A stretch of 64,000 nt of DNA from positions 806,001 through 870,000 of the forward strand of contig OX442316.1 in assembly GCA_949358305.1 (NCBI GenBank), in the 5' to 3' direction. Under the pieces are notes generated by a model, which was not told the origin of the DNA, searched no databases, and saw only the letters and a list, made by a program, of their open reading frames with translations. The DNA comes from Strigamia acuminata. Taxonomy: Eukaryota > Arthropoda > Chilopoda > Geophilomorpha > Linotaeniidae. The position numbers and the translations under genes are program-made. Shown piece by piece: positions 1 to 64,000 of the stretch; within the stretch, counting starts at the first letter, position 1, and each line of letters opens with the position of its first letter.

Positions 1-677
1 ACGTCGCTACGACGAATTTCGAGCGACGAGCGAACGTTTATCAAACGAGACGAGTTTGCCGACAATTTCAAGAGGAAACCCTGGTTTTGCACATAGGGTG
101 CACCAGTTGAGAGGGATTCTCCTCACATTAGCACCCCGGCGTGCGTGTGAGTTACTTCGACGGCGACGAGGTGAAATACCGTCATTTTTCCCTCGTTTTG
201 TGCGACGTGCGCATACGAGAAGGCACGTCAGCCCATTTCCGTGCTGGATCAACGTTTTGCGACGTGGGATCTCATCACGGAAGCCACCTTCACACCGACA
301 GTGTACATTTATTTATTATTTTGTCGTGAAACTTTGTATAGTTTTAAGGTTTTTGTTTTTTCCCTTGTTAGAATCGGTGCCACCCTACGTCCAGTCGGGC
401 ACGTGGCACTGTATTCTTTGCTGGGCTTATTCACGGCCACCCAACCATCCCGCGAGCCTAGGTGCTACGATCGGAAGAGTTGGGGAATTGCCAGCAAAGG
501 TTATCCAATCTCACTTATTGAGATTCCCCGGGTTGTTGCGTATATTTCGCCTTCACTTTTGGGGGTGACATTTGACCAAGTGTTGTGAATTTCAGTGAAG
601 TGTTTGTGCGGAATAATTTCCGAAATTGTGATTTCTCCGCGCAATTTTCACCGGAATAGCATTTTTGTGTCTCTGCG
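1..677 (+). other. Copia-1 untranslated leader (3' part)
   Basis: CpG-rich sequence before the gag start. It carries the conserved leader RNA fold (377-525), then a TTTCGCC motif at 545-551 and a GGGGG run just upstream of the gag ATG. The same order (fold, TTTCGCC, G-run, start codon) is present in the other four Copia leaders. Short ORFs in this stretch (such as 56-568) have no family resemblance and I treat them as chance. Confidence 0.7.
377..525 (+). promoter_or_regulatory. Conserved branched leader RNA fold, Copia-1 copy
   Basis: Helices seen by pairing: outer stem GTGCCAC (377-383) with GTGGCAC (403-409), a CCT bulge, and an inner stem capped by loop AGTC. A long-range helix CTTTGCTGG (416-424) pairs with CCAGCAAAG (491-499). 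Nested inside it, CCCAAC (440-445) pairs with GTTGGG (479-484). The invariant TCCCGCG (448-454) is left unpaired. A terminal hairpin AATCTCA/TGAGATT (507-525) has loop CTTAT. The same helices occur with different bases in the four other Copia leaders, so the pairing is conserved rather than the sequence. The role is unknown; packaging, dimerisation or internal initiation are candidates given its place before gag. Confidence 0.8.
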
Positions 678-3600
678 ATGGCTTCTAATAGGCATGATGA
701 CTATAAAGATGTCAAGAAACTCGACGGCACGAACTATGCAACATGGGCGGTGCAGATTCAACTTCTGCTCAAATACAACGGTGTCTGGGGCCACGTGAAC
801 GGCACAGAGCCGAAATTGCCGGACACAGCGACGGCAAAGGAAAAAAGAGAATTTAATGTCCGGGAAGACAAAGCCATGTCTACGTTGTGCATGAGTTGCG
901 CCGAACCGCAACAGGTTATAGCCGTTGCCTGCCCCACTGCTGCAAAAGTATGGGAGGCGTTGAAAGCGGCTTACCAGCCGACAACGAGAGCACGTCGGGC
1001 TCGTCTTCGCCGCGAATTTCTCAATTTGAAACTGCTAGAGAATGAAGAAATGTTGGTTTTCACCGGAAGAGTGGATCGGAAAGTCACAGAATTAAAAGAT
1101 GTGAAGATTGACGTCTCCGATGAGTTCCTGGCATTTCAATACTTGGACCTTTTGCCCCCACAATACGAAGCTGTGAAGCAAACTGCATATCACTGGGGCG
1201 ATGCAGAGTTCACAGCCCAAAATGTCAAAGACAGGTTGCTTGGCGAATACAATCGCCTTTATGAGCAAAACAACGAGTTTGGCGTCGTACAAAGTGCAGT
1301 AGACAACGCAAATGCATTTTTTGGGAAAAGCAACTGGAAACCTCGAGGGAAAACTTCGAATTCGGCAGGGTTTCAGCGTGGCACGTGTTTTACTTGTGGC
1401 GGAACAGGCCACTTCGCCCGCGAATGCCCCTCGCCGCCGAAACAAGGGACAGTTGCCTCTAATGTCAGCTCACCTGCCCAATCGAAACGTGGGGGTGGTC
1501 GTGGCAAAGGACGAGGAAAGAGCCAGCAAAGGGCCAATCTTACCCAAATACACACGTTTGAAGACGAACCGCTTACGTTGTATTCTGCAGTTTTGGACGA
1601 GGCCCCGGCACAACCGTTGTCTCTTGTGTCGCACGGACAATTTGACTCGCAGTGGTACGTGGACACAGGAGCAACGGACCACTTTTCCTTCAACCGGAAC
1701 TGGTTCTCCGAGTATAAGCCTTTGTCCAACTTCAGTGTGTTACAAGGAGAAGGCAAATCGAAGATCGAAGGGGTCGGCAACATTATTCTTACCTCACTTT
1801 ATGGAAACAAACAAAGGAAAATAACTTTGGAAAATGTTTATTATGCGCCGAAATTCCGCAAGAATCTAATCTCGCTAGGGCGCACCGACGAAGCGGGGTT
1901 GTGCACATTTGTCAAGAATGGGAAAATGTCGATTTATATGAACAAGATCGAGGAGCCATCGATCACGGCAGTTAGAACAAGCGATAGGCTGTATAAAGTC
2001 AGCTGCCGTATCGAGGCTAAGAATGTAAACACGGCTGCATTAACTGCGCAACAGAATGCAGCTGCTGTCCTCGACTTGATCAAGTCATCTGTAAAGGATG
2101 AAAAATTTGTACAACCGTTACTAACCATGCTTAACTATAAGTCCGCTTTACTAAACAGTTCGAGTAAGTCGGATAAGGGAAAATCCGCACCAAATTTGAT
2201 TGCGCAAGTGAGCGAAACAACTAAGACAAACGCGCCTACGGCGATTACTTTGACAAAGACGGGAAATGAGGTTCAAATACCTCCTGCGAATTCTCCCCAA
2301 GCAAATGCGAATGCGAAAGTTAATGGGAATTTGACCAAAGTAACAGTGAAAAACAAAGAGCAGCCTCAGACCATGGACACATGGCACTCGAGAATGGGGC
2401 ATCTGAATGCTAAGGGCATCTCCCACTTGGAGAAATTGGAAGATGTGTTCGGGATTAGCATTTCAGACAGAAATTTGTCAACATGCGACGCATGTGCATG
2501 TGCGAAGAGCACGAGGGCAAGTTTTCCCCCTATTATTGCTATCTCTACGAAAGAGATTTTGTCCCTCGTACACATGGACGGGTGGGGCGCGTCACAGGAA
2601 CCGTCCCTGGGTGGAGCCAATTTTTACTTCATCCTAGTTGATGACTATTCACGTTATATGTGGATAATTACGATGAAGACCAAGGGGGAAGTTTTGGGCC
2701 ATTTCAAACGTTGGTTGACGGAAATAGAACGAACAACGGGAAAGAAAGTGAAATGTATCAAAACAGACAATGGCGGGGAGTTCATTTCCAGGAATTGGGA
2801 CGATTATGCGTCGAAAATTGGATTGAAGTGCATTCGCACGAACGCATACTCTCCGGAAATGAATTCCGTGGCCGAAAGGGCCAACCGTACCATTGTTAGC
2901 GGGGTTAGGGCTTTAATGATCGAGAACAGTTTCCCCTATCCCCTTTGGGCTGAATTGGCGACGACAGTCGTATACTTGAAAAACAGGTTTCCACATGCGG
3001 GGATTGAGGGGAAAACCCCTTACACGGTATTTTTCGACAAGAAATTGTCCCTACGCCATATTAAATGTATTGGATCGAAAACTTTCGTCCACATCCCATC
3101 CCAAGTCCGCAAAGGCAAATTACAAGGAAGGGCATGGGCGGGAGCTTTGATTGGATATGCAATATCCACAAGGGGCTACAGGATCTGGGATCCCATACGG
3201 AATCAAGTGTTTGCGTCTAAACATGTCCGCATTTTTGAGGATTCTTTTTGGTATGAAGTGGGCAAGAGATTGCATCATCCACAAAGTGGACATAAGGAAC
3301 CTGAATATTTTGGGGGTTCTCCTTCTGAAACCGAAGACGACGATGATGATTCCATTGCCCCTGCCGAAGAAGCTGAAGAAGAGGTTCAGGAAGTGGTTGT
3401 TGTCCCACCTCCTGCTCAACCTCCTGCCCAACCCCCTGCTCCGAAAGCAAAACCTGCATTACCCACAACCCCAAAGCCCGCTTTTAGGCCTGAATTGAGA
3501 CCACAGGTCAAGCAGGCGACACAACTGCCTGCAGTGGAAACTACTGCAGAGGATTTGGTTGGGGACGATGAACGTGGTGGGGATAATCCGATTGAAGAAA

Positions 3601-4128
3601 TTGGGGGGGCGAAGGGGGATGATGGAGAATTTTTCAACGTTTATCCCGAAGACGATGAGGAAGTCGAACTTCCTCCGGGAATACAAGCCCGTCGCGGTTC
3701 GGGCAAAAGGGGTAAAGTGAAAGAAACCCCAGACCCAATGTTGCTGCCACTGGACATGACTAAGTGGAGACGGGTTGCATCAGTCCGTAAAGCCGGGGCA
3801 ACTGCGGGAAAAGTTGATGTAGTCTATTTCTCACCCAATGAGGATAAATTGAGAAGTCGAACAGATGTTGCGCGATGGTGCGACGGGGAGGGTTTCGCAT
3901 ATGACCCGAGCTTGTTCGATTTCAAAACCTCTGACGGTGAAGAGCCCTTACCTTTTGCGGGGTTTTGCGCAGTTGAGCCTGACACCTACGAGGAGGCGAT
4001 TGGAGGCATCAACAAACCCTATTGGGAAGGGGCCATGAAGGACGAGATAGATATTTTCGATGAGCGAGAAGTCTATCGCGAAATTGACAAGCCTAAAGAC
4101 GTACAGCTTTTGGGGACAAAATGGATAT
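678..4128 (+). CDS. Copia-1 Gag-protease-integrase-MBD part of the polyprotein (interrupted)
   Basis: This is the N-terminal 1150 codons of a Copia polyprotein. The start MASNRHDDYK matches the MASE start of the related elements. Gag is residues 1-230 (DUF4219/UBN2-type). A CCHC zinc knuckle, CFTCGGTGHFARECP, lies near 236. The aspartic protease motif WYVDTGATDHFSF is near 325, and an HHCC zinc site with CDACACAK is near 570-620. The integrase catalytic residues are D634, D697 and E733, with DX35E spacing. Residues about 1027-1085 resemble a methyl-CpG-binding domain: W1030, VRKAG, AGKVDVVYFSP, LRSR and FDF at 1080. RT begins at EPDTYEEA. After 4128 the frame enters the inserted LTR and stops at 4142. 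The RT body resumes at 4626 in the frame expected after removing the insertion. Confidence 0.93.
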
Positions 4129-4621
4129 TGTTACGTGGCTAAATGGGGATTGATTTAGTCCTACGTGACATGAATTCAATCAAGAATGACACAGGGTTTT
4201 ATATGTAAAATGCCTGTTGGCTTTATTGTTCAAAGTCGGACATTTACTAATGTAAATGTTCGGTCATCAGCTCTTATTACATTTGTTCATTTATTAAACC
4301 TAAAACACATAAATGGTTCATTCAAATCAAATAAGGATGATGCTGTTGTTTATTCAATTCAATTCAGGAAACCTAGTCCTGCCTGACCGTCAACCGGCTG
4401 GCAGTAGTAGGTGAAGGTAACAGTTTGAGACTCAAAAGAGATCTGAGCTCTCTGGCTTAATCAACTCACTAAGTAAACTCCTATTCCCCCTATCAACTAA
4501 GTTGAACGGTCTGTGCATCTAATTAGGTGCGCAGCGCCGTCTAGTGAGAATTCATTACATTAAATGCCTAAACAGAGCGAGCAGAGCCAGCCGATACACG
4601 GTACGGCTCTACCGCGTAACA
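4129..4621 (-). mobile_element. Solo LTR of a Gypsy-2-like element inserted in Copia-1 pol
   Basis: A 493-bp segment begins TGTTACGTGG and ends CGCGTAACA, flanked by the 4-bp duplication ATAT (4125-4128 and 4622-4625). Its first ten bases equal the start of the Gypsy-2 LTR (21899 and 35715). A later block around CTCCTATTC also matches, so it belongs to a related family in the same orientation, with its coding strand on the minus strand. No internal domain is present, so it is a solo LTR, presumably left by LTR-LTR recombination after a full insertion. Removing it and one TSD copy restores the Copia-1 frame. Confidence 0.88.
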
Positions 4622-4625
4622 ATAT

Positions 4626-6013
4626 ATAAAATGAAGCGCGACCATACTGGAGTCATTAGACGTTATCGAGCTCGTTTAGTGGCCCAGGGATTTAAACAGA
4701 AGCCCGGGATTGACTTTACTGAAGTATTTTCTCCAGTTGTCAACTTCGTCCTCGTAATCGTCTTTTTCTGCACTTTGGTAGTGCTTAAGGGTTGGCGTGA
4801 CGTGCACATCGATATCAAGGCCGCCTACCTCTATGGCGACCTCGATACAGTGCAATATTGTGAAGTCCCCAAGGGCTACAGAACATCGAAGAACCGACAT
4901 AAATGTTGGATGCTGCTGAAGGCTTTGTATGGTCTGCATCAGAGCGGACGGATGTGGTACCAGGTACTTCACGACCGTCTGCTCCAACTGGGATTTGTAC
5001 CGATGTTGGGATTAAATTGTGTCTATTCTCTGGACAACGAGGCCGTAATCGTCTTTTACGTGGACGACATTGTTCTCTTCTCAAGAGACGATTACGTTGA
5101 GAAATGCGTTCTAAAATGGATTCGAAGTTTCTTCGACATTGTCGACTTAGGTCCGGTGACCCTATTGTTGGGTATCGAGTTCGACAGATCGGGGGGGCGA
5201 ATCCGAATTCACCAGAGAAGGTACATAGAGAAGTTGTGTAAAATGTACGGAGTGGATCCGTGTCACCGCGTGAAAGTCCCTGGGACCCCAGGTACGATGA
5301 TCCAAAAGGTCAAAGTTGGTGAGCGGGTCAACACCTCATTTCCGTACAGGAACTTGGTCGGAAGTCTTCTGTTTGTTGCGAGCAGGACAAGGCCTGATAT
5401 CTTATTCTCGGTCATTGCCCTCTCGCAATATAACGAAACTCATTCTGCGCGTCATGTGGGCATGCTAATGCAAATTTTGCGATATTTGGGAAACACACCC
5501 GACTACGCCATTGATTTATCGAATTGCAAGAACGATTCACTCACAGTCTACACTGACGCGTCCTTTGCCCTGGACCAAGACAAAAGAAGGAGCTTTGGGG
5601 GCCATATAGTATATCTAGGAGGAGTTCCGATCTCGTGGAACTGCCATAAGCAGACGATGACCTCCCTGTCGATCATGGAGAGTGAATTTCTGGCCGTGGT
5701 CGATGGGGTGAAGGATATTATATGGCTTCATCGGCTATACGACGCAGACATTATGTTCTGCGTTGATCGAGCAACCCCGTGCGTGTACGCCGACTCTATG
5801 CCGGCGATCCAGTACACAAAGAATAGAATAGAGAACCGTGCTAATAAACATATAGATGTCAAATTGCATTTCGTACGTGATTGGTTCGAGAAGGGCACGT
5901 TCTCTATTAAGCACATCGCAGGGGTTTTGAACGTGGCAGATGTTTTAACCAAGTGGTTAGCGAAACCAAGGTTAAACACTCTTTGCGAACACATTTTTGT
6001 CGTAAATAAATAG
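4626..6013 (+). CDS. Copia-1 reverse transcriptase and RNase H part of the polyprotein
   Basis: This continues Copia-1 pol beyond the solo LTR. The open frame extends left into the LTR to 4544, but those residues are LTR-derived. Visible motifs are RARLVAQGFKQ and DFTEVFSPVV at the RT start, DIKAAYLYGDLD, LYGLHQSGRMWY, the catalytic YVDDIVLFS, and LLGIEF. RNase H shows VYTDASFALDQDKRRSFGG, SIMESEFLAVVDG, CVYADSMPAIQYTKN, ANKHIDVKLHFVRD and the C-terminal VADVLTKWL. The stop lies about 5 bp before the polypurine tract, as is usual for Copia. It has no start codon of its own, and no standalone product is expected. Confidence 0.92.
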
Positions 6014-6031
6014 TTTAGGCAAAGGGGGATT

Positions 6032-6513
6032 TGTTGGGTTGCAAACCCATTTTGTGGTGCCTAAACATTTGTTTCTGTGTTGCGTGATTTGTTAGTTACA
6101 CACTTTCTGAATATGTGTAACAAGCATGCTATAATGTAATGTCCCGATGTTGTTTTTCAACCGATTCCGATTTTTATCAATGCCTGTTACGTACCGCGGT
6201 TGAATACTTTATTCTTTATAGCATGCGCCCACGATATCGTCTGCTCGAAAGAGTGAGTCTTGTTTTATCATTATCGCTTGTTTATCGATTATAAATGCCG
6301 GTGTTTTATTTACCTTTTGAATGTAAAGGACAAATCATTGATAATGTAACAATGATTTATCCTATGTTGAGATGGAGGGCAAATAGCCTCCAACCGTGTA
6401 CTGTCTCTTACGATTCTCACGAATAAAAGATGGCGGACGCATTGTCGGCATCCCGCTCATTTTTAACCCGTTTGGCAGTTATTTCCCATGGATTCTGGCC
6501 AGGAAATTCTCCA
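6032..6513 (+). repeat. Copia-1 3' LTR with polypurine tract at 6018-6031
   Basis: The polypurine tract GGCAAAGGGGGATT directly precedes TGTTGGG, the same LTR start as in Copia-3 and Copia-5. Inside lie a hairpin GGACAAATCATTG/CAATGATTTATCC (about 6330-6362) and then AATAAAAGATGGCGG near 6422, which combines a poly(A) signal with a YY1-like motif. Both landmarks recur in the same order in the other Copia LTRs. The right end is not fixed by a second copy; 6513 is an estimate from the 466-481 bp length of related LTRs. Confidence 0.75.
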
Positions 6514-9500
6514 CAAGTCTCTTCAGTTTAGAGCAGCCGATCCGCACCGCCCACTGGGCAAGTCCAGTTTCTGTTGTTGACCGCTACACCCAGTGTCTAC
6601 CGCTGGTGATGTACGTTCTGCATTTTCGCTGTCTCTTCGTGGAAACGTCCGTAGCGTTTCATGAGTCTTCATTAGTGATTAGTCTCGCCTTTTATCGTTT
6701 AAAAAAGGGAGTTTAGTTATTCTAATTCTTTGGGGCAACTTTAGAATCTGGACATTTTAGCTTATTCGTTTAGGAAATAGCTTGCTTGCTATTTTTTGGT
6801 TGTGGCTAGCTAGCGTGGCGTTAGGGTATAGGTACTTGTTTTGGATGGTCGTTCTTGCTGTGCACAGCAAGGACTGCCATTCGATGTGTTTCAGAGGGCA
6901 GGTTTGTACTGCCATACTCTGTTAGATGTCGTGTCCGAGACAATGTCCCTGCGCCTCTTGGCGGCCCCTATTTCTACGTTTGCTTCCCGCGACTGAGTAG
7001 TTGTTGTTAGTCTTTCATCCCTAGCTCTGCAGTGAGGCAGACATGCACTAGGCAGGGAGCCCACTCTAGGATGGGTCGAAGGACGTGTGTGTGCGGCCTT
7101 CTTGGCGCCGGCACTCGGCAACACGTTTTAGTCATTGGACAACACGTGCTTTCAGTAGAGTGGCGATTTCCGGAAGTCGGCTTGCTGATCGACGATGTGG
7201 TCAATGGGTATGTGAGCGAGTCAATTGTCGACTTGCAGTTGCTTACCGGTTCCAGTAATGCGGTTGGCAACTGGCAAGTCCTTGTGCTCATGTCTATGTG
7301 TGACGCCCCTCGCAATCAGGGACGTCAAGCAACCCTCCCTCTTCTCTCGTTTCTCGGTTCAATCATATTGGTTCCGACTCGGGGTGGGCCAAGCGTTCAT
7401 ACGGTAGCCTCCTTATTGGAGCATGGGGTTTTAACTAGATCTAGTTTCTATTTCCCCCTCGGTTAAAGAAGTTTCAGTCTTCGTGGTAGTCTGCTCACAA
7501 CAGGCTACACGGTGGCCCGAGTGCGGACGCGCTGTCCATCGGGTACCTCTTTGTTCAAGGCGCATTCGTAAAGCGCAGCTCGGTTGAAAGAAAGCCACCG
7601 GTTTTAATTTCTTTTCAACGACGTGATTAGTTTTCGTGCAGGAAGTGTAGCTTCGCTTCATTTGGTTGCAGTTGCACTGCTTCCAACGTTTTTCAGTATC
7701 GTTTGACACCTGTTGATCTTCAAAAAGAAGCAGGTCCCTTTCCTTTCTTTTCTCGTGGGGAGGAAATGGATTGATTATTTGGGTACGGACTTATTCTCTC
7801 TTCGAAAAAAAAGCAGAAAGTTTAGTGTTTTGGAATTTTTGCTGGTTTTCACAGTTCCAGTTTGTTAGTTTCCCTTGTGAGGCCATACCTGGCCAATAGC
7901 TTTAGTGATAATATTGACGTTTTAGCCGGTATTTATTTGCACGGAACGTGCTCGTTTTTTTTAGATAATTGAACCGTTTTCTCTTATTAGTTAGATAAAG
8001 TTGTGGTCGATGGGTCAGCGTGCGCGTGTTTCATTGTCACTGTGAACAAGAGGTCGCAGTTGGCTTGCACAGTCATCTGACTAAGTCTTTCCTTTTTTCT
8101 TTATTCTCTGCTCTTAGCGGTTTCGTGGGTTCATGTCAAGTCAGGGTGCGGTCAACGCCTTTGCGTGGCAGTTGCTGTGAATGGTTTGCATTGCCTGAGC
8201 TTCATGCTTTCTCGTTCTCTTTTTCCTTCTTCTGGCGTGATCATGTTAGCTAGGTGGTCATGGCTTTGGGTAAGTGGTTAGTTAGTCACTCTTTGCGAAA
8301 GAGTGGTGCCTAGGTCTTGACGGCATTTTCTAGTTCTTCGTACGAATGCTGGGTGGTTGGTCAGACGATAGGTCTGGGTCAATGCATTCATTCCCTTATT
8401 TTGCATTTTTCTTGTTTTCTAGAAAAGGGTCGTCTTTAATAGTTTAATAAGTTTGAGTTCGCAGCTTGTGTTTTCGTGCGGACGGAGGGTTCCGTGGTAC
8501 GTTGCCACTTGAGCGCTGGCTCGAGGACAACGAGGCGGTGAAGCCTGCCGTGTCTCAAGTTTGTTCTTTTTTGCGTTCCAAGGTTCTTCTAGTCTTCATG
8601 TATGTCATGTTCCTTGCGAGGCCATGCTCGGTCAAGAGTTTTTGTGACAGTTTTCCTTTTTCGACGACGTTTAGTTCTCGGTATTGAGACTTTGAACCTC
8701 GGTGTGTGGTCAGGCAAGTGTTATTGACCAGCACCCCCTCCTCTTTGATGAGGATTCTCGTTTTCTTGCTTCTAGTTTCCATTAGTTTAAGCATCTGTCT
8801 ACGGGTTGACAGACTGAGCTTTCTGAGAAGCTCCCGCAATGTTCTCACGTTGTTCCGGTTAGAAAACCCGTTCAGTCGGATTTTCCAAAGGTATTTTGTG
8901 TGTGTGCCACGTGTCTATTGGCGACGTCGTAGCCCCTCGGTGTCTAGACTAGGTCATCGTGGCACGGCCCTTCTCTTTCTTCTCTCGTGTTTTAAGTTTC
9001 TTTTAGTTTTTATTGGTTGTTGATAGGAAGTGCGCCGCAACGCAACTTCTCTTCTCTTTCATCTCTCCGGTGTTTTTGGGCCGCGATCCGACTTCGATGC
9101 CCTTGACCCTGGGACGCTCCTAGAGGTCTCGGATGTTTAGGTTACAGCTTTTTGCCTTCGTGTCTATGGTTTTGCCTTCGCGACTTTTACAAGGTCAAGC
9201 TTGGCTTCGATACTTTTTCTTCCCGTTCTCTTGGTTTTGATGGGGAATTCCTTCAACGGTTTTCTACCTTGCCTTTCCTTCTTCTTTGGCCGGCAACGCT
9301 GTTGCGAGCACGCGCAACATGGATTTTTGCTATCGCAATAGCGGATTTGCTTTGATTAATTATTAATTTAAGTTTGTGTTTAGTTAATAGTGCAGCTTAA
9401 GTTTTGGCTAAAGGTTAAATGAATTTCGTGTAGTTTGTGACGTGGGAGTTATGTTTTACCTGATTTAAGCTGTCTTTTTTAAGGTAATCTTGTATCTTTT

Positions 9501-10064
9501 CTTTGATTCTTTGGAGTTTTACTGCTTGGACTCGTCCAAAGAGTCGCTGCTGTTAGTTCCTAAGTTAGTTCGTTTATTTGAAACACTTTGTCTTAATGTA
9601 TTACGGTTTTGTGCCTTTTGTAATGATTTTATACTTGAAACTGTGTATTTTCTTGTATACGCTTTATCATTTTGTCACTAGAGGGACAATTCGCCTCTTG
9701 CGAGTGATTGTTGCCACTCGTTGCTCTAATTGTTGTAGGTTGCGCAGCAACTACACTGTGACTGTTATGTAGATTTCTAGGGTTAAGATATGTAATTTTC
9801 TCCTCTCTTTTTCTGTGTATTTTGATAGATGTTAACTTTACAATAAATTCGGTTTGTTCATGTGTTATTTAACACATTAGTGGTGAGTTCTTCCAGACAC
9901 TTGTTAGGCCACTTTGCAGGGATTTCAAGCAGGATTTTTTCTGCAATGCATCATCTCTTTTGGAGCTCATCACAAGTTTTAGTAAGTAGGTTTATTTGTT
10001 ATAACCATTTTCGATTGTCTTCTAGAGTGCCACACGGCCACAAAGCATTGCTAGAAACAGTGGT
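6514..10064. other. Unassigned 3.5-kb stretch, no supported gene
   Basis: T-rich and moderately CpG-containing sequence right of Copia-1. The open frames (longest 7032-7466, 144 codons) show no domain or compositional signal of coding sequence. Two related segments are visible: GTGAGGCCATACCTGGCCAA near 7877 and GCGAGGCCATGCTCGGTCAA near 8615. They hint at an old internal duplication or a degraded noncoding element. An AATAAA lies near 9842. At 10020-10026 a TTCTAG resembles a 3' splice site, but nothing downstream supports an exon. Confidence 0.5.
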
Positions 10065-10601
10065 GAAGTCCAAATCATCCCAGTGGTACATTATCTGCTT
10101 AATTGTTTCATAAGTTGTGGGGAGGAAATCCATATATTGGAATGCAATTTCCTCGTCTGTCGGTACGACTTTGACATTCGCGAGCTCTGCGACTTTTCTG
10201 TCGACACGAGCTAGAAAACACATCATCTCCTCATTGTCCATCAGATGCATTTGCAGGAACTCGCGCCTCAATCTGCCCTTCCGGGCGCGTGTGGTGGGCT
10301 GATAAGCATCTCGGATCGCTTCCCACGCCCCCTTAGAAGTATCCTTGGCAACGGCCACGAGCTGTTGCGCTTCTTCGCAACTCAGGCATATCGTGGACCA
10401 CGCCCGCTTCTCACGCACTTTGAAATCCCGTTTTTCTTTGGCTGTGGCGTTGGGACCCGGCGCAGTCTCGTCGCCCGTCACGTGATCCCACACGCCTTGC
10501 TGGGATAACAGTAGTTTCACACCAATCGCCCATTGGGCATAATTCGTCCCATTTAATTTCTTTATCGACTTATAATCGTCGTATTTTTCCTCCGACGCCA
10601 T
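10065..10601 (-). pseudogene. Copia-2 Gag fragment
   Basis: The start MASEEKYDDYKSIKKLNG matches Copia-3 Gag. Similarity runs to the DLDFT segment (~residue 178), where unrelated sequence begins; the frame then closes at 9999. The zinc knuckle and everything after it are missing. Nucleotide differences from Copia-3 look mostly synonymous, so the lineage was evolving under coding constraint before this copy was truncated. Confidence 0.85.
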
Positions 10602-10765
10602 AATTGTCCAATTTGGGTAAACTCTTCCACTAAATGCACTTGTTTTTCACAAAATATTTCGCCGCACAAAATTCGGAGCACAAATAACACTTGAAATGCA
10701 CTTTTGCAAATTGCAAACCCCCAAAAAAATAGGCGAAATAAATGCACAACTTCCCAATTGGTACA

Positions 10766-10910
10766 GCTCTATAAGAGAGCACAACTACTCGTATCTGGTC
10801 GCTCTACTAGCTTCCGATCGGCACCACTGAGGCCCGCGGGACGGCTAGCTGGCCACGAACAAGCCCAGATCGAAATAAGACTGCACTAGTCGAATGACTA
10901 AAGGGTGCAG
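10766..10910 (-). promoter_or_regulatory. Conserved branched leader RNA fold, Copia-2 copy
   Basis: On the minus strand, CTGCAC/GTGCAG (10881-10910) forms the outer stem with a CCTT bulge. TAGTC/GACTA forms the inner stem with loop ATTC. ATCTGG pairs with CCAGAT as the long-range helix and CTAGC with GCTAG inside it. The terminal hairpin GCTCT/AGAGC has loop CTTAT (10766-10780). The bases differ from the other copies while pairing is kept. Confidence 0.8.
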
Positions 10911-11755
10911 AATATACTATGGACCCAAAACAAAAACTTAATGAATAATAACAAGCTAATTTCGACCCCGTTATACACTTTCAACGTTGTTAAGATGATT
11001 TCCGTGCTGTTTTCCGTGTTGAAATCTGTTGTGATTCACTTGTGCACGTGGCACAAGACTATTCCGGTCCACCGTAGCACAGATACCCGTCCCGGGCTAA
11101 TCCGTGTTCGCAGAAACTCGGTTCGCACTTTGTGTGCGAAGAATCGCTCCAAAAATTCCCCACACGGTTGTGGCTTCGTTGGCGTTCACCGGGGAACAAA
11201 CCAACGGCTTTTCCAACTGTACGAACGTCGTACGTTCGTATCTCGGCTTGCTAATGACGAGCAACGTCTCCAAAACGTCGTGGAAATCCAATTTCGGTCG
11301 CCGTCGCCGAAAAACGCTTCGTTTTTGACGAAAAATGCTGCGAATCGATCCAAAACCGATTCCAGACGATTCCTCGGTCCTTTATGTGGTCCCACGTTGT
11401 AATTTGCAGCGCTGGGATCCACGTCTCGGCTCAGAAACAGCTCGAACACCGCCTCAAACTCGTATCGCACAGGGCGCCGCCATCTTGGCTGGTGACGTCA
11501 TCGCAAAAGTTATCGTGGCTTTTTTCTCGAAAGAAATGGCTTATATTTCCGCCAAAAATCAGTTTATAATAACGACAAGTGTTCTTACAGCCTGTGGAAA
11601 CTATCCAGCGTTGTTTGAAGTCGTTTTCTTGACGAATTCTCGGCAATTCGAGCCTCGCGTCTGCTGCGGGTCGAATCGTGCACGTCGCGACTTCGTTCGC
11701 CGATAATGTCCGCTGTCGTCTTCAAATCAACAAAAACTTGATGGCCGCGCCGCAA

Positions 11756-11771
11756 CCATCCTCTGCTACCA
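11756..11771 (-). promoter_or_regulatory. Copia-2 primer-binding site (initiator tRNA-Met)
   Basis: The minus-strand sequence TGGTAGCAGAGGATGG abuts the LTR end. It is a 16-base complement of the 3' end of animal initiator tRNA-Met including CCA. Use of the tRNA 3' end as the minus-strand primer is known for LTR elements. Confidence 0.85.
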
Positions 11772-12239
11772 TGTATTGATTATCTAGAAGACCTGTCATT
11801 GCCGAAATAAACTGTAAAGCCGAGTTAAAGCTGGTGCGGGACACCGCATTTCGCGTCCGCCATTTGTTTATTCTTAAACATGAAGAAGGACTCGAAAAGC
11901 ACCTGTTTCGAGGCTACAAAGCTTGAAATAGAATGAATCATTGTTAACAGGCAAAGATTCATTCTTTACATAACAAAAGTAAAGTAAACTGGCATAAACA
12001 ATCAATAATGCAAACAAAAGCTATGAGAAACTAAAGGATAAGCGCTCATATTCGAGCAGACGACATATGGGCATGTCATTGCTAATAAGCACATTGGTTG
12101 CGGCACTTAGCACAGGAATGAGAGTTTAAAAGTCAATATCAACCAATGTAACACGGATACAGAATTGCAATGACACACACGTTGCATTTAACCGGAAACA
12201 TGCAACTGAGAAGATCAAACAGTTGGGCATTTCCTAACA
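11772..12239 (-). repeat. Copia-2 5' LTR
   Basis: 468 bp. On the minus strand it begins TGTTAGG and ends in CA directly at the PBS. It contains the hairpin AGAATGAATC/GATTCATTCT, whose bases differ from the Copia-3 hairpin but pair equally well, and AATAAACAAATGGCGG. Length and landmark order match the Copia-3 LTR, though the sequences are well diverged. Confidence 0.82.
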
Positions 12240-14142
12240 AAAAATATCCATTTTTTGGTTGAATTTATGTCCTGTAAACACTAAACTTTTCAACTGGGCC
12301 ATCGTAACTTCCGGGAATAAACATACTTCCCTATTACAAAGCTTAATCTATTTTGAATTTGTGTTTGTCGGTATTTGTTCAATTTTCATTTTTTTCGATT
12401 TCGTAGTGACTGATCATTACCGGAGACGGGTCATACACTATTTGCTAAGTCCCGTTGCTGTTTTAACAACTCTTCCACAAATTTTTAAAAAAGTCCCTGA
12501 CCAGGTAGTTCATCTACTCGAATGTTAATTGAGTGGAATAATTTGGATAAAACCCTGTTTCGTAGTCATTTTTTCGCGTTACGTGCTTGCGCACATGTCG
12601 AAGTTTGACAAAAAACTTTGGTTTTTTATTCCTGTTTGCAAAACAAATGGTTTTTTAAAGTTTGTTTTCGTTTCCCAGTCTTCCTTTTGAGAAGATAAAA
12701 AACTAGAACAGTTCAAAAATTGAAATACAAAACGTTTTTTCACCTGTTTTTTTGTGCGAGTCTTTTGAATTGTTTGCACATCTCTCAGACTTCACCAAGA
12801 TAAGTGAATATCTTGGAGAGGGGTTTTTGTTTGGCAATCTAGCAAAAGAACGAATGAAGAGTAGGGTTCTCCTGCAAAACTGCCTGAGTTCGACACACAG
12901 CTGGCTGCTAACCAGGCTTAACACTTGGCGAGATACAAGTCAAACAGCAAACGTCGTTACTGCCCGCTCCTAAGCTTCCACATTTCATCACCTTAGAAAG
13001 TGCCCTGCTGCATGTTTTCACCCGGGATGGAAGGAAAAGAATTCGAAGAAGAGAAAGAATTAAAAGAAAGTTGCCAAAAGAGGTCTTTTTGGAGATGTAG
13101 ATATTTCTCGGGCAATGCCAATTCCATTCATCTTGGGGACGAGAATCGATGGAAGTTGAGTAGGCACGTGAAAAATGAAAAGAAATTTGAAAGGTACAGC
13201 CATGGATTCACCACATTATATACAATGTTCTAGCCATTCTGACTACACTCGTTTATTGGAGCGCCTTTGAGCACGTCACCGACAATTTACCATCTTGCCG
13301 GCCGCTCTCCTATCTCCCAGACCCCAGTGGTTGTAGTTGCGGACAGAAACTTAATTTAGTTCTAAAAAGTAAGAAAAAATTCACAGTTTCCAATCTTTAA
13401 CATCCACTGGTGCAAGAAAGCAAGGGAAAGTCCGCAGTCATATACCTAACCTCTACTCATGCTTGGTGTGCATACTAGTTTTTACCACGGTAGTTTGCCG
13501 ATCTGTTGCACCGAGCTTTTTACATTTGGCTTCTTCAGGCACAACTCCGAATCATTAACCATCTGTCCACCCAGTCATGCAACACTAGCGCTTCACCAAT
13601 TCTTTGGAGACTGATACATCGTACGCACTACGCCCGACCCATGAAGCGACAGTTTATGCACGTGAACACTACCTGTGTGGCTCCACATCACAATGACACA
13701 TGCAAACAGTCCAACATTTAGGTCCTTTTCACCAAAATAGAAAATAATAAGGTTGGTAAGCATTCTGGAAATGTTTTCTTAATTAAGTCAACAATCCAGG
13801 CAACCTACCCAAAAAATGAAATGATACGCAATGATATCGCAACAATGCTCAACTTGTAGTTGTACGACGGCACTAGGTCGCTTGCCTCCAATAACCTCCG
13901 GACTCGACTACGCCACAAGCCTCACCCGCACAACAACACCCAGTTAGCACGCGCAAATATCAAGGTTTGGTCAACAGGGTCCGTATATTGGATGGTTGTA
14001 TCAAACTACTGGCCTCAGCAGTCCACAACCAGGTCCAATACCCATATTCACAACCAGGTCTCAGGATTCGAACTTAAATTCCACAAACAACAAACAAAAA
14101 ATTCTCCTAAAAAACATTCGTTTTGTTGTAAAAAAAAATTCT
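12240..14142. other. Unassigned stretch, no supported gene
   Basis: AT-rich at the left, with a purine-rich block near 13020-13085, and several short open frames without recognisable domains. The last ~170 bp on the minus strand directly follow an LTR and PBS, so they are probably the residue of that element's internal region. I saw no polyprotein motif in any frame. Confidence 0.5.
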
Positions 14143-14784
14143 ATCCCAGGACGGGCCACCAATTGTGAGAGTGGACGGACATTGTTCAGGCACGGGAATG
14201 CCTAAACAGCGCCGGACGCTCGACACGTATAGATAAGAGACTACAAGAGACTGTGTTTGAGGTTTTAGGCCTTTATTCAGTTGTCTAGGGGTCAATATCT
14301 TGTGTCTCTCCCATGCTCCTGCTGCATTGCTGCAGCAGACCTGTGACCACACGCGGCACACACGTGGTTAGGGTTAACCTGGTTGTGCGGCGTGGTCATG
14401 TCGATGTTCATTTGGCCCATGGTAATCGCTCACAGTACTGGGACTGGCAAACCGGCCAAGTCCCTAAGTGACACCATGGTGAACAAGAGTGTGGACCGGT
14501 CTGATGTTGGTCAGGACCGTTCCTGTGGAACTCTGGCCAGAAACAGGATGTTGGGCCTTTTATATCCCACTCTTGCACCATGGGTACGAGAGTACCTCTT
14601 CCCATTGGTTGTGGGGTTGGTGACCGGATATGACGTCATCCTGGTCACCATCCCTCAACCGTCAACGCCACCTGGCGGGTGGGGTTGGGCTGGGCCATGT
14701 GGGCGTGTTGCAGTGGCCGATAATCGGTCACAACCTTTGTTATGTTCGCCGGTCGCCATGTTTGTCCCAAGCGACGATTACACA
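14143..14784 (-). repeat. Orphan LTR (14164-14784) with adjacent PBS-like site (14143-14161)
   Basis: Read on the minus strand it begins TGTG, has a TATA box (GATATAAAAGG, about 14555-14565), a GAATAAAGG poly(A) signal near 14270, and ends TCTCACA at 14164. Two bases later comes TGGTGGCCCGTCCTGGGAT, which starts with TGG as a PBS should. Promoter, poly(A) signal, TG..CA ends and PBS together make a 5' LTR likely. I could not assign the tRNA. No second copy or pol lies in the window, so the family is unknown, although the 2-nt LTR-PBS gap would suit Gypsy or BEL. Confidence 0.6.
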
Positions 14785-15545
14785 ATGTAACCGTTATTTT
14801 TGTATTTTATATCACATAATTTGCATTTACTATTACATTGCGTTATTATTCTGTATGTATTCTTTGATAATTTTGTGCTTTTGTACCGATCGAAATTCAA
14901 ATGTGATCGTTATGTCATTTTCCTGGCCTGTGATTGGCTATCGTCAATCCTTTCTTTCCGAGATCGGTTTATTGCTAATATCTCATTGTTTAACGTGTTT
15001 TTGGACATTGTTGTGATTATCTTTTTTGTTCACCGCATTCTTGTGGTCATTTCAATGTAATTCAATGTATTTTTAGTGCATTTTTAAGCAAATGCCAACT
15101 TTGCCGTGATCTTGTTTCCTCCGTTACCATGGTAACGGAATCTTTCGTGTATCTGTATTTCGCCGCTATCGGCCTGGCGCGTGCCATATTCGGTACTGCG
15201 CATGTGCGGTTCTCTAAGAACCAATCTAATTGCTGTAATTTCATCAGTTATTAACCAACCTTTGAATAAATGTGTTGTGTTTTATTAGCTCTTGTTTTAG
15301 GTTTATTTTCAAACACATTCAATGTGTAGTGAGTAGTTTAAAATTTCTCAGGCCAACTTATGTTTCCGCCACCTATTGGATACTTGGTGCAGGTGTTCTC
15401 CACATTGTTCCAGCGGTACAACAATGCCATTTGTTGCGGATTTATTGCTTTCCAGTGCGATTTTCGTACTAGCCACGTTATACGACCTTGGGCGAGCTCA
15501 AGTGTCTGGAAATTGGATACACATCGCCGTTCCTTTCTGTCTGTC
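14785..15545. repeat. Left copy of a diverged ~0.75-kb direct repeat
   Basis: Matches 18560-19430 in the same order. Shared blocks include CCTGTGATTGGCT, TTGTTTAACG, the CCTCCGTT..CCATG block, TATCTGTATTTCGCCGCTA, GCGCATGTGCGG, GTGAGTAG, TTTTCGTACTA and ACGACCTTGGGCGAG. Divergence is considerable, so the duplication is old. Direct copies of this length around an internal segment could be LTRs, but TG..CA ends and a PBS were not found. Edges are approximate. Confidence 0.6.
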
Positions 15546-15561
15546 TTGTTGACCTGCAACA

Positions 15562-17862
15562 CAGTTGACTTAGCACAAACACCACAAGTCCAATGTCTCT
15601 GAATGTTCAGAAATAGTGTTTAAACCTTAGTAGAAGGCTTCAATGTAAGTTTTAGCAACATCCAAGCAATAAATTTTGAAAAAAAAATTTTGAGCTTATT
15701 TCACATCGCAGTTGACTTAGCACAAACACCACAAGACCAATGTCTCTGAATGTTCAGAAATAGTGTTTAAACCTTAGTAGAAGGCTTCAATGTAAGTTTT
15801 AGCAACATCCAAGCAATAAATTTTGAAAAAAAAATTTTGAGCTTATTTCACATCGCAGTTGACTTAGCACAAACACCACAAGACCAATGTCTCTGAATGT
15901 TCAGAAATAGTGTTTAAACCTTAGTAGAAGGCTTCAATGTAAGTTTTAGCAACATCCAAGCAATAAATTTTGAAGAAAAAATTTTGAGCTCATTTCACAT
16001 CGCAGTTGACTTAGCACAAACACCACAAGACCAATGTCTCTGAATGTTCAGAAATAGTATTTAAACCTTAGTAGAAGGCTCCAATGTAAGTTTTAGAAAC
16101 ATCCATCCAATGATTTGGGAGAATAGACTTTTGATCTCATCACAGTTGACTTAGCACAAACACCACAAGACCAATGTCTCTGAATGTTCAGAAATAGCGT
16201 TTAAACCTTAGTAGAAGGCTTCAATGTAAGTTTTAAAAACATCCAACCAATGATTTGGGAGAATAGACTTTGGATCTCATCACAGTTGACTTAGCACAAA
16301 CACCACAAGTCCAATGTCTCTGAATGTTCAGAAATAGTGTTTAAACCTTAGTAGAAGGCTTCAATGTAAGTTTTAGCAACATCCAAGCAATAAATTTTGA
16401 AGAAAGAAATTTTGAGCTTATTTCACATCGCAGTTGACTTGGCACAAACACCACAAGACCAATGTCTCTGAATGTTCAGAAATAGTATTTAAACCTTAGT
16501 AGAAGGCTCCAATGTAAGTTTTAGAAACATCCAACCAATGATTTGGGAGAATAGACTTTTGATCTCATCACAGTTGACTTAGCACAAACACCACAAGTCC
16601 AATGTGTCTGAATGTTCAGAAATAGTGTTTAAACCTTAGTAGAAGGCTTCAATGTAAGTTTTAGCAACATCCAAGCAATAAATTTTGAAAAAAAAATTTT
16701 GAGCTTATTTCACATCGCAGTTGACTTAGCACAAACACCACAAGACCAATGTCTCTGAATGTTCAGAAATAGTGTTTAAACCTTAGTAGAAGGCTTCAAT
16801 GTAAGTTTTAGCAACATCCAAGCAATAAATTTTGAAAAAAAAATTTTGAGCTTATTTCACATCGCAGTTGACTTAGCACAAACACCACAAGACCAATGTC
16901 TCTGAATGTTCAGAAATAGTGTTTAAACCTTAGTAGAAGGCTTCAACGTAAGTTTTCGCAACATCCAAGCAATAAATTTTGAAAAAAAAATTTTGAGCTC
17001 ATTTCACATCGCAGTTGACTTAGCACAAACACCACATGACCAATGTCTCTGAATGTTCAGAAATAGTGTTTAAACCTTAGTAGAAGCCTTCAATGTAAGT
17101 TTTAGCAACAGCCAAGCAATGATTTGGGAGAATAGACTTTTGATCTCATCACAGTTGACTTAGCACAAACACCACAAGTCCAATGTCTCTGAATGTTCAG
17201 AAATAGTGTTTAAACCTTAGTAGAAGGCTTCAATGTAAGTTTTAGCAACATCCAAGCAATAAATTTTGAAGAAAAAAATTTTGAGCTTATTTCACATCGC
17301 AGTTGACTTAGCACAAACACCACAAGACCAATGTCTCTGAATGTTCAGAAATAGTGTTTAAACCTTAGTAGAAGGCTTCAATGTAAGTTTTAGCAACATC
17401 CAAGCAATAAATTTTGAAAAAAAAATTTTGAGCTTATTTCACATCGCAGTTAACTTAGCACAAACACCACAAGACCAATGTCTCTGAATGTTCAGAAATA
17501 GTGTTTAAACCTTAGTAGAAGGCTTCAATGTAAGTTTTAGCAACATCCAAGCAATAAATTTTGAAAAAAAAATTTTGAGCTTATTTCACATCGCAGTTGA
17601 CTTAGCACAAACACCACAAGACCAATGTCTCTGAATGTTCAGAAATAGTGTTTAAACCTTAGTAGAAGGCTTCAATGTAAGTTTTAGCAACATCCAAGCA
17701 ATAAATTTTGAAAAAAAAATTTTGAGCTTATTTCACATCGCAGTTGACTTAGCACAAACACCACATGACCAATGTCTCTGAATGTTCAGAAATAGTGTTT
17801 AAACCTTAGTAGAAGCCTTCAATGTAAGTTTTAGAAACATCCAACCAATGATTTGGGAGAAT
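15562..17862. repeat. Satellite array, 16 units of 147/148 bp and 140 bp
   Basis: Units start at CAGTTGACTTAGC: 15562, 15709, 15856, 16003, 16143, 16283, 16431, 16571, 16718, 16865, 17012, 17152, 17300, 17447, 17594 and 17741 (the last cut at about 17862). Two types alternate: A (147-148 bp, ending in an A-run and TTTTGAGC) and B (140 bp, ending GATTTGGGAGAATAGAC). The order is AAABBABAAABAAAAB. Units are over 95% alike by eye, so the array is recent or homogenised. Unit 11 is an A/B hybrid. The array lies between two direct repeats. Confidence 0.95.
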
Positions 17863-18559
17863 TGTTGCAAACAACGTGGAAATATTTTAGAAATTGCATT
17901 TATTACTGTGTTTTATGTCATAATAAATATTCATAGTGTAGTTGAATTTTTGCCTAATATTTTCATTTATTGCTTTTCAGGTTTTATCTTATTAAAACAT
18001 TTTCTAGTGTTTTCAGTAATTTTAGTGTCTTTTGTGTTGATATTGCATTTTAATTTACTGTTATTTCAAGTGTTTTCAAAGCTTTCTGTCTTATTTCATT
18101 GATTTCCTATGCATTTTCATGATTTACGGCAATTTTAAGTACATTCGTCGAAGTGCAGTTCAGTTGCGCTACAAGCGTGACGTCACTTTTCATTTACTAG
18201 TTTCGTTGCGCTGGAACTTCTAACGTTTCGTTTTAACCTTTCCGAATTGTTAAGAATTCGATCTGATGTTGTTTTCTACTAATTAAAGTACGCTCTTTCG
18301 ACTGGTGTGCTTTTTATTTGCCAAGGTGTTTTAGTTTCGTCGCTATGAACGTTCGCTGTCGGCAACCGTAAGGGCGCGGCCAGCAATGTTCGTTTCGTGC
18401 GGCTATCAATTGATTTCAAAGTGTTGTGTTGAATAAATAGTGTTATTTTGGGCAGGAAATAACATTTCCTAATTTTATTTAACATTCCTATGTGGTTTTT
18501 ATTCTCATTCTGTGTCTTAAATTTCGAATGTACTGGTTTTACCGCCAGCATGACGTTCA
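17863..18559. other. Spacer between satellite and right direct repeat, no gene seen
   Basis: AT-rich left half, then a more CpG-rich part with TGCGC motifs (18170-18420) and GCCGCCATGTTGG near 18562, resembling a YY1 site. No coding frame with recognisable features. Confidence 0.5.
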
Positions 18560-19430
18560 AGGCCGCCATGTTGGAATTTATCGGTAATTCGTTTTTATTT
18601 CAATTTGTTTGCGATGTATATTGATTGAATTGATTATACTATTTCATTACGATGTTTTTTAACCTGAATTCTTATGTTATTTTGTGTTTTAAAGCCATTT
18701 TAAATTCAAATCTTACGGTTACGTCATCATACTGGCCTGTGATTGGCTGTCTTGATCGTCTGCTTAACGATCACAGTTTTCATCCTTTTTCGCATTGTTT
18801 AACGTAATTTTAGACTTTGTTACAATTTAACTTTTTGTTCTCTGATTCCTTGTGCATCTTTTGATATATTACAAACTGTAATCCGTGCTAATTTCACAAT
18901 TTGTCAACTTTGCCTGTATTTCGTTTTCCTCCGTTGCCATGACAACGGAGAATTTTGTATCTGTATTTCGCCGCTAATCTGTTCGGCGCGTGCCGTTATC
19001 GGTATTGCGCATGTGCGGCTCCCTTGAGGACCAATTACATTCGTGTATTTTACTCAGTTATCATCTAACCGTTCATTAAAGAAGTTGTTTAGTTTTAACT
19101 CTTGGATATTTTTATTTCTAAGCCTACATTTCCATGGCTAGTGAGTAGAAAAGCCAATTTCCACAGCTGACAGATGATGCAGCTATTACCTGGATACCTA
19201 ATTCACCTAATACAATGGATTACAACTAGAATCGTCTGCTGCAACAATGCCTTTCTCTCCAATTTTGTTGTGATTCCGTACGGTTTTCGTACTAAAATAG
19301 CTATACGACCTTGGGCGAGGCCGCGCGTAAGCCAACTCGCCATTCTTTACGATTCGGAGTTGATCGACCGCAACAACGAATTGGTTCAACGTCAACCTAA
19401 CAGAATATACACGCTCCTTCCTTTGTGTTC
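18560..19430. repeat. Right copy of the diverged direct repeat
   Basis: Partner of 14785-15545 with the blocks listed there in the same order and orientation. The clearest is TATCTGTATTTCGCCGCTA followed by GCGCGTGCC and GCGCATGTGCGG (18960-19020). Similarity fades after GACCTTGGGCGAG near 19320. Edges are approximate. Confidence 0.58.
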
Positions 19431-19624
19431 ACGTCTCAACTGGACAATGGTCCACGTTGACCGGGAGAGAGCTCCTACTTGCTCTTCTTCTCATATGATG
19501 ATTTTGAATCGTTGGCTCATCCACTAAGGAGATGAGTCAAGTCGAGAGGTAACCGACCGCTACCACCCATTCGAAGCTACACAGCTCGATACGCACCAAG
19601 CGTGTGGCATCTTTAGCCACTTCC

Positions 19625-19818
19625 GGGTAAACGCTGTCTTTAAAGGGAGACAGGTGAATCCCATAGATCTTCTGAGTAAACGCTGTCCTTAAAGGTGGAC
19701 AGGTGAATCTCTTCTGGGTAAACGCTGTCTTTGAAGGTAGACAGGTGAATCCTTCTTTTTCCGATTATGTTTTTGCACCGATAGGTAAACACTGTCTTGG
19801 GAGTTAGACAGGTGAATC
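19625..19818. repeat. Hairpin-bearing tandem repeats (GGTAAACGCTGTC...GACAGGTGAATC)
   Basis: Four units start at about 19625, 19674, 19716 and 19783. Each reads GTAAACRCTGTC, a short variable part, then GACAGGTGAATC, so CTGTC pairs with GACAG around an A/T-rich loop. Spacing is irregular (42-67 bp). A weaker relative (GGTAAACTGACG..CAGTGAATCC) occurs near 20017-20055. No ORF or element boundary is tied to it. Confidence 0.75.
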
Positions 19819-21396
19819 CTCTTTCCTTTTTCACGAATAGTTTTTGAATTGCGATCAATGAATTTGCAGATGTTGAAAAGCGCTGTTCTTTAAGGTGTTT
19901 TCTTCCTTATGTTAGAATCGATTCTTGGTTCTCCAAGAATTCCCTGCATTCCGGGGGATGGTTACACGTCCATCTCCACTCTTTCTGAAAGGTTTTCTTT
20001 TGAAGCTTTTGATTAAAGGTAAACTGACGCTCCAGAACTGAACCAGTGAATCCTCCCTGGTCTTTTGCATTTCCGATTTTCAGTCGTTCGAATTAATTAA
20101 TCGATTTTAATTCGAGCTCTCGATGCCATTTTTCTTTTCGTACAGAATTTGGTACACTGTTTCGACTCGAACTCACAATTCGGGTTCAGTGAATTCTCGT
20201 TGCTTCTAGAGCTTTCTTTCGCCATTTTCCTTTGGCGGCAGGCTGTTGCAAGCCAGGTTGCAACATAGCATTTTCAATTTTGTCCCGCGTTCAAAAACGC
20301 CTTTGCATAATGCAATTTGATGGATTTGTTCAGTTTGAATTATTAAAGTTAATTAACCCAACTTAATCTAAGAATTTAGTGAAATAACTCAATTTACCTG
20401 ATGTTTTTCGGTTCGATCGTTCAAGTTTCGTCGAGTTTCTGGGCACAGGAACTCGTCCAGCGCACTCAATCTTCTGTCCGTCGTCTGCAGCAAGCGGATG
20501 ACGCAAGCCGGCAACCCAGCACTCATTTTCACATGAGCGCTCATCGCCACTTTTATGTACGATCGCCGTTCCTCGGCGAATGTTGATCCGTTGAAACCGT
20601 TCTTGGTTGGTATAAACTAAAAAGACCCCAAGGAATCCATTTCTCCAATCAGTTTGACCAGTTTCCGGGCCCTTGACCCCGTACTTTTGGTTAGAAGAGG
20701 CCGGAGCGGCCGAATCGTCTCGAAGAGCGCCGTCTGGTGGCGGCTTCGAACATCGTTTTTCGTGTTTTGTCTCGTATCGTCGTTTCAACGGTTCCCAAGT
20801 GATAATTTGGACTGCCCAAGTCCAAATTAGATAGAAAATAAAGTCTATGTCCGCTTTCTTTGGTATTTAAGCAAGTTTGGAGGTTTTTCAAACCTCAACC
20901 GCCATTTTGAACACTAACGGGCGTCGCCCCATGAATCCTTTGTTCCGCTTTCGATTTTATTTGTTTTATCAGCTATTCTGGCTCATTAGGCCAGCATTAG
21001 CCTTCGCTGATGTTTGCACAAGAATCTGTTGAGTTTTCATTGCAGAAAACGATTATTTCCGCCGTCGTCCTTTTTCCGATGCTACGGCGCGCTTGGATCG
21101 CCACTTAGCGCGACCCAGCGAACGTTTTGAATGCGTCGTGTTCCAGTCGACAGTTTGACTTTCCCTTGACCGTTTTCGACCGTTTTTGTGCCCAAAAACG
21201 GTCTCAGCGGCCTTTTTAACTCTAGAAGGTACTTTCCAGCCTTTGAAATGGCCGGGAAAGTACTTTTGTGAATTGAATTCCAATTTGGGTTTTTGTGTCG
21301 GGTTTTTGCAACCGCCCGACTTGAAAAATTATCGTCTGCTCCTACATGAGGAGTAATTTACGAAGCTCTGCTGGGGCCATACGTAATAAATGTTTA
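19819..21396. other. Unassigned stretch, no supported gene
   Basis: Mixed-composition sequence with CpG-containing patches and open frames up to 141 codons (20363-20788, minus), none with a domain I recognise. It includes a CCGCCATTTTG motif near 20900 and a pyrimidine stretch ending CATTGCAG near 21047 that could be a chance splice acceptor. The low-complexity array that follows starts at about 21397. Confidence 0.45.
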
Positions 21397-21660
21397 CAAC
21401 TCGTTTAAACGAGTTGTGAACTCGTTTAAACGACTTGTGCAACTCGTTTAAACGACTTGTGAACTCGTTTAAACGACTTGTGCAACTCGTTTAAACGACT
21501 TGTGCAACTCGTTTAAACGACTTGTGCAACTCGTTTAAACGACTTGTGCAACTCGTTTAAACGACTTGTGCAACTCGTTTAAACGACTTGTGCAACTCGT
21601 TTAAACGACTTGTGCAACTCGTTTAAACGACTTGTGCAACTCGTTTAAACGAGTTGTGCA
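21397..21660. repeat. 22-bp palindrome-core tandem array, 12 units
   Basis: Unit AACTCGTTTAAACGACTTGTGC, occasionally 20 bp. Every unit contains the palindrome CGTTTAAACG. The first and last units have the fully symmetric form ACTCGTTTAAACGAGT, whereas the ten inner units carry GAC instead of GAG on the right arm. There are no unique spacers, so this is not a CRISPR-like structure. It ends about 60 bp left of the Gypsy-1 insertion point. Confidence 0.95.
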
Positions 21661-21720
21661 AACCGACCCGATTCTGGCGGCCTTAGATCGGCAGTGGAAA
21701 CACGTTGTCTTAAGTAAGTT

Positions 21721-21898
21721 TGTGACGGTTACACTGTCATACACTTTGCTAGTTAAAGACGATTATTTCGTCAATAGATGGCGTTCTCGTGTTTTAGCGG
21801 TAATTTTGAACTTCGATCATTTTTAAGTAATTTAATATATAAATTATTATTTATATATTGAATTCACTTTAGTTTATAGTTATTAAACATGTTAATAT
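21721..21898 (+). repeat. Gypsy-1 5' LTR, first 178 bp
   Basis: Identical by eye to 60821-60998. It is cut at ATAT, where Gypsy-2 inserted, and continues at 36287. Confidence 0.95.
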
Positions 21899-22426
21899 TG
21901 TTACGTGGATTCTGGGCTTCAATCCGAGTTCCACGCAACTGTATTTTGACTGAGTGATAGAGAAAGAATGAGGCGTGTTTATATTTTAAATCCCAAACTT
22001 AAACTTTATTAGATCGGACAGACAAAGTCTGTTCGACCTTCAATAATTATGCGCTTTACAAATCGAATAAATCATCATCAACAACTTTGAATGAAATGGC
22101 ATTTATATTATATTAATTCAGTACAACTAAATAACACTTTACAACTGGGTGATAAATTGCATAAATCATAATATCAGAAGATAGCCGTCAGCCGTACCCT
22201 TTGTTTATCGGGCGACATTAGGCTAGTAAGTTAAATTGATGTTCTCTGAAAAGCAACATAAGATTAAGTGAGCTGTCTTAGAGTGGGTCAGTTCATAGGA
22301 AATCTCCTATTCTACCCTTAATCGAATTGATCGGTCCAACAGACGACGATGACGGTTTCCAATCGCCACGCCATCTGTTGCCGAAATTTAGCAACATTAA
22401 ACTAATAATGGATCAAATTACGTGTT
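21899..22426 (-). repeat. Gypsy-2 3' LTR, missing its first 40 bp
   Basis: Aligns without gaps to 35715-36242. The other copy continues for 40 more bases to a CA end (36243-36282). Here the sequence switches at once to unrelated DNA (from 22427), so the element-start end of this LTR and probably the polypurine tract were deleted. Between this LTR and pol lie ~470 bp of AT-rich 3' untranslated sequence. Confidence 0.9.
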
Positions 22427-22892
22427 TACTCTACTATGCTATTAAATTCAGCATTTTATAATTTTAAAACTTTACCCAAATTATTAAGCCTAATTAAAAT
22501 TCAATGCAGATGAACGAAGATCGCGTTGGGTCCTTTCGCGTCCCCGCCATTCGCACTTTCATTACTTCTTATTTATGCTTTAAAATCATTTTATTTCACA
22601 CTAATGTGTCATTAAATTTTACTCCTAATTATTTAAAATTTCAGTTTAAAACATTTTCACCTAATTAAAATTCTAACACGAATGAACGAACATGGCGATT
22701 AGTTTCACTTTACGAAAATTGCTCAAAAAACGTTTAAAACTTCAAAATTCATCTCTAAAATCACTTAAAATTATCAATATCATTCGTACAAACCTTTTGA
22801 AATACAATATCATACACAAAATATAAATAAATAGATAACAAAAGATTTTGTTTCCGGGTCACACTATGAGTTCGTGTTCACCGTAGCAAGAA

Positions 22893-23066
22893 TCAGTAGC
22901 AATGGCGATAGTCTTTTCGTTTCTGCGGTCTGAGTCTGCGCGACCGGAAATCGTCTTTTTGTGTATTTGCGCCATCTCGTGGCGGATTTTTAAGTTGATT
23001 TTCTTTAGTTCCTATCAAAGGCTGTGGTTCAAATAGCGATTTTAATGAGATCTGTTCTGTATCGTC
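22893..23066 (-). CDS. Gypsy-2 Pol C-terminal tail, cut off by Copia-3
   Basis: An open frame of 58 codons ends at a TGA at 22893. At 23067 it meets the TATGT duplication that flanks Copia-3. Removing Copia-3 and one duplication joins this frame to the frame that is open just right of 29807. The tail is basic and charged (for example FRSRRLRPQKRKD), as expected of an integrase C-terminal tail. The longer frame to 23171 runs into Copia-3 LTR sequence and is not a gene. Confidence 0.75.
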   Translation of the reverse strand, partial: DDTEQISLKSLFEPQPLIGTKENQLKNPPRDGANTQKDDFRSRRLRPQKRKDYRHCY

Positions 23067-23071
23067 TATGT

Positions 23072-23537
23072 TGATGAGATTGTAGGCGCCGGACATCAGG
23101 AAAATAGAGCTGAGACATGATTTAATGGGTGCGGGAACTCGCATTGCGCGACCGCCATCTTTAATCGTCACGAACCACAGTAAAAACGACTGCTTTGAGG
23201 CTAGCCGCCCTCAAAGTATGAATACAAGCTTACAATAGAACAAATCATTGTTAGCAAGCAATGATTTGTCCTTTACATGATAAACAATAAGGGAGGAGCA
23301 AATAAGCGATAAACAACTCAAAAGCAATGGAAAAACTAAACGAATATTGCTCATTTGAGCGGACGACGAGAAGGCACATCTTTACAAGTAAATAAACTAG
23401 TTGCGGCACATAACAAGCAGGGTAAAAAATCAGGATCAACTAGTTTAACTAAGTCACAGCAAAGTAAAGACATGCACGTTGCATTTAGCCATAAATATGC
23501 AACTAATAAATCTCAAACAGTTGGGCATATCCCAACA
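23072..23537 (-). repeat. Copia-3 3' LTR
   Basis: On the minus strand it begins TGTTGGGATATG and ends CTCATCA. It contains the hairpin GACAAATCATTG/CAATGATTTGTTC and AAAGATGGCGGTCGCG near the 3' end. Confidence 0.95.
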
Positions 23538-23554
23538 AATCCCCCTTTGCGCAA

Positions 23555-26500
23555 CTATTTGACTGCAACAAAAATATGCTCACAGAGCTGACATAATCTG
23601 GGGCGCGGCAACCATTTTGTCATCAAATCCGCGATGTTCAATTCGCCAGGCACATGTTTAATACTAAACACGCCTTTTTCATACCAATCACGAAGAAAGT
23701 GCAATTTAACATCTATATGTTTATTTGCACGGTTCTCGATCTTGTTTTTCGCATAATTGATTGCCGGCATGCTATCGGCGTAGACGCAAGGGACATTTCG
23801 GTTGAAACACAAGATGATATCGGCTTCGTACAGGCGTTCAAGCCATATCACTTCTCTCACGCCATCGACAACTGCGAGAAATTCGCTTTCCATTATACTC
23901 AATGAAGTCATGGATTGTTTTCGACAATTCCATGAAATCGGAACCCCTCCTAAATAAACTATGTGGCCACCAAAGCTTCTCCTACTGTCTTGATCCAAGG
24001 CAAAGGACGCGTCGGTGTAAACCGTTAAATTATTGTTCTTACAATTTGCCAGGTTGATAACATAGTTGGGGGTATTCGCCAGATATCTCAACACTTGTAT
24101 TAGCATTTTAACATGCCTGTTAGAATGGGTCTCATTGTATTGAGATAATACAATAACGCTGAAGAGAATATCTGGACGCGTTCTATTCGCGATAAAGAGT
24201 AAACTCCCTACTAGGGACCTGTATGGGAACGTCGAGTTTATTTGTTCACCCGGTTGTACCTTCTGTATCATGGTACCGACTGTGACTGGGATTTTAATTT
24301 TATGGCACGGATCAATGTCGTATTTCTCGACTAATTTCGCAATATAACTCTTTTGATGTACTAAAATGTCCCCATTTTTCCTTTCAAAATGAATCCCTAA
24401 TAAAAGAGTCACCGGTCCAAGGTTGACAATTTCAAAGCTCTCTTGAATCCACTCGATGATACATTGTTCAACGAAAGCATCACGACTAAACAAAACAATG
24501 TCGTCCACGTAAAACAAAAGTACGGCATCTGAGCCGTAATTATATACGCAATTCAGTCCTAAGACTGGAGTAAATCCTATTTCCAGTAATCGTTCGTGGA
24601 GCTTGAAATACCACATCCTTCCGGACTGGTGAAGTCCGTATAAGGATTTGACTAGACGCCAACACTTGTGTTGGTTCTCCTTGGTCCGGAAGCCCTTGGG
24701 GATATTAATGTATTGTGGCACATCAAGGTCTCCGTACAAGTACGCAGACTTGATGTCGAGATGTGTATCTCGCCAGCCTTGCAGAACCACAAGAGAACAA
24801 AAGAATATAAGCACGAGAACAAAGTTGACCACTGGTGAAAATATCTCAGTGAAGTCAACTCCCTCCTTCTGCCCAAAACCTTGCGCAACTAAACGTGCTC
24901 TCCAACGCTTAATTGCCCCAGTGTAGTCACGCTTGATTTTGTAAATCCATTTTGTTCCCAGTAAATTCATCCCCTCGGTTTTATCAACTTCCTCGTAAAC
25001 TTTCCTGTCATTAAAGATATTAATCTCATCATCCATGGCATCCTGCCAGTCGGATTTATTGGGGTTGGACATAGCTTCTTCGAAAGTATCCGGCTCGACG
25101 GATGCATGACCGGCGAACCCAACGGTCTCATCTGTTGCCTTAAAGTCGAAACAACCCCCATCGTACTGATAGTTTTCCTCTTTGCACCATCGTACAACAT
25201 CAATCCGACTGCGGATTCTATCGCCAAGTGGTGTTATGTAGATTACATCTACCTGGCCAGCAGTTTCACCACTCTGCCTAACGGTTTCTCTCCGCTGCCA
25301 TTGTGTCATATCTAAAATTTTTAACTTCTCGGGAGCAGCTGCACGCTGTTTCACTGTGTCCCCCTTTAACTTAACACCCCGTGGTGGGTTCCTCCTAACT
25401 GGTGGGGGGGTGAGAGTCGGATTTGGAAGCCGAACTTCCACTTGTTGCTCCTCCTCTTCTTCGATCCCACCAACAGCTTGGGCGATTTCTTCCACAGCTT
25501 CAGGCTCGACCGCCTGTTGGACTAATTGGGGATTCGGAATCGCATGTTTCGGGGCCTGAAACAACTGCTGTATGACAGGGGGCACCTGTTGCTGTTGTAC
25601 AGCAGGTAGGATCTCATCATCTGAATCTTCATCCCATGATGCCGCTACAAAATCTGGCTCACGTGGGATGGAATTTGATTGCACCGATTCATGCCAAAAA
25701 ACATTTTCATTAATCTTTACATGCTTTGAAGCAATCACTTGGTTGGACTTGGGGTCCCAAACTCGATACCCACGCGTCTTAATTGCGTAACCGACTAGGG
25801 CCCCAGGCCATGCCCTTTCTTCCAACTTGCTTCTCCTTGTTTGCGAAGGAATGTGCACGAAAACTTTAGATCCGATACATCTTAGATGTCTCAACGACAT
25901 TTTCTTGTTATGAAACAAGTTGTAAGGGGTTTTCCCACTCAAGCTTGCATGTGGGAATCTATTTTTAAGATAGACAACTGTCACGGCTAATTCTGCCCAC
26001 AAACCCTTTGGAAAATTGTTTTCGAAAAGCATGGCTCTAATTCCCCCAACAATTGTTCTGTTTGCTCTTTCGGCCACGGAATTCATTTCTGGGGAGTAGG
26101 GGTTTGTTTGGATGCACTTAAGCCCAATAGAAGCCGCATAGTCATCCCACTTTTTCGACACAAACTCCCCGCCGTTGTCTGTCTTGATGCATTTGACCTT
26201 TTTCCCGGTGCTGCGCTCAACTTGTGTTTGCCATCGTTTGAAGCGCTCAAATGTATCCCCCTTATTCTTGATAATTTCCACCCACATGAAACGCGAATAA
26301 TCATCTACAATTATTAGGTAATAGCTGGCCCCTCCCAAAGATTTAAAAGGCTGGGGGCCCCACAGATCCATGTGGATTACTTCCAAAATTCCCTTTGTAG
26401 AAATTTCCGGGATTGGGGAAAAGGTTGCCCTAGTGCTCTTTGCCTTCGAACACGCGTCACAGGGTGAAAGTTCTTTGTCGGAGAGTTTAACTCCGAAAAT

Positions 26501-28228
26501 ATCCGGTGAAATTTCCATTTTTGCAATCCCACTTGCGTTAAAATGGCCCATTCTGGAGTGCCAAATGTCCATTGGCTGTGGTTTCACTTTGATCTTTTCG
26601 ATTTTTCCCCCATTCGAATTATTTTGCCCGTTAGTATCATTTAAATCGCTTTTCTTAAGATTTGACGCATTTACTAGCGCATTTACGCTCACTTGCTGCT
26701 TCGCTGCAGTCTGCACTGCGCCACTCAATGTGTTTAGTAATGCTGCCTTAAAATCTACTGTTTTTAGTAAAGGATTAATGACACTTTCACTTTTTACAAC
26801 ATTTTTGACCGAATTTCCACCCACCGCTGCACTCTGTTGCGCAGAAGGTGCAGTTGTGTTCACAATATTGGCCTCTATTTTGCAGTTAACTTTGTACATC
26901 CGATCATTAGTTTTATCTGCAACAAGGAAAGGCTCACCAATTCGGTCTCTAAACATGGTCAACTTTCCATTTTTGATAAAAGTTGTGAAACCAGCTTCAT
27001 CTGTCCGGCCCAGCGATAAGAGATTTTTCTTAAAATTTGGCGCAAAATACACATTTTGCAGTGTGATTTCCCTACATCTGCCTGCATAACAAGATGTAAT
27101 CAACACGTTTCCAATGCCCTCGATTTTAGACTTCCCTTCCCCCTGCTGGACACTATAGCCGGACAGTGGCTTGAAGGTCACGAACCAACTTCTATTAAAT
27201 GAAAAGTGATCTGTCGCACCGGTATCTATGTACCAGTGCGGATCAAAGTCGCAATGTGACATCAAAGACAATGGTGGTGACAAGGTGACTTCCTCTTCAG
27301 TTTGGTGAACTGCCGCTGAAAACATTGTCAAGGGCTCATCAAAAATGTCAACTTGTCCCAAATTGGCCTTTTTGGTCTTTCCACCACGGCCACGTCCTCG
27401 TGCAGTGCCTTTTGCTAGCTGTGCAGAGGTGCCACCTCGTTGGCTTTGCATATTCGCTTGTTGTTTGGGCGGTGACGGGCATTCTCTCGCGAAGTGACCA
27501 GTGCCGCCACAGGAAAAACAAGTCCGAGGTGTAAATGGCTGATTTCCGCCTTTTCCGCGTTGGAATCGCCCTTTTCCAAAGAATGCGCCTGCATTATCAG
27601 TGGAATCCTGTGTACGCATACCATAGGAGTCTGAAGCTTCAAATAAACGATTATACTCTCCTAATAATCGGTCTTTCACTTTTGCAGGGGTGAAGTCCAA
27701 ATCCTCCCAGTGATACATTATTTGTTTTATAGTCTCATAAGTTGTAGGGAGGAAATCCATGTATTGGAATGCAATTTCCTCATCCGTCGGTATTACTTTG
27801 ACATTCGCGAGTTCCGCGACTTTTCTGTCGACACGGGCCAGAAAACACATCATCTCCTCATTGTCCATTAGATGCATTTGCAGGAACTCGCGCCTCAATC
27901 TGCCTTTCCGGGCGCGTGTGGTGGGCTGGTAAGCATCTCGGATTGCTTCCCACGCTCCTTTAGAAGTATCTTTGGCAACGGCCACGAGCTGTTGCGCTTC
28001 TTCGCAACTCAAGCATATCGTGGACCATGCTCGCTTCTCACGCACTCTAAAATCCCGTTTCTCTTTGGCTGTGGCGTTGGGACCCGGCGCGGTCTCGTCG
28101 CCCGTCACGTGGTCCCACACGCCTTGCTGGGATAACAACAACTTCGCACCAATCGCCCATTGTGCATAATTTGTCCCATTTAGTTTTTTGATTGACTTAT
28201 AATCGTCGCATTTCTCCTCCGACGCCAT
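23555..28228 (-). CDS. Copia-3 Gag-Pol polyprotein with MBD-like domain (intact)
   Basis: 1557 residues from ATG at 28228. Gag is 1-230, with zinc knuckle CFSCGGTGHFARECP at 237. Protease is DTGATDHFSF with the active Asp at 335. The HHCC site includes CDACSKAKSTRATF. Integrase has D621, D684 and E720, with DX35E spacing. A methyl-CpG-binding-like domain spans ~974-1031: W977, VRQSG, AGQVDVIYITP, RIRSR and FDF at 1027. RT has the catalytic YVDD at 1240-1243. RNase H shows VYTDASFALDQDSRRSFGG, MESEFLAVVDG, YADSMPAINY and ANKHIDVKLHF, and the C-terminus ends at LMTKWLPRPR. No frameshift or stop. Protease should cleave the single polyprotein, and particles assemble in the cytoplasm in this family. 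Confidence 0.97.
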   Translation of the reverse strand: MASEEKCDDYKSIKKLNGTNYAQWAIGAKLLLSQQGVWDHVTGDETAPGPNATAKEKRDFRVREKRAWSTICLSCEEAQQLVAVAKDTSKGAWEAIRDAYQPTTRARKGRLRREFLQMHLMDNEEMMCFLARVDRKVAELANVKVIPTDEEIAFQYMDFLPTTYETIKQIMYHWEDLDFTPAKVKDRLLGEYNRLFEASDSYGMRTQDSTDNAGAFFGKGRFQRGKGGNQPFTPRTCFSCGGTGHFARECPSPPKQQANMQSQRGGTSAQLAKGTARGRGRGGKTKKANLGQVDIFDEPLTMFSAAVHQTEEEVTLSPPLSLMSHCDFDPHWYIDTGATDHFSFNRSWFVTFKPLSGYSVQQGEGKSKIEGIGNVLITSCYAGRCREITLQNVYFAPNFKKNLLSLGRTDEAGFTTFIKNGKLTMFRDRIGEPFLVADKTNDRMYKVNCKIEANIVNTTAPSAQQSAAVGGNSVKNVVKSESVINPLLKTVDFKAALLNTLSGAVQTAAKQQVSVNALVNASNLKKSDLNDTNGQNNSNGGKIEKIKVKPQPMDIWHSRMGHFNASGIAKMEISPDIFGVKLSDKELSPCDACSKAKSTRATFSPIPEISTKGILEVIHMDLWGPQPFKSLGGASYYLIIVDDYSRFMWVEIIKNKGDTFERFKRWQTQVERSTGKKVKCIKTDNGGEFVSKKWDDYAASIGLKCIQTNPYSPEMNSVAERANRTIVGGIRAMLFENNFPKGLWAELAVTVVYLKNRFPHASLSGKTPYNLFHNKKMSLRHLRCIGSKVFVHIPSQTRRSKLEERAWPGALVGYAIKTRGYRVWDPKSNQVIASKHVKINENVFWHESVQSNSIPREPDFVAASWDEDSDDEILPAVQQQQVPPVIQQLFQAPKHAIPNPQLVQQAVEPEAVEEIAQAVGGIEEEEEQQVEVRLPNPTLTPPPVRRNPPRGVKLKGDTVKQRAAAPEKLKILDMTQWQRRETVRQSGETAGQVDVIYITPLGDRIRSRIDVVRWCKEENYQYDGGCFDFKATDETVGFAGHASVEPDTFEEAMSNPNKSDWQDAMDDEINIFNDRKVYEEVDKTEGMNLLGTKWIYKIKRDYTGAIKRWRARLVAQGFGQKEGVDFTEIFSPVVNFVLVLIFFCSLVVLQGWRDTHLDIKSAYLYGDLDVPQYINIPKGFRTKENQHKCWRLVKSLYGLHQSGRMWYFKLHERLLEIGFTPVLGLNCVYNYGSDAVLLFYVDDIVLFSRDAFVEQCIIEWIQESFEIVNLGPVTLLLGIHFERKNGDILVHQKSYIAKLVEKYDIDPCHKIKIPVTVGTMIQKVQPGEQINSTFPYRSLVGSLLFIANRTRPDILFSVIVLSQYNETHSNRHVKMLIQVLRYLANTPNYVINLANCKNNNLTVYTDASFALDQDSRRSFGGHIVYLGGVPISWNCRKQSMTSLSIMESEFLAVVDGVREVIWLERLYEADIILCFNRNVPCVYADSMPAINYAKNKIENRANKHIDVKLHFLRDWYEKGVFSIKHVPGELNIADLMTKWLPRPRLCQLCEHIFVAVK

Positions 28229-28380
28229 ATCTAGTCGATTCGTCGCGAAGATTACACTTTATCACTAAATAAATCGTCGCACACACCAAATGAAGCACAA
28301 AACACACTCTTTACGCTTTTATAAATGGCGTAAACCCCCAAAAGGTTTAGGCGAAAAATTATACAGTCTCCCTTGGACAA

Positions 28381-28519
28381 ATCTCACTAAGTGAGATGCA
28401 AAACTTTACGTAGTATCTCCCGAGTTCCGACCGGACTCCTAGGACCGCGGGACACTCGGTGGCCAGAGAAAGCCTACGCAAAAATACAATTCCACTACGC
28501 GACTGCGTAAAGGGTGGAA
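28381..28519 (-). promoter_or_regulatory. Conserved branched leader RNA fold, Copia-3 copy
   Basis: On the minus strand: outer stem TTCCAC/GTGGAA with CCTT bulge and inner stem TACGC/GCGTA with loop AGTC (28490-28519). The long-range helix TTTGCGTAG/CTACGTAAA has one G-U pair, and the nested CCGAGT/ACTCGG is perfect. The terminal hairpin is ATCTCA/TGAGAT with loop CTTAG (28381-28397). TCCCGCG is conserved unpaired. Confidence 0.82.
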
Positions 28520-29335
28520 AGGATACTACAAGACCCCCAAACAAAACCTTAAACTTATTAACAATGAATTTCGACAACTTAAAACTAAATAATAGTTGGC
28601 AAGGTGAAAATCCGTTGTTTTGCGGGTTGGTTTGCGTCGCAAAAATTCCCTCGTTGATCCCACGTCGTGAAATCGATGCACGTCGACTCAACGTGCTCGT
28701 CCGCACCTTCGTAGGATGTGCTCCGTGCACAAAACCTCGGGAAAATGCCAGCGCGTACGTTTAACCCGCTAACTGGTCTTCTAGGTGCTCAAATAGCTGA
28801 TGCCTGTGTGCAAATTTATGCCCACACAGGTCCTTACGTTGAAAATTATTCTCACACGTCGTTTTTCGTCTGCTTTGACGAAAAATCCGGCCGCCGTCGA
28901 AAAATCGATTCGCACGATGACTTCCGTGTTGATTTTCAACGAAAAACGGTCCAAAAATTACGTCGTTTCGACGTATTCTTTGTTGAATCGTGATGAGAGC
29001 GTGTGTCGATCCGTACACACGATTCTCTGCTGGCTTCACGGCCGTACGCGATGAAGTCAAAAAAAATGGCGCCGCAGAAGAAAAATCTTCTTTATATCGG
29101 CAAATGTGCTTATTTCGCACGAAAAAACGACAATTCTCACACTGTTTTGTTCCAAATTCGTTGGCGAATTGCCCGCACACGTTGTCAAAGCTCGTCCGCT
29201 TTGCTAAAATCCCGAAAACGGCGATACGTCTCTGCGACGATACCGACGAAGTCGCGATGTCCGTTCCTTCACAAAAATCGCCGCCAATTCATCACAAACG
29301 GTTGGCCGCGTCGTCAACCATCCTCTGCTACCAAA
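28520..29335 (-). other. Copia-3 leader, upstream part, with PBS at 29318-29333
   Basis: The PBS TGGTAGCAGAGGATGG (minus strand) is a perfect 16-base complement of the animal initiator tRNA-Met 3' end, two bases from the LTR. The remainder is CpG-rich, with repeated CGAAAAAT-type segments like those in the Copia-2 and Copia-5 leaders. No coding frame is credible. Confidence 0.8.
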
Positions 29336-29801
29336 TGATGAGATTGTAGGCGCCGGACATCAGGAAAATAGAGCTGAGACATGATTTAATGGGTGCGGGA
29401 ACTCGCATTGCGCGACCGCCATCTTTAATCGTCACGAACCACAGTAAAAACGACTGCTTTGAGGCTAGCCGCCCTCAAAGTATGAATACAAGCTTACAAT
29501 AGAACAAATCATTGTTAGCAAGCAATGATTTGTCCTTTACATGATAAACAATAAGGGAGGAGCAAATAAGCGATAAACAACTCAAAAGCAATGGAAAAAC
29601 TAAACGAATATTGCTCATTTGAGCGGACGACGAGAAGGCACATCTTTACAAGTAAATAAACTAGTTGCGGCACATAACAAGCAGGGTAAAAAATCAGGAT
29701 CAACTAGTTTAACTAAGTCACAGCAAAGTAAAGACATGCACGTTGCATTTAGCCATAAATATGCAACTAATAAATCTCAAACAGTTGGGCATATCCCAAC
29801 A
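29336..29801 (-). repeat. Copia-3 5' LTR
   Basis: Identical by eye to 23072-23537. Followed on the right by the TATGT duplication and Gypsy-2 pol. Confidence 0.95.
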
Positions 29802-29835
29802 TATGTAACGTTCTTTTGGTTTGATTTTCGTTATT

Positions 29836-32800
29836 TCAACTGGTTTTTCGATGTTTTCTACTACAATTTGTCCTTTTTTTACTGATTTTCTTTACTTTAT
29901 CAGCAAATTTCACTTTCTTTTCTGGTAATTCTTTCAAAACTTCGTCTATTTCTGGTTCAACTCGTTCTTTATACGGTTTCAGTCTTTCTACATTCACTAT
30001 ATCACTTTTCTTTCTTGTTGAATTGATTATTTCATAATCATTCGGTGCAGTTCTTCGCACAATTTCATATGGGCCGGAAAATTGCGGTAAAAGCTTCTCT
30101 GATAAGCCAACTTTTCTGTTGATGGTTTTCAAATATACCAATTCACCTGGTTCAAACTCTTTGTTGACTCTATCTTCATCAAACCTTTTCTTGCTTTTTG
30201 CTGATTGTTTTTCAAGCCTCTCATTTGCAATTTTCCTGGCTGCTCGAATGAATTTCGCTGTTCTTAAAGTAAACTCTTTCTGTGGCAAATCAAGATTTAC
30301 ATCTACTGTCAAATCCACATCATATCCTCGTAAAAGATAGTGTGGTGTATAACCTGTTGTTTCATGAACTCCCGTGTTATATGAAAACAGGAGAAATGGA
30401 AGAAATTCGTCCCAGTCAGTATGTTCTTCATTAACGTAACTTTGCAACATTTTTGCGAATGTCGCATTAAATCTCTCAGTTAATCCGTTTGTTCTTGGAT
30501 GGTATCCTGACGTAGTTTTATGCAAACTTTTAAACATATTTGAGACTTCCTCAACCATTTTATTCCTGTATTCTGTTCCACGGTCACTTAAAATCTCTCT
30601 TGGACTGCCTTCTTTCAGAATTACTTCATATAACAACGTTCTTGCTGCTTCTAACGCTGTAGCTGCTGCCGCTGGTCTAGCTATTGCATTTCTCGAAAGA
30701 TAATCAGTCACAACAAAAACATGTTTATTTCCAAGACGTGATAATGGAAATGGTCCAAGCGTATCTATTCCAATTCGCTCAAAAGGCTTTGAAACTGTTG
30801 ACCATGGCTGCATTAGTCCCTTCGCTGGTGTAGTCATCGTTTTTGCTTTCGCGCAACTTTGGCAGGACAAGACGTAATTTCTAACGTCCCTATAAATTCT
30901 TGTCCAAAAGAATCGTGTTCTTATTCGTTTCCATGTTTTTGCCAAACCCAAATGAGCTCCTAGTAATCCATCGTGCATTTCGTATAATACATCTGCTTGA
31001 AGTTGTTTTGGAACTACTAGTAACAAATCTTCCATGTTCAGGGAACTATTTAATTTTTTCTTCCTGAACAACGTTTTGTTTTGAAGAACGAACTGCTTTA
31101 GAGGTCGTCTTCTTTTTCTTGGAAGTTGCTCTTGGTTTTCTAGCGCTGTTATGAGGTCCAGAAGTTTAGGATCCTTCCTCTGCTCAGCAGGGAGGTCCAA
31201 ATTTTCTAAGAGAAGCGAAGGCAATTTTTGGATTTCTTCTTCACTTAACTCTTCCTGGATCCTACTCAGGGCATCAGCATCTGTGTGCTTCTTGCCACTT
31301 TTATGAAATATATCAAAATCATACTCAGCTAGTTGCAGCGCCCACCTGGCTAGACGTCCATTTGGATTTCGGACTCCTTTCAGCCATTGGAGGGCAGAAT
31401 GGTCGGTAATAATTTGGAATTTCTGTCCATATAAGTACGGTCTAAACTTTTCAATAGCAAAAATGATTGCTAACATTTCCCTTTCAGTTGCAGTGTAATT
31501 CATTTCTGCTGTGCTCATCATACGACTTGCATAAGCGATGGCACGCTCTTGATTGTTGACTTTTTGCTTCAAAATAGCTCCTAATCCATAGGCACTTGCA
31601 TCGCATGAAATCATGAAGGGCTGAGTAAAATCTGGATGCGCTAACACCGGCACTGTTATTAATGCTGTTCGAAGCGTGTGGAATGCTTTTTCATGGGGGG
31701 GTCCCCAATCAAACTTTTCATCCTTTTTGGTTAAATTCACCAGAGGTTTGGAAATGTCCGCAAAACCTTTAATAAATTTCCGGTAATACGAGCATAATCC
31801 TAAAAAACCACGTAGTTGTTTAACGTTCACAGGAATTGGAAACTTGGCCACAGAATCCAGGTTCCTGGGATCCGGTGAAATACCTTCCGCATCAACCACA
31901 TGTCCGAGGTATCGTATGGTGTGTGTCGCAAACGTACATTTACTCAGTTTGACTTTTAAATTCGCTGCTCTCAGCTTTTCGAAAACTGCCTCCAAATCGA
32001 CGAGGTGCTGGTCGAAAGTCTTTGAAAACACTATCAAATCGTCAAGATATGCTATGCATACTTTTCCCAGGAGGTTACCAAGTACCTTATTCATCAATTT
32101 TTGAAAGGCTGCTGGACTGTTACATAATCCCATTCCAAGGACATTAAACTCATAGTGTCCGCTTGAAGTAGTGAACGCTGTTTTCTCACGATCTTGTTCA
32201 TCTATTTCGACCTGGTGATATCCCTGTATGAGATCCATCATTGAAAAATACTTTGCACCCGCTAGCTGATCTAGGGTGTCATCTATACGCGGTAAGGGAT
32301 ACACCATTTTCTTTGTCACTGCATTCAAACGTCTCCAATCTACACAAAATCTCCATTTGCCATCTCTCTTCTTGATGAGTAGTACTGGTGCACTCCATGG
32401 GCTCTCGGATTCTCTAATGACTCCTTGCTCAAGTAACTTTTTTGTTTCAGCATCCTCGATTTCTTTTTCCTTAATTGATCGTCTATAAGGTTGTAAATGG
32501 ATTGGAGGAGAATCTCCAGTATCTATTCGATGCCTAATCGTGTGAGCTCTGCCTAAATCATTATCAGTCTTCGCAAATCTATCTGAATTTTTCTTCAACA
32601 ATTGTAGCATCAGCTCTTGTTGTGATGGCGTCATATTGTCATTTGCCATAGACGTGCTAAAGTCAAAATGATCATCTCTTTTTTCATCTAGCACGCCAGA
32701 CTCAATTACATAAAAAGCTTTTGCAATTGCTGAATTACGTCCTAAATAAATTGTCTTTTTAGTCGGATTTGCAACTCGCAGAACTCCTTCACCTTTTCTG

Positions 32801-33438
32801 AATTTGGTCAATGTTTTACAGCAAATCACTCCAAATCGATCTACTACTCCACTAAGTGGTTCAATAAATAATTCATCATCTACTTTCTTTGCAATTTTTA
32901 TTGGTACTACACATTCATGTAAAGCTGGTATAGTAATAGGTTTCAAAACTCGAGCTATGTAATTTTGATCGGTATGATTTTTAGACATTGGGAAAATTTC
33001 TTGTTGTTCATCTTTTGGGCCTACAAAGATCTTCTGGTGGTCATAATCAAGTTTACACCTCGCAGATGTCAGAAAGCTATGTCCAAGCAGTAAATGGTGG
33101 CCAAATCCGTTGACGATCAGCACTTCAATGGTGTGTTGCTGTTGTCCAACGTCAATAGTGATCTTGGTTTTTCCTTCTGGGATTATTATTGAACCATCTA
33201 CAACTCTAAGTCGAATGTATGGACATGGTTGATATTTGAGCTGCAATGTTCTTACCAAATCTTCATTAATAATATTACGATAACCTCCAGAATCCAAGAC
33301 ACCTGTTATCTCCATACCATTCACCACTACTGGAATTTGCAAAAGTTCATCTGTGGCGTTCAACTCAATAATTTCTAACTTCCTTTTTCTTCTTCTCTTC
33401 TTTTTGTTATTTCGTCTTTGTGGCCATTCTAGTTTCCC
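29836..33438 (-). CDS. Gypsy-2 Pol: protease, RT, RNase H, integrase (entered by -1 frameshift)
   Basis: Open from the frameshift site at 33438 with no ATG. Protease carries GVLDSGGYRNII and LLLGHSFL. RT shows WRFCVDWRRLNAVT, LIQGYHQVEID and catalytic AYLDDLIVFS. RNase H shows ISCDASAYGLGAIL, TEREMLAIIFAIEKFRPY, ITDHSALQWL and DADALSRI. The integrase zinc finger is H..H..SCQSCAKAK, and its catalytic residues sit in GIDTLGPF, LSDRGTEYRN and GLTERFNATF. A run of seven A (29874-29880, minus strand) shifts the frame, so the ORF ends at 29836. The neighbouring frame stays open to the Copia-3 boundary and continues at 23066, so a one-base insertion probably broke the tail. No chromodomain or envelope gene is seen. 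Confidence 0.93.
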   Translation of the reverse strand, partial: GKLEWPQRRNNKKKRRRKRKLEIIELNATDELLQIPVVVNGMEITGVLDSGGYRNIINEDLVRTLQLKYQPCPYIRLRVVDGSIIIPEGKTKITIDVGQQQHTIEVLIVNGFGHHLLLGHSFLTSARCKLDYDHQKIFVGPKDEQQEIFPMSKNHTDQNYIARVLKPITIPALHECVVPIKIAKKVDDELFIEPLSGVVDRFGVICCKTLTKFRKGEGVLRVANPTKKTIYLGRNSAIAKAFYVIESGVLDEKRDDHFDFSTSMANDNMTPSQQELMLQLLKKNSDRFAKTDNDLGRAHTIRHRIDTGDSPPIHLQPYRRSIKEKEIEDAETKKLLEQGVIRESESPWSAPVLLIKKRDGKWRFCVDWRRLNAVTKKMVYPLPRIDDTLDQLAGAKYFSMMDLIQGYHQVEIDEQDREKTAFTTSSGHYEFNVLGMGLCNSPAAFQKLMNKVLGNLLGKVCIAYLDDLIVFSKTFDQHLVDLEAVFEKLRAANLKVKLSKCTFATHTIRYLGHVVDAEGISPDPRNLDSVAKFPIPVNVKQLRGFLGLCSYYRKFIKGFADISKPLVNLTKKDEKFDWGPPHEKAFHTLRTALITVPVLAHPDFTQPFMISCDASAYGLGAILKQKVNNQERAIAYASRMMSTAEMNYTATEREMLAIIFAIEKFRPYLYGQKFQIITDHSALQWLKGVRNPNGRLARWALQLAEYDFDIFHKSGKKHTDADALSRIQEELSEEEIQKLPSLLLENLDLPAEQRKDPKLLDLITALENQEQLPRKRRRPLKQFVLQNKTLFRKKKLNSSLNMEDLLLVVPKQLQADVLYEMHDGLLGAHLGLAKTWKRIRTRFFWTRIYRDVRNYVLSCQSCAKAKTMTTPAKGLMQPWSTVSKPFERIGIDTLGPFPLSRLGNKHVFVVTDYLSRNAIARPAAAATALEAARTLLYEVILKEGSPREILSDRGTEYRNKMVEEVSNMFKSLHKTTSGYHPRTNGLTERFNATFAKMLQSYVNEEHTDWDEFLPFLLFSYNTGVHETTGYTPHYLLRGYDVDLTVDVNLDLPQKEFTLRTAKFIRAARKIANERLEKQSAKSKKRFDEDRVNKEFEPGELVYLKTINRKVGLSEKLLPQFSGPYEIVRRTAPNDYEIINSTRKKSDIVNVERLKPYKERVEPEIDEVLKELPEKKVKFADKVKKISKKRTNCSRKHRKTS

Positions 33439-34922
33439 GATGCATTAGGTGGTCCACCACGTGGGGCTCCTCGATTTCCTCGGCCTTGGTAATTTTCAAT
33501 AAAATTTTTACCTTTATAATTTGGATTTTTAGGATGACCTTGGTTATTTGGATTCCCCTGTTGTCTTTGACCTTGTGGTGGGTTCCTTTGCTGTTGTGGC
33601 GGATTCCATTGCTGTTGTGGATATTGCTGTTGGAATCCTTGACCTGAATTATTCCAATTACCTCTATTTTGACCTCTATTGTTCCATCCTCTACCTTGGT
33701 TCCAATTACTGTTGTTATTCCACCATCCACGTTGTTGTCCAGGTCGTCCTCTAAAGTTTCCTCTATTATAGAACTGGGCCTGGTTTGGATGTGGCGTATA
33801 CCATTGATTTTGGTAGAAGACTGGAGTGACCTCTGCATATTGAACGTCCCCAAACTGCTGTTGTTGTCTTAGCACTTTGACCTCTGCTAACAACTCGTCT
33901 TTTGTTTTATTGACGTCGCTCGGTTCTACCAAGCAACTTGGTGTCACCTTGCTAGGTGTATCAACAGCTTTTTGCAGTAGGGTTAGTAAAACTTCTGCAG
34001 GGTCCTCATTGAATGCATGAGCTTCCAATAACCCAAGTTGAGATGTTAGTTGATCCAACGTCTTTGGAAAGTTGACTACTAATTTATCTCTAGTCGCCTT
34101 TTTAAGTGTCTGAAACACATGAAATATCTTTTGCTCTTCAGTGAATGATGGTCTTGCAAAAGAACATTCTTTTAATATCTTCTGCATGTGTTCCAAAGCT
34201 GTTCCATCCTTGTGCTGCATTGCTTGTAATTTCGACAAAATCGTTGTTATTTGTCGTCTAAACTTCGTCTTCAACGCATCTTTCCATTGTGTCCATGTTC
34301 TAGTCGGATACAGTGGAAGTTGATCTAAATACCATGATGATGCGGAAGATTTCAGCACAATTGACAGATGCTTAATACGTTCAGTATCATCGGCGATCGT
34401 ATCTTCATATCCAATCAACCACGTGTCAATATTTCCTGTAGCCGGATCAAAATCAACTGGATTTCTTCTATTGACCACTAAGTTTTGTAACACTGTCTGT
34501 ATTGCTACCAGTTCTGATGATGGCGAAGCATTAGCCATTTTAGTAGAAGATTGTTCAATTTTTATTTCCACTTTTGGTTGAATTGGTTCCTCGTGCTCTT
34601 CAATATCTTTGGCTGCGTCCTCAAATACGTCGTCCAAATTTACCTGTACCCTTTCCAAAAGATCGCCTAATTCTGATTGTTCCTTAGGCAATAACCAATT
34701 ATACACCTCTGGATCTATTAATCTTTTATTACGCTGCTCGGGAGTTTCAAGATCTTCCCTTTTTTGTGTTTTTTGTTCACCTTTGGATTTTGATCTATAC
34801 TTCCGACCAGTTACTTTATCATCCAGTAACTCTTTGGGTGTATCAGGTTCTCCTGGTTCCTTTTTGGAAAACAGATAATCTGCTACAAACTCTGGCAGCT
34901 TATAACGTTTGGATTCCGCAAT
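33429..34922 (-). CDS. Gypsy-2 Gag (probable start codon lost, ATT at 34920-34922)
   Basis: The frame is open from just after a TAA near 34930 down to TAG at 33429, ~497 codons. There is no ATG at the expected start. ATT GCG GAA TCC stands where ATG GCG would be natural, so this is a lost start, a non-AUG start or a spliced start. The central part (FDPATGNIDTWLIGYEDTI..WYLDQLP..W..FRRQ) is a retrotransposon Gag capsid-like region. The C-terminus is Arg/Gly, Asn and Gln rich (NNRGQNRGNWNN, PQQQWNPPQQQ) and has no CCHC knuckle, so RNA binding probably relies on RG-rich sequence. Confidence 0.85.
   Translation of the reverse strand: MAESKRYKLPEFVADYLFSKKEPGEPDTPKELLDDKVTGRKYRSKSKGEQKTQKREDLETPEQRNKRLIDPEVYNWLLPKEQSELGDLLERVQVNLDDVFEDAAKDIEEHEEPIQPKVEIKIEQSSTKMANASPSSELVAIQTVLQNLVVNRRNPVDFDPATGNIDTWLIGYEDTIADDTERIKHLSIVLKSSASSWYLDQLPLYPTRTWTQWKDALKTKFRRQITTILSKLQAMQHKDGTALEHMQKILKECSFARPSFTEEQKIFHVFQTLKKATRDKLVVNFPKTLDQLTSQLGLLEAHAFNEDPAEVLLTLLQKAVDTPSKVTPSCLVEPSDVNKTKDELLAEVKVLRQQQQFGDVQYAEVTPVFYQNQWYTPHPNQAQFYNRGNFRGRPGQQRGWWNNNSNWNQGRGWNNRGQNRGNWNNSGQGFQQQYPQQQWNPPQQQRNPPQGQRQQGNPNNQGHPKNPNYKGKNFIENYQGRGNRGAPRGGPPNASGN
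33432..33438 (-). promoter_or_regulatory. Gypsy-2 -1 frameshift heptamer G GGA AAC
   Basis: The last two gag codons are GGA AAC, preceded by G and followed at once by the TAG stop. A -1 slip re-reads GGG AAA and enters the pol frame, which is open from here. GGGAAAC fits the X XXY YYZ rule of retroviral frameshift sites. The next ~60 nt are purine-rich and I saw no strong stem. Confidence 0.82.
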
Positions 34923-35714
34923 GATTAATTAATTAAACTGAAGACACAATCCTTTGAAGCACTTAGAATCAGTTTATTCAATTGTAAATAACACTATAAC
35001 ACTCTTTACTCTCTGAAAACAAGTCAATGATTAAACAGTTCAAACAATTCAATTTTCACAATCTAATTTCAAAATTTTCAAAACAATTAAATTTTCACGG
35101 TCATATTTCAAAACTTTATTAAATCTATTAGTAGCAAATATTTAAGAAAACCTTTCATTAGTAAATAATTACAAAAATATCCTGAAATTCAAAAATTCAT
35201 TAATAAATTCAAACTATATATTTTATTAATATACACTTTCATCAAAATGGAAAACACTAAATTCCTTATTTAATAATTATAAACGTCACCATTCACATTC
35301 AATTCACAATTAAACTCCACAATAAATATCACTCAATATCACTTCATTCAATTAAATATTCAAAGTTATTTTGTTATATTTTATCTCTTAATTTCACCAA
35401 TTTTAAAACTCAATTAAGTCTATTATCTTTATTAACAATGAGTCACCTTTTTCATTTCTATCGCCCTTATCAATGAGTCATCTGTATGCAAATTAAGTTA
35501 CAGTTTTTCAAAATTTTATATGATTTTTAAACTAATTTTCCACAAATTTCAATTCTAATTGCTTTAATTTCCCAATTTTAATTTTCCAATTTCCTGAAAA
35601 ACTAATCACTAGGTAAACTCAAGCAAAACTAAGCTTAATTTCAAAATTTTCACTAATTTTCAAATTTTATTCTAATTTTTATGCGGTATGGGAAAGACTC
35701 GCATCTCCACCATT
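34923..35714 (-). other. Gypsy-2 leader with PBS-like site at 35701-35712
   Basis: Very AT-rich and noncoding. Three bases from the LTR the minus strand reads TGGTGGAGATGC, a 12-base complement to a tRNA end GCATCTCCACCA, as found on some animal tRNA-Ala. The match does not extend further, so the tRNA assignment is tentative. Confidence 0.65.
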
Positions 35715-36282
35715 TGTTACGTGGATTCTGGGCTTCAATCCGAGTTCCACGCAACTGTATTTTGACTGAGTGATAGAGAAAGAATGAGGCGTGTTTATAT
35801 TTTAAATCCCAAACTTAAACTTTATTAGATCGGACAGACAAAGTCTGTTCGACCTTCAATAATTATGCGCTTTACAAATCGAATAAATCATCATCAACAA
35901 CTTTGAATGAAATGGCATTTATATTATATTAATTCAGTACAACTAAATAACACTTTACAACTGGGTGATAAATTGCATAAATCATAATATCAGAAGATAG
36001 CCGTCAGCCGTACCCTTTGTTTATCGGGCGACATTAGGCTAGTAAGTTAAATTGATGTTCTCTGAAAAGCAACATAAGATTAAGTGAGCTGTCTTAGAGT
36101 GGGTCAGTTCATAGGCAATCTCCTATTCTACCCTTAATCGAATTGATCGGTCCAACAGACGACGATGACGGTTTCCAATCGCCACGCCATCTGTTGCCGA
36201 AATTTAGCAACATTAAACTAATAATGGATCAAATTACGTGTTACGAATCGCGCATTAATCGACACGGTTCGTACACGTGACA
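35715..36282 (-). repeat. Gypsy-2 5' LTR (568 bp, complete)
   Basis: On the minus strand it begins TGTCACGTG and ends CCACGTAACA. The last 528 bp match the 3' LTR with about one difference. It has TG..CA ends and a 4-bp ATAT duplication outside. Confidence 0.92.
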
Positions 36283-36286
36283 ATAT

Positions 36287-37672
36287 GTTTTAAATGTTGT
36301 TTTATTCAGTTTACTACATAATTCTATTGAATTATGTATAAACCTCACACCTGGTGTAGATATCCCTCACTACCACTGTGAGTAGAATTCCATTACGGAT
36401 TATAGTCGGAGACTTAATCCGAAATGTATCCTGTGTATCCGGTTCTTAGGACGGACCTAATAGAAGACTATGTCCTGGCTATCCACTTCCTAGAGCCTAG
36501 GATTGGAAGGATTTAGGTGACCAGTGATCCCATTGGATCAATGATTAGCCTATTGTCCAGTACGAGTATATATTCCGTGTAAACCGGAAATATCTCGCTC
36601 TTGTCCTGTTTTCTGTTTTGTTACTTGTTACTTGAGCGCTAATTATACTTCACGTCGATCCAACAGTCCGTTGTAGAATACCAGTTATTTAGTGTAAGCA
36701 TCTAGAGTGAGTAGAAGACTCACAGACACACTGCCCGCCTCTTCATGCCAACATTCCGTTGTAGAAATCGTAAGTTTACTTGCATTTAAGTGTAGATTCT
36801 AGAGTGGGGTACAACCCACAGACACACTCCCTCCGCTTCATGCCAACATCCCGTTGTAGAATGTAGAATCTAGAGTGGAGTAAAATTCACAGACACCTTG
36901 GTAATGTAGCATCTAGAGTGGAGTATTTATTATTTCACAGACGCATTATCAGGATAACCGAGCGGAGTAATTTCCCGGTTATTCTCCCGCCCGCCAGAAC
37001 CGAGCGGAGTAATTTCCCGGTAATGGATAACCTTTCCTGCGAGAAACTGCTGATTCAATTCGTTGTTGGACGATGGAACATCTAATTATTATTTTGATGT
37101 TGATTGCACTTGGGGCAAAAATAGCTCGGCGCTATTTTAATTTATCTTTCGTTTTCACAGTTATATAGTTCACGTCACGAATGTAATATCATGTTAAATT
37201 CTATTGAATTTACATGAATATTTATTCCAATTGTTTCGTCATGTTTATGACCGCGCTCTTGCAATTATTATCCATATAATAATTACAAGTGTGACGACTG
37301 CAGAAAAGTCAACCGCACCTCTCGGATATAATTCACCTAAGCCTAACCATTACACACCTTTCAGAACTAGCCCAGGAACCACGAAAATCCAGACTAAGAT
37401 GACATCTTTTACGTCCTAACAATAAGACCGTTACATATTCTTATTTGTTCGACTGAAAACCGCAAGTGATATTATTATAGGACTTTTGCCGACCGATTGT
37501 ATAGTTTAACTTGCAGAATTTCGACCATTTGTCGGTCTAGTATTTATATAAGTTCAAACCGGAATAAATTGTCATATGATTTGAGAAATCACAAGCCTCC
37601 GTATTTTACACTTTCACACAAGTTCTCGCTCTAATTTTCTAGCAATTGTATCTTGCAAAGTCAATCGTCACA
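36287..37672 (+). repeat. Gypsy-1 5' LTR, remaining 1386 bp, with repeated hairpins
   Basis: Matches 60999-62384 with about two base differences. It contains four related stem-loops after TCTAGA: GTGAGT/ACTCAC (36707-36723), GTGGG/CCCAC (36804-36819), GTGGA/TTCAC (36875-36890) and a longer-loop version at 36918-36938, each followed by AGACRC. Then comes a doubled AACCGAGCGGAG..CCCGGT hairpin (36955-37016). A 71-codon frame at 37204 is also in the other LTR but is not a credible gene. Confidence 0.93.
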
Positions 37673-37674
37673 CG

Positions 37675-37692
37675 TGGAGGTCCCACCGAGAT
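37675..37692 (+). promoter_or_regulatory. Gypsy-1 primer-binding site (tRNA-Gln)
   Basis: TGGAGGTCCCACCGAGAT begins two bases after the LTR. It is an 18-base perfect complement of the 3' end (with CCA) of tRNA-Gln of the type that ends ATCTCGGTGGGACCT in animals. Confidence 0.85.
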
Positions 37693-38553
37693 AGGTTGCA
37701 TTATTAAAGCGAACTCAGTGATCAAAGTGTAAAATTAGAAGATTGAATTCTTAATTATTTTACGAAGATATTATAATTAGAAAATTTTCGATTTATCTCC
37801 CTAAATTACTTTACATCAATCATTCGTTTTCAAAGAAATTCTCATTATCTTTCGTAAATGTCTGAATTCGAATTTTTTCGGAAAAAACCAATAATTTGAA
37901 AATTCTGAATTTTCCACGGAAAATCTAATTTTGATTTTATTAAAATTTTCAAGAATATTGCGATTATATTTCGAAAAAACCCCGAAGTCATGAAATGTGA
38001 TCAAAAGTTGATTAAACAATTTTATTGACTAAAAAGACACAAGAATTAATAAAATATTTTATTTTATTGTTCGGTTAAAACTTGATTGTTTGTTCTGCTA
38101 TTCTGTCCAATGTTAAGGATTTAATTCTAATCCCTAAACGTGTTCAAGAATGTGTCATGAAACGACCAATCACGAAGCCGTTCTGAGTGGTTCACCCAGA
38201 TTAAGGATTACCAAGGATTCTGGATTAAAATCGTCAGAAATTCTTCAATCCCACCAATCACAGCAGGCTGTTGAACAAAGGATTTTTCCGGAAGCTAGTT
38301 TGACGACAAATACTTCAGCCACACTTGCTTTTCGACAGCGTGACCATCCAGTTGTGCCTTGTGACCAGTGCCAGTTTGGACCATTCTTGACCGAACAACA
38401 GGACAGTTTTACCGAAGCCACTTCAGTTATAGCAGCAAAGGTTATATCTTTTCAATTCATTTATTTAGTTAAAAGTAAGGCGTATTTCATTTCGACGCTA
38501 GTTTCAGTTTAAAGTTTAACTTTATTTAGCATATTACTTCCTTCTCGAGTATT
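37693..38553 (+). other. Gypsy-1 leader, contains a 120-codon upstream ORF
   Basis: AT-rich untranslated region before gag. A frame at 38150-38512 (120 codons, starting MCHETTNHEAV) is open but resembles no family. A possible 5' splice site CAAAG/GTTATA lies inside it near 38442 and could serve the spliced ORF3 message, which is inference only. Confidence 0.55.
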
Positions 38554-40650
38554 ATGGCCCGTAGACCAGTAAGAGTACGTGGAGCACGTGGAGTACGTGG
38601 TGGAAGACGTTGTGGTATGCGTGAACCACGCCGGGAAATAGTAGAATCCGATTCGGAAGGACAGGGGGATGGAAATATTCCTAGAAATAATTCCAACTCC
38701 AATAGTTCTCGGACGGAACCGCTACCAGTTCCAAACGAATTAGAGGTTTATTGTCGCCATTACCAATTGGAAGTGACGCAATTCTCAACTCTATATGAAG
38801 CCCAACAATACACGGCAAATAATCGACACGAAAGAGTTCGTGCTATTACACCCGATGTAATTGTAACCAACGAACAAACCGTTTCGATAGATATGAATGG
38901 TGTTCGTTCTCCAGCAACGTACCGCTACCAGCAGCTACCTGGATGGCGTATGTCTTCTGCCCGGGATGAAGGGGGACAGCAAAATTCTTTGCAACTTTCT
39001 GGTCCTCCTCAACTCTCACTTCCAGATAATTCGTGGCAAACCGTTGACCCGGAAAGAGGGGTAAATTTTGGTCAAAGAAATTTTTCTACTCGAACCACGA
39101 GGAACATACCCAGTGCAACGGTTGTAAATGACAATTTACCCGTTCACACTGGATCTGGAAATGAACCATTTAGAGTTCCAGCTGCGTCACAACCTCTCCC
39201 ACACCGAGAAAATGGCGCAAACGAACCTAATCAACCACGGAATGGATTCGAAAATACCCAGAATTTTCAATCTCGATCCAATGGGGACTGTCGAAACTAT
39301 CGAGATCAGTCTCAGAACCGAAGAGAACGTGCCCCGCCGAGAAATCAACGATTTCCCGGAGCCCCCGGCGATCCACGAGACTCAGATCCAGATTCTAGCG
39401 GTGATGATTCTCAAGCTGGTGGAGGGGGAAATTATAATAATAATTTCCGCCGAAGACGAGACAATTCTCGTTCTCCCCCACCAAATAGACAACCGAATTT
39501 CAACAGGCCAAATTCGTCGTCTAGAGATCGGCGAGATCGCTCCACAAATTCGAACTCAACAGCTGACTTGTCTAATAATGATTTACGACAAATAGTTCAG
39601 GGTTTATCTGCCCAAAACCGTGGTTCTAATTCGAACCAGAATTTCGGAAAAGGGATAGAGATCCCTATTTTCGATGGAAAACAATCCGAAGTTACACGTT
39701 TTTTAGATATTGTAAAAGCTGTAGCTTCAGGGAGAGGTATTTCTTTAGACGAAATGGTACACCAAGCTGTACCAGGTCGCCTCTTAGGACATGCACAACG
39801 ATGGTTTCATCAACAACGTCATACCTTTATTAATTGGCGAGTGTTTGAAACACAATTTCTTGAACGCTTCGATTTAGTACCCCTTACTAGATCTAGACGT
39901 TTAACCAATGTAAAACAAAGAGCCGACGAGTCGCTGTATTGTTTCCTTCTGCGATTCACCCAAGAACAAGGAGAAATACCACAAGGAGACAGGGCAGGAC
40001 TTGAGAGTCTTTTCAATAATCTGACACAAGAAAGTTTCTCATTATTAATGGCACAAGGATTGTACGGCCATTATACGGTCGACGATATTTTGCAATATGT
40101 CGGCTTGAACCGCTGTATGTTCGAAAACTCAGTACAACTAGCAGCCAATTTAGAATGTGACAATTCTGAAAAAGGCGCTACTCCCAAAGTTAATGAGAAA
40201 TCGAAAGTATTTCCTTCCAAAACTTCACTTCGTGCAGTTCGAAATGAATATGAGGAAGAGGAAGAAAACGACTCAGAAACAAATGATTCGACAATTAACG
40301 AAGAAATGGTTGATCGATTGTTTGCGGCCCAATACGAGAAAACCACCGGAAAATGTTTCCATTGCCACGAGGTTGGTCATTTTAAACGAGAATGTCCAGC
40401 CTGGCTAAAGAAACAAGGGGGAAATTCAGATTCGAATAAAAGATTTAATCAATCTGCTCCAAATTCCGATTTTTCAAAAAGGCCTAAACAGAATTGGGTA
40501 ACGACGGAAGTTTTGGACTCCAAGCTTAACGAAGCGTTGGATTCGAAACTCACAGTGTTCCAAAAGAACATGGCTGATCTTATAAATAGACATTTAACTT
40601 CAGCTGTTGATTCTGTGGTCCCCGACATTAAGTCCGAGACAAAAAACTAG
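38554..40650 (+). CDS. Gypsy-1 Gag with CCHC knuckle
   Basis: 698 residues. The N-terminus is strongly basic and glycine-rich (MARRPVRVRGARGVRGGRR), followed by a long polar region rich in Asn, Arg, Ser and Pro (to ~360). The capsid-like domain spans ~365-525: IPIFDGKQSEVTRFL, AQRWFHQQRHTFINWRVFETQFLERF and FTQEQGEIP. An acidic linker follows, then one zinc knuckle CFHCHEVGHFKREC near 600, and an Asp/Lys-rich tail. The stop codon lies directly after the frameshift heptamer. RNA packaging and particle assembly are the expected roles. Confidence 0.93.
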   Translation: MARRPVRVRGARGVRGGRRCGMREPRREIVESDSEGQGDGNIPRNNSNSNSSRTEPLPVPNELEVYCRHYQLEVTQFSTLYEAQQYTANNRHERVRAITPDVIVTNEQTVSIDMNGVRSPATYRYQQLPGWRMSSARDEGGQQNSLQLSGPPQLSLPDNSWQTVDPERGVNFGQRNFSTRTTRNIPSATVVNDNLPVHTGSGNEPFRVPAASQPLPHRENGANEPNQPRNGFENTQNFQSRSNGDCRNYRDQSQNRRERAPPRNQRFPGAPGDPRDSDPDSSGDDSQAGGGGNYNNNFRRRRDNSRSPPPNRQPNFNRPNSSSRDRRDRSTNSNSTADLSNNDLRQIVQGLSAQNRGSNSNQNFGKGIEIPIFDGKQSEVTRFLDIVKAVASGRGISLDEMVHQAVPGRLLGHAQRWFHQQRHTFINWRVFETQFLERFDLVPLTRSRRLTNVKQRADESLYCFLLRFTQEQGEIPQGDRAGLESLFNNLTQESFSLLMAQGLYGHYTVDDILQYVGLNRCMFENSVQLAANLECDNSEKGATPKVNEKSKVFPSKTSLRAVRNEYEEEEENDSETNDSTINEEMVDRLFAAQYEKTTGKCFHCHEVGHFKRECPAWLKKQGGNSDSNKRFNQSAPNSDFSKRPKQNWVTTEVLDSKLNEALDSKLTVFQKNMADLINRHLTSAVDSVVPDIKSETKN

Positions 40651-40681
40651 TTCAGGGGGTTGAACCAATTTCCCAACCCCC
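40641..40681 (+). promoter_or_regulatory. Gypsy-1 -1 frameshift signal: A AAA AAC, spacer, 8-bp stem
   Basis: Slippery heptamer A AAA AAC (40641-40647) is in the gag frame and is followed by the TAG stop. After a 7-nt spacer comes a perfect stem GGGGGTTG (40655-40662) with CAACCCCC (40674-40681) and an 11-nt loop. The -1 frame is open through the gag stop into pol. Heptamer, spacer and stem all match the known retroviral arrangement. Confidence 0.93.
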
Positions 40682-42685
40682 GTCTAATGAACCACTTCCT
40701 TTTTCGGAATTATCGGATAATTTATTTTTTCGTAAACCTAAACATTTGACAGTTCCATACCTTGATGAAACTGTAAATAAACCACCTTCACTAGTAATAT
40801 CTTATGAGGCTGTACCTGTCTGTCGGCGAACCAGTAGTTCTACTGGTGGTGTCGAAGAGAATTTACAAGCAATGACTGACCAGTTAGAAAATTTAAGTAT
40901 TTTCAACGGTAAATGGAATGCACCAAAGAAACCTCTTAAACCCAAAGTATTCAAATTAAGAAAACTTCTTAAAATTGAAAAATGGAATGGCAAAGAAAGA
41001 GTAGAACTTCTTGGAAAATTGTGTAGTAGCAAACTTATGAATGGTCGTAAAGACGATCCGCGTATGAACGTTCAAATTGGAGGTTTGAACTACAACGCAT
41101 TAGTAGATTCCGGCGCTACACAGTGCTTTATTGGAATTCAACTCCTCTCAAACACAGAGATCCCCGTAGAATTCATTCAAGAATGTCCACGTGGAATGAG
41201 AGTTTGTGCCGTTGGAATAGACCATCGCCCACTCGGCCAAGTTACACTTTGTGTAAAATGGGCGAATAAGAAGAGAGTTACACCAATTAACTTCATCATT
41301 TTACAGAAAAATGTATGTGGATTAATTTTAGGACATAACTTCATGCGTAGAACAGGAGTTAACCTGAATCCGAAACGAGCGGTGTTCACCTGCGATGATA
41401 TGCCAGGATGGACAGCGCCGTACGAAACCACTGAGCTTAATTGTTGTTTAGCAAATATTAAGACTCTTAATTTACAAGGAGAAGAAGTTCCTACGTCACC
41501 TGATTGGGCAGAGAAACTTGTCGAAGGTTGTGACAGTTCCGTTGAAGAAAAACAATTACTCGTAAACGTTCTTTTAGACTTAAAAAACGTATTCCGAGAC
41601 CAATTGGGCTGTACGAAGGTTGCCAAGCATAGTATTAAGTTTAAACCTGGTGCTACTTGGAAACACCAGCCTTACAGGATGTATAATCCGGCTAAGAAAG
41701 CCATAATGACTGAATTGGTCGAGGAATTGGAGGCCGATGGTTTAATCGAGCCTGCAACCGGCCCGTACATAAGTCACCCCGTTATAGTGGCTAAACCCGG
41801 CGGAAAATATCGCTTGTGTATAGATTACCGTTGGTTGAATGCAATCACGGAAGTTGACGCAATCCAGATGCCTAGTATTGATCTTTTGATTCATCATACT
41901 AATCAGGCAAAATACTTTACATCTATTGATCTAACTAAAGGTTACCATCAAATGGAAATGGAAGAGGAAGATAAGAGTAAAACTGCTTTTTACACCCCAA
42001 AAGGCAAATTTCAATTCAAAAGGTTGCCATTTGGTCTTTGTAATGCACCAAGCTCTTTTCAACACCTCATGACTAAAGTATTAGGCGACTCTTTATACAA
42101 ACACGCCCTTGTCTATTTAGATGATATAATCATTTTTTCAGACACATGGGAAAATCATTTATTACATATTAGAGACGTACTTAAGAAGTTAGACGCCGCG
42201 AATCTAACTATCAATAAGGACAAATCGAAATTTGGTCGAACATCATTACGATTTTTAGGCCATCTGATTTCTGAGGGATCCCTTCTTCCAGACCCCGACA
42301 AAGTCTCGGCTGTAAGAAATTTCCCCAAACCAACTTGTTCAAAAGACATCCAACGATTTATAGGACTTGCAAATTTTTTCCGAAAATTCATTCCCAATAT
42401 TGCGAATATTGCCCGTCCATTGACAAGTATTATGCATGACCAAGCCACCTTTGTATGGGATTGTCCACAAATAGCTGCGTTTGAAACTATCAAAGATATT
42501 TTGTGCGACAAAGATCAAGCTCTCCTCTACATGCCAGATATGAATAAGCCTTTTGTCATTTTGACAGATGCTTCTCACTCAGGCTTGGGTGCAGTACTCT
42601 GCCAGGATGTAGAATTATTCTGTGAAAAGAAACAGAGATCAATAATGGTCCCGAAGGCAGTCGCGTACGCCAGCCGAGTACTACA
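40641..42685 (+). CDS. Gypsy-1 Pol part 1: protease, RT, start of RNase H
   Basis: Open in the -1 frame from the slippery site; the first ATG is at 40746 but is probably not used. Protease shows ALVDSGATQCFIG and LILGHNFM. RT shows YRLCIDYRWLNAIT, DLTKGYHQMEM, RLPFGLCNAPSSFQ and catalytic LVYLDDIIIFS, then FLGHLISEG. RNase H starts at FVILTDASHSGLGAVL and AVAYASRVL. The frame enters Copia-4 LTR sequence at 42686 and stops at 42698. It resumes in frame at 49577. Confidence 0.94.
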
Positions 42686-43166
42686 TGTTGGCCTTTAATC
42701 TTAAATAAGGTGAGTTGAAGCAGTTTTCAATGTTTTGTAACACTAGCACAAATTGTGCCGCCATCTTTAATATCATGGAAAAACATGTGAGAACAAATGA
42801 TACATGGTTTGAGGTTATTTCACCTCACAAACTATAAGAAGGACAAATCACTATTGTATTCAATTTGATTTGTCCTGTACAATGTTTAAACATAAACAAC
42901 TTAAAACAGAACAAGTTCTTAATGCAAAATGCTCATAAGAGCAGACGACAATTAGACAAATCATTATATAAAGGTAAATCAGTTGTGGTAACGAAACACG
43001 CATTAGATAAAAAGCAATAACAACTGATCTGCAATTCCGGGACATAATACAATGATAAACTAATCGCGGGACAATCGTGCTAATCCGGAAACGCACGAAG
43101 TAATCTCTCCATCGTAAATCGGAACTGACTGTGACAACACTTGTCCCTAAACTTTACATATCAATA
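42686..43166 (-). repeat. Copia-4 3' LTR
   Basis: 481 bp. Contains the hairpin AGGACAAATCA/TGATTTGTCCT and TTAAAGATGGCGGC near its sense 3' end. Matches 49091-49571. Confidence 0.94.
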
Positions 43167-43185
43167 CCCCCTCTGGACAACTGTG

Positions 43186-46100
43186 TCACATGTCAAAGAT
43201 GTGTCCACACAATTCAGTCAAACGTGGTCGGGCTAACCACTTGGTTAATAAATCGGCCACGTTCAGTCTTCCAGAAACGTGCCGGATGTCGAAGACCTTG
43301 CTTTCATACAGATCGCGTAAATAATGAAAGCGAACCTCGATGTGTTTGTTCGCTTTATTTTCTACGCGGTTCTTGCTATATTGTATCGCCGCTGTGCTAT
43401 CAGCCAAGACACAGGGCTGCAAATTCCCAAAGTAGTCGAACATTACCGACATGTTGAAGAGCCTCTTAAGCCATATCAGTTCCCTGACGCCATCAACGAT
43501 GGCCACAAACTCTGACTCCATCACGGATAACGTGGTCATCTTCTGCTTTCTACACGACCACGAGACCGGAACACCGCCCAGGAAAACCACATGACCTCCG
43601 AAACTCCTTCGTTGGTCTACATCCGTAGCGTATGACGCATCGGTAAATACCGTTAGCAAAGCGCTTTTGCATCTCGAGAGATCAATACAATAATCCTCAG
43701 TACTTTTCAGGTACCTGAGTACCTGCAATAACATATTAACATGTCTCTGAGAATGTCGCTCGTTGTATTGGGAGAGCACAATGGTGGAAAATAGTATGTC
43801 TGGTCTGGTTCGCGACGCCAAGAACAGAAGACTACCAACCAGCGATCTATAGGGGAACACGGTGTCAAGTTGTTCATCCTTCTTCACCCCCATTATCATA
43901 GTACCTACAGCTCCAGGTAACTGAACTTTATGCGACCCATCGATTTTGAAATGGTTGCATAATCTCTCGATATATTTGCGCTGATGCACTAAGATCTTGC
44001 CATTCACACGCGTAAATTCTATGCCTAGTAAATGGGTCACTGGCCCAAGGTTTACCATTTGGAAATGGTCTGCTATCCAGGACAGGACATCTTTCTCGAT
44101 CTTTTCGTTGCGTGAAAAGATGACTAAATCATCGACATACACGACTAAAACTACATCTCTGTCCATACAATAAACACAGTTAAAACCAGGGACCGGTTTG
44201 AATCCTATGTGCAACAGTCTGTCGTGCAACTTTTCGAACCACATACGGCCCGACTGATGCAGGCCGTATAAAGCTTTGTAAAGCTTCCAGCACTTGCCGA
44301 CATTCTGTGGCGTTTGAAACCCCTTTGGAATTCCCATGTATTGGACCTCGTCCAAATCTCCGTAGAGATATGCGGCTTTTATGTCCGCATGTGTGTCTCT
44401 CCAATTCATGAGGACGACCAACATGCAAAATAACACCAAGATAACAACAAAATTCACCACTGGTGAGAACACCTCGGTGAAATCTATGCCCGGTCGCTGT
44501 TTAAAACCTTGGGCGACCAGTCTCGCTCGATGACGTCTTATTTCCCCGGTATTATCTCTCTTGATCTTATAGATCCATTTGCTGCCTAGCAATTGTTGGT
44601 CTTTCTCACAATCAACCTCTTCATATACCTTTCTTTCATTAAATATGTCAATTTCTTCTTGCATTGCGCCAACCCATTCGGACTTTCGCTCGCCTTTTAT
44701 AGCCTCCTCGTAGGTGTTGGGCTCAAGCGCACACCAACCCGCAAAACCCGCAAATGGGTTCGGAAGTTCTACATTTTGAGTTTTCCCTGAGAAATCAAAC
44801 AGATCTGCCTCAAACTCGTATCCGTTTTCTTGGCACCAATGCAATGCCTCAATTCTGCTGCGGAGCCTTTTCTTATCTGGCGCTACATAATGCGCATAGG
44901 TTTGCCCAGCATCCCTTCCTGTTTGCCTAATATATGGTCTGATATCCCAATCATTCATATTCAATTTTAACAAAGGAACACCCCCAACTGCTACAGCCTC
45001 TTGGCCCCCTCTTACGTTTGGAGAAGCTAACAGTGCTTCTTGAAAAACCTCTTCATCATCACTGACTTCGTCAGTTGGTTCTCCAGTAAATTCAATTAGT
45101 TTTGGTTTCTTAAAAACCAGGGGTTTAGGGGTTGTTGGTAATGGGGGCTTACCAAGTGTCAAATCCACAGCTGGTGGAAGCGGCTTTAAAACAGGTGGCA
45201 CGGCTTGTTGGACAGGTAAACCCTGAATTGGGGGAACTTGACCTGGCAAAATTTGACCTGGTATAGGAACAGGTGCTAACCTCACTGGTGTTGGTGCTTC
45301 GTCATCTGACTCAAGTCCCAAGTCACTCACATTAAAGTATTCAAAACTTTGTGTCTGTTCCTTTCCGTTTTTAGGAATGTGGTTCCCCTTCTCGTGCCAA
45401 TATTCATTTTCATTAATGGTCACGTGTTTTGACCCAAAAATCTTATTACGTGTTGGGTCCCATATGCGATATCCCTTTGTATCAGTACAATAACCTACAA
45501 GGGCTCCAACCCAAGCTCTTGGTTCCAATTTGCTATGGCGTTGTTGGGCAGGGATATGTGTATAACATTTTGATCCAATGCATCTTAAATGCCTAACTGA
45601 AGCCCTTTTGTTATAAAATACATTATAGGGGGAACGATTGTTCAATTTCGGATGTGGGTATAAGTTCTTAACATAAACAAGAGTTACCGCTAACTCTCCC
45701 CACAATCTCTTGGGAAGACCCGTTTCGATTAGCATTGCTCTCACCCCCTCTAAGATTAGGCGGTTGGCCCGCTCTGCGACAGAATTCATTTCGGGCGAAT
45801 AGGCATTCGTCCGCTCGCATTTAATTCCTTCTTGTTGAGCATAATCTTCCCATTCCTTGGATACGAACTCACCCCCTCGGTCAGTTCGTATCGCTTTGAC
45901 CTTTTTAGACGTTGTGCGTTCAATCTCTCTTTGCCAAATCTTAAAAATCCCTAATACATCACTTTTCTTCTTCATGATGTATATCCACATAAAACGTGAA
46001 AAATCGTCCACTATAAGTAGGAAATAACTCCCACCCCCAAGGGTTTTAGTTTGGCTCGCTCCCCAGACGTCCATATGGACAAGGTCTAATATGCCTTTGG

Positions 46101-47907
46101 TCAAAATCTGTCCTATTGGGGGAAATCCAGCGCGTGTTTTCTTGGCTTTCATGCACGCGTCACACTGGTCCATGTCTCTATTAGACAATTTCACTCCAAA
46201 AATATCTGTTGACTTCTCCATGTCAACAATACCCTTTGTGTGTAAATGTGCCATACGGCCGTGCCAATAGCTAATATCTAACGCTTTATCCGCTTTCCCA
46301 TTAGGCTGAACCCCATTAATTCCGCTGGCCGGAAGTGCACTCGCGTCTGTCGCGCCGGAAACTATTTTCCCTGGAGTTTTACTGCCCTTGATGCCTTTTG
46401 GTGTTTCTAACACCTCACTATAAGACGGTTTTATAGTATCGCTCGCCTGCGTTACGCATTCACTCGAATTAGTATTGGATACGCTAGTATTTACAACATT
46501 AACACTTTCAGTAACATTCAGTGTATTAGTAATCGGATTACTTATGCTAAGTGCATCCGCATGCGTCGGAATTGCACTTGCATTTACAGAAGGAACCGCA
46601 ATCTGACAAGAACTCTTGTACATTCTGTCCGACTGACGCATGGCTGTCAGTATTGGTTCCGTAATCCGTTGTTTGAAAATGACCATTTTCCCTTCACCAA
46701 CTCGGGTTATATACCCAGCCTCATCAGTGCGACCGAGGGAAATCAAATTTTTAGTAAAATTTGGTGCGTAAAACACATTCTTTAATATGAATGGGTGCCC
46801 TTGAGATTTATCCCGTGATTCTAGTTTAATATCTCCCACCCCGTCAATTTTGGATGAACCCTCACCCAATCGCACTGAATAATTGGAAAGAGGCTTGTAA
46901 TTCACAAAACCATGTTTAGTGAAGGTAAAGTGGTCGGTGGCGCCAGTGTCCACATACCAAGCCATGTCTTGCACCCCCGATGATGTAACAAATGAAGACA
47001 CGGTTGTCGTTGATTGTCCAATAGTCTGCTGAAGCGATGTGTAGAATCCTTCCAGTTCCTCAGAAGAGCTCAGATTAGCTTTTCTTCCCCGTGCACGTCC
47101 TCGGCCTTTGCCGCGTCCACGAGACTGAGAAATATTCGATGCAGATTTGGTCGGCACAATCGTAAAGCCCTGTTTCGATGAAGGGCAATCGCGTGAAAAG
47201 TGTCCTTTTCCGCCGCAGTTGTAACAAACAACTCCTTTTTGCTGCGGCTTTTGCGGATTCGTCGCATAAGCACCAGATGCAGATGCGTCTCCTGGCGCAG
47301 TTCCACCATGAGTTCTGTTGTACTCAGCAAGGAGCCTTTCTTTAACTTTGGCCACTGTAAAGTCGGCCTTGTCCCAGTGGTACACAATGGATTTTAATGC
47401 CTCGTATTCAGGCCCGAGGAAATCCAAATATTGGAACGCGATTTCCTTTTCCGTTAAAGTAATATCCACGTCCTTTAACTCTATCGCCTTCCTGTCCACC
47501 CTAGAAGTGAACACGACCATGTCGTCCCCTGGAAGCATTTGGAGCTGTAAAAACTCCCGGCGTAGCCTGGCTTGTCGCGCCATCGTGGTCGGCTGGTACG
47601 CTGTTTTCAGTGCGTCCCACGCTTCTTTTGCCGTTTTATGTGCGACAGCAACACCTTTCTGCGCTTCTGTGCAGCCGAGACAAATGGAGGAACGTGCACG
47701 GGATTCACGTGCCTGGAAATCACGCTTTTCCTTCGGGGAGGCCGTTACGGCCAACGCTGGCTCGGTTCCAATTACGTGAGCCCAAACTCCTTGGTGCTCT
47801 AAGTAAAGCTGCATGTCGACGGCCCAAGACTCATAATTTGCGCCGTCTAATTTGCGAATGTTTGCATTAAATGGCTTGGAAAAATCTTCCATCACTTCAC
47901 TGGCCAT
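43186..47907 (-). CDS. Copia-4 Gag-Pol polyprotein with MBD-like domain (intact)
   Basis: 1573 residues from the ATG at 47907, chosen because MASEVMEDFSK aligns with the starts of Copia-1 and Copia-3; 21 in-frame codons upstream are probably leader. The zinc knuckle CYNCGGKGHFSRDCP is at 228, and the protease motif is WYVDTGATDHFTF. The HHCC site includes CDACMKAKKTRAGF. Integrase has D613 in HMDVWGAS, RTDRGGEF and AERANRLI. The methyl-CpG-binding-like domain runs from W987 (YIRQTG, AGQTYAHYVAP, RLRSR) to FDF at 1037. RT is VVYVDDLVIFS, and RNase H is VFTDASYATDVDQRRSFGG through LLTKWLARPR. It stops 10 bp before the polypurine tract. Only distantly similar to Copia-3. Confidence 0.96.
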   Translation of the reverse strand: MASEVMEDFSKPFNANIRKLDGANYESWAVDMQLYLEHQGVWAHVIGTEPALAVTASPKEKRDFQARESRARSSICLGCTEAQKGVAVAHKTAKEAWDALKTAYQPTTMARQARLRREFLQLQMLPGDDMVVFTSRVDRKAIELKDVDITLTEKEIAFQYLDFLGPEYEALKSIVYHWDKADFTVAKVKERLLAEYNRTHGGTAPGDASASGAYATNPQKPQQKGVVCYNCGGKGHFSRDCPSSKQGFTIVPTKSASNISQSRGRGKGRGRARGRKANLSSSEELEGFYTSLQQTIGQSTTTVSSFVTSSGVQDMAWYVDTGATDHFTFTKHGFVNYKPLSNYSVRLGEGSSKIDGVGDIKLESRDKSQGHPFILKNVFYAPNFTKNLISLGRTDEAGYITRVGEGKMVIFKQRITEPILTAMRQSDRMYKSSCQIAVPSVNASAIPTHADALSISNPITNTLNVTESVNVVNTSVSNTNSSECVTQASDTIKPSYSEVLETPKGIKGSKTPGKIVSGATDASALPASGINGVQPNGKADKALDISYWHGRMAHLHTKGIVDMEKSTDIFGVKLSNRDMDQCDACMKAKKTRAGFPPIGQILTKGILDLVHMDVWGASQTKTLGGGSYFLLIVDDFSRFMWIYIMKKKSDVLGIFKIWQREIERTTSKKVKAIRTDRGGEFVSKEWEDYAQQEGIKCERTNAYSPEMNSVAERANRLILEGVRAMLIETGLPKRLWGELAVTLVYVKNLYPHPKLNNRSPYNVFYNKRASVRHLRCIGSKCYTHIPAQQRHSKLEPRAWVGALVGYCTDTKGYRIWDPTRNKIFGSKHVTINENEYWHEKGNHIPKNGKEQTQSFEYFNVSDLGLESDDEAPTPVRLAPVPIPGQILPGQVPPIQGLPVQQAVPPVLKPLPPAVDLTLGKPPLPTTPKPLVFKKPKLIEFTGEPTDEVSDDEEVFQEALLASPNVRGGQEAVAVGGVPLLKLNMNDWDIRPYIRQTGRDAGQTYAHYVAPDKKRLRSRIEALHWCQENGYEFEADLFDFSGKTQNVELPNPFAGFAGWCALEPNTYEEAIKGERKSEWVGAMQEEIDIFNERKVYEEVDCEKDQQLLGSKWIYKIKRDNTGEIRRHRARLVAQGFKQRPGIDFTEVFSPVVNFVVILVLFCMLVVLMNWRDTHADIKAAYLYGDLDEVQYMGIPKGFQTPQNVGKCWKLYKALYGLHQSGRMWFEKLHDRLLHIGFKPVPGFNCVYCMDRDVVLVVYVDDLVIFSRNEKIEKDVLSWIADHFQMVNLGPVTHLLGIEFTRVNGKILVHQRKYIERLCNHFKIDGSHKVQLPGAVGTMIMGVKKDEQLDTVFPYRSLVGSLLFLASRTRPDILFSTIVLSQYNERHSQRHVNMLLQVLRYLKSTEDYCIDLSRCKSALLTVFTDASYATDVDQRRSFGGHVVFLGGVPVSWSCRKQKMTTLSVMESEFVAIVDGVRELIWLKRLFNMSVMFDYFGNLQPCVLADSTAAIQYSKNRVENKANKHIEVRFHYLRDLYESKVFDIRHVSGRLNVADLLTKWLARPRLTELCGHIFDM

Positions 47908-48021
47908 TATGCGATGCGTAGCACAATACACAAAATCACTTAGAATCACAACACTTGCAAAATATAACACTTAACCCACCAAAAATTAGGCGAAAAATAA
48001 TACAATTCCACCCGGGGTACA

Positions 48022-48164
48022 GCTCAATAAGTGAGCACAACTTCTCCGACTAGTCGCTACAAGGACCTCCGACCGACACACCTGGGGTCGCGGGAAAATC
48101 CCCTTGCTTCGAGCAAGCCTAGCCGAAAATAAGACGACACTAGGCGAATGCCTAAAGGGTGCCG
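48022..48164 (-). promoter_or_regulatory. Conserved branched leader RNA fold, Copia-4 copy
   Basis: On the minus strand: CGGCAC/GTGTCG (one G-U) with CCTT bulge, then TAGGC/GCCTA with loop ATTC (48135-48164). GGCTAG/CTAGTC forms the long-range helix, with CAAGG/CCTTG nested. The terminal hairpin is GCTCA/TGAGC with loop CTTAT (48022-48036). TCCCGCG is conserved. Confidence 0.82.
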
Positions 48165-49090
48165 AATATATTAAAGGGCCCAAACAAAACCTTAATAATA
48201 TTCACAAATAATTTCGAACCCAAATATATACACTTTTAAGATGTTAAGATGGCAAGTTGATGTGTGAATTGCGGGAGGAATCGTCGCAAGTCCAACGCTG
48301 GCTGCTTGGAGCTCCCTCGGAGCACAGGCGCACACCGGGGTGCTAACCTGTGTGTGTGCGGCAATAATAACCTCGCACACTTCGCGCACGTCCGCGCCTT
48401 CGCAATTGCCGTATTGCAAATTGCGGTTCTTCAATGTCGAATGCACGTGCGTATTCCGTACGCACGGGTTCTCCAACGTCGGTACGTCGTTCGAGACGTA
48501 CGTGGTGAACGTTGATCGTTCGTGATGCGAAATATTCGCGATGATCGCCGCCGCACTCGTATCTGGCGAAAAATGCACAAAATCGACGAACTTCGCCGAT
48601 AAATTAGTGCTAATGCACGCAAAACACCTCACACTGGTGTAAATAACAAATACAGTTACTTGAAAACGCTCGTAGAATCCAAAAACCGCTGCAAAACGAT
48701 GCTGGAAACAGCCAAAACACTTAACACCTGGTCGGCGCCATCTTGGATTTCCGAAAATGTGATCCAGGTTGGGAAATACAATTTCGCGTGGTTTTAGCAG
48801 TTTCCTTCTGCTAAATGCCGGATATTTTAACGAAAATATCTTGTCCTCACCGCTAGTGATGAAAACGCTGGCCGCTCCACGCTGAAAACCGCTCAAAATC
48901 GTCGAAAAACGAATAATTTCGACTCCGCCGACCCCCGATGTTGGCTGCGCTACTCGGCGACGTGCGGGAAACGTTCCGTGTCGCCCCGCCTCCGTTTTCC
49001 GTGCGTCGTGGCCGTTCGCGACGTGGAAAATCGCCGAAAAATTGCTTTATACAATAGCAACTCACCAGAAACGTAATCCTCTGCTACCAC
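48165..49090 (-). other. Copia-4 leader, upstream part, with PBS at 49076-49089
   Basis: The minus strand reads TGGTAGCAGAGGAT one base from the LTR, a 14-base match to the initiator tRNA-Met complement. The rest is CpG-rich and noncoding, with a GGCGCCATCTTGG motif near 48733. Confidence 0.75.
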
Positions 49091-49571
49091 TGTTGGCCTT
49101 TAATCTTAAATAAGGTGAGTTGAAGCAGTTTTCAATGTTTTGTAACACTAGCACAAATTGTGCCGCCATCTTTAATATCATGGAAAAACATGTGAGAACA
49201 AATGATACATGGTTTGAGGTTATTTCACCTCACAAACTATAAGAAGGACAAATCACTATTGTATTCAATTTGATTTGTCCTGTACAATGTTTAAACATAA
49301 ACAACTTAAAACAGAACAAGTTCTTAATGCAAAATGCTCATAAGAGCAGACGACAATTAGACAAATCATTATATAAAGGTAAATCAGTTGTGGTAACGAA
49401 ACACGCATTAGATAAAAAGCAATAACAACTGATCTGCAATTCCGGGACATAATACAATGATAAACTAATCGCGGGACAATCGTGCTAATCCGGAAACGCA
49501 CGAAGTAATCTCTCCATCGTAAATCGGAACTGACTGTGACAACACTTGTCCCTAAACTTTACATATCAATA
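49091..49571 (-). repeat. Copia-4 5' LTR
   Basis: Matches 42686-43166. Followed on the right by the CTACA duplication and a 113-bp island of Gypsy-1 pol. Confidence 0.94.
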
Positions 49572-49576
49572 CTACA

Positions 49577-49689
49577 CGGGGCCGAAGTGCGATATTCCAC
49601 ACCAGAATTAGAATGCTTAGCCGTTGTGTGGGCAATTGAACGGTTTCGACCGTATATTGAGTACACAACTTTCACTTTGGAGTCCGATG
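49577..49689 (+). CDS. Gypsy-1 Pol part 2: RNase H island between two Copia insertions
   Basis: A 113-bp fragment encodes the RNase H motif YSTPELECLAVVWAIERFRP followed by FTLESD. Its frame joins 42685 on the left and 55235 on the right once both Copia elements and one copy of each duplication are discounted. It ends in CGATG, the Copia-5 target duplication. Confidence 0.92.
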
Positions 49690-49901
49690 TGTTGATCCAT
49701 AATCGATGTGAGTGCAGACTAAAAGAGCGAGACATGGTTTTCAAACTTGCCTAAACCATAAGTCATGGTGGCAGACATCTTTATTCTGCCAAATCATAAA
49801 AACAAGTGGCTTTGGCTTGTGATTTGTTCTTCACAAGTCAAATAATCGGAAACATGCGACATCAACAGGCTGACGCCATGTGCTTGCTCCAAATCCCAAC
49901 A
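49690..49901 (-). repeat. Copia-5 3' LTR (212 bp)
   Basis: On the minus strand it begins TGTTGGG and ends GATCAACA. Contains ACAAATCA..TGATTTGG pairing and GAATAAAGATG. Same start as the Copia-1 and Copia-3 LTRs but less than half their length. Confidence 0.94.
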
Positions 49902-50059
49902 TACCCCCTCTGAGCATCACATGGTCTAAGCCTGTCAGGAGAATAACCTGAATACGCTGTAACCCGACACTGCGCATTGTTCTAACTGCGCTCCGAAAAA
50001 GCATTGAATCCGTGAATCCCAACAACCATTATAAAAAGATCTTTAAACTTAAACAGTAT

Positions 50060-53000
50060 TTACAGACTAATGTCTATATAGTCATACTCGATGAATTCTG
50101 AATTCTTGGGCTCAACCCACCGCTTGTTAGTAACGGGATATGCCGGGTGTATTGGATCATTATTACTAAAATCGAACCAAAGCACATCTAGGTTAAAACC
50201 ATTATCACCACACCAATCTATCACATCCTCTATGCAATACATTTGATCTCCAAATGGTGATACGTAATAAACAACAATCTTATTGGTCCCATTTTTCGTT
50301 TGTTCAACCGTGGCCTGTCTAATCCATTGGGACATGTCAAGCATCTTCAGGTCCGTCCCAGAGTAATAGTATGTGGAGTAACACGAGGTCCCAACCATTT
50401 CTGTTATTAAGTCCAAATTCTTAATGTGTTTTGTGTCACAAATGGGGATACCATTAACTTCTTCACTCTCATCAGCATTCCGTTTCTTATTCTTTTTCTT
50501 TCTCTTTTTGGATTTCTTTGTACATTCCCCCTCTGTCTTGATGAATTTATATTCATTTACACCTATCAATGTCTCTAACGGTGTTGTGAAAATGTCACCT
50601 TCCAGTGACGTCGAAGAAATCTCACAAACTTTCATGGAATCGGCCTGTCTAAACCCTTCATCAGATTTGGGCTCAAATTCCAAAGTAAACGGTTCCAATT
50701 CTTCCGGTTTCTTATTAACCTCCCCCTCTGTCTCAGTCAGTTTCCCCTTGCTTAAGGATGTGGAGATTTCATCTTCCACTGTGTTCACTAAAGGGGAAGA
50801 TTCTTGTTCATAAGTGAGGCTCTCATAAAACTCTTCATCACTTCCTAAATGTTTCCCCTCGTTTTCAAAACTTTCACATTTATTAATGTCGACTTCTTCA
50901 CTTGACGACAATGGGGGATTTTGTAATTCCAACAATTCTAATGTTGAGGGGACTACCTGTTGAGGGGATATTGGCACTCCAACCTTCGATGGAATTTCAG
51001 CTTCCAAACTCTCAATGTAACTCTCAATGTTTGAAATTTCCGGAGAGGGTTTTAATTCCCCCTCGTGCCAATAACTCCACTCATGAATCTGTACCGTATT
51101 CGTTTGAAATATTCTATTTCTCTTCGTGTCCCAGACCCGATATTTTCTATTGGATGTCGAATATCCAACTAAGGCGCCCACCCAGGAACACCTCTTTCCA
51201 TCGTTACTGTGGAAAACTCTAACTTTTGACCCCACGCATCTGAGATGCCGTACCGATACACATCGGTCATACAATACGTTGTATGGGGTTTTCCAGTTTA
51301 AATCGATTCTGGGGGCTCTATTTCTTAAATAGACCATTGTGTTGGCCAGTTCCAACCACAAATTACTTGGAAATTTATTTTCTACAACTAAACTTTCCAC
51401 CCCGCTTATGATATCCGCATTAGCCCTCTCGGAGATGGAGTTAGCCATTGGGTTATCTGAATTTACACCATTAATTGTAATTCCATAATTCTCCATTATT
51501 TCAACCCATGCTGTCAATTCTTCTTTGGAAAAATCCATCCCAGGGCCCAAATAAACCTTGTTCACAGTTCCTCTCAAGCATTTAATTTCTTTTAACCAAT
51601 TCTGAAATTCTATCAAAATGCTGTTTTCCTTTAATGGTCTAAACCATGTAAATTTAGAACAATCATCTATTATAATGATATATTTCTCCCCAGTTGTATT
51701 TGGGGCCCTCCAAACACTCAAATGAACAGCTTCTAAAGCTTTCCGGTCATTATTTCTTTGTGTTGGGTAAATATTTGCCTTTACAAAGTCCCCTGTTATA
51801 GGGGTGGTCCCCGTGTCCTCCAATTGGACACCAAAAACATTTCTAGACCCATTCATGACATAAATGCTTTCTTCATTCAAATACCCCATCCGGGTATGCC
51901 ATAATTTAAATGGGAGGACCTTGTCCTTGATTCTAAAATCCATACTGTTTTCCTGTTTTCTAACATTTTCATGTCTAGAATTCTTTTTCTGGTTTTTAAT
52001 ACCAGAATTTAAGGGATCACTCTGTCTAATACCTGTTGTCATATCTGCCATTTGGTTACCCAAACCCCTTTTAGACTTCCCTGAAATGTCCTTCAAAGAA
52101 CCAATTCTATTCGGGACCCCCTCTCTCTTTCTATTTCGAACCCGGTTCGAAAATTCCATTTTTGCAAATTTATTTGCATGGTCACGACTATTGCCATTAA
52201 GGGGGTCACCACCTTTAACTGTGGTTGCACCATCCAATTCATTATTATTTGGACGTCCCTTGTCCAATTTATTCAATTGCCCGCTCTGCTTTAAAGAAGG
52301 GGGATTCTTTTCTGTGGTTTTCACAAAAACCCTTTGCTCTTTCTGTTTACCAGAATCTAAAAAGTTAATTTGATTAACTATGTCCCCCTCGTTCCTTTTA
52401 TTCCGAACCTGGTTCGAATAATCTGTTCCTGTCAATCTAGGCCTAAATTCTTTCTTTGTTTTGACAGAACTAAGAGGGTTCCCACCTTTAATTGTGGTGA
52501 AATTCAATTCTTTATTTCCTTTTCTAATTTGAACCTTGTTCAAATATTCTAAATCCCCGTGTCCATGTTGGGATTTGATGTTTTGCACATCATTCATGGC
52601 ATTCAAAATCATATTTGAATCAACCATGTTGCTGCTCTGATTACCATCACCAGTGCCCTGCACTTTGTTACTGCTAACCCCATTTGCTTCCCTCACATGC
52701 ATATGCATTGCACAAAGTGTCAAAACTAGATCACTAATGGCCCCTGCCATAACATCAATGTTTTCTGTTAATGCGCTCTTACAGACTAAATGGGTTAGTA
52801 ACAATACACTTTTGTCATAATCAAAACACAAATCAAATTTCTCTTTTCCAAGAACACTAATTTTCCTTTTCAAGTGTTCATTAAGTGCGTTATACACTGT
52901 TTGTCCGTTAAAGGCATTTTGTTCCTGTGTTTCTATTTCCAATTGTACCTCGTGTGTGTCGTCCGTTGTTTGCTTGCAGGCATTCACATTGTCTGTTATA

Positions 53001-53095
53001 GACGTTCTCGGTGCACAAAACACTGTGGGCATAAAACTCGCACCACACGACCACACCACACTCACTAATAAATTTAGTGACGGAACAAAACACAT
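50060..53095 (-). CDS. Copia-5 ORF: Gag-like/degenerate integrase/MBD-like protein without RT
   Basis: 1011 residues from the ATG at 53095, unbroken. The N-terminus MCFVPSLNLLVSVVWSC is hydrophobic and looks like a signal peptide or membrane anchor, unlike the MASE start of other Copias. Residues ~180-400 hold basic imperfect repeats built around KGGNPL, KGGDPL and RQSDPL. No CCHC knuckle or DTGA protease is seen. Integrase similarity is clear from ~390 to 640, but key residues are replaced: the HHCC site lacks its CxxC, the first Asp is S460, the second is G517, and only E556 remains. An MBD-like domain follows (W924 to FDF at 974) with both DNA-contact arginines lost. The protein ends where RT would begin. 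Possible roles are structural Gag or a regulator; a dying gene is the alternative, though the intact frame argues against long neutrality. Confidence 0.9.
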   Translation of the reverse strand: MCFVPSLNLLVSVVWSCGASFMPTVFCAPRTSITDNVNACKQTTDDTHEVQLEIETQEQNAFNGQTVYNALNEHLKRKISVLGKEKFDLCFDYDKSVLLLTHLVCKSALTENIDVMAGAISDLVLTLCAMHMHVREANGVSSNKVQGTGDGNQSSNMVDSNMILNAMNDVQNIKSQHGHGDLEYLNKVQIRKGNKELNFTTIKGGNPLSSVKTKKEFRPRLTGTDYSNQVRNKRNEGDIVNQINFLDSGKQKEQRVFVKTTEKNPPSLKQSGQLNKLDKGRPNNNELDGATTVKGGDPLNGNSRDHANKFAKMEFSNRVRNRKREGVPNRIGSLKDISGKSKRGLGNQMADMTTGIRQSDPLNSGIKNQKKNSRHENVRKQENSMDFRIKDKVLPFKLWHTRMGYLNEESIYVMNGSRNVFGVQLEDTGTTPITGDFVKANIYPTQRNNDRKALEAVHLSVWRAPNTTGEKYIIIIDDCSKFTWFRPLKENSILIEFQNWLKEIKCLRGTVNKVYLGPGMDFSKEELTAWVEIMENYGITINGVNSDNPMANSISERANADIISGVESLVVENKFPSNLWLELANTMVYLRNRAPRIDLNWKTPYNVLYDRCVSVRHLRCVGSKVRVFHSNDGKRCSWVGALVGYSTSNRKYRVWDTKRNRIFQTNTVQIHEWSYWHEGELKPSPEISNIESYIESLEAEIPSKVGVPISPQQVVPSTLELLELQNPPLSSSEEVDINKCESFENEGKHLGSDEEFYESLTYEQESSPLVNTVEDEISTSLSKGKLTETEGEVNKKPEELEPFTLEFEPKSDEGFRQADSMKVCEISSTSLEGDIFTTPLETLIGVNEYKFIKTEGECTKKSKKRKKKNKKRNADESEEVNGIPICDTKHIKNLDLITEMVGTSCYSTYYYSGTDLKMLDMSQWIRQATVEQTKNGTNKIVVYYVSPFGDQMYCIEDVIDWCGDNGFNLDVLWFDFSNNDPIHPAYPVTNKRWVEPKNSEFIEYDYIDISL

Positions 53096-53180
53096 TTTCA
53101 CTGATTATTTGCAGCACTTTGCACAAATAAATACACTTTCCCTCCAAAATATAGGCGAAAAATAACAATCCTCCCGGGGA

Positions 53181-53328
53181 AATCCTTATAAGAAGGATTA
53201 ATACTCGAGTTTGGTCGCCCTGATAGCTTCCGACCGCCAACCTGGTGGCGCGGGACGGCTACCTTGTACCACGGACAAGCCCAAACCGAAATAAGACTGC
53301 ACTTGGGTGACTACCCAAAAGGGTGCAG
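53181..53328 (-). promoter_or_regulatory. Conserved branched leader RNA fold, Copia-5 copy
   Basis: On the minus strand: CTGCAC/GTGCAG with CCTT bulge, then TTGGGT/ACCCAA with loop AGTC (53297-53328). GTTTGG/CCAAAC is the long-range helix, with GGTAGC/GCTATC nested. The terminal hairpin AATCCTT/AAGGATT has loop CTTAT region (53181-53199). The fold is kept although the ORF lost its enzymes. Confidence 0.84.
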
Positions 53329-55017
53329 AATACACTAATAGGCCCAAACAAAAACTTATAAATTATACAAAGTTTCACGACAACCCAGAAAATAAACAAT
53401 AACACTTTGCTGGCAAGTTGTCTTCTTTGCGGGACTTTTGCGTCGCAAAATCCCACGTTGACGCCGTTGTAACGTCGCTTGAATCGTTGTAATTCACTTG
53501 TGCACCTGGCACAAGACTTAACCAGTCCCTCGATGCACCGATACCCGTTACGGGCCAATCCGCGATGCGTTTGTGCCCGTCGCACCAAACGCGTCCAAGA
53601 AAACTCGAATTGTTCGTCAAAAATCCCGTGACGTCGTCCAGACGTCTGTCGCTGCTTCGTTGAACGTCTACCCGACGTAATCCAACGCAGAAATGCTCAA
53701 TTACGATGAGCGACGTCTTCTGAACGTTGTGAAATCCAATTCCACTTGTCGCCGCCGAAAAATGCTTCGTTTTTGACGAAAAATGGTCCGTTTCGACTCC
53801 AAACCGGTCCCTATCGATTCTTAGACTTCTTATGTGGTCCCACGTCGTAATTCCAACGCTGGTGACCACTCCACGACTTCAAAACAGGCTAAACACGGCT
53901 GCTATCGTGGATCGAGATGCGCCGCCATCTTGGATTCGGCTGTTCTGCACATCTCGGCAAAAATACAAGGAAAATTAATAATAAATCGACCAAATAAATG
54001 TTCCTACTGTCTCTAGGCAATCCTGTCGTGTTCCTACACGATTCCACAGTCGAATTTCGGTGATTTTCCGCGAATTTCGACGCACTATCGTCGAATGCGA
54101 CGCCGCTCGTTCGTTGCGTGTCTCGTCGCTCCAAATCGCCGGAAAAACCAATTCAAACCGTTCGTTTGTCGTGTCCTGGACACGAGATGCTTCTCTATCC
54201 ACCGAAATACGTTTCCTAAACGTTTTCCAAGTTGATGGGCACGTATTTAAGACGTGCGTCGTGCTTCCAAACGATCGCAAATCGCCGCACTCGTTGCCGC
54301 CGAAAAATGCTCGTTTCCGGCCAAAAACAACTCAAAAAGAACCCAAACCGTTTCGTAATTTCTCCACCGACGCTTATACAGTCCCACGTTGGTATATCCA
54401 GCGCTGAGACCCGTCGAAAATAAGCGGGAACACTTCAAACTGTGCCCGTCGTCGCTAAACACGATCGTTCCGCTTCGCGTCGTCGTCCTGGCGAAAATCC
54501 TTCGCCAATCCGTCTCGAAATGTTCGTCCCGTCTAATCCACGTCTTATAAACGTTTCCACGTCGTTTATTCCGGCGTTGGCAAACGTTAAATGCACAAAT
54601 CGGTGCAAATCCGCTCCTCAAACACGAACGGTGCTGGGCGCCGCCATTTTGATATGACGCGCCATCGGGATTTCAAACGACGAAAATGGCTTATAAACTG
54701 CCAAATAAATTCAGAAATATAATTCTCAATGTCCTTACTGTCTTTGGCTAATGTCCAAAGCTGATTTCGACTCGTTTCCCGTCGAAATCCGTTGAAAAAC
54801 CGCTCTCGCTCCTCTGGTCGCAATTCGCCGACTTCACTGCCGAACCAAGCACGCGAATCTCGGTCGCCGTGCGGGGAAATCGTCACTCGAGTGCCGCCCG
54901 CCGCTCCGGTAAACTCCGTCGACGCGCACAAGACGTTCCCGGGCAGAAAATCGTCGCGAATTCGAATTTTGGCGTTAAACCAACGTAGCACTCACGAAAA
55001 CCACCCTCTGCTACCAT
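53329..55017 (-). other. Copia-5 long leader with internal duplication and PBS at 55001-55016
   Basis: Related blocks recur ~540-550 bp apart: GCCGCCGAAAAATGCT (near 53750 and 54297), GTCCCACGT (near 53838 and 54382) and CGCCGCCAT (near 53923 and 54641). This suggests a duplicated leader segment. The Copia-2 leader has one copy of the same series. The PBS TGGTAGCAGAGGGTGG has one mismatch to the initiator tRNA complement. Noncoding. Confidence 0.75.
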
Positions 55018-55229
55018 TGTTGATCCATAATCGATGTGAGTGCAGACTAAAAGAGCGAGACATGGTTTTCAAACTTGCCTAAACCATAAGTCATGGTGGC
55101 AGACATCTTTATTCTGCCAAATCATAAAAACAAGTGGCTTTGGCTTGTGATTTGTTCTTCACAAGTCAAATAATCGGAAACATGCGACATCAACAGGCTG
55201 ACGCCATGTGCTTGCTCCAAATCCCAACA
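55018..55229 (-). repeat. Copia-5 5' LTR (212 bp)
   Basis: Identical by eye to 49690-49901, followed by the CGATG duplication. Confidence 0.94.
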
Positions 55230-55234
55230 CGATG

Positions 55235-57357
55235 CTCAGGCCCTTAGCTGGTTAATGAGTACGCCGGAACCATCGGGAAGATTTGGACGTTGGGCCGTCA
55301 AGATCCAGTGTGGCGCGTTTAAAATTAACTTTAGACGCGGCGCAATGAACCAGGTGGCCGACGCCCTATCACGCGCCCCATTATCAGCATTGGACACCCC
55401 TGACTACGACTATATCGAGCCGGAAGAAATTACCCATTTCTATCCGACTTGGAATGGAAATAGATGCGCTTCCCTGCAAGTGACCACGGTTGAACGCAAA
55501 CATTTTTTAACAAATGTTGAAACCAATCAGAAAGTTTTCTCAGAATCATTACAATCTGTCAGATTTCATAATTCTGAGGAAAAGGGGGAGGATAAAGGGT
55601 GTACAAGAGAAAACTGTGAACATAAAAATATTCACAAGTGCCAACACGAGAGTATTCACACTGCATTAACAGATATTCTGAAAGTAGTCCCACCAACTCG
55701 CCAAGAAATTATCGAAGCGCAGTTGAAAGACACCGAATGCAGTAAAATCCTTGTTTTCCTAAAAGCAAGCGAAAAACAAAAGAAACAAGTCACGGATAAA
55801 CATTGGCTAAATGATATACGTGGCTATACACTCGATGCAAGAGGAGAGGACAAAAGCGTTATGCTAATTTATTTTGCTCCAACCGACGAGGAAGAGCTAA
55901 ATGACTCAGGTAACGGCTTTAAGGCGGTAATTCCACGCTCTCTCGTGAGACGTGCATTATTCGCATGCCATGGTCATCCTCTCACAGGACACGCTGGCAT
56001 AAGCAAGACTCTAGATAGAGTCAAACAAATGTATTTTTGGCCTAAAATGAGTAAAGACACTCGAAACTATGTTCGCAGTTGCACTCATTGCCAACAATAC
56101 AAACCTAGTCAGCACCAGAAGCATCGTGCGAACTACACACCCCACAACATGACCAATCCGTGGGAAACAGTGAGTATTGATCTGATGGGACCAAAACCAG
56201 CCGGTCGTTCTCAATTAAAATGGATTTTAGTAATCATTGATAATTGTACGAAGTGGATTGAGGTTTTTCCCTTGGCGACAGCATCAAGTGAATGCGTCGT
56301 TAATAAAATGAGCGAAGTTTTCCACCGGTGGGGATATCCCAAAAAGATAATCTCCGACAATGGCAAACAATTCGTCTCAACTATTTTCAATGAATTCTGC
56401 CAAAGAAATTACATTGATATAGCCCATATCAGTCCTTACCACGCTGCTGCAAACATTACAGAGCGTGCCAACAGAACTTTGAAAATGATGTTAGCTTTAT
56501 ACTCAGATATTCACTCACACTGGCCAAAGTTTTTGAATTCTTTTGCTTTTGCGATGCGAACAGCCAAAAGCGAAGCAACGAATTATTCACCGATGATTTT
56601 AAACACGGGAAGAAGTGTTCCTTTGCCATTTGATCCGCGTATTACTAAACACGCCATCAAATTTGACAAAGAAAATCCCGAAGCCTACGTATATAGTATT
56701 TTAGATGTAATTAGACGTGCTCACAGCGAGATGCATCGAAAAATTCAGTCGAATTATGAGAAACACGATCGGTTACACAAAGACAAATATTATATTTGTC
56801 AATTTGCTAAAGGAGATCTCGTGTGGAAAGCCACACATATTTTATCAAATAAGGATAAAGGGATTTCAGCAGGATTCGCTGAGAAACGCGATGGACCTTG
56901 GGAAATTACGAGAGTTTTAGGCGGAGGTTCCTACGAGTTACGGAAACTTTCCGATAACACGAAGGCCCAAGCAATCAACATTCAGGATTTGATGCCTTAT
57001 ATCCCAAGTTACCCGATTGAGGAATGGACATCAGATCAGAAAGTTGGTACTAACGAGTCGCATCCGACTCCAGACTGGATGACAAGCCAAGTTATTAATT
57101 CTACGGAATTAATAAATGAACCTGTATCCATGGAAACCGAAGTGTTAGACGAATTCGAAGATTTAGATGAGGAAAAAGAGGAAGAAACTCCTCCAATCCC
57201 TTCTAAAGAAGGCGAGAATCCTCAAACGTCAACTAAAAAGAGGAAAAGATTTCCGTCTCCCGTTCGACAGTCTAAGCGTAAACCCAAACCGAACCCGAAA
57301 TACGTGAATGATTTTGTACAATTAATAAATTGTTTAAAACATGTCAAATTGGGTTAA
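55235..57357 (+). CDS. Gypsy-1 Pol part 3: end of RNase H and integrase
   Basis: Open from the Copia-5 junction. It begins with the RNase H end (ALSWLMSTPEPSGRFGRW, VADALSRAP). The integrase zinc-binding segment follows: H..H in CHGHPLTGHAG and C..C in SCTHCQQYK. The catalytic residues lie in SIDLMGPK, IISDNGKQFVS and NITERANRTLKM. The C-terminal part binds DNA in this family (GDLVWKA..GPWEITRVL..YELR), then an acidic, Pro-rich and basic tail follows. No chromodomain. It has no natural start here because the part upstream lies beyond Copia-5. TAA at 57355-57357. Confidence 0.94.
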
Positions 57358-58506
57358 AACATGATAAATCAGGAGAATAAGTATAGTAAAAAACTTTATT
57401 TATTTATTTCTAATATATTCAGAAAGATTGTTAAGTTTTACTAAATTAAAAACATTTTTCGCGAACGTGGATAAAATTTAACAATTGTTTGAGTTATTTC
57501 TGCACGATCTGATTGTATTTAAATTAGTTTACGTGTAAACATTAACTTGAATCTCTGTCCCCCCTTTGGAGTTAGTAGAAACTTCGAGATGAGTAATTAA
57601 GAGCCAATCAGATTACCCCTCGAAACTCCCCTAACCCCCCGTTAGAGAGTATTTTTTCTCACTTATCCGCTAAGATCAATGTTAACCGAGAGTGATACAC
57701 TTGGAATATTTTCTGCGCTTTTGACCTCAAAATTCAACTTTCGGTGAGTTACAAAATGCAATACACATTATGCCTGGTAGATATTGATTCAAATTATTCA
57801 ATATCATCAGTTCCCACGAGCGACCCACTGTCGAAAAACACCGACTCTGATTTTTCAACTCGCTCCGAAGTTAGTGTCTCACCAAAATCACCACGGAACG
57901 TTCATTGCTTTCCAGCATATTAACAGTAAACATTTTGTATAAATTATGTTCATGTTAAGACCTAGTGAAGGATTATCCCACGCATATCTTTAGATATTAA
58001 GGAATCAACCTTCGCTACAAACCAACTTCGACCTCACGAAGGAAGGATTTCAACTATCGAATCGAGGTTCTTTCAGTCAGTAAGTTATATTATGATTTAT
58101 TAAAATCAAAGATTGTCTGATAGAGTCTAATTAAGATAAATTCAGTTATTTTCGAAATTATGAATTTACACGTGCTATAATTGACACGTGGTACTTTCAA
58201 AATTCACCGCCAGATGGCGAAATTTTGAGAAAACTTGTCTGTACGGTTATTTATTTCCCGAATTACGGAGAACGAAGAATCCACGTTTATTTTATGAAAA
58301 TAACCGTGATTGAATTTATTTCTGTTGATGAAATTCTTTTGTTGAACAAAATTATTTCAGCAATTAAAATTCCGCTTTATCATATCAATTTCAATTGACG
58401 AATTGGTCCTAAGTTTAATATTCGATAGGATATTTAGTTTAGAACCATTTTTTCTGGAAAGTTTAGTGAATATTAAATTTTTTTAAATTTTAATATAACA
58501 GATATT
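57358..58506 (+). other. Gypsy-1 region between pol and ORF3, ends in a 3' splice-site-like signal
   Basis: 1.15 kb of AT-rich noncoding sequence. It closes with a T/A-rich stretch and ATAACAG (58495-58501), 5 bases before the ORF3 ATG, a plausible splice acceptor for a subgenomic message. No ORF is worth reporting. Confidence 0.6.
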
Positions 58507-60213
58507 ATGAGTCGGAAAGGAAAAGCACCTAAACGCCAGTATGTACACTGGGATACTGACGAAGAAGAGGAGGAAACTGATTACCGTTTCGTCAACACTT
58601 CCTCGAATCCCGAAATTGTGGCAAACTGGGCACGTGATAACCCAGGAGTTGTGCCTCCGGAAATCCTCGATGCCATGGGAATTGACGTCCAAGCCCCAGC
58701 TCCCAGAAACTCTGGTCGTAATCAACGAACAGTCGCGTACGTTCATTCGGACGATCAAACCTGGGATCAGTCAGACGAAATACAACGATCTCGGTCTAAC
58801 TCCCGCCAGGGCCGTCGAGACAACTTCCAACAAGGAAATGCATCTCAACGACCTCAAGGACGTCAAACGAATAAGGGCAAACAACAACGTCCTAACCAGA
58901 GTAGTCAGGCCATTGTTAAGCAAACGGGTTCCACCATCAACTCGTCCGCTGAAGCTCTCACACGAGGAGGTTCCCAATCCATAAGTGAGATGAATTTACC
59001 CTTGTATAGGAAAGCCCGTAAGGAGATTGTATTCAAAGATCTGGATACCGCCGCCTTAGGAACTTTGATTCCCCCGAATTCGAAAACTGGGTTCTGCCCT
59101 TTATGTTCAGGTTGCGGGTGGCTCTCTTCATTGATGAGTGGTGTGCATGCAGTCGTATGCGTAAATTGTCACGGGTCGAAACGTTTAGCATTAAACAAGC
59201 TATGGAATGTAGACATAGAACCATATGTAGTTAAAGGTCTCACAACTCCTACTGCGCGAAACTGGGCAACTTGTCGTAATTGCGGTTTAATTCATAAGGG
59301 GCCAGAAATCGCAATACACGAGGATCCGGCTACCATGTCGAGGGAGAATACACCCCATGGAGGGGTTGTAGCACCTCAGAAGAGCTCAACCCAAGTAAAA
59401 ATCCTATCGGATTCCTGTTTGATCAAAGAAGAGCCGTCGACTTCCTCGCTACCTCAAGTTTCAACTTGGGATAATTTGAACTTGGATTCCTGTACCATGT
59501 CCAGTGAGCCCCCGAACACCGAAATTGTGTATGATCCAAATTTCGATGTGTCGCCTCCGCGCCCCCGCACTCCTACGCCAGAGCCGGTCATTCTTATGAT
59601 ATCACCGTTCATGCCACCAACTAACCTGGTAGGGATCGAAAAAGCAAAGGCGGAGGTTAGCCACCATTTTCCCGGTTTATTAGAATCAGCAAAACGAGTT
59701 TGTCTGGCACTAAAAAACGGCTCCACCCCGGATTACTCGATACCCTTGGCGATCATGCAGTGGATTTTTCATCCCAGTCGAGTTGAGTCGTTTCAAATGC
59801 GCTCGTTTGTGTGGTGTCGGCTCCTGAACCAAATTTCAGCTGAATGTCCTGCAATTGACAGCAATTGGCACTCGGGTTTACCCGACCACCATTTGCTCTT
59901 TTCAGAGCAACCCGTCGTCGTGCGTGATGCTCTTATGGCATCCCCACCAGGTCAGGATGTAGCCACCCCACCGATTCAGGTAGATATTCCTCCGACCCGG
60001 GTTAATATCACCTCAGAAGTCGTTCCGACGATGGTTGCCGAAGTTCTTCCCGCGATAGTGGATGAGGTAATCACGGACGTGGTCGCTGAGGCCACTCCAG
60101 AAGTTCTAATGGAAACTGCACTTGAAGCGATAGTTTCCATTGCTGCATCTACCTCCCCTGCTGTCTTCGCATCCGTAGTCAAGGAATTTGCGGAAGACAC
60201 CGAGTTGGATTAA
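58507..60213 (+). CDS. Gypsy-1 ORF3: unknown protein with CxxCxGxG-type zinc motif, not an envelope
   Basis: 568 residues in the position where envelope genes lie, but with no signal peptide, transmembrane segment or furin-like site. The N-terminus is acidic (DTDEEEEETDY), then polar Gln/Asn/Arg-rich (to ~150). At ~196-226 a pair CPLCSGCGW and CVNCHGSKR resembles the CxxCxGxG zinc modules of DnaJ-type proteins, with a further CRNCG near 258. A Pro-rich acidic linker follows. A mixed segment at ~375-470 (WIFHPSRVESFQMRSFVWCRLL) may be folded. The C-terminus is Val/Ala/Glu-rich, probably helical. I do not recognise the family. Nucleic-acid binding or chaperoning is a guess from the zinc motifs. 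Confidence 0.85.
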   Translation: MSRKGKAPKRQYVHWDTDEEEEETDYRFVNTSSNPEIVANWARDNPGVVPPEILDAMGIDVQAPAPRNSGRNQRTVAYVHSDDQTWDQSDEIQRSRSNSRQGRRDNFQQGNASQRPQGRQTNKGKQQRPNQSSQAIVKQTGSTINSSAEALTRGGSQSISEMNLPLYRKARKEIVFKDLDTAALGTLIPPNSKTGFCPLCSGCGWLSSLMSGVHAVVCVNCHGSKRLALNKLWNVDIEPYVVKGLTTPTARNWATCRNCGLIHKGPEIAIHEDPATMSRENTPHGGVVAPQKSSTQVKILSDSCLIKEEPSTSSLPQVSTWDNLNLDSCTMSSEPPNTEIVYDPNFDVSPPRPRTPTPEPVILMISPFMPPTNLVGIEKAKAEVSHHFPGLLESAKRVCLALKNGSTPDYSIPLAIMQWIFHPSRVESFQMRSFVWCRLLNQISAECPAIDSNWHSGLPDHHLLFSEQPVVVRDALMASPPGQDVATPPIQVDIPPTRVNITSEVVPTMVAEVLPAIVDEVITDVVAEATPEVLMETALEAIVSIAASTSPAVFASVVKEFAEDTELD

Positions 60214-60820
60214 AGTAATGTTCAGATATGGAGATCAGTTACTTTCCCCATATCTCTTTCGAACCAAAGTAACGAATCTATCTCGGTATTTTCATACAAA
60301 GTTTGAGCGGATGTTGTGTTTATTTAATAACAATGAGAATTTTATAACTTTTTATAACATTTTTGAGTCTAGTGTTCAGTGTTACAGAATACTAATTTTA
60401 ATAATTGTTGTTTTGTAAAAATTATAATGTGTTTATTTTTGCAATAATTTCATTTTCCAGTCGAAATTATTCATTGTGAATCTAAAGAGTTTAGTCTTTT
60501 ATTAACCTATCATTACAAAATTTTGATGTTATTCTTAAGTTTTGAGTATATTTCCCTTCTGAAGCAGTTGTAAGTCCACCTGTAATGGAAAAGAAATCAG
60601 TGTTTATTTTATAAAAGTTATTCGATAACTCTAATAAATAGTTTTTTGAAGCATTTTTGATTAAGTTTGAAATTTATTTATACGACTATGTCTATAAATC
60701 AAATTTACTTACCAAAGGCGGAATTCCAGATACGATTGATGCCAGTGTAAACCGTAAATCTCCAGGTATATCAGTAAATAGTATGTAAATACAAGTATTG
60801 ACATATATTTAAGGGGGACT
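60214..60820 (+). other. Gypsy-1 3' untranslated region with polypurine tract
   Basis: AT-rich. The last bases AAGGGGGACT (60811-60820) form the polypurine tract directly before the LTR, the usual plus-strand primer site. Confidence 0.8.
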
Positions 60821-62384
60821 TGTGACGGTTACACTGTCATACACTTTGCTAGTTAAAGACGATTATTTCGTCAATAGATGGCGTTCTCGTGTTTTAGCGG
60901 TAATTTTGAACTTCGATCATTTTTAAGTAATTTAATATATAAATTATTATTTATATATTGAATTCACTTTAGTTTATAGTTATTAAACATGTTAATATGT
61001 TTTAAATGTTGTTTTATTCAGTTTACTACATAATTCTATTGAATTATGTATAAACCTCACACCTGGTGTAGATATCCCTCACTACCACTGTGAGTAGAAT
61101 TCCATTACGGATTATAGTCGGAGACTTAATCCGAAATGTATCCTGTGTATCCGGTTCTTAGGACGGACCTAATAGAAGACTATGTCCTGGCTATCCACTT
61201 CCTAGAGCCTAGGATTGGAAGGATTTAGGTGACCAGTGATCCCATTGGATCAATGATTAGCCTATTGTCCAGTACGAGTATATATTCCGTGTAAACCGGA
61301 AATATCTCGCTCTTGTCCTGTTTTCTGTTTTGTTACTTGTTACTTGAGCGCTAATTATACTTCACGTCGATCCAACAGTCCGTTGTAGAATACCAGTTAT
61401 TTAGTGTAAGCATCTAGAGTGAGTAGAAGACTCACAGACACACTGCCCGCCTCTTCATGCCAACATTCCGTTGTAGAAATCGTAAGTTTACTTGCATTTA
61501 AGTGTAGATTCTAGAGTGGGGTACAACCCACAGACACACTCCCTCCGCTTCATGCCAACATCCCGTTGTAGAATGTAGAATCTAGAGTGGAGTAAAATTC
61601 ACAGACACATTGGTAATGTAGCATCTAGAGTGGAGTATTTATTATTTCACAGACGCATTATCAGGATAACCGAGCGGAGTAATTTCCCGGTTATTCTCCC
61701 GCCCGCCAGAACCGAGCGGAGTAATTTCCCGGTAATGGATAACCTTTCCTGCGAGAAACTGCTGATTCAATTCGTTGTTGGACGATGGAACATCTAATTA
61801 TTATTTTGATGTTGATTGCACTTGGGGCAAAAATAGCTCGGCGCTATTTTAATTTATCTTTCGTTTTCACAGTTATATAGTTCACGTCACGAATGTAATA
61901 TCATGTTAAATTCTATTGAATTTACATGAATATTTATTCCAATTGTTTCGTCATGTTTATGACCGCGCTCTTGCAATTATTATCCATATAATAATTACAA
62001 GTGTGACGACTGCAGAAAAGTCAACCGCACCTCTCGGATATAATTCACCTAAGCCTAACCATTACACACCTTTCAGAACTAGCCCAGGAACCACGAAAAT
62101 CCAGACTAAGATGACATCTTTTACGTCCTAACAATAAGACCGTTACATATTCTTATTTGTTCGACTGAAAACCGCAAGTGATATTATTATAGGACTTTTG
62201 CCGACCGATTGTATAGTTTAACTTGCAGAATTTCGACCATTTGTCGGTCTAGTATTTATATAAGTTCAAACCGGAATAAATTGTCATATGATTTGAGAAA
62301 TCACAAGCCTCCGTATTTTACACTTTCACACAAGTTCTCGCTCTAATTTTCTAGCAATTGTATCTCGCAAAGTCAATCGTCACA
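60821..62384 (+). repeat. Gypsy-1 3' LTR (1564 bp, uninterrupted)
   Basis: Begins TGTGACGG, ends GTCACA, and is followed by the AGTT duplication. It shows the undisturbed ATAT site used by Gypsy-2 in the other LTR. Carries the same four TCTAGA-GTG hairpins (about 61420-61655) and the doubled CCGAGCGG hairpin. Confidence 0.96.
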
Positions 62385-62411
62385 AGTTTACTTCTTATTA
62401 TTATTATTATT

Positions 62412-62898
62412 TCCGTCGGAAAACTAAGCACTTTTTGGCTAGGCACCGATCACCGGCCGCATTCGATCGCAAGAACGCGGCTGGTGGTCAGCCAATTACC
62501 GGTGCTTGGTTCTGACGGGATACTAAGCACTTTTGGCTGCATATGATCGCTCAAATGCGGCCATAAAGTGCGTAGTTTCCCGTCGAAACTAGGCACCGAT
62601 CACCGGCCGCATTCGATCGCAAGAACGCGGCCGGTGGTCAGCCAATTACCGGTGCTTGGTTCTGACGGGATACTAAGCACTTTTTGGCTGCATATGATCG
62701 CTCAAATGCGGCCATAAAGTGCGTAGTTTCTCGTCAAAACTAGGCACCGATCACCGGCCGCATTCGATTGCAAGAACGCGGCCGGTGGTCAACCATTTAC
62801 CGGTGCTTGGTTCTGACGGGATACTAAGCACTTTTTGGCTGCATATGATCACTCAAATGCGGCCATAAAGTGCGTAGTTTCCCGTCGAAACTAGGCAA
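62412..62898. repeat. ~150-bp tandem repeat, three units, each with two hairpins
   Basis: AGGCACCGATCACC starts at 62441, 62591 and 62742, and a cut unit starts at 62893. Hairpin 1 pairs ACCGGCCGC with GCGGCCGGT. Hairpin 2 pairs two 25-base arms (GATACTAAGCAC.. with ..GTGCGTAGTTTC) around ATATGATCGCTC. A TTA microsatellite (62396-62410) precedes it. The array ends 70 bp before the integrase-core gene, and may be the subterminal repeat region of the element that carries that gene. Confidence 0.9.
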
Positions 62899-62968
62899 AT
62901 GGAATCGCCTCTTCAATGTTGAATGAAGTTAATAAAATTTATTTTTTTATAGTTTATTTATCTGCAAA

Positions 62969-63999
62969 ATGGATGAAGATCGTAACGACTTAATAACAAC
63001 TTATTTCCAACTTGGATTAAGCTATAAAGAGATATTATGTTTTCTAGCTGAATTTCATAATGTAGTTATTAGTATGCGACATTTTAAAAGAATTTTGCAA
63101 AGCCTAAAATTGTATAGAAAAAAATTTTTTTCTGACATTATTGACGTTGCACTCTTCATTCAAAATGAAATTCAGAATTCCGGACAGTTGCATGGATATA
63201 GGTGTGTATTGTATTGGCTGTAATGAATTAAACATTATAATTACTAAAATAAACACAATTTATAGATGGATGCATCTGAAATGCGTTCAACAAGGATATG
63301 TTGTATCTCAAAATACAGTACGACTATTGCAGCATATTTTAGATCATCCAGGAGTAGAAGTTCGTCGTCGTCGTCGGTTGCGAAGGCGTCAATATTTTTC
63401 AAAAGGCCCAAATTTTCTATGTCATTTTGATGGTATTGTGGTTCCATTTTTTATACAATAACCAACAAATTGAAATTTTGATTAATTATAATTTTAAATG
63501 ACCTATCTTAGGGTACGACAAACTTAAACCATACGGCATCTGCATAAGTGGGTGTGTTGATGGTTTTTCCAGATGTATCATATGGCTAGAAGCACACTTC
63601 ACAAATAATAATCCCAGGGTTATTGGTGGTTATTTTATAAATGCAGTAAAAGAGATCAGTGCTTGTCCTTTTATGATACGAGCAGATAATGGAACGGAAA
63701 ATGGACACGTAGAAGCCTTTCAAAAGTTATTTCATTTAAATTCTGAAAGAAGTGCTTCTCCATTTATATATGGTAAAAGCACTTCTAATCAGAGAATTGA
63801 GTGCTTTTGGAGCATTTTAAGGAGAGAAAATGCTCAATTCTGAATGAATGCATTTCAGAAATTGAAGGATGATGGTTTTTTTTCTGGAAGCATTATTGAT
63901 AAAGAATTGATCCGATTTTGTTTCATGTCATTGGTCCAGGTAATGATATAAAAAAAAAACATTTAAAATACACTATTGAGAAATTATCATTTTTTAGAC
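62969..63999 (+). pseudogene. Spliced integrase-core gene with in-frame TGA, runs off the window
   Basis: Four exons are inferred: 62969-63201, 63266-63432, 63512-63939 and 63998 onward. The introns (64, 79 and 58 bp) all start GT and end AG, and all phases agree. The N-terminal part (YFQLGLSYKEILCFLAEFH, then QLHGYRW and a basic RRRRRLRRRQY) leads into an rve-like DDE core. Its motifs are GCVDGFSR, RADNGTENGHVEAF and NQRIECFW, giving D, D and E with 37 residues between the last two. This matches integrase-core proteins dispersed in many fish, cnidarian and other invertebrate genomes. A TGA at 63841-63843 stands where a Trp is expected, so this copy is probably inactive, unless the stop is edited or read through. 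Confidence 0.78.
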
Positions 64000-64000
64000 T

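What the first reader, a model, noticed from the sequence alone, without database searches (positions are those of the whole stretch)
3715..3930. Methyl-CpG-binding-like domain inside Copia polyproteins, between integrase and RT (Copia-1 shown)
In Copia-1, residues ~1027-1085 read W-x-R, VRKAG, TAGKVDVVYFSP, KLRSR and SLFDF. This is the order and spacing of the MBD fold of MeCP2 and MBD2. Both arginine fingers (VRK and LRS) and the Asp that orients one of them are kept; the position of the conserved methyl-contact Tyr is Val. I know chromodomains at the end of some Gypsy integrases, but I do not know of an MBD in a Copia Pol. If real, the integration complex could read CpG methylation and steer insertion into methylated DNA such as other transposons.
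Basis: partly seen in the sequence, partly recalled or inferred. Interest (0 to 1): 0.96.

Follow-up and report, generated by a model that had tools for sequence, protein, structure and literature searches.

The report
Known methyl-CpG reader in Copia retrotransposons
Jumping genes in this centipede genome carry a genuine copy of the animal protein part that recognises methylated DNA, a striking arrangement that was already published in 2019, and the copies checked sit in CpG-rich DNA as that idea predicts.

Summary
Copia-1 residues 1029-1084 (window 3762-3929) match Pfam MBD at E=8.2e-10. MBD2 is the nearest solved relative and the predicted fold matches MBD/TAM structures. Copia-2 passes the Pfam cut-off, Copia-3 falls just short and Copia-4 is weak. 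In the 237.5 Mb host genome, 150 of 150 scored matches (1,092 candidates) pass it.

The host is a Strigamia centipede by mitochondrial gene order.

It is not new. [quoted passage not shown] I saw only the title, in reference lists; the paper is not held.

My check fits regional targeting: DNA beside MBD-Copia insertions has about 8 CpG per 100 bp, against 3.0 beside one MBD-less Gypsy family and 3.6 at sampled sites. Methylation, binding and integration were not tested. One open point: 27 of 34 MBDs examined carry Val or Ile instead of the methyl-contact Tyr.

The parts
3762..3929 (+). MBD of Copia-1 (residues 1029-1084)
   Evidence: Pfam MBD 38.6 bits E=8.2e-10; PDB MBD2 2ky8 E=1.5e-9; AF2 + Foldseek
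678..4142 (+). Copia-1 gag-to-integrase-MBD open frame; RT frame interrupted, resuming within 4523-6013
   Evidence: Pfam domains, ORFs, interrupting stretch read
25136..25300 (-). MBD of Copia-2 (residues 977-1031 of 23558-28228)
   Evidence: Pfam 41.5 bits E=1e-10; same place listed
23072..29801 (-). Copia-2 element, LTRs 23072-23537 and 29336-29801 identical, 5-bp TSD TATGT, inside Gypsy-1
44776..44952 (-). MBD-like region of Copia-3 (residues 987-1045); both Arg kept, Asp and Tyr positions changed
   Evidence: Pfam 19.3 bits, just under the cut-off of 21
42686..49571 (-). Copia-3 element, LTRs about 42686-43166 and 49091-49571, TSD CTACA, inserted in the pol frame of Gypsy-2
   Evidence: exact LTR limits and TSD read by eye
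50159..50326 (-). MBD-like remnant of Copia-4; both arginine fingers lost
   Evidence: Pfam 15.5 bits, below the cut-off
49690..55229 (-). Copia-4 element, LTRs 49690-49901 and 55018-55229 identical, TSD CGATG, inside Gypsy-2
21898..36242 (-). Gypsy-1, target of Copia-2; LTRs 21898-22426 and 35714-36242
   Evidence: named Gypsy by reading the frames; not scanned against Pfam
36282..62384 (+). Gypsy-2, target of Copia-3 and Copia-4; LTRs 36282-37672 and 60994-62384
   Evidence: named Gypsy by reading the frames; not scanned against Pfam

Best explanation
The window holds several members of the MBD-carrying Copia retrotransposons of Strigamia already in print ('CopiaMBD', name recalled). A methyl-CpG-binding domain lies in the polyprotein after the integrase SH3-like domain and before the reverse transcriptase. 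Most likely it stays attached to the integrase tail in the pre-integration complex and holds that complex on CpG-dense, methylated chromatin such as other transposons, so that insertions fall regionally in such DNA. Shown here: domain, fold, position, low dN/dS, spread through the genome, and CpG-dense surroundings of near-identical copies. Inferred: attachment to integrase, binding to 5mC, and an effect during integration rather than after it.
For: MBD profile, solved relatives and fold. dN/dS of the MBD 0.112 (Copia-1 vs family F1), 0.125 (Copia-1 vs L005) and 0.059 (L003 vs L004), in each pair below the linker before it and the stretch after it. 150 of 150 scored MBD matches in the host over the Pfam cut-off, of 1,092 candidates. 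Host identified as Strigamia, for which 0.758 of 719 annotated TEs fall in the highly methylated group (PMC7343188, passages). Four DNMT1-type genes and one DNMT2-type gene found here. CpG per 100 bp in the 166 bp beside insertions, medians: F1 8.43 (n=19), F2 7.83 (n=13 right flanks), Gypsy-2 3.01 (n=12), sampled sites 3.61 (n=20); F1+F2 vs Gypsy-2 p=0.00026, vs sampled p=0.0057; GpC does not differ (p=0.56, 0.64). In the window, 3 of 3 Copias with both LTRs found sit inside Gypsy elements, though two of the three have MBDs below the Pfam cut-off. [quoted passage not shown]
Against: The contact Tyr is Val or Ile in 27 of 34 MBDs, including every fetched copy of the multicopy families F1 and F2, which could weaken the preference for methylated CpG. 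No fine-scale attraction: the nearest CpG to the 13 F2 target-site centres averages 8.3 bp against 5.8 bp expected at other positions of the same sites. No excess of CpG>TpG singletons in two families (26 of 316 CpG cytosines vs 76 of 1152 others; 28 of 380 vs 94 of 1057, rough: flanks and diverged copies not removed), so no sign of strong germline methylation of these copies; the window's CpG observed/expected is 1.05. GC content also differs, so CpG density is partly a base-composition effect (p=0.0012 vs Gypsy-2, 0.033 vs sampled). Few flanks match the window's TE proteins (F1 4 of 19, F2 1 of 13, Gypsy-2 1 of 12, sampled 0 of 20; the F2 query joined both sides and was longer), so landing in transposons is shown only for the window. 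In the first pair the integrase side is under tighter constraint (0.043) than the MBD.
Confidence: 0.75

Rival explanations
1. The multicopy families have become readers of CpG density rather than of methylation: with Val or Ile at the contact Tyr the domain holds any CpG-dense DNA through its two arginine fingers.
For: Arg/Asp/Arg/Ser kept but Tyr replaced in 27 of 34 MBDs, including every fetched copy of F1 and F2; Tyr with both Arg and the Asp in 5 of 34 (L001-L004, L006), from lineages that appear once or twice in the scored list; Copia-4 has the Tyr but has lost both Arg. MBD3, with Phe there, is less methyl-selective (recalled). F1 and F2 insertions still lie in CpG-dense DNA.
Against: The published title calls the captured domain functionally active; I do not know which family was tested. 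The 30 genomic MBDs are the top Pfam scores of a capped list, a biased sample.
Confidence: 0.25
2. The CpG-dense surroundings arise after insertion: copies in genes and other CpG-poor functional DNA are purged, and the MBD does something else, such as shielding or recruiting silencing factors.
For: Only surviving insertions are seen. S. maritima has regions of unusually high CpG content (PMC4244043, passages).
Against: Gypsy-2, whose window copy has 99.86% identical LTRs and whose LTR ends are identical at 30 of the 40 listed places, does not show the CpG bias. The F2 copies examined are young: 13 of 16 pairs with perfect 5-bp TSDs.
Confidence: 0.25
3. The resemblance to MBD is a chance match of a linker.
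For: None found for Copia-1 and Copia-2. Copia-3 and Copia-4 score below the Pfam cut-off.
Against: Profile E-values to 1e-10, solved relatives, fold and low dN/dS.
Confidence: 0.01

Closest known systems
MBD-carrying retrotransposon family of arthropods (de Mendoza, Pflueger, Lister 2019, Genome Res 29:1277-1286; title seen; Copia, Strigamia maritima and a spider are recalled)
   Same: Host genus, Copia order, captured MBD, accumulation in CpG-dense DNA (all but the title recalled).
   Different: Nothing found here that sets these apart. Whether the published copies carry Val/Ile at the Tyr position, and which were tested for binding, I could not check (paper not held).
MBD2/MBD1/MeCP2/MBD4 methyl-CpG-binding domains (PF01429)
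   Same: Fold, both Arg fingers, Asp.
   Different: Embedded in a retrotransposon polyprotein; contact Tyr replaced by Val/Ile in the multicopy families fetched.
Chromodomain-carrying retrotransposon integrases (Gao et al. 2008, title seen)
   Same: A chromatin reader captured next to the integrase that directs insertion to heterochromatin.
   Different: Reads histone methylation, not DNA methylation, and sits in Gypsy-type elements (both recalled).
Retrotransposons carrying DNA methyltransferases (de Mendoza 2018, PMC5890265, passages)
   Same: Capture of a host DNA-methylation protein by retrotransposons.
   Different: A writer, not a reader; dinoflagellates and charophytes (abstract start).

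Membership tests
MBD (PF01429) | Profile score above the curated cut-off of 21 bits | tested here: met
   Copia-1 38.6, Copia-2 41.5 bits; Copia-3 19.3 and Copia-4 15.5 do not meet it
MBD (PF01429) | MBD alpha/beta fold | tested here: met
   AF2 on Copia-1: mean pLDDT 71.7, residues 21-80 block means 77-90; Foldseek first 44 rows MBD/TAM, best E 7.1e-5, TM to target 0.75 (MBD4 3vyq) and 0.79 (MBD2 6cnp_B), lower for other chains; second look by VIA-align not available
MBD (PF01429) | Two arginine fingers and orienting Asp | tested here: met
   32 of 34 MBDs examined; Copia-3 lacks the Asp, Copia-4 lacks both Arg and the Asp
MBD (PF01429) | Methyl-contact Tyr | tested here: not met
   Val in Copia-1, Ile in Copia-2. 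Not essential to family membership (MBD3 has Phe, recalled)
MBD (PF01429) | Selective binding to methylated CpG | not testable with these tools
   No binding data here
Strigamia MBD-Copia family (de Mendoza 2019) | Copia domain order with MBD between integrase and RT | tested here: met
   Copia-2: gag, BBD, rve, SH3, MBD, RVT_2 in order in one frame; Copia-3 the same with MBD just below its cut-off
Strigamia MBD-Copia family (de Mendoza 2019) | Host is Strigamia | tested here: met
   cox1-cox2-cox3-nad6-nad2 and atp6-cob-nad3 on one strand, nad1-rrnL-rrnS on the other as in Table 1 of PMC4368715 (section read), an order reported as unique; species not settled
Strigamia MBD-Copia family (de Mendoza 2019) | Insertions in CpG-dense DNA compared with other LTR elements (recalled claim) | tested here: met
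   one MBD-less family as control, small samples
Strigamia MBD-Copia family (de Mendoza 2019) | Sequence identity to the published copies | not tested
   Paper not held

The most novel reading that the evidence does not exclude
The multicopy, near-identical families have replaced the methyl-contact Tyr with Val/Ile and now read CpG density whatever its methylation, a switch from a 5mC reader to a CpG-landscape reader that freed the element from the host methylome.
Probability: 0.2. Interest if true: 0.5.

Novelty: already known. Interest (0 to 1): 0.25.

Why it matters
A mobile element that carries a reader of DNA methylation is a clean natural case of a parasite using the host epigenome to choose where to land. 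The capture has been in print since 2019. What remains useful here is a check on a chromosome-scale assembly, the nested insertions in Gypsy elements, and the point that most copies examined lack the contact Tyr.

Tried and rejected
Protein homologues: a search of 5.8 billion proteins with Copia-2 residues 850-1090 gave 711 candidates and none at E<=0.001; I suspect the collection holds few animal proteins, so this says little about rarity.

Host guesses: a chaetognath (Paraspadella) was considered from the first mitochondrial genes seen and rejected because the mitochondrial contig is 15,068 bp and encodes atp6 (that chaetognaths lack atp6 is recalled). Strigamia then fitted.

Literature: searches did not show the 2019 paper; it was found through a remark in PMC7343188 and its reference list. 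Searches list papers that hold its title words. No held passage that I saw describes its content beyond that remark. Of all papers I read passages, abstracts or single sections, none whole.

CpG>TpG mutation spectrum: no excess, but flanks and diverged copies were not removed, so it is weak. Nearest-CpG test at target sites: negative. The sampled sites were chosen by me at round coordinates, 20 sites on 7 contigs. One fetched piece (L047) was misplaced and left out of the flank counts. Three of 16 F2 site pairs had no clean TSD and were left out; one kept pair (L124/L125) flanks a tandem array rather than a single element. Eight of 20 Gypsy-2 loci were 5' LTR sides and were left out. The F1 set has right flanks only. 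Gypsy-1 was meant as a second control but its flanks could not be cut.

Full report
What is there. The open frame at window 678-4142 (+) is a Copia gag-pol frame: Retrotran_gag_2, zinc knuckle, Pol_BBD, gag_pre-integrs, rve (32.4 bits, just under its cut-off of 32.6), SH3_retrovirus at residues 787-859, then MBD at residues 1029-1084. The MBD lies at window 3762-3929 and scores 38.6 bits against a cut-off of 21. Searched alone, a 109-residue piece gives E=2.7e-11 and hits solved MBD2 (2ky8, E=1.5e-9), MBD1, MBD3, MBD4 and MeCP2. An AlphaFold2 model of the Copia-1 domain, with the four window MBDs as alignment, has mean pLDDT 71.7 and block means of 77-90 over residues 21-80. The first 44 rows of its Foldseek matches in the PDB are MBD or TAM domains.

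Neighbours. Three further Copias in the window match the domain at the same place: Copia-2 (41.5 bits), Copia-3 (19.3 bits, just below the cut-off) and Copia-4 (15.5 bits). Copia-2 has identical LTRs and a 5-bp target duplication and sits inside Gypsy-1. Copia-3 and Copia-4 sit inside Gypsy-2. Copia-1 is interrupted in its RT region by a stretch of very roughly 450-500 bases after residue 1154; RT reading resumes within 4523-6013. Another copy with the same 1,160-residue frame lies 7,123 bp upstream in the genome, while other places in the list have frames of about 1,618 residues.

Genome. The window is G000:C4:806001-870000 of a 237.5 Mb assembly. A search with PF01429 scored 150 of 1,092 candidates; all 150 passed E<=0.001 and the cut-off. 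Many lie in frames of 1,500-1,700 residues. Loci L001, L003/L004 and L006 show three more, diverged Copia lineages with the MBD between integrase and RT. I infer that the capture is old within these elements.

Host. The mitochondrial contig C157 (15,068 bp, of which I read 1-11,400) has cox1-cox2-cox3-nad6-nad2 and atp6-cob-nad3 on one strand and nad1 on the other (protein genes named by me from the translations). The large rRNA is on the nad1 strand by Rfam (138 bits), and a weak small-rRNA match, below its gathering score, lies between it and cox1. [quoted passage not shown] The Strigamia genome paper reports one long and seven short chromosome pairs, four Dnmt1 genes and one Dnmt3 (PMC4244043, passages). 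Here contig C1 is 67.0 Mb and the next is 37.8 Mb. I saw ten contigs of 9.6 Mb or more (lengths), more than eight, so the karyotype fit is loose. PF00145 gave 11 matches. Exons of four separate genes hit solved DNMT1 at 2.3e-62, 8.1e-57, 1.8e-52 and 1.6e-41, and one hits DNMT2 at 2.9e-24. I did not find the Dnmt3; an exon-wise search may miss it. The species within Strigamia is not settled. In S. maritima 0.758 of 719 annotated TEs are in the highly methylated group (PMC7343188, passages).

Already in print. PMC7343188 remarks that a recent paper reported a relatively recent TE family of S. [quoted passage not shown] The paper is not held. From recall, it reports Copia elements with a host-derived MBD in Strigamia, binding to CpG-dense methylated DNA, insertions in CpG-dense regions, and a spider case with insertions in methylated gene bodies. 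The finding is therefore a rediscovery.

My own tests. (1) Key residues in 34 MBDs (30 best-scoring genome loci plus 4 in the window): Arg-Asp-Val-Arg-Ser in 18, Arg-Asp-Ile-Arg-Ser in 9, Arg-Asp-Tyr-Arg-Ser in 5, and two degenerate patterns, Copia-3 and Copia-4. (2) Selection: dN/dS in the MBD 0.112 (Copia-1 vs F1), 0.125 (Copia-1 vs L005), 0.059 (L003 vs L004); in the other three pairs dS could not be estimated for the MBD. The integrase side in the first pair is lower still (0.043). (3) Insertion surroundings, 166 bp: median CpG per 100 bp 8.43 for F1 (19 flanks), 7.83 for F2 (13 right flanks; left flanks 6.63), 3.01 for Gypsy-2 (12), 3.61 for sampled sites (20). F1+F2 against Gypsy-2 p=0.00026 and against sampled sites p=0.0057; observed/expected CpG medians 1.55, 0.92 and 1.10. 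GpC does not differ, GC does. With about 1 kb at F2 sites: 8.10 against 2.60 (500 bp, Gypsy-2) and 3.93 (700 bp, sampled), p=0.0028 and 0.0005. Tests are two-sided Mann-Whitney, not corrected for their number. (4) Fine scale: no attraction to the nearest CpG. Any targeting is regional. (5) Mutation spectrum: no CpG>TpG excess, which does not support strong germline methylation of these copies but is a rough test.

Mechanism. The place after the integrase SH3-like domain is where other Copia/Ty elements keep their targeting segments (Ty5, Ty1; recalled). An MBD there would hold the integration complex on CpG-dense methylated chromatin. I give this 0.75. The main doubts are the missing contact Tyr in the multicopy families, post-insertion selection, and a single control family.

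Verdict.

Noticed in passing
window about 4130-4620 and G000:C4:802639-802806: Copia-1's RT region is interrupted by a non-coding stretch; a copy with the same 1,160-residue frame lies 7,123 bp upstream, suggesting duplication after the interruption.
   Followed up: partly
window 49690-55229: Copia-4 has identical LTRs but a 1,014-residue frame with only SH3-like and a weak MBD match in Pfam, both arginine fingers lost and no gag or RT match in that frame: a young insertion of a defective or non-autonomous element.
   Followed up: partly
window 15410-17888: Satellite array with a unit of about 147 bp.
   Followed up: no
L114/L115 and L126/L127: Two of 13 F2 insertions lie in a CpG-rich short tandem repeat with unit GACGTAACC.
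   Followed up: no
G000:C5:2332491-2345138: Three identical F2 LTR ends spaced 6,264 bp: a tandem array of elements sharing LTRs.
   Followed up: no
G000 Gypsy-2 LTR places: Several Gypsy-2 LTR pairs are about 5 kb apart, others about 12 kb: perhaps internally deleted, non-autonomous copies beside full ones.
   Followed up: no
window 21720-21902 and 60820-61001: The left flank of Gypsy-1 matches the 3' end of Gypsy-2's interior and the start of its LTR (99.5%), so Gypsy-1 seems to have inserted into a fragment of another Gypsy-2 copy.
   Followed up: no
G000:C3:20309085-20309201: The weakest listed MBD match (35 bits, 110-residue frame) may be an exon of a host MBD gene, a possible source of the captured domain.
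   Followed up: no
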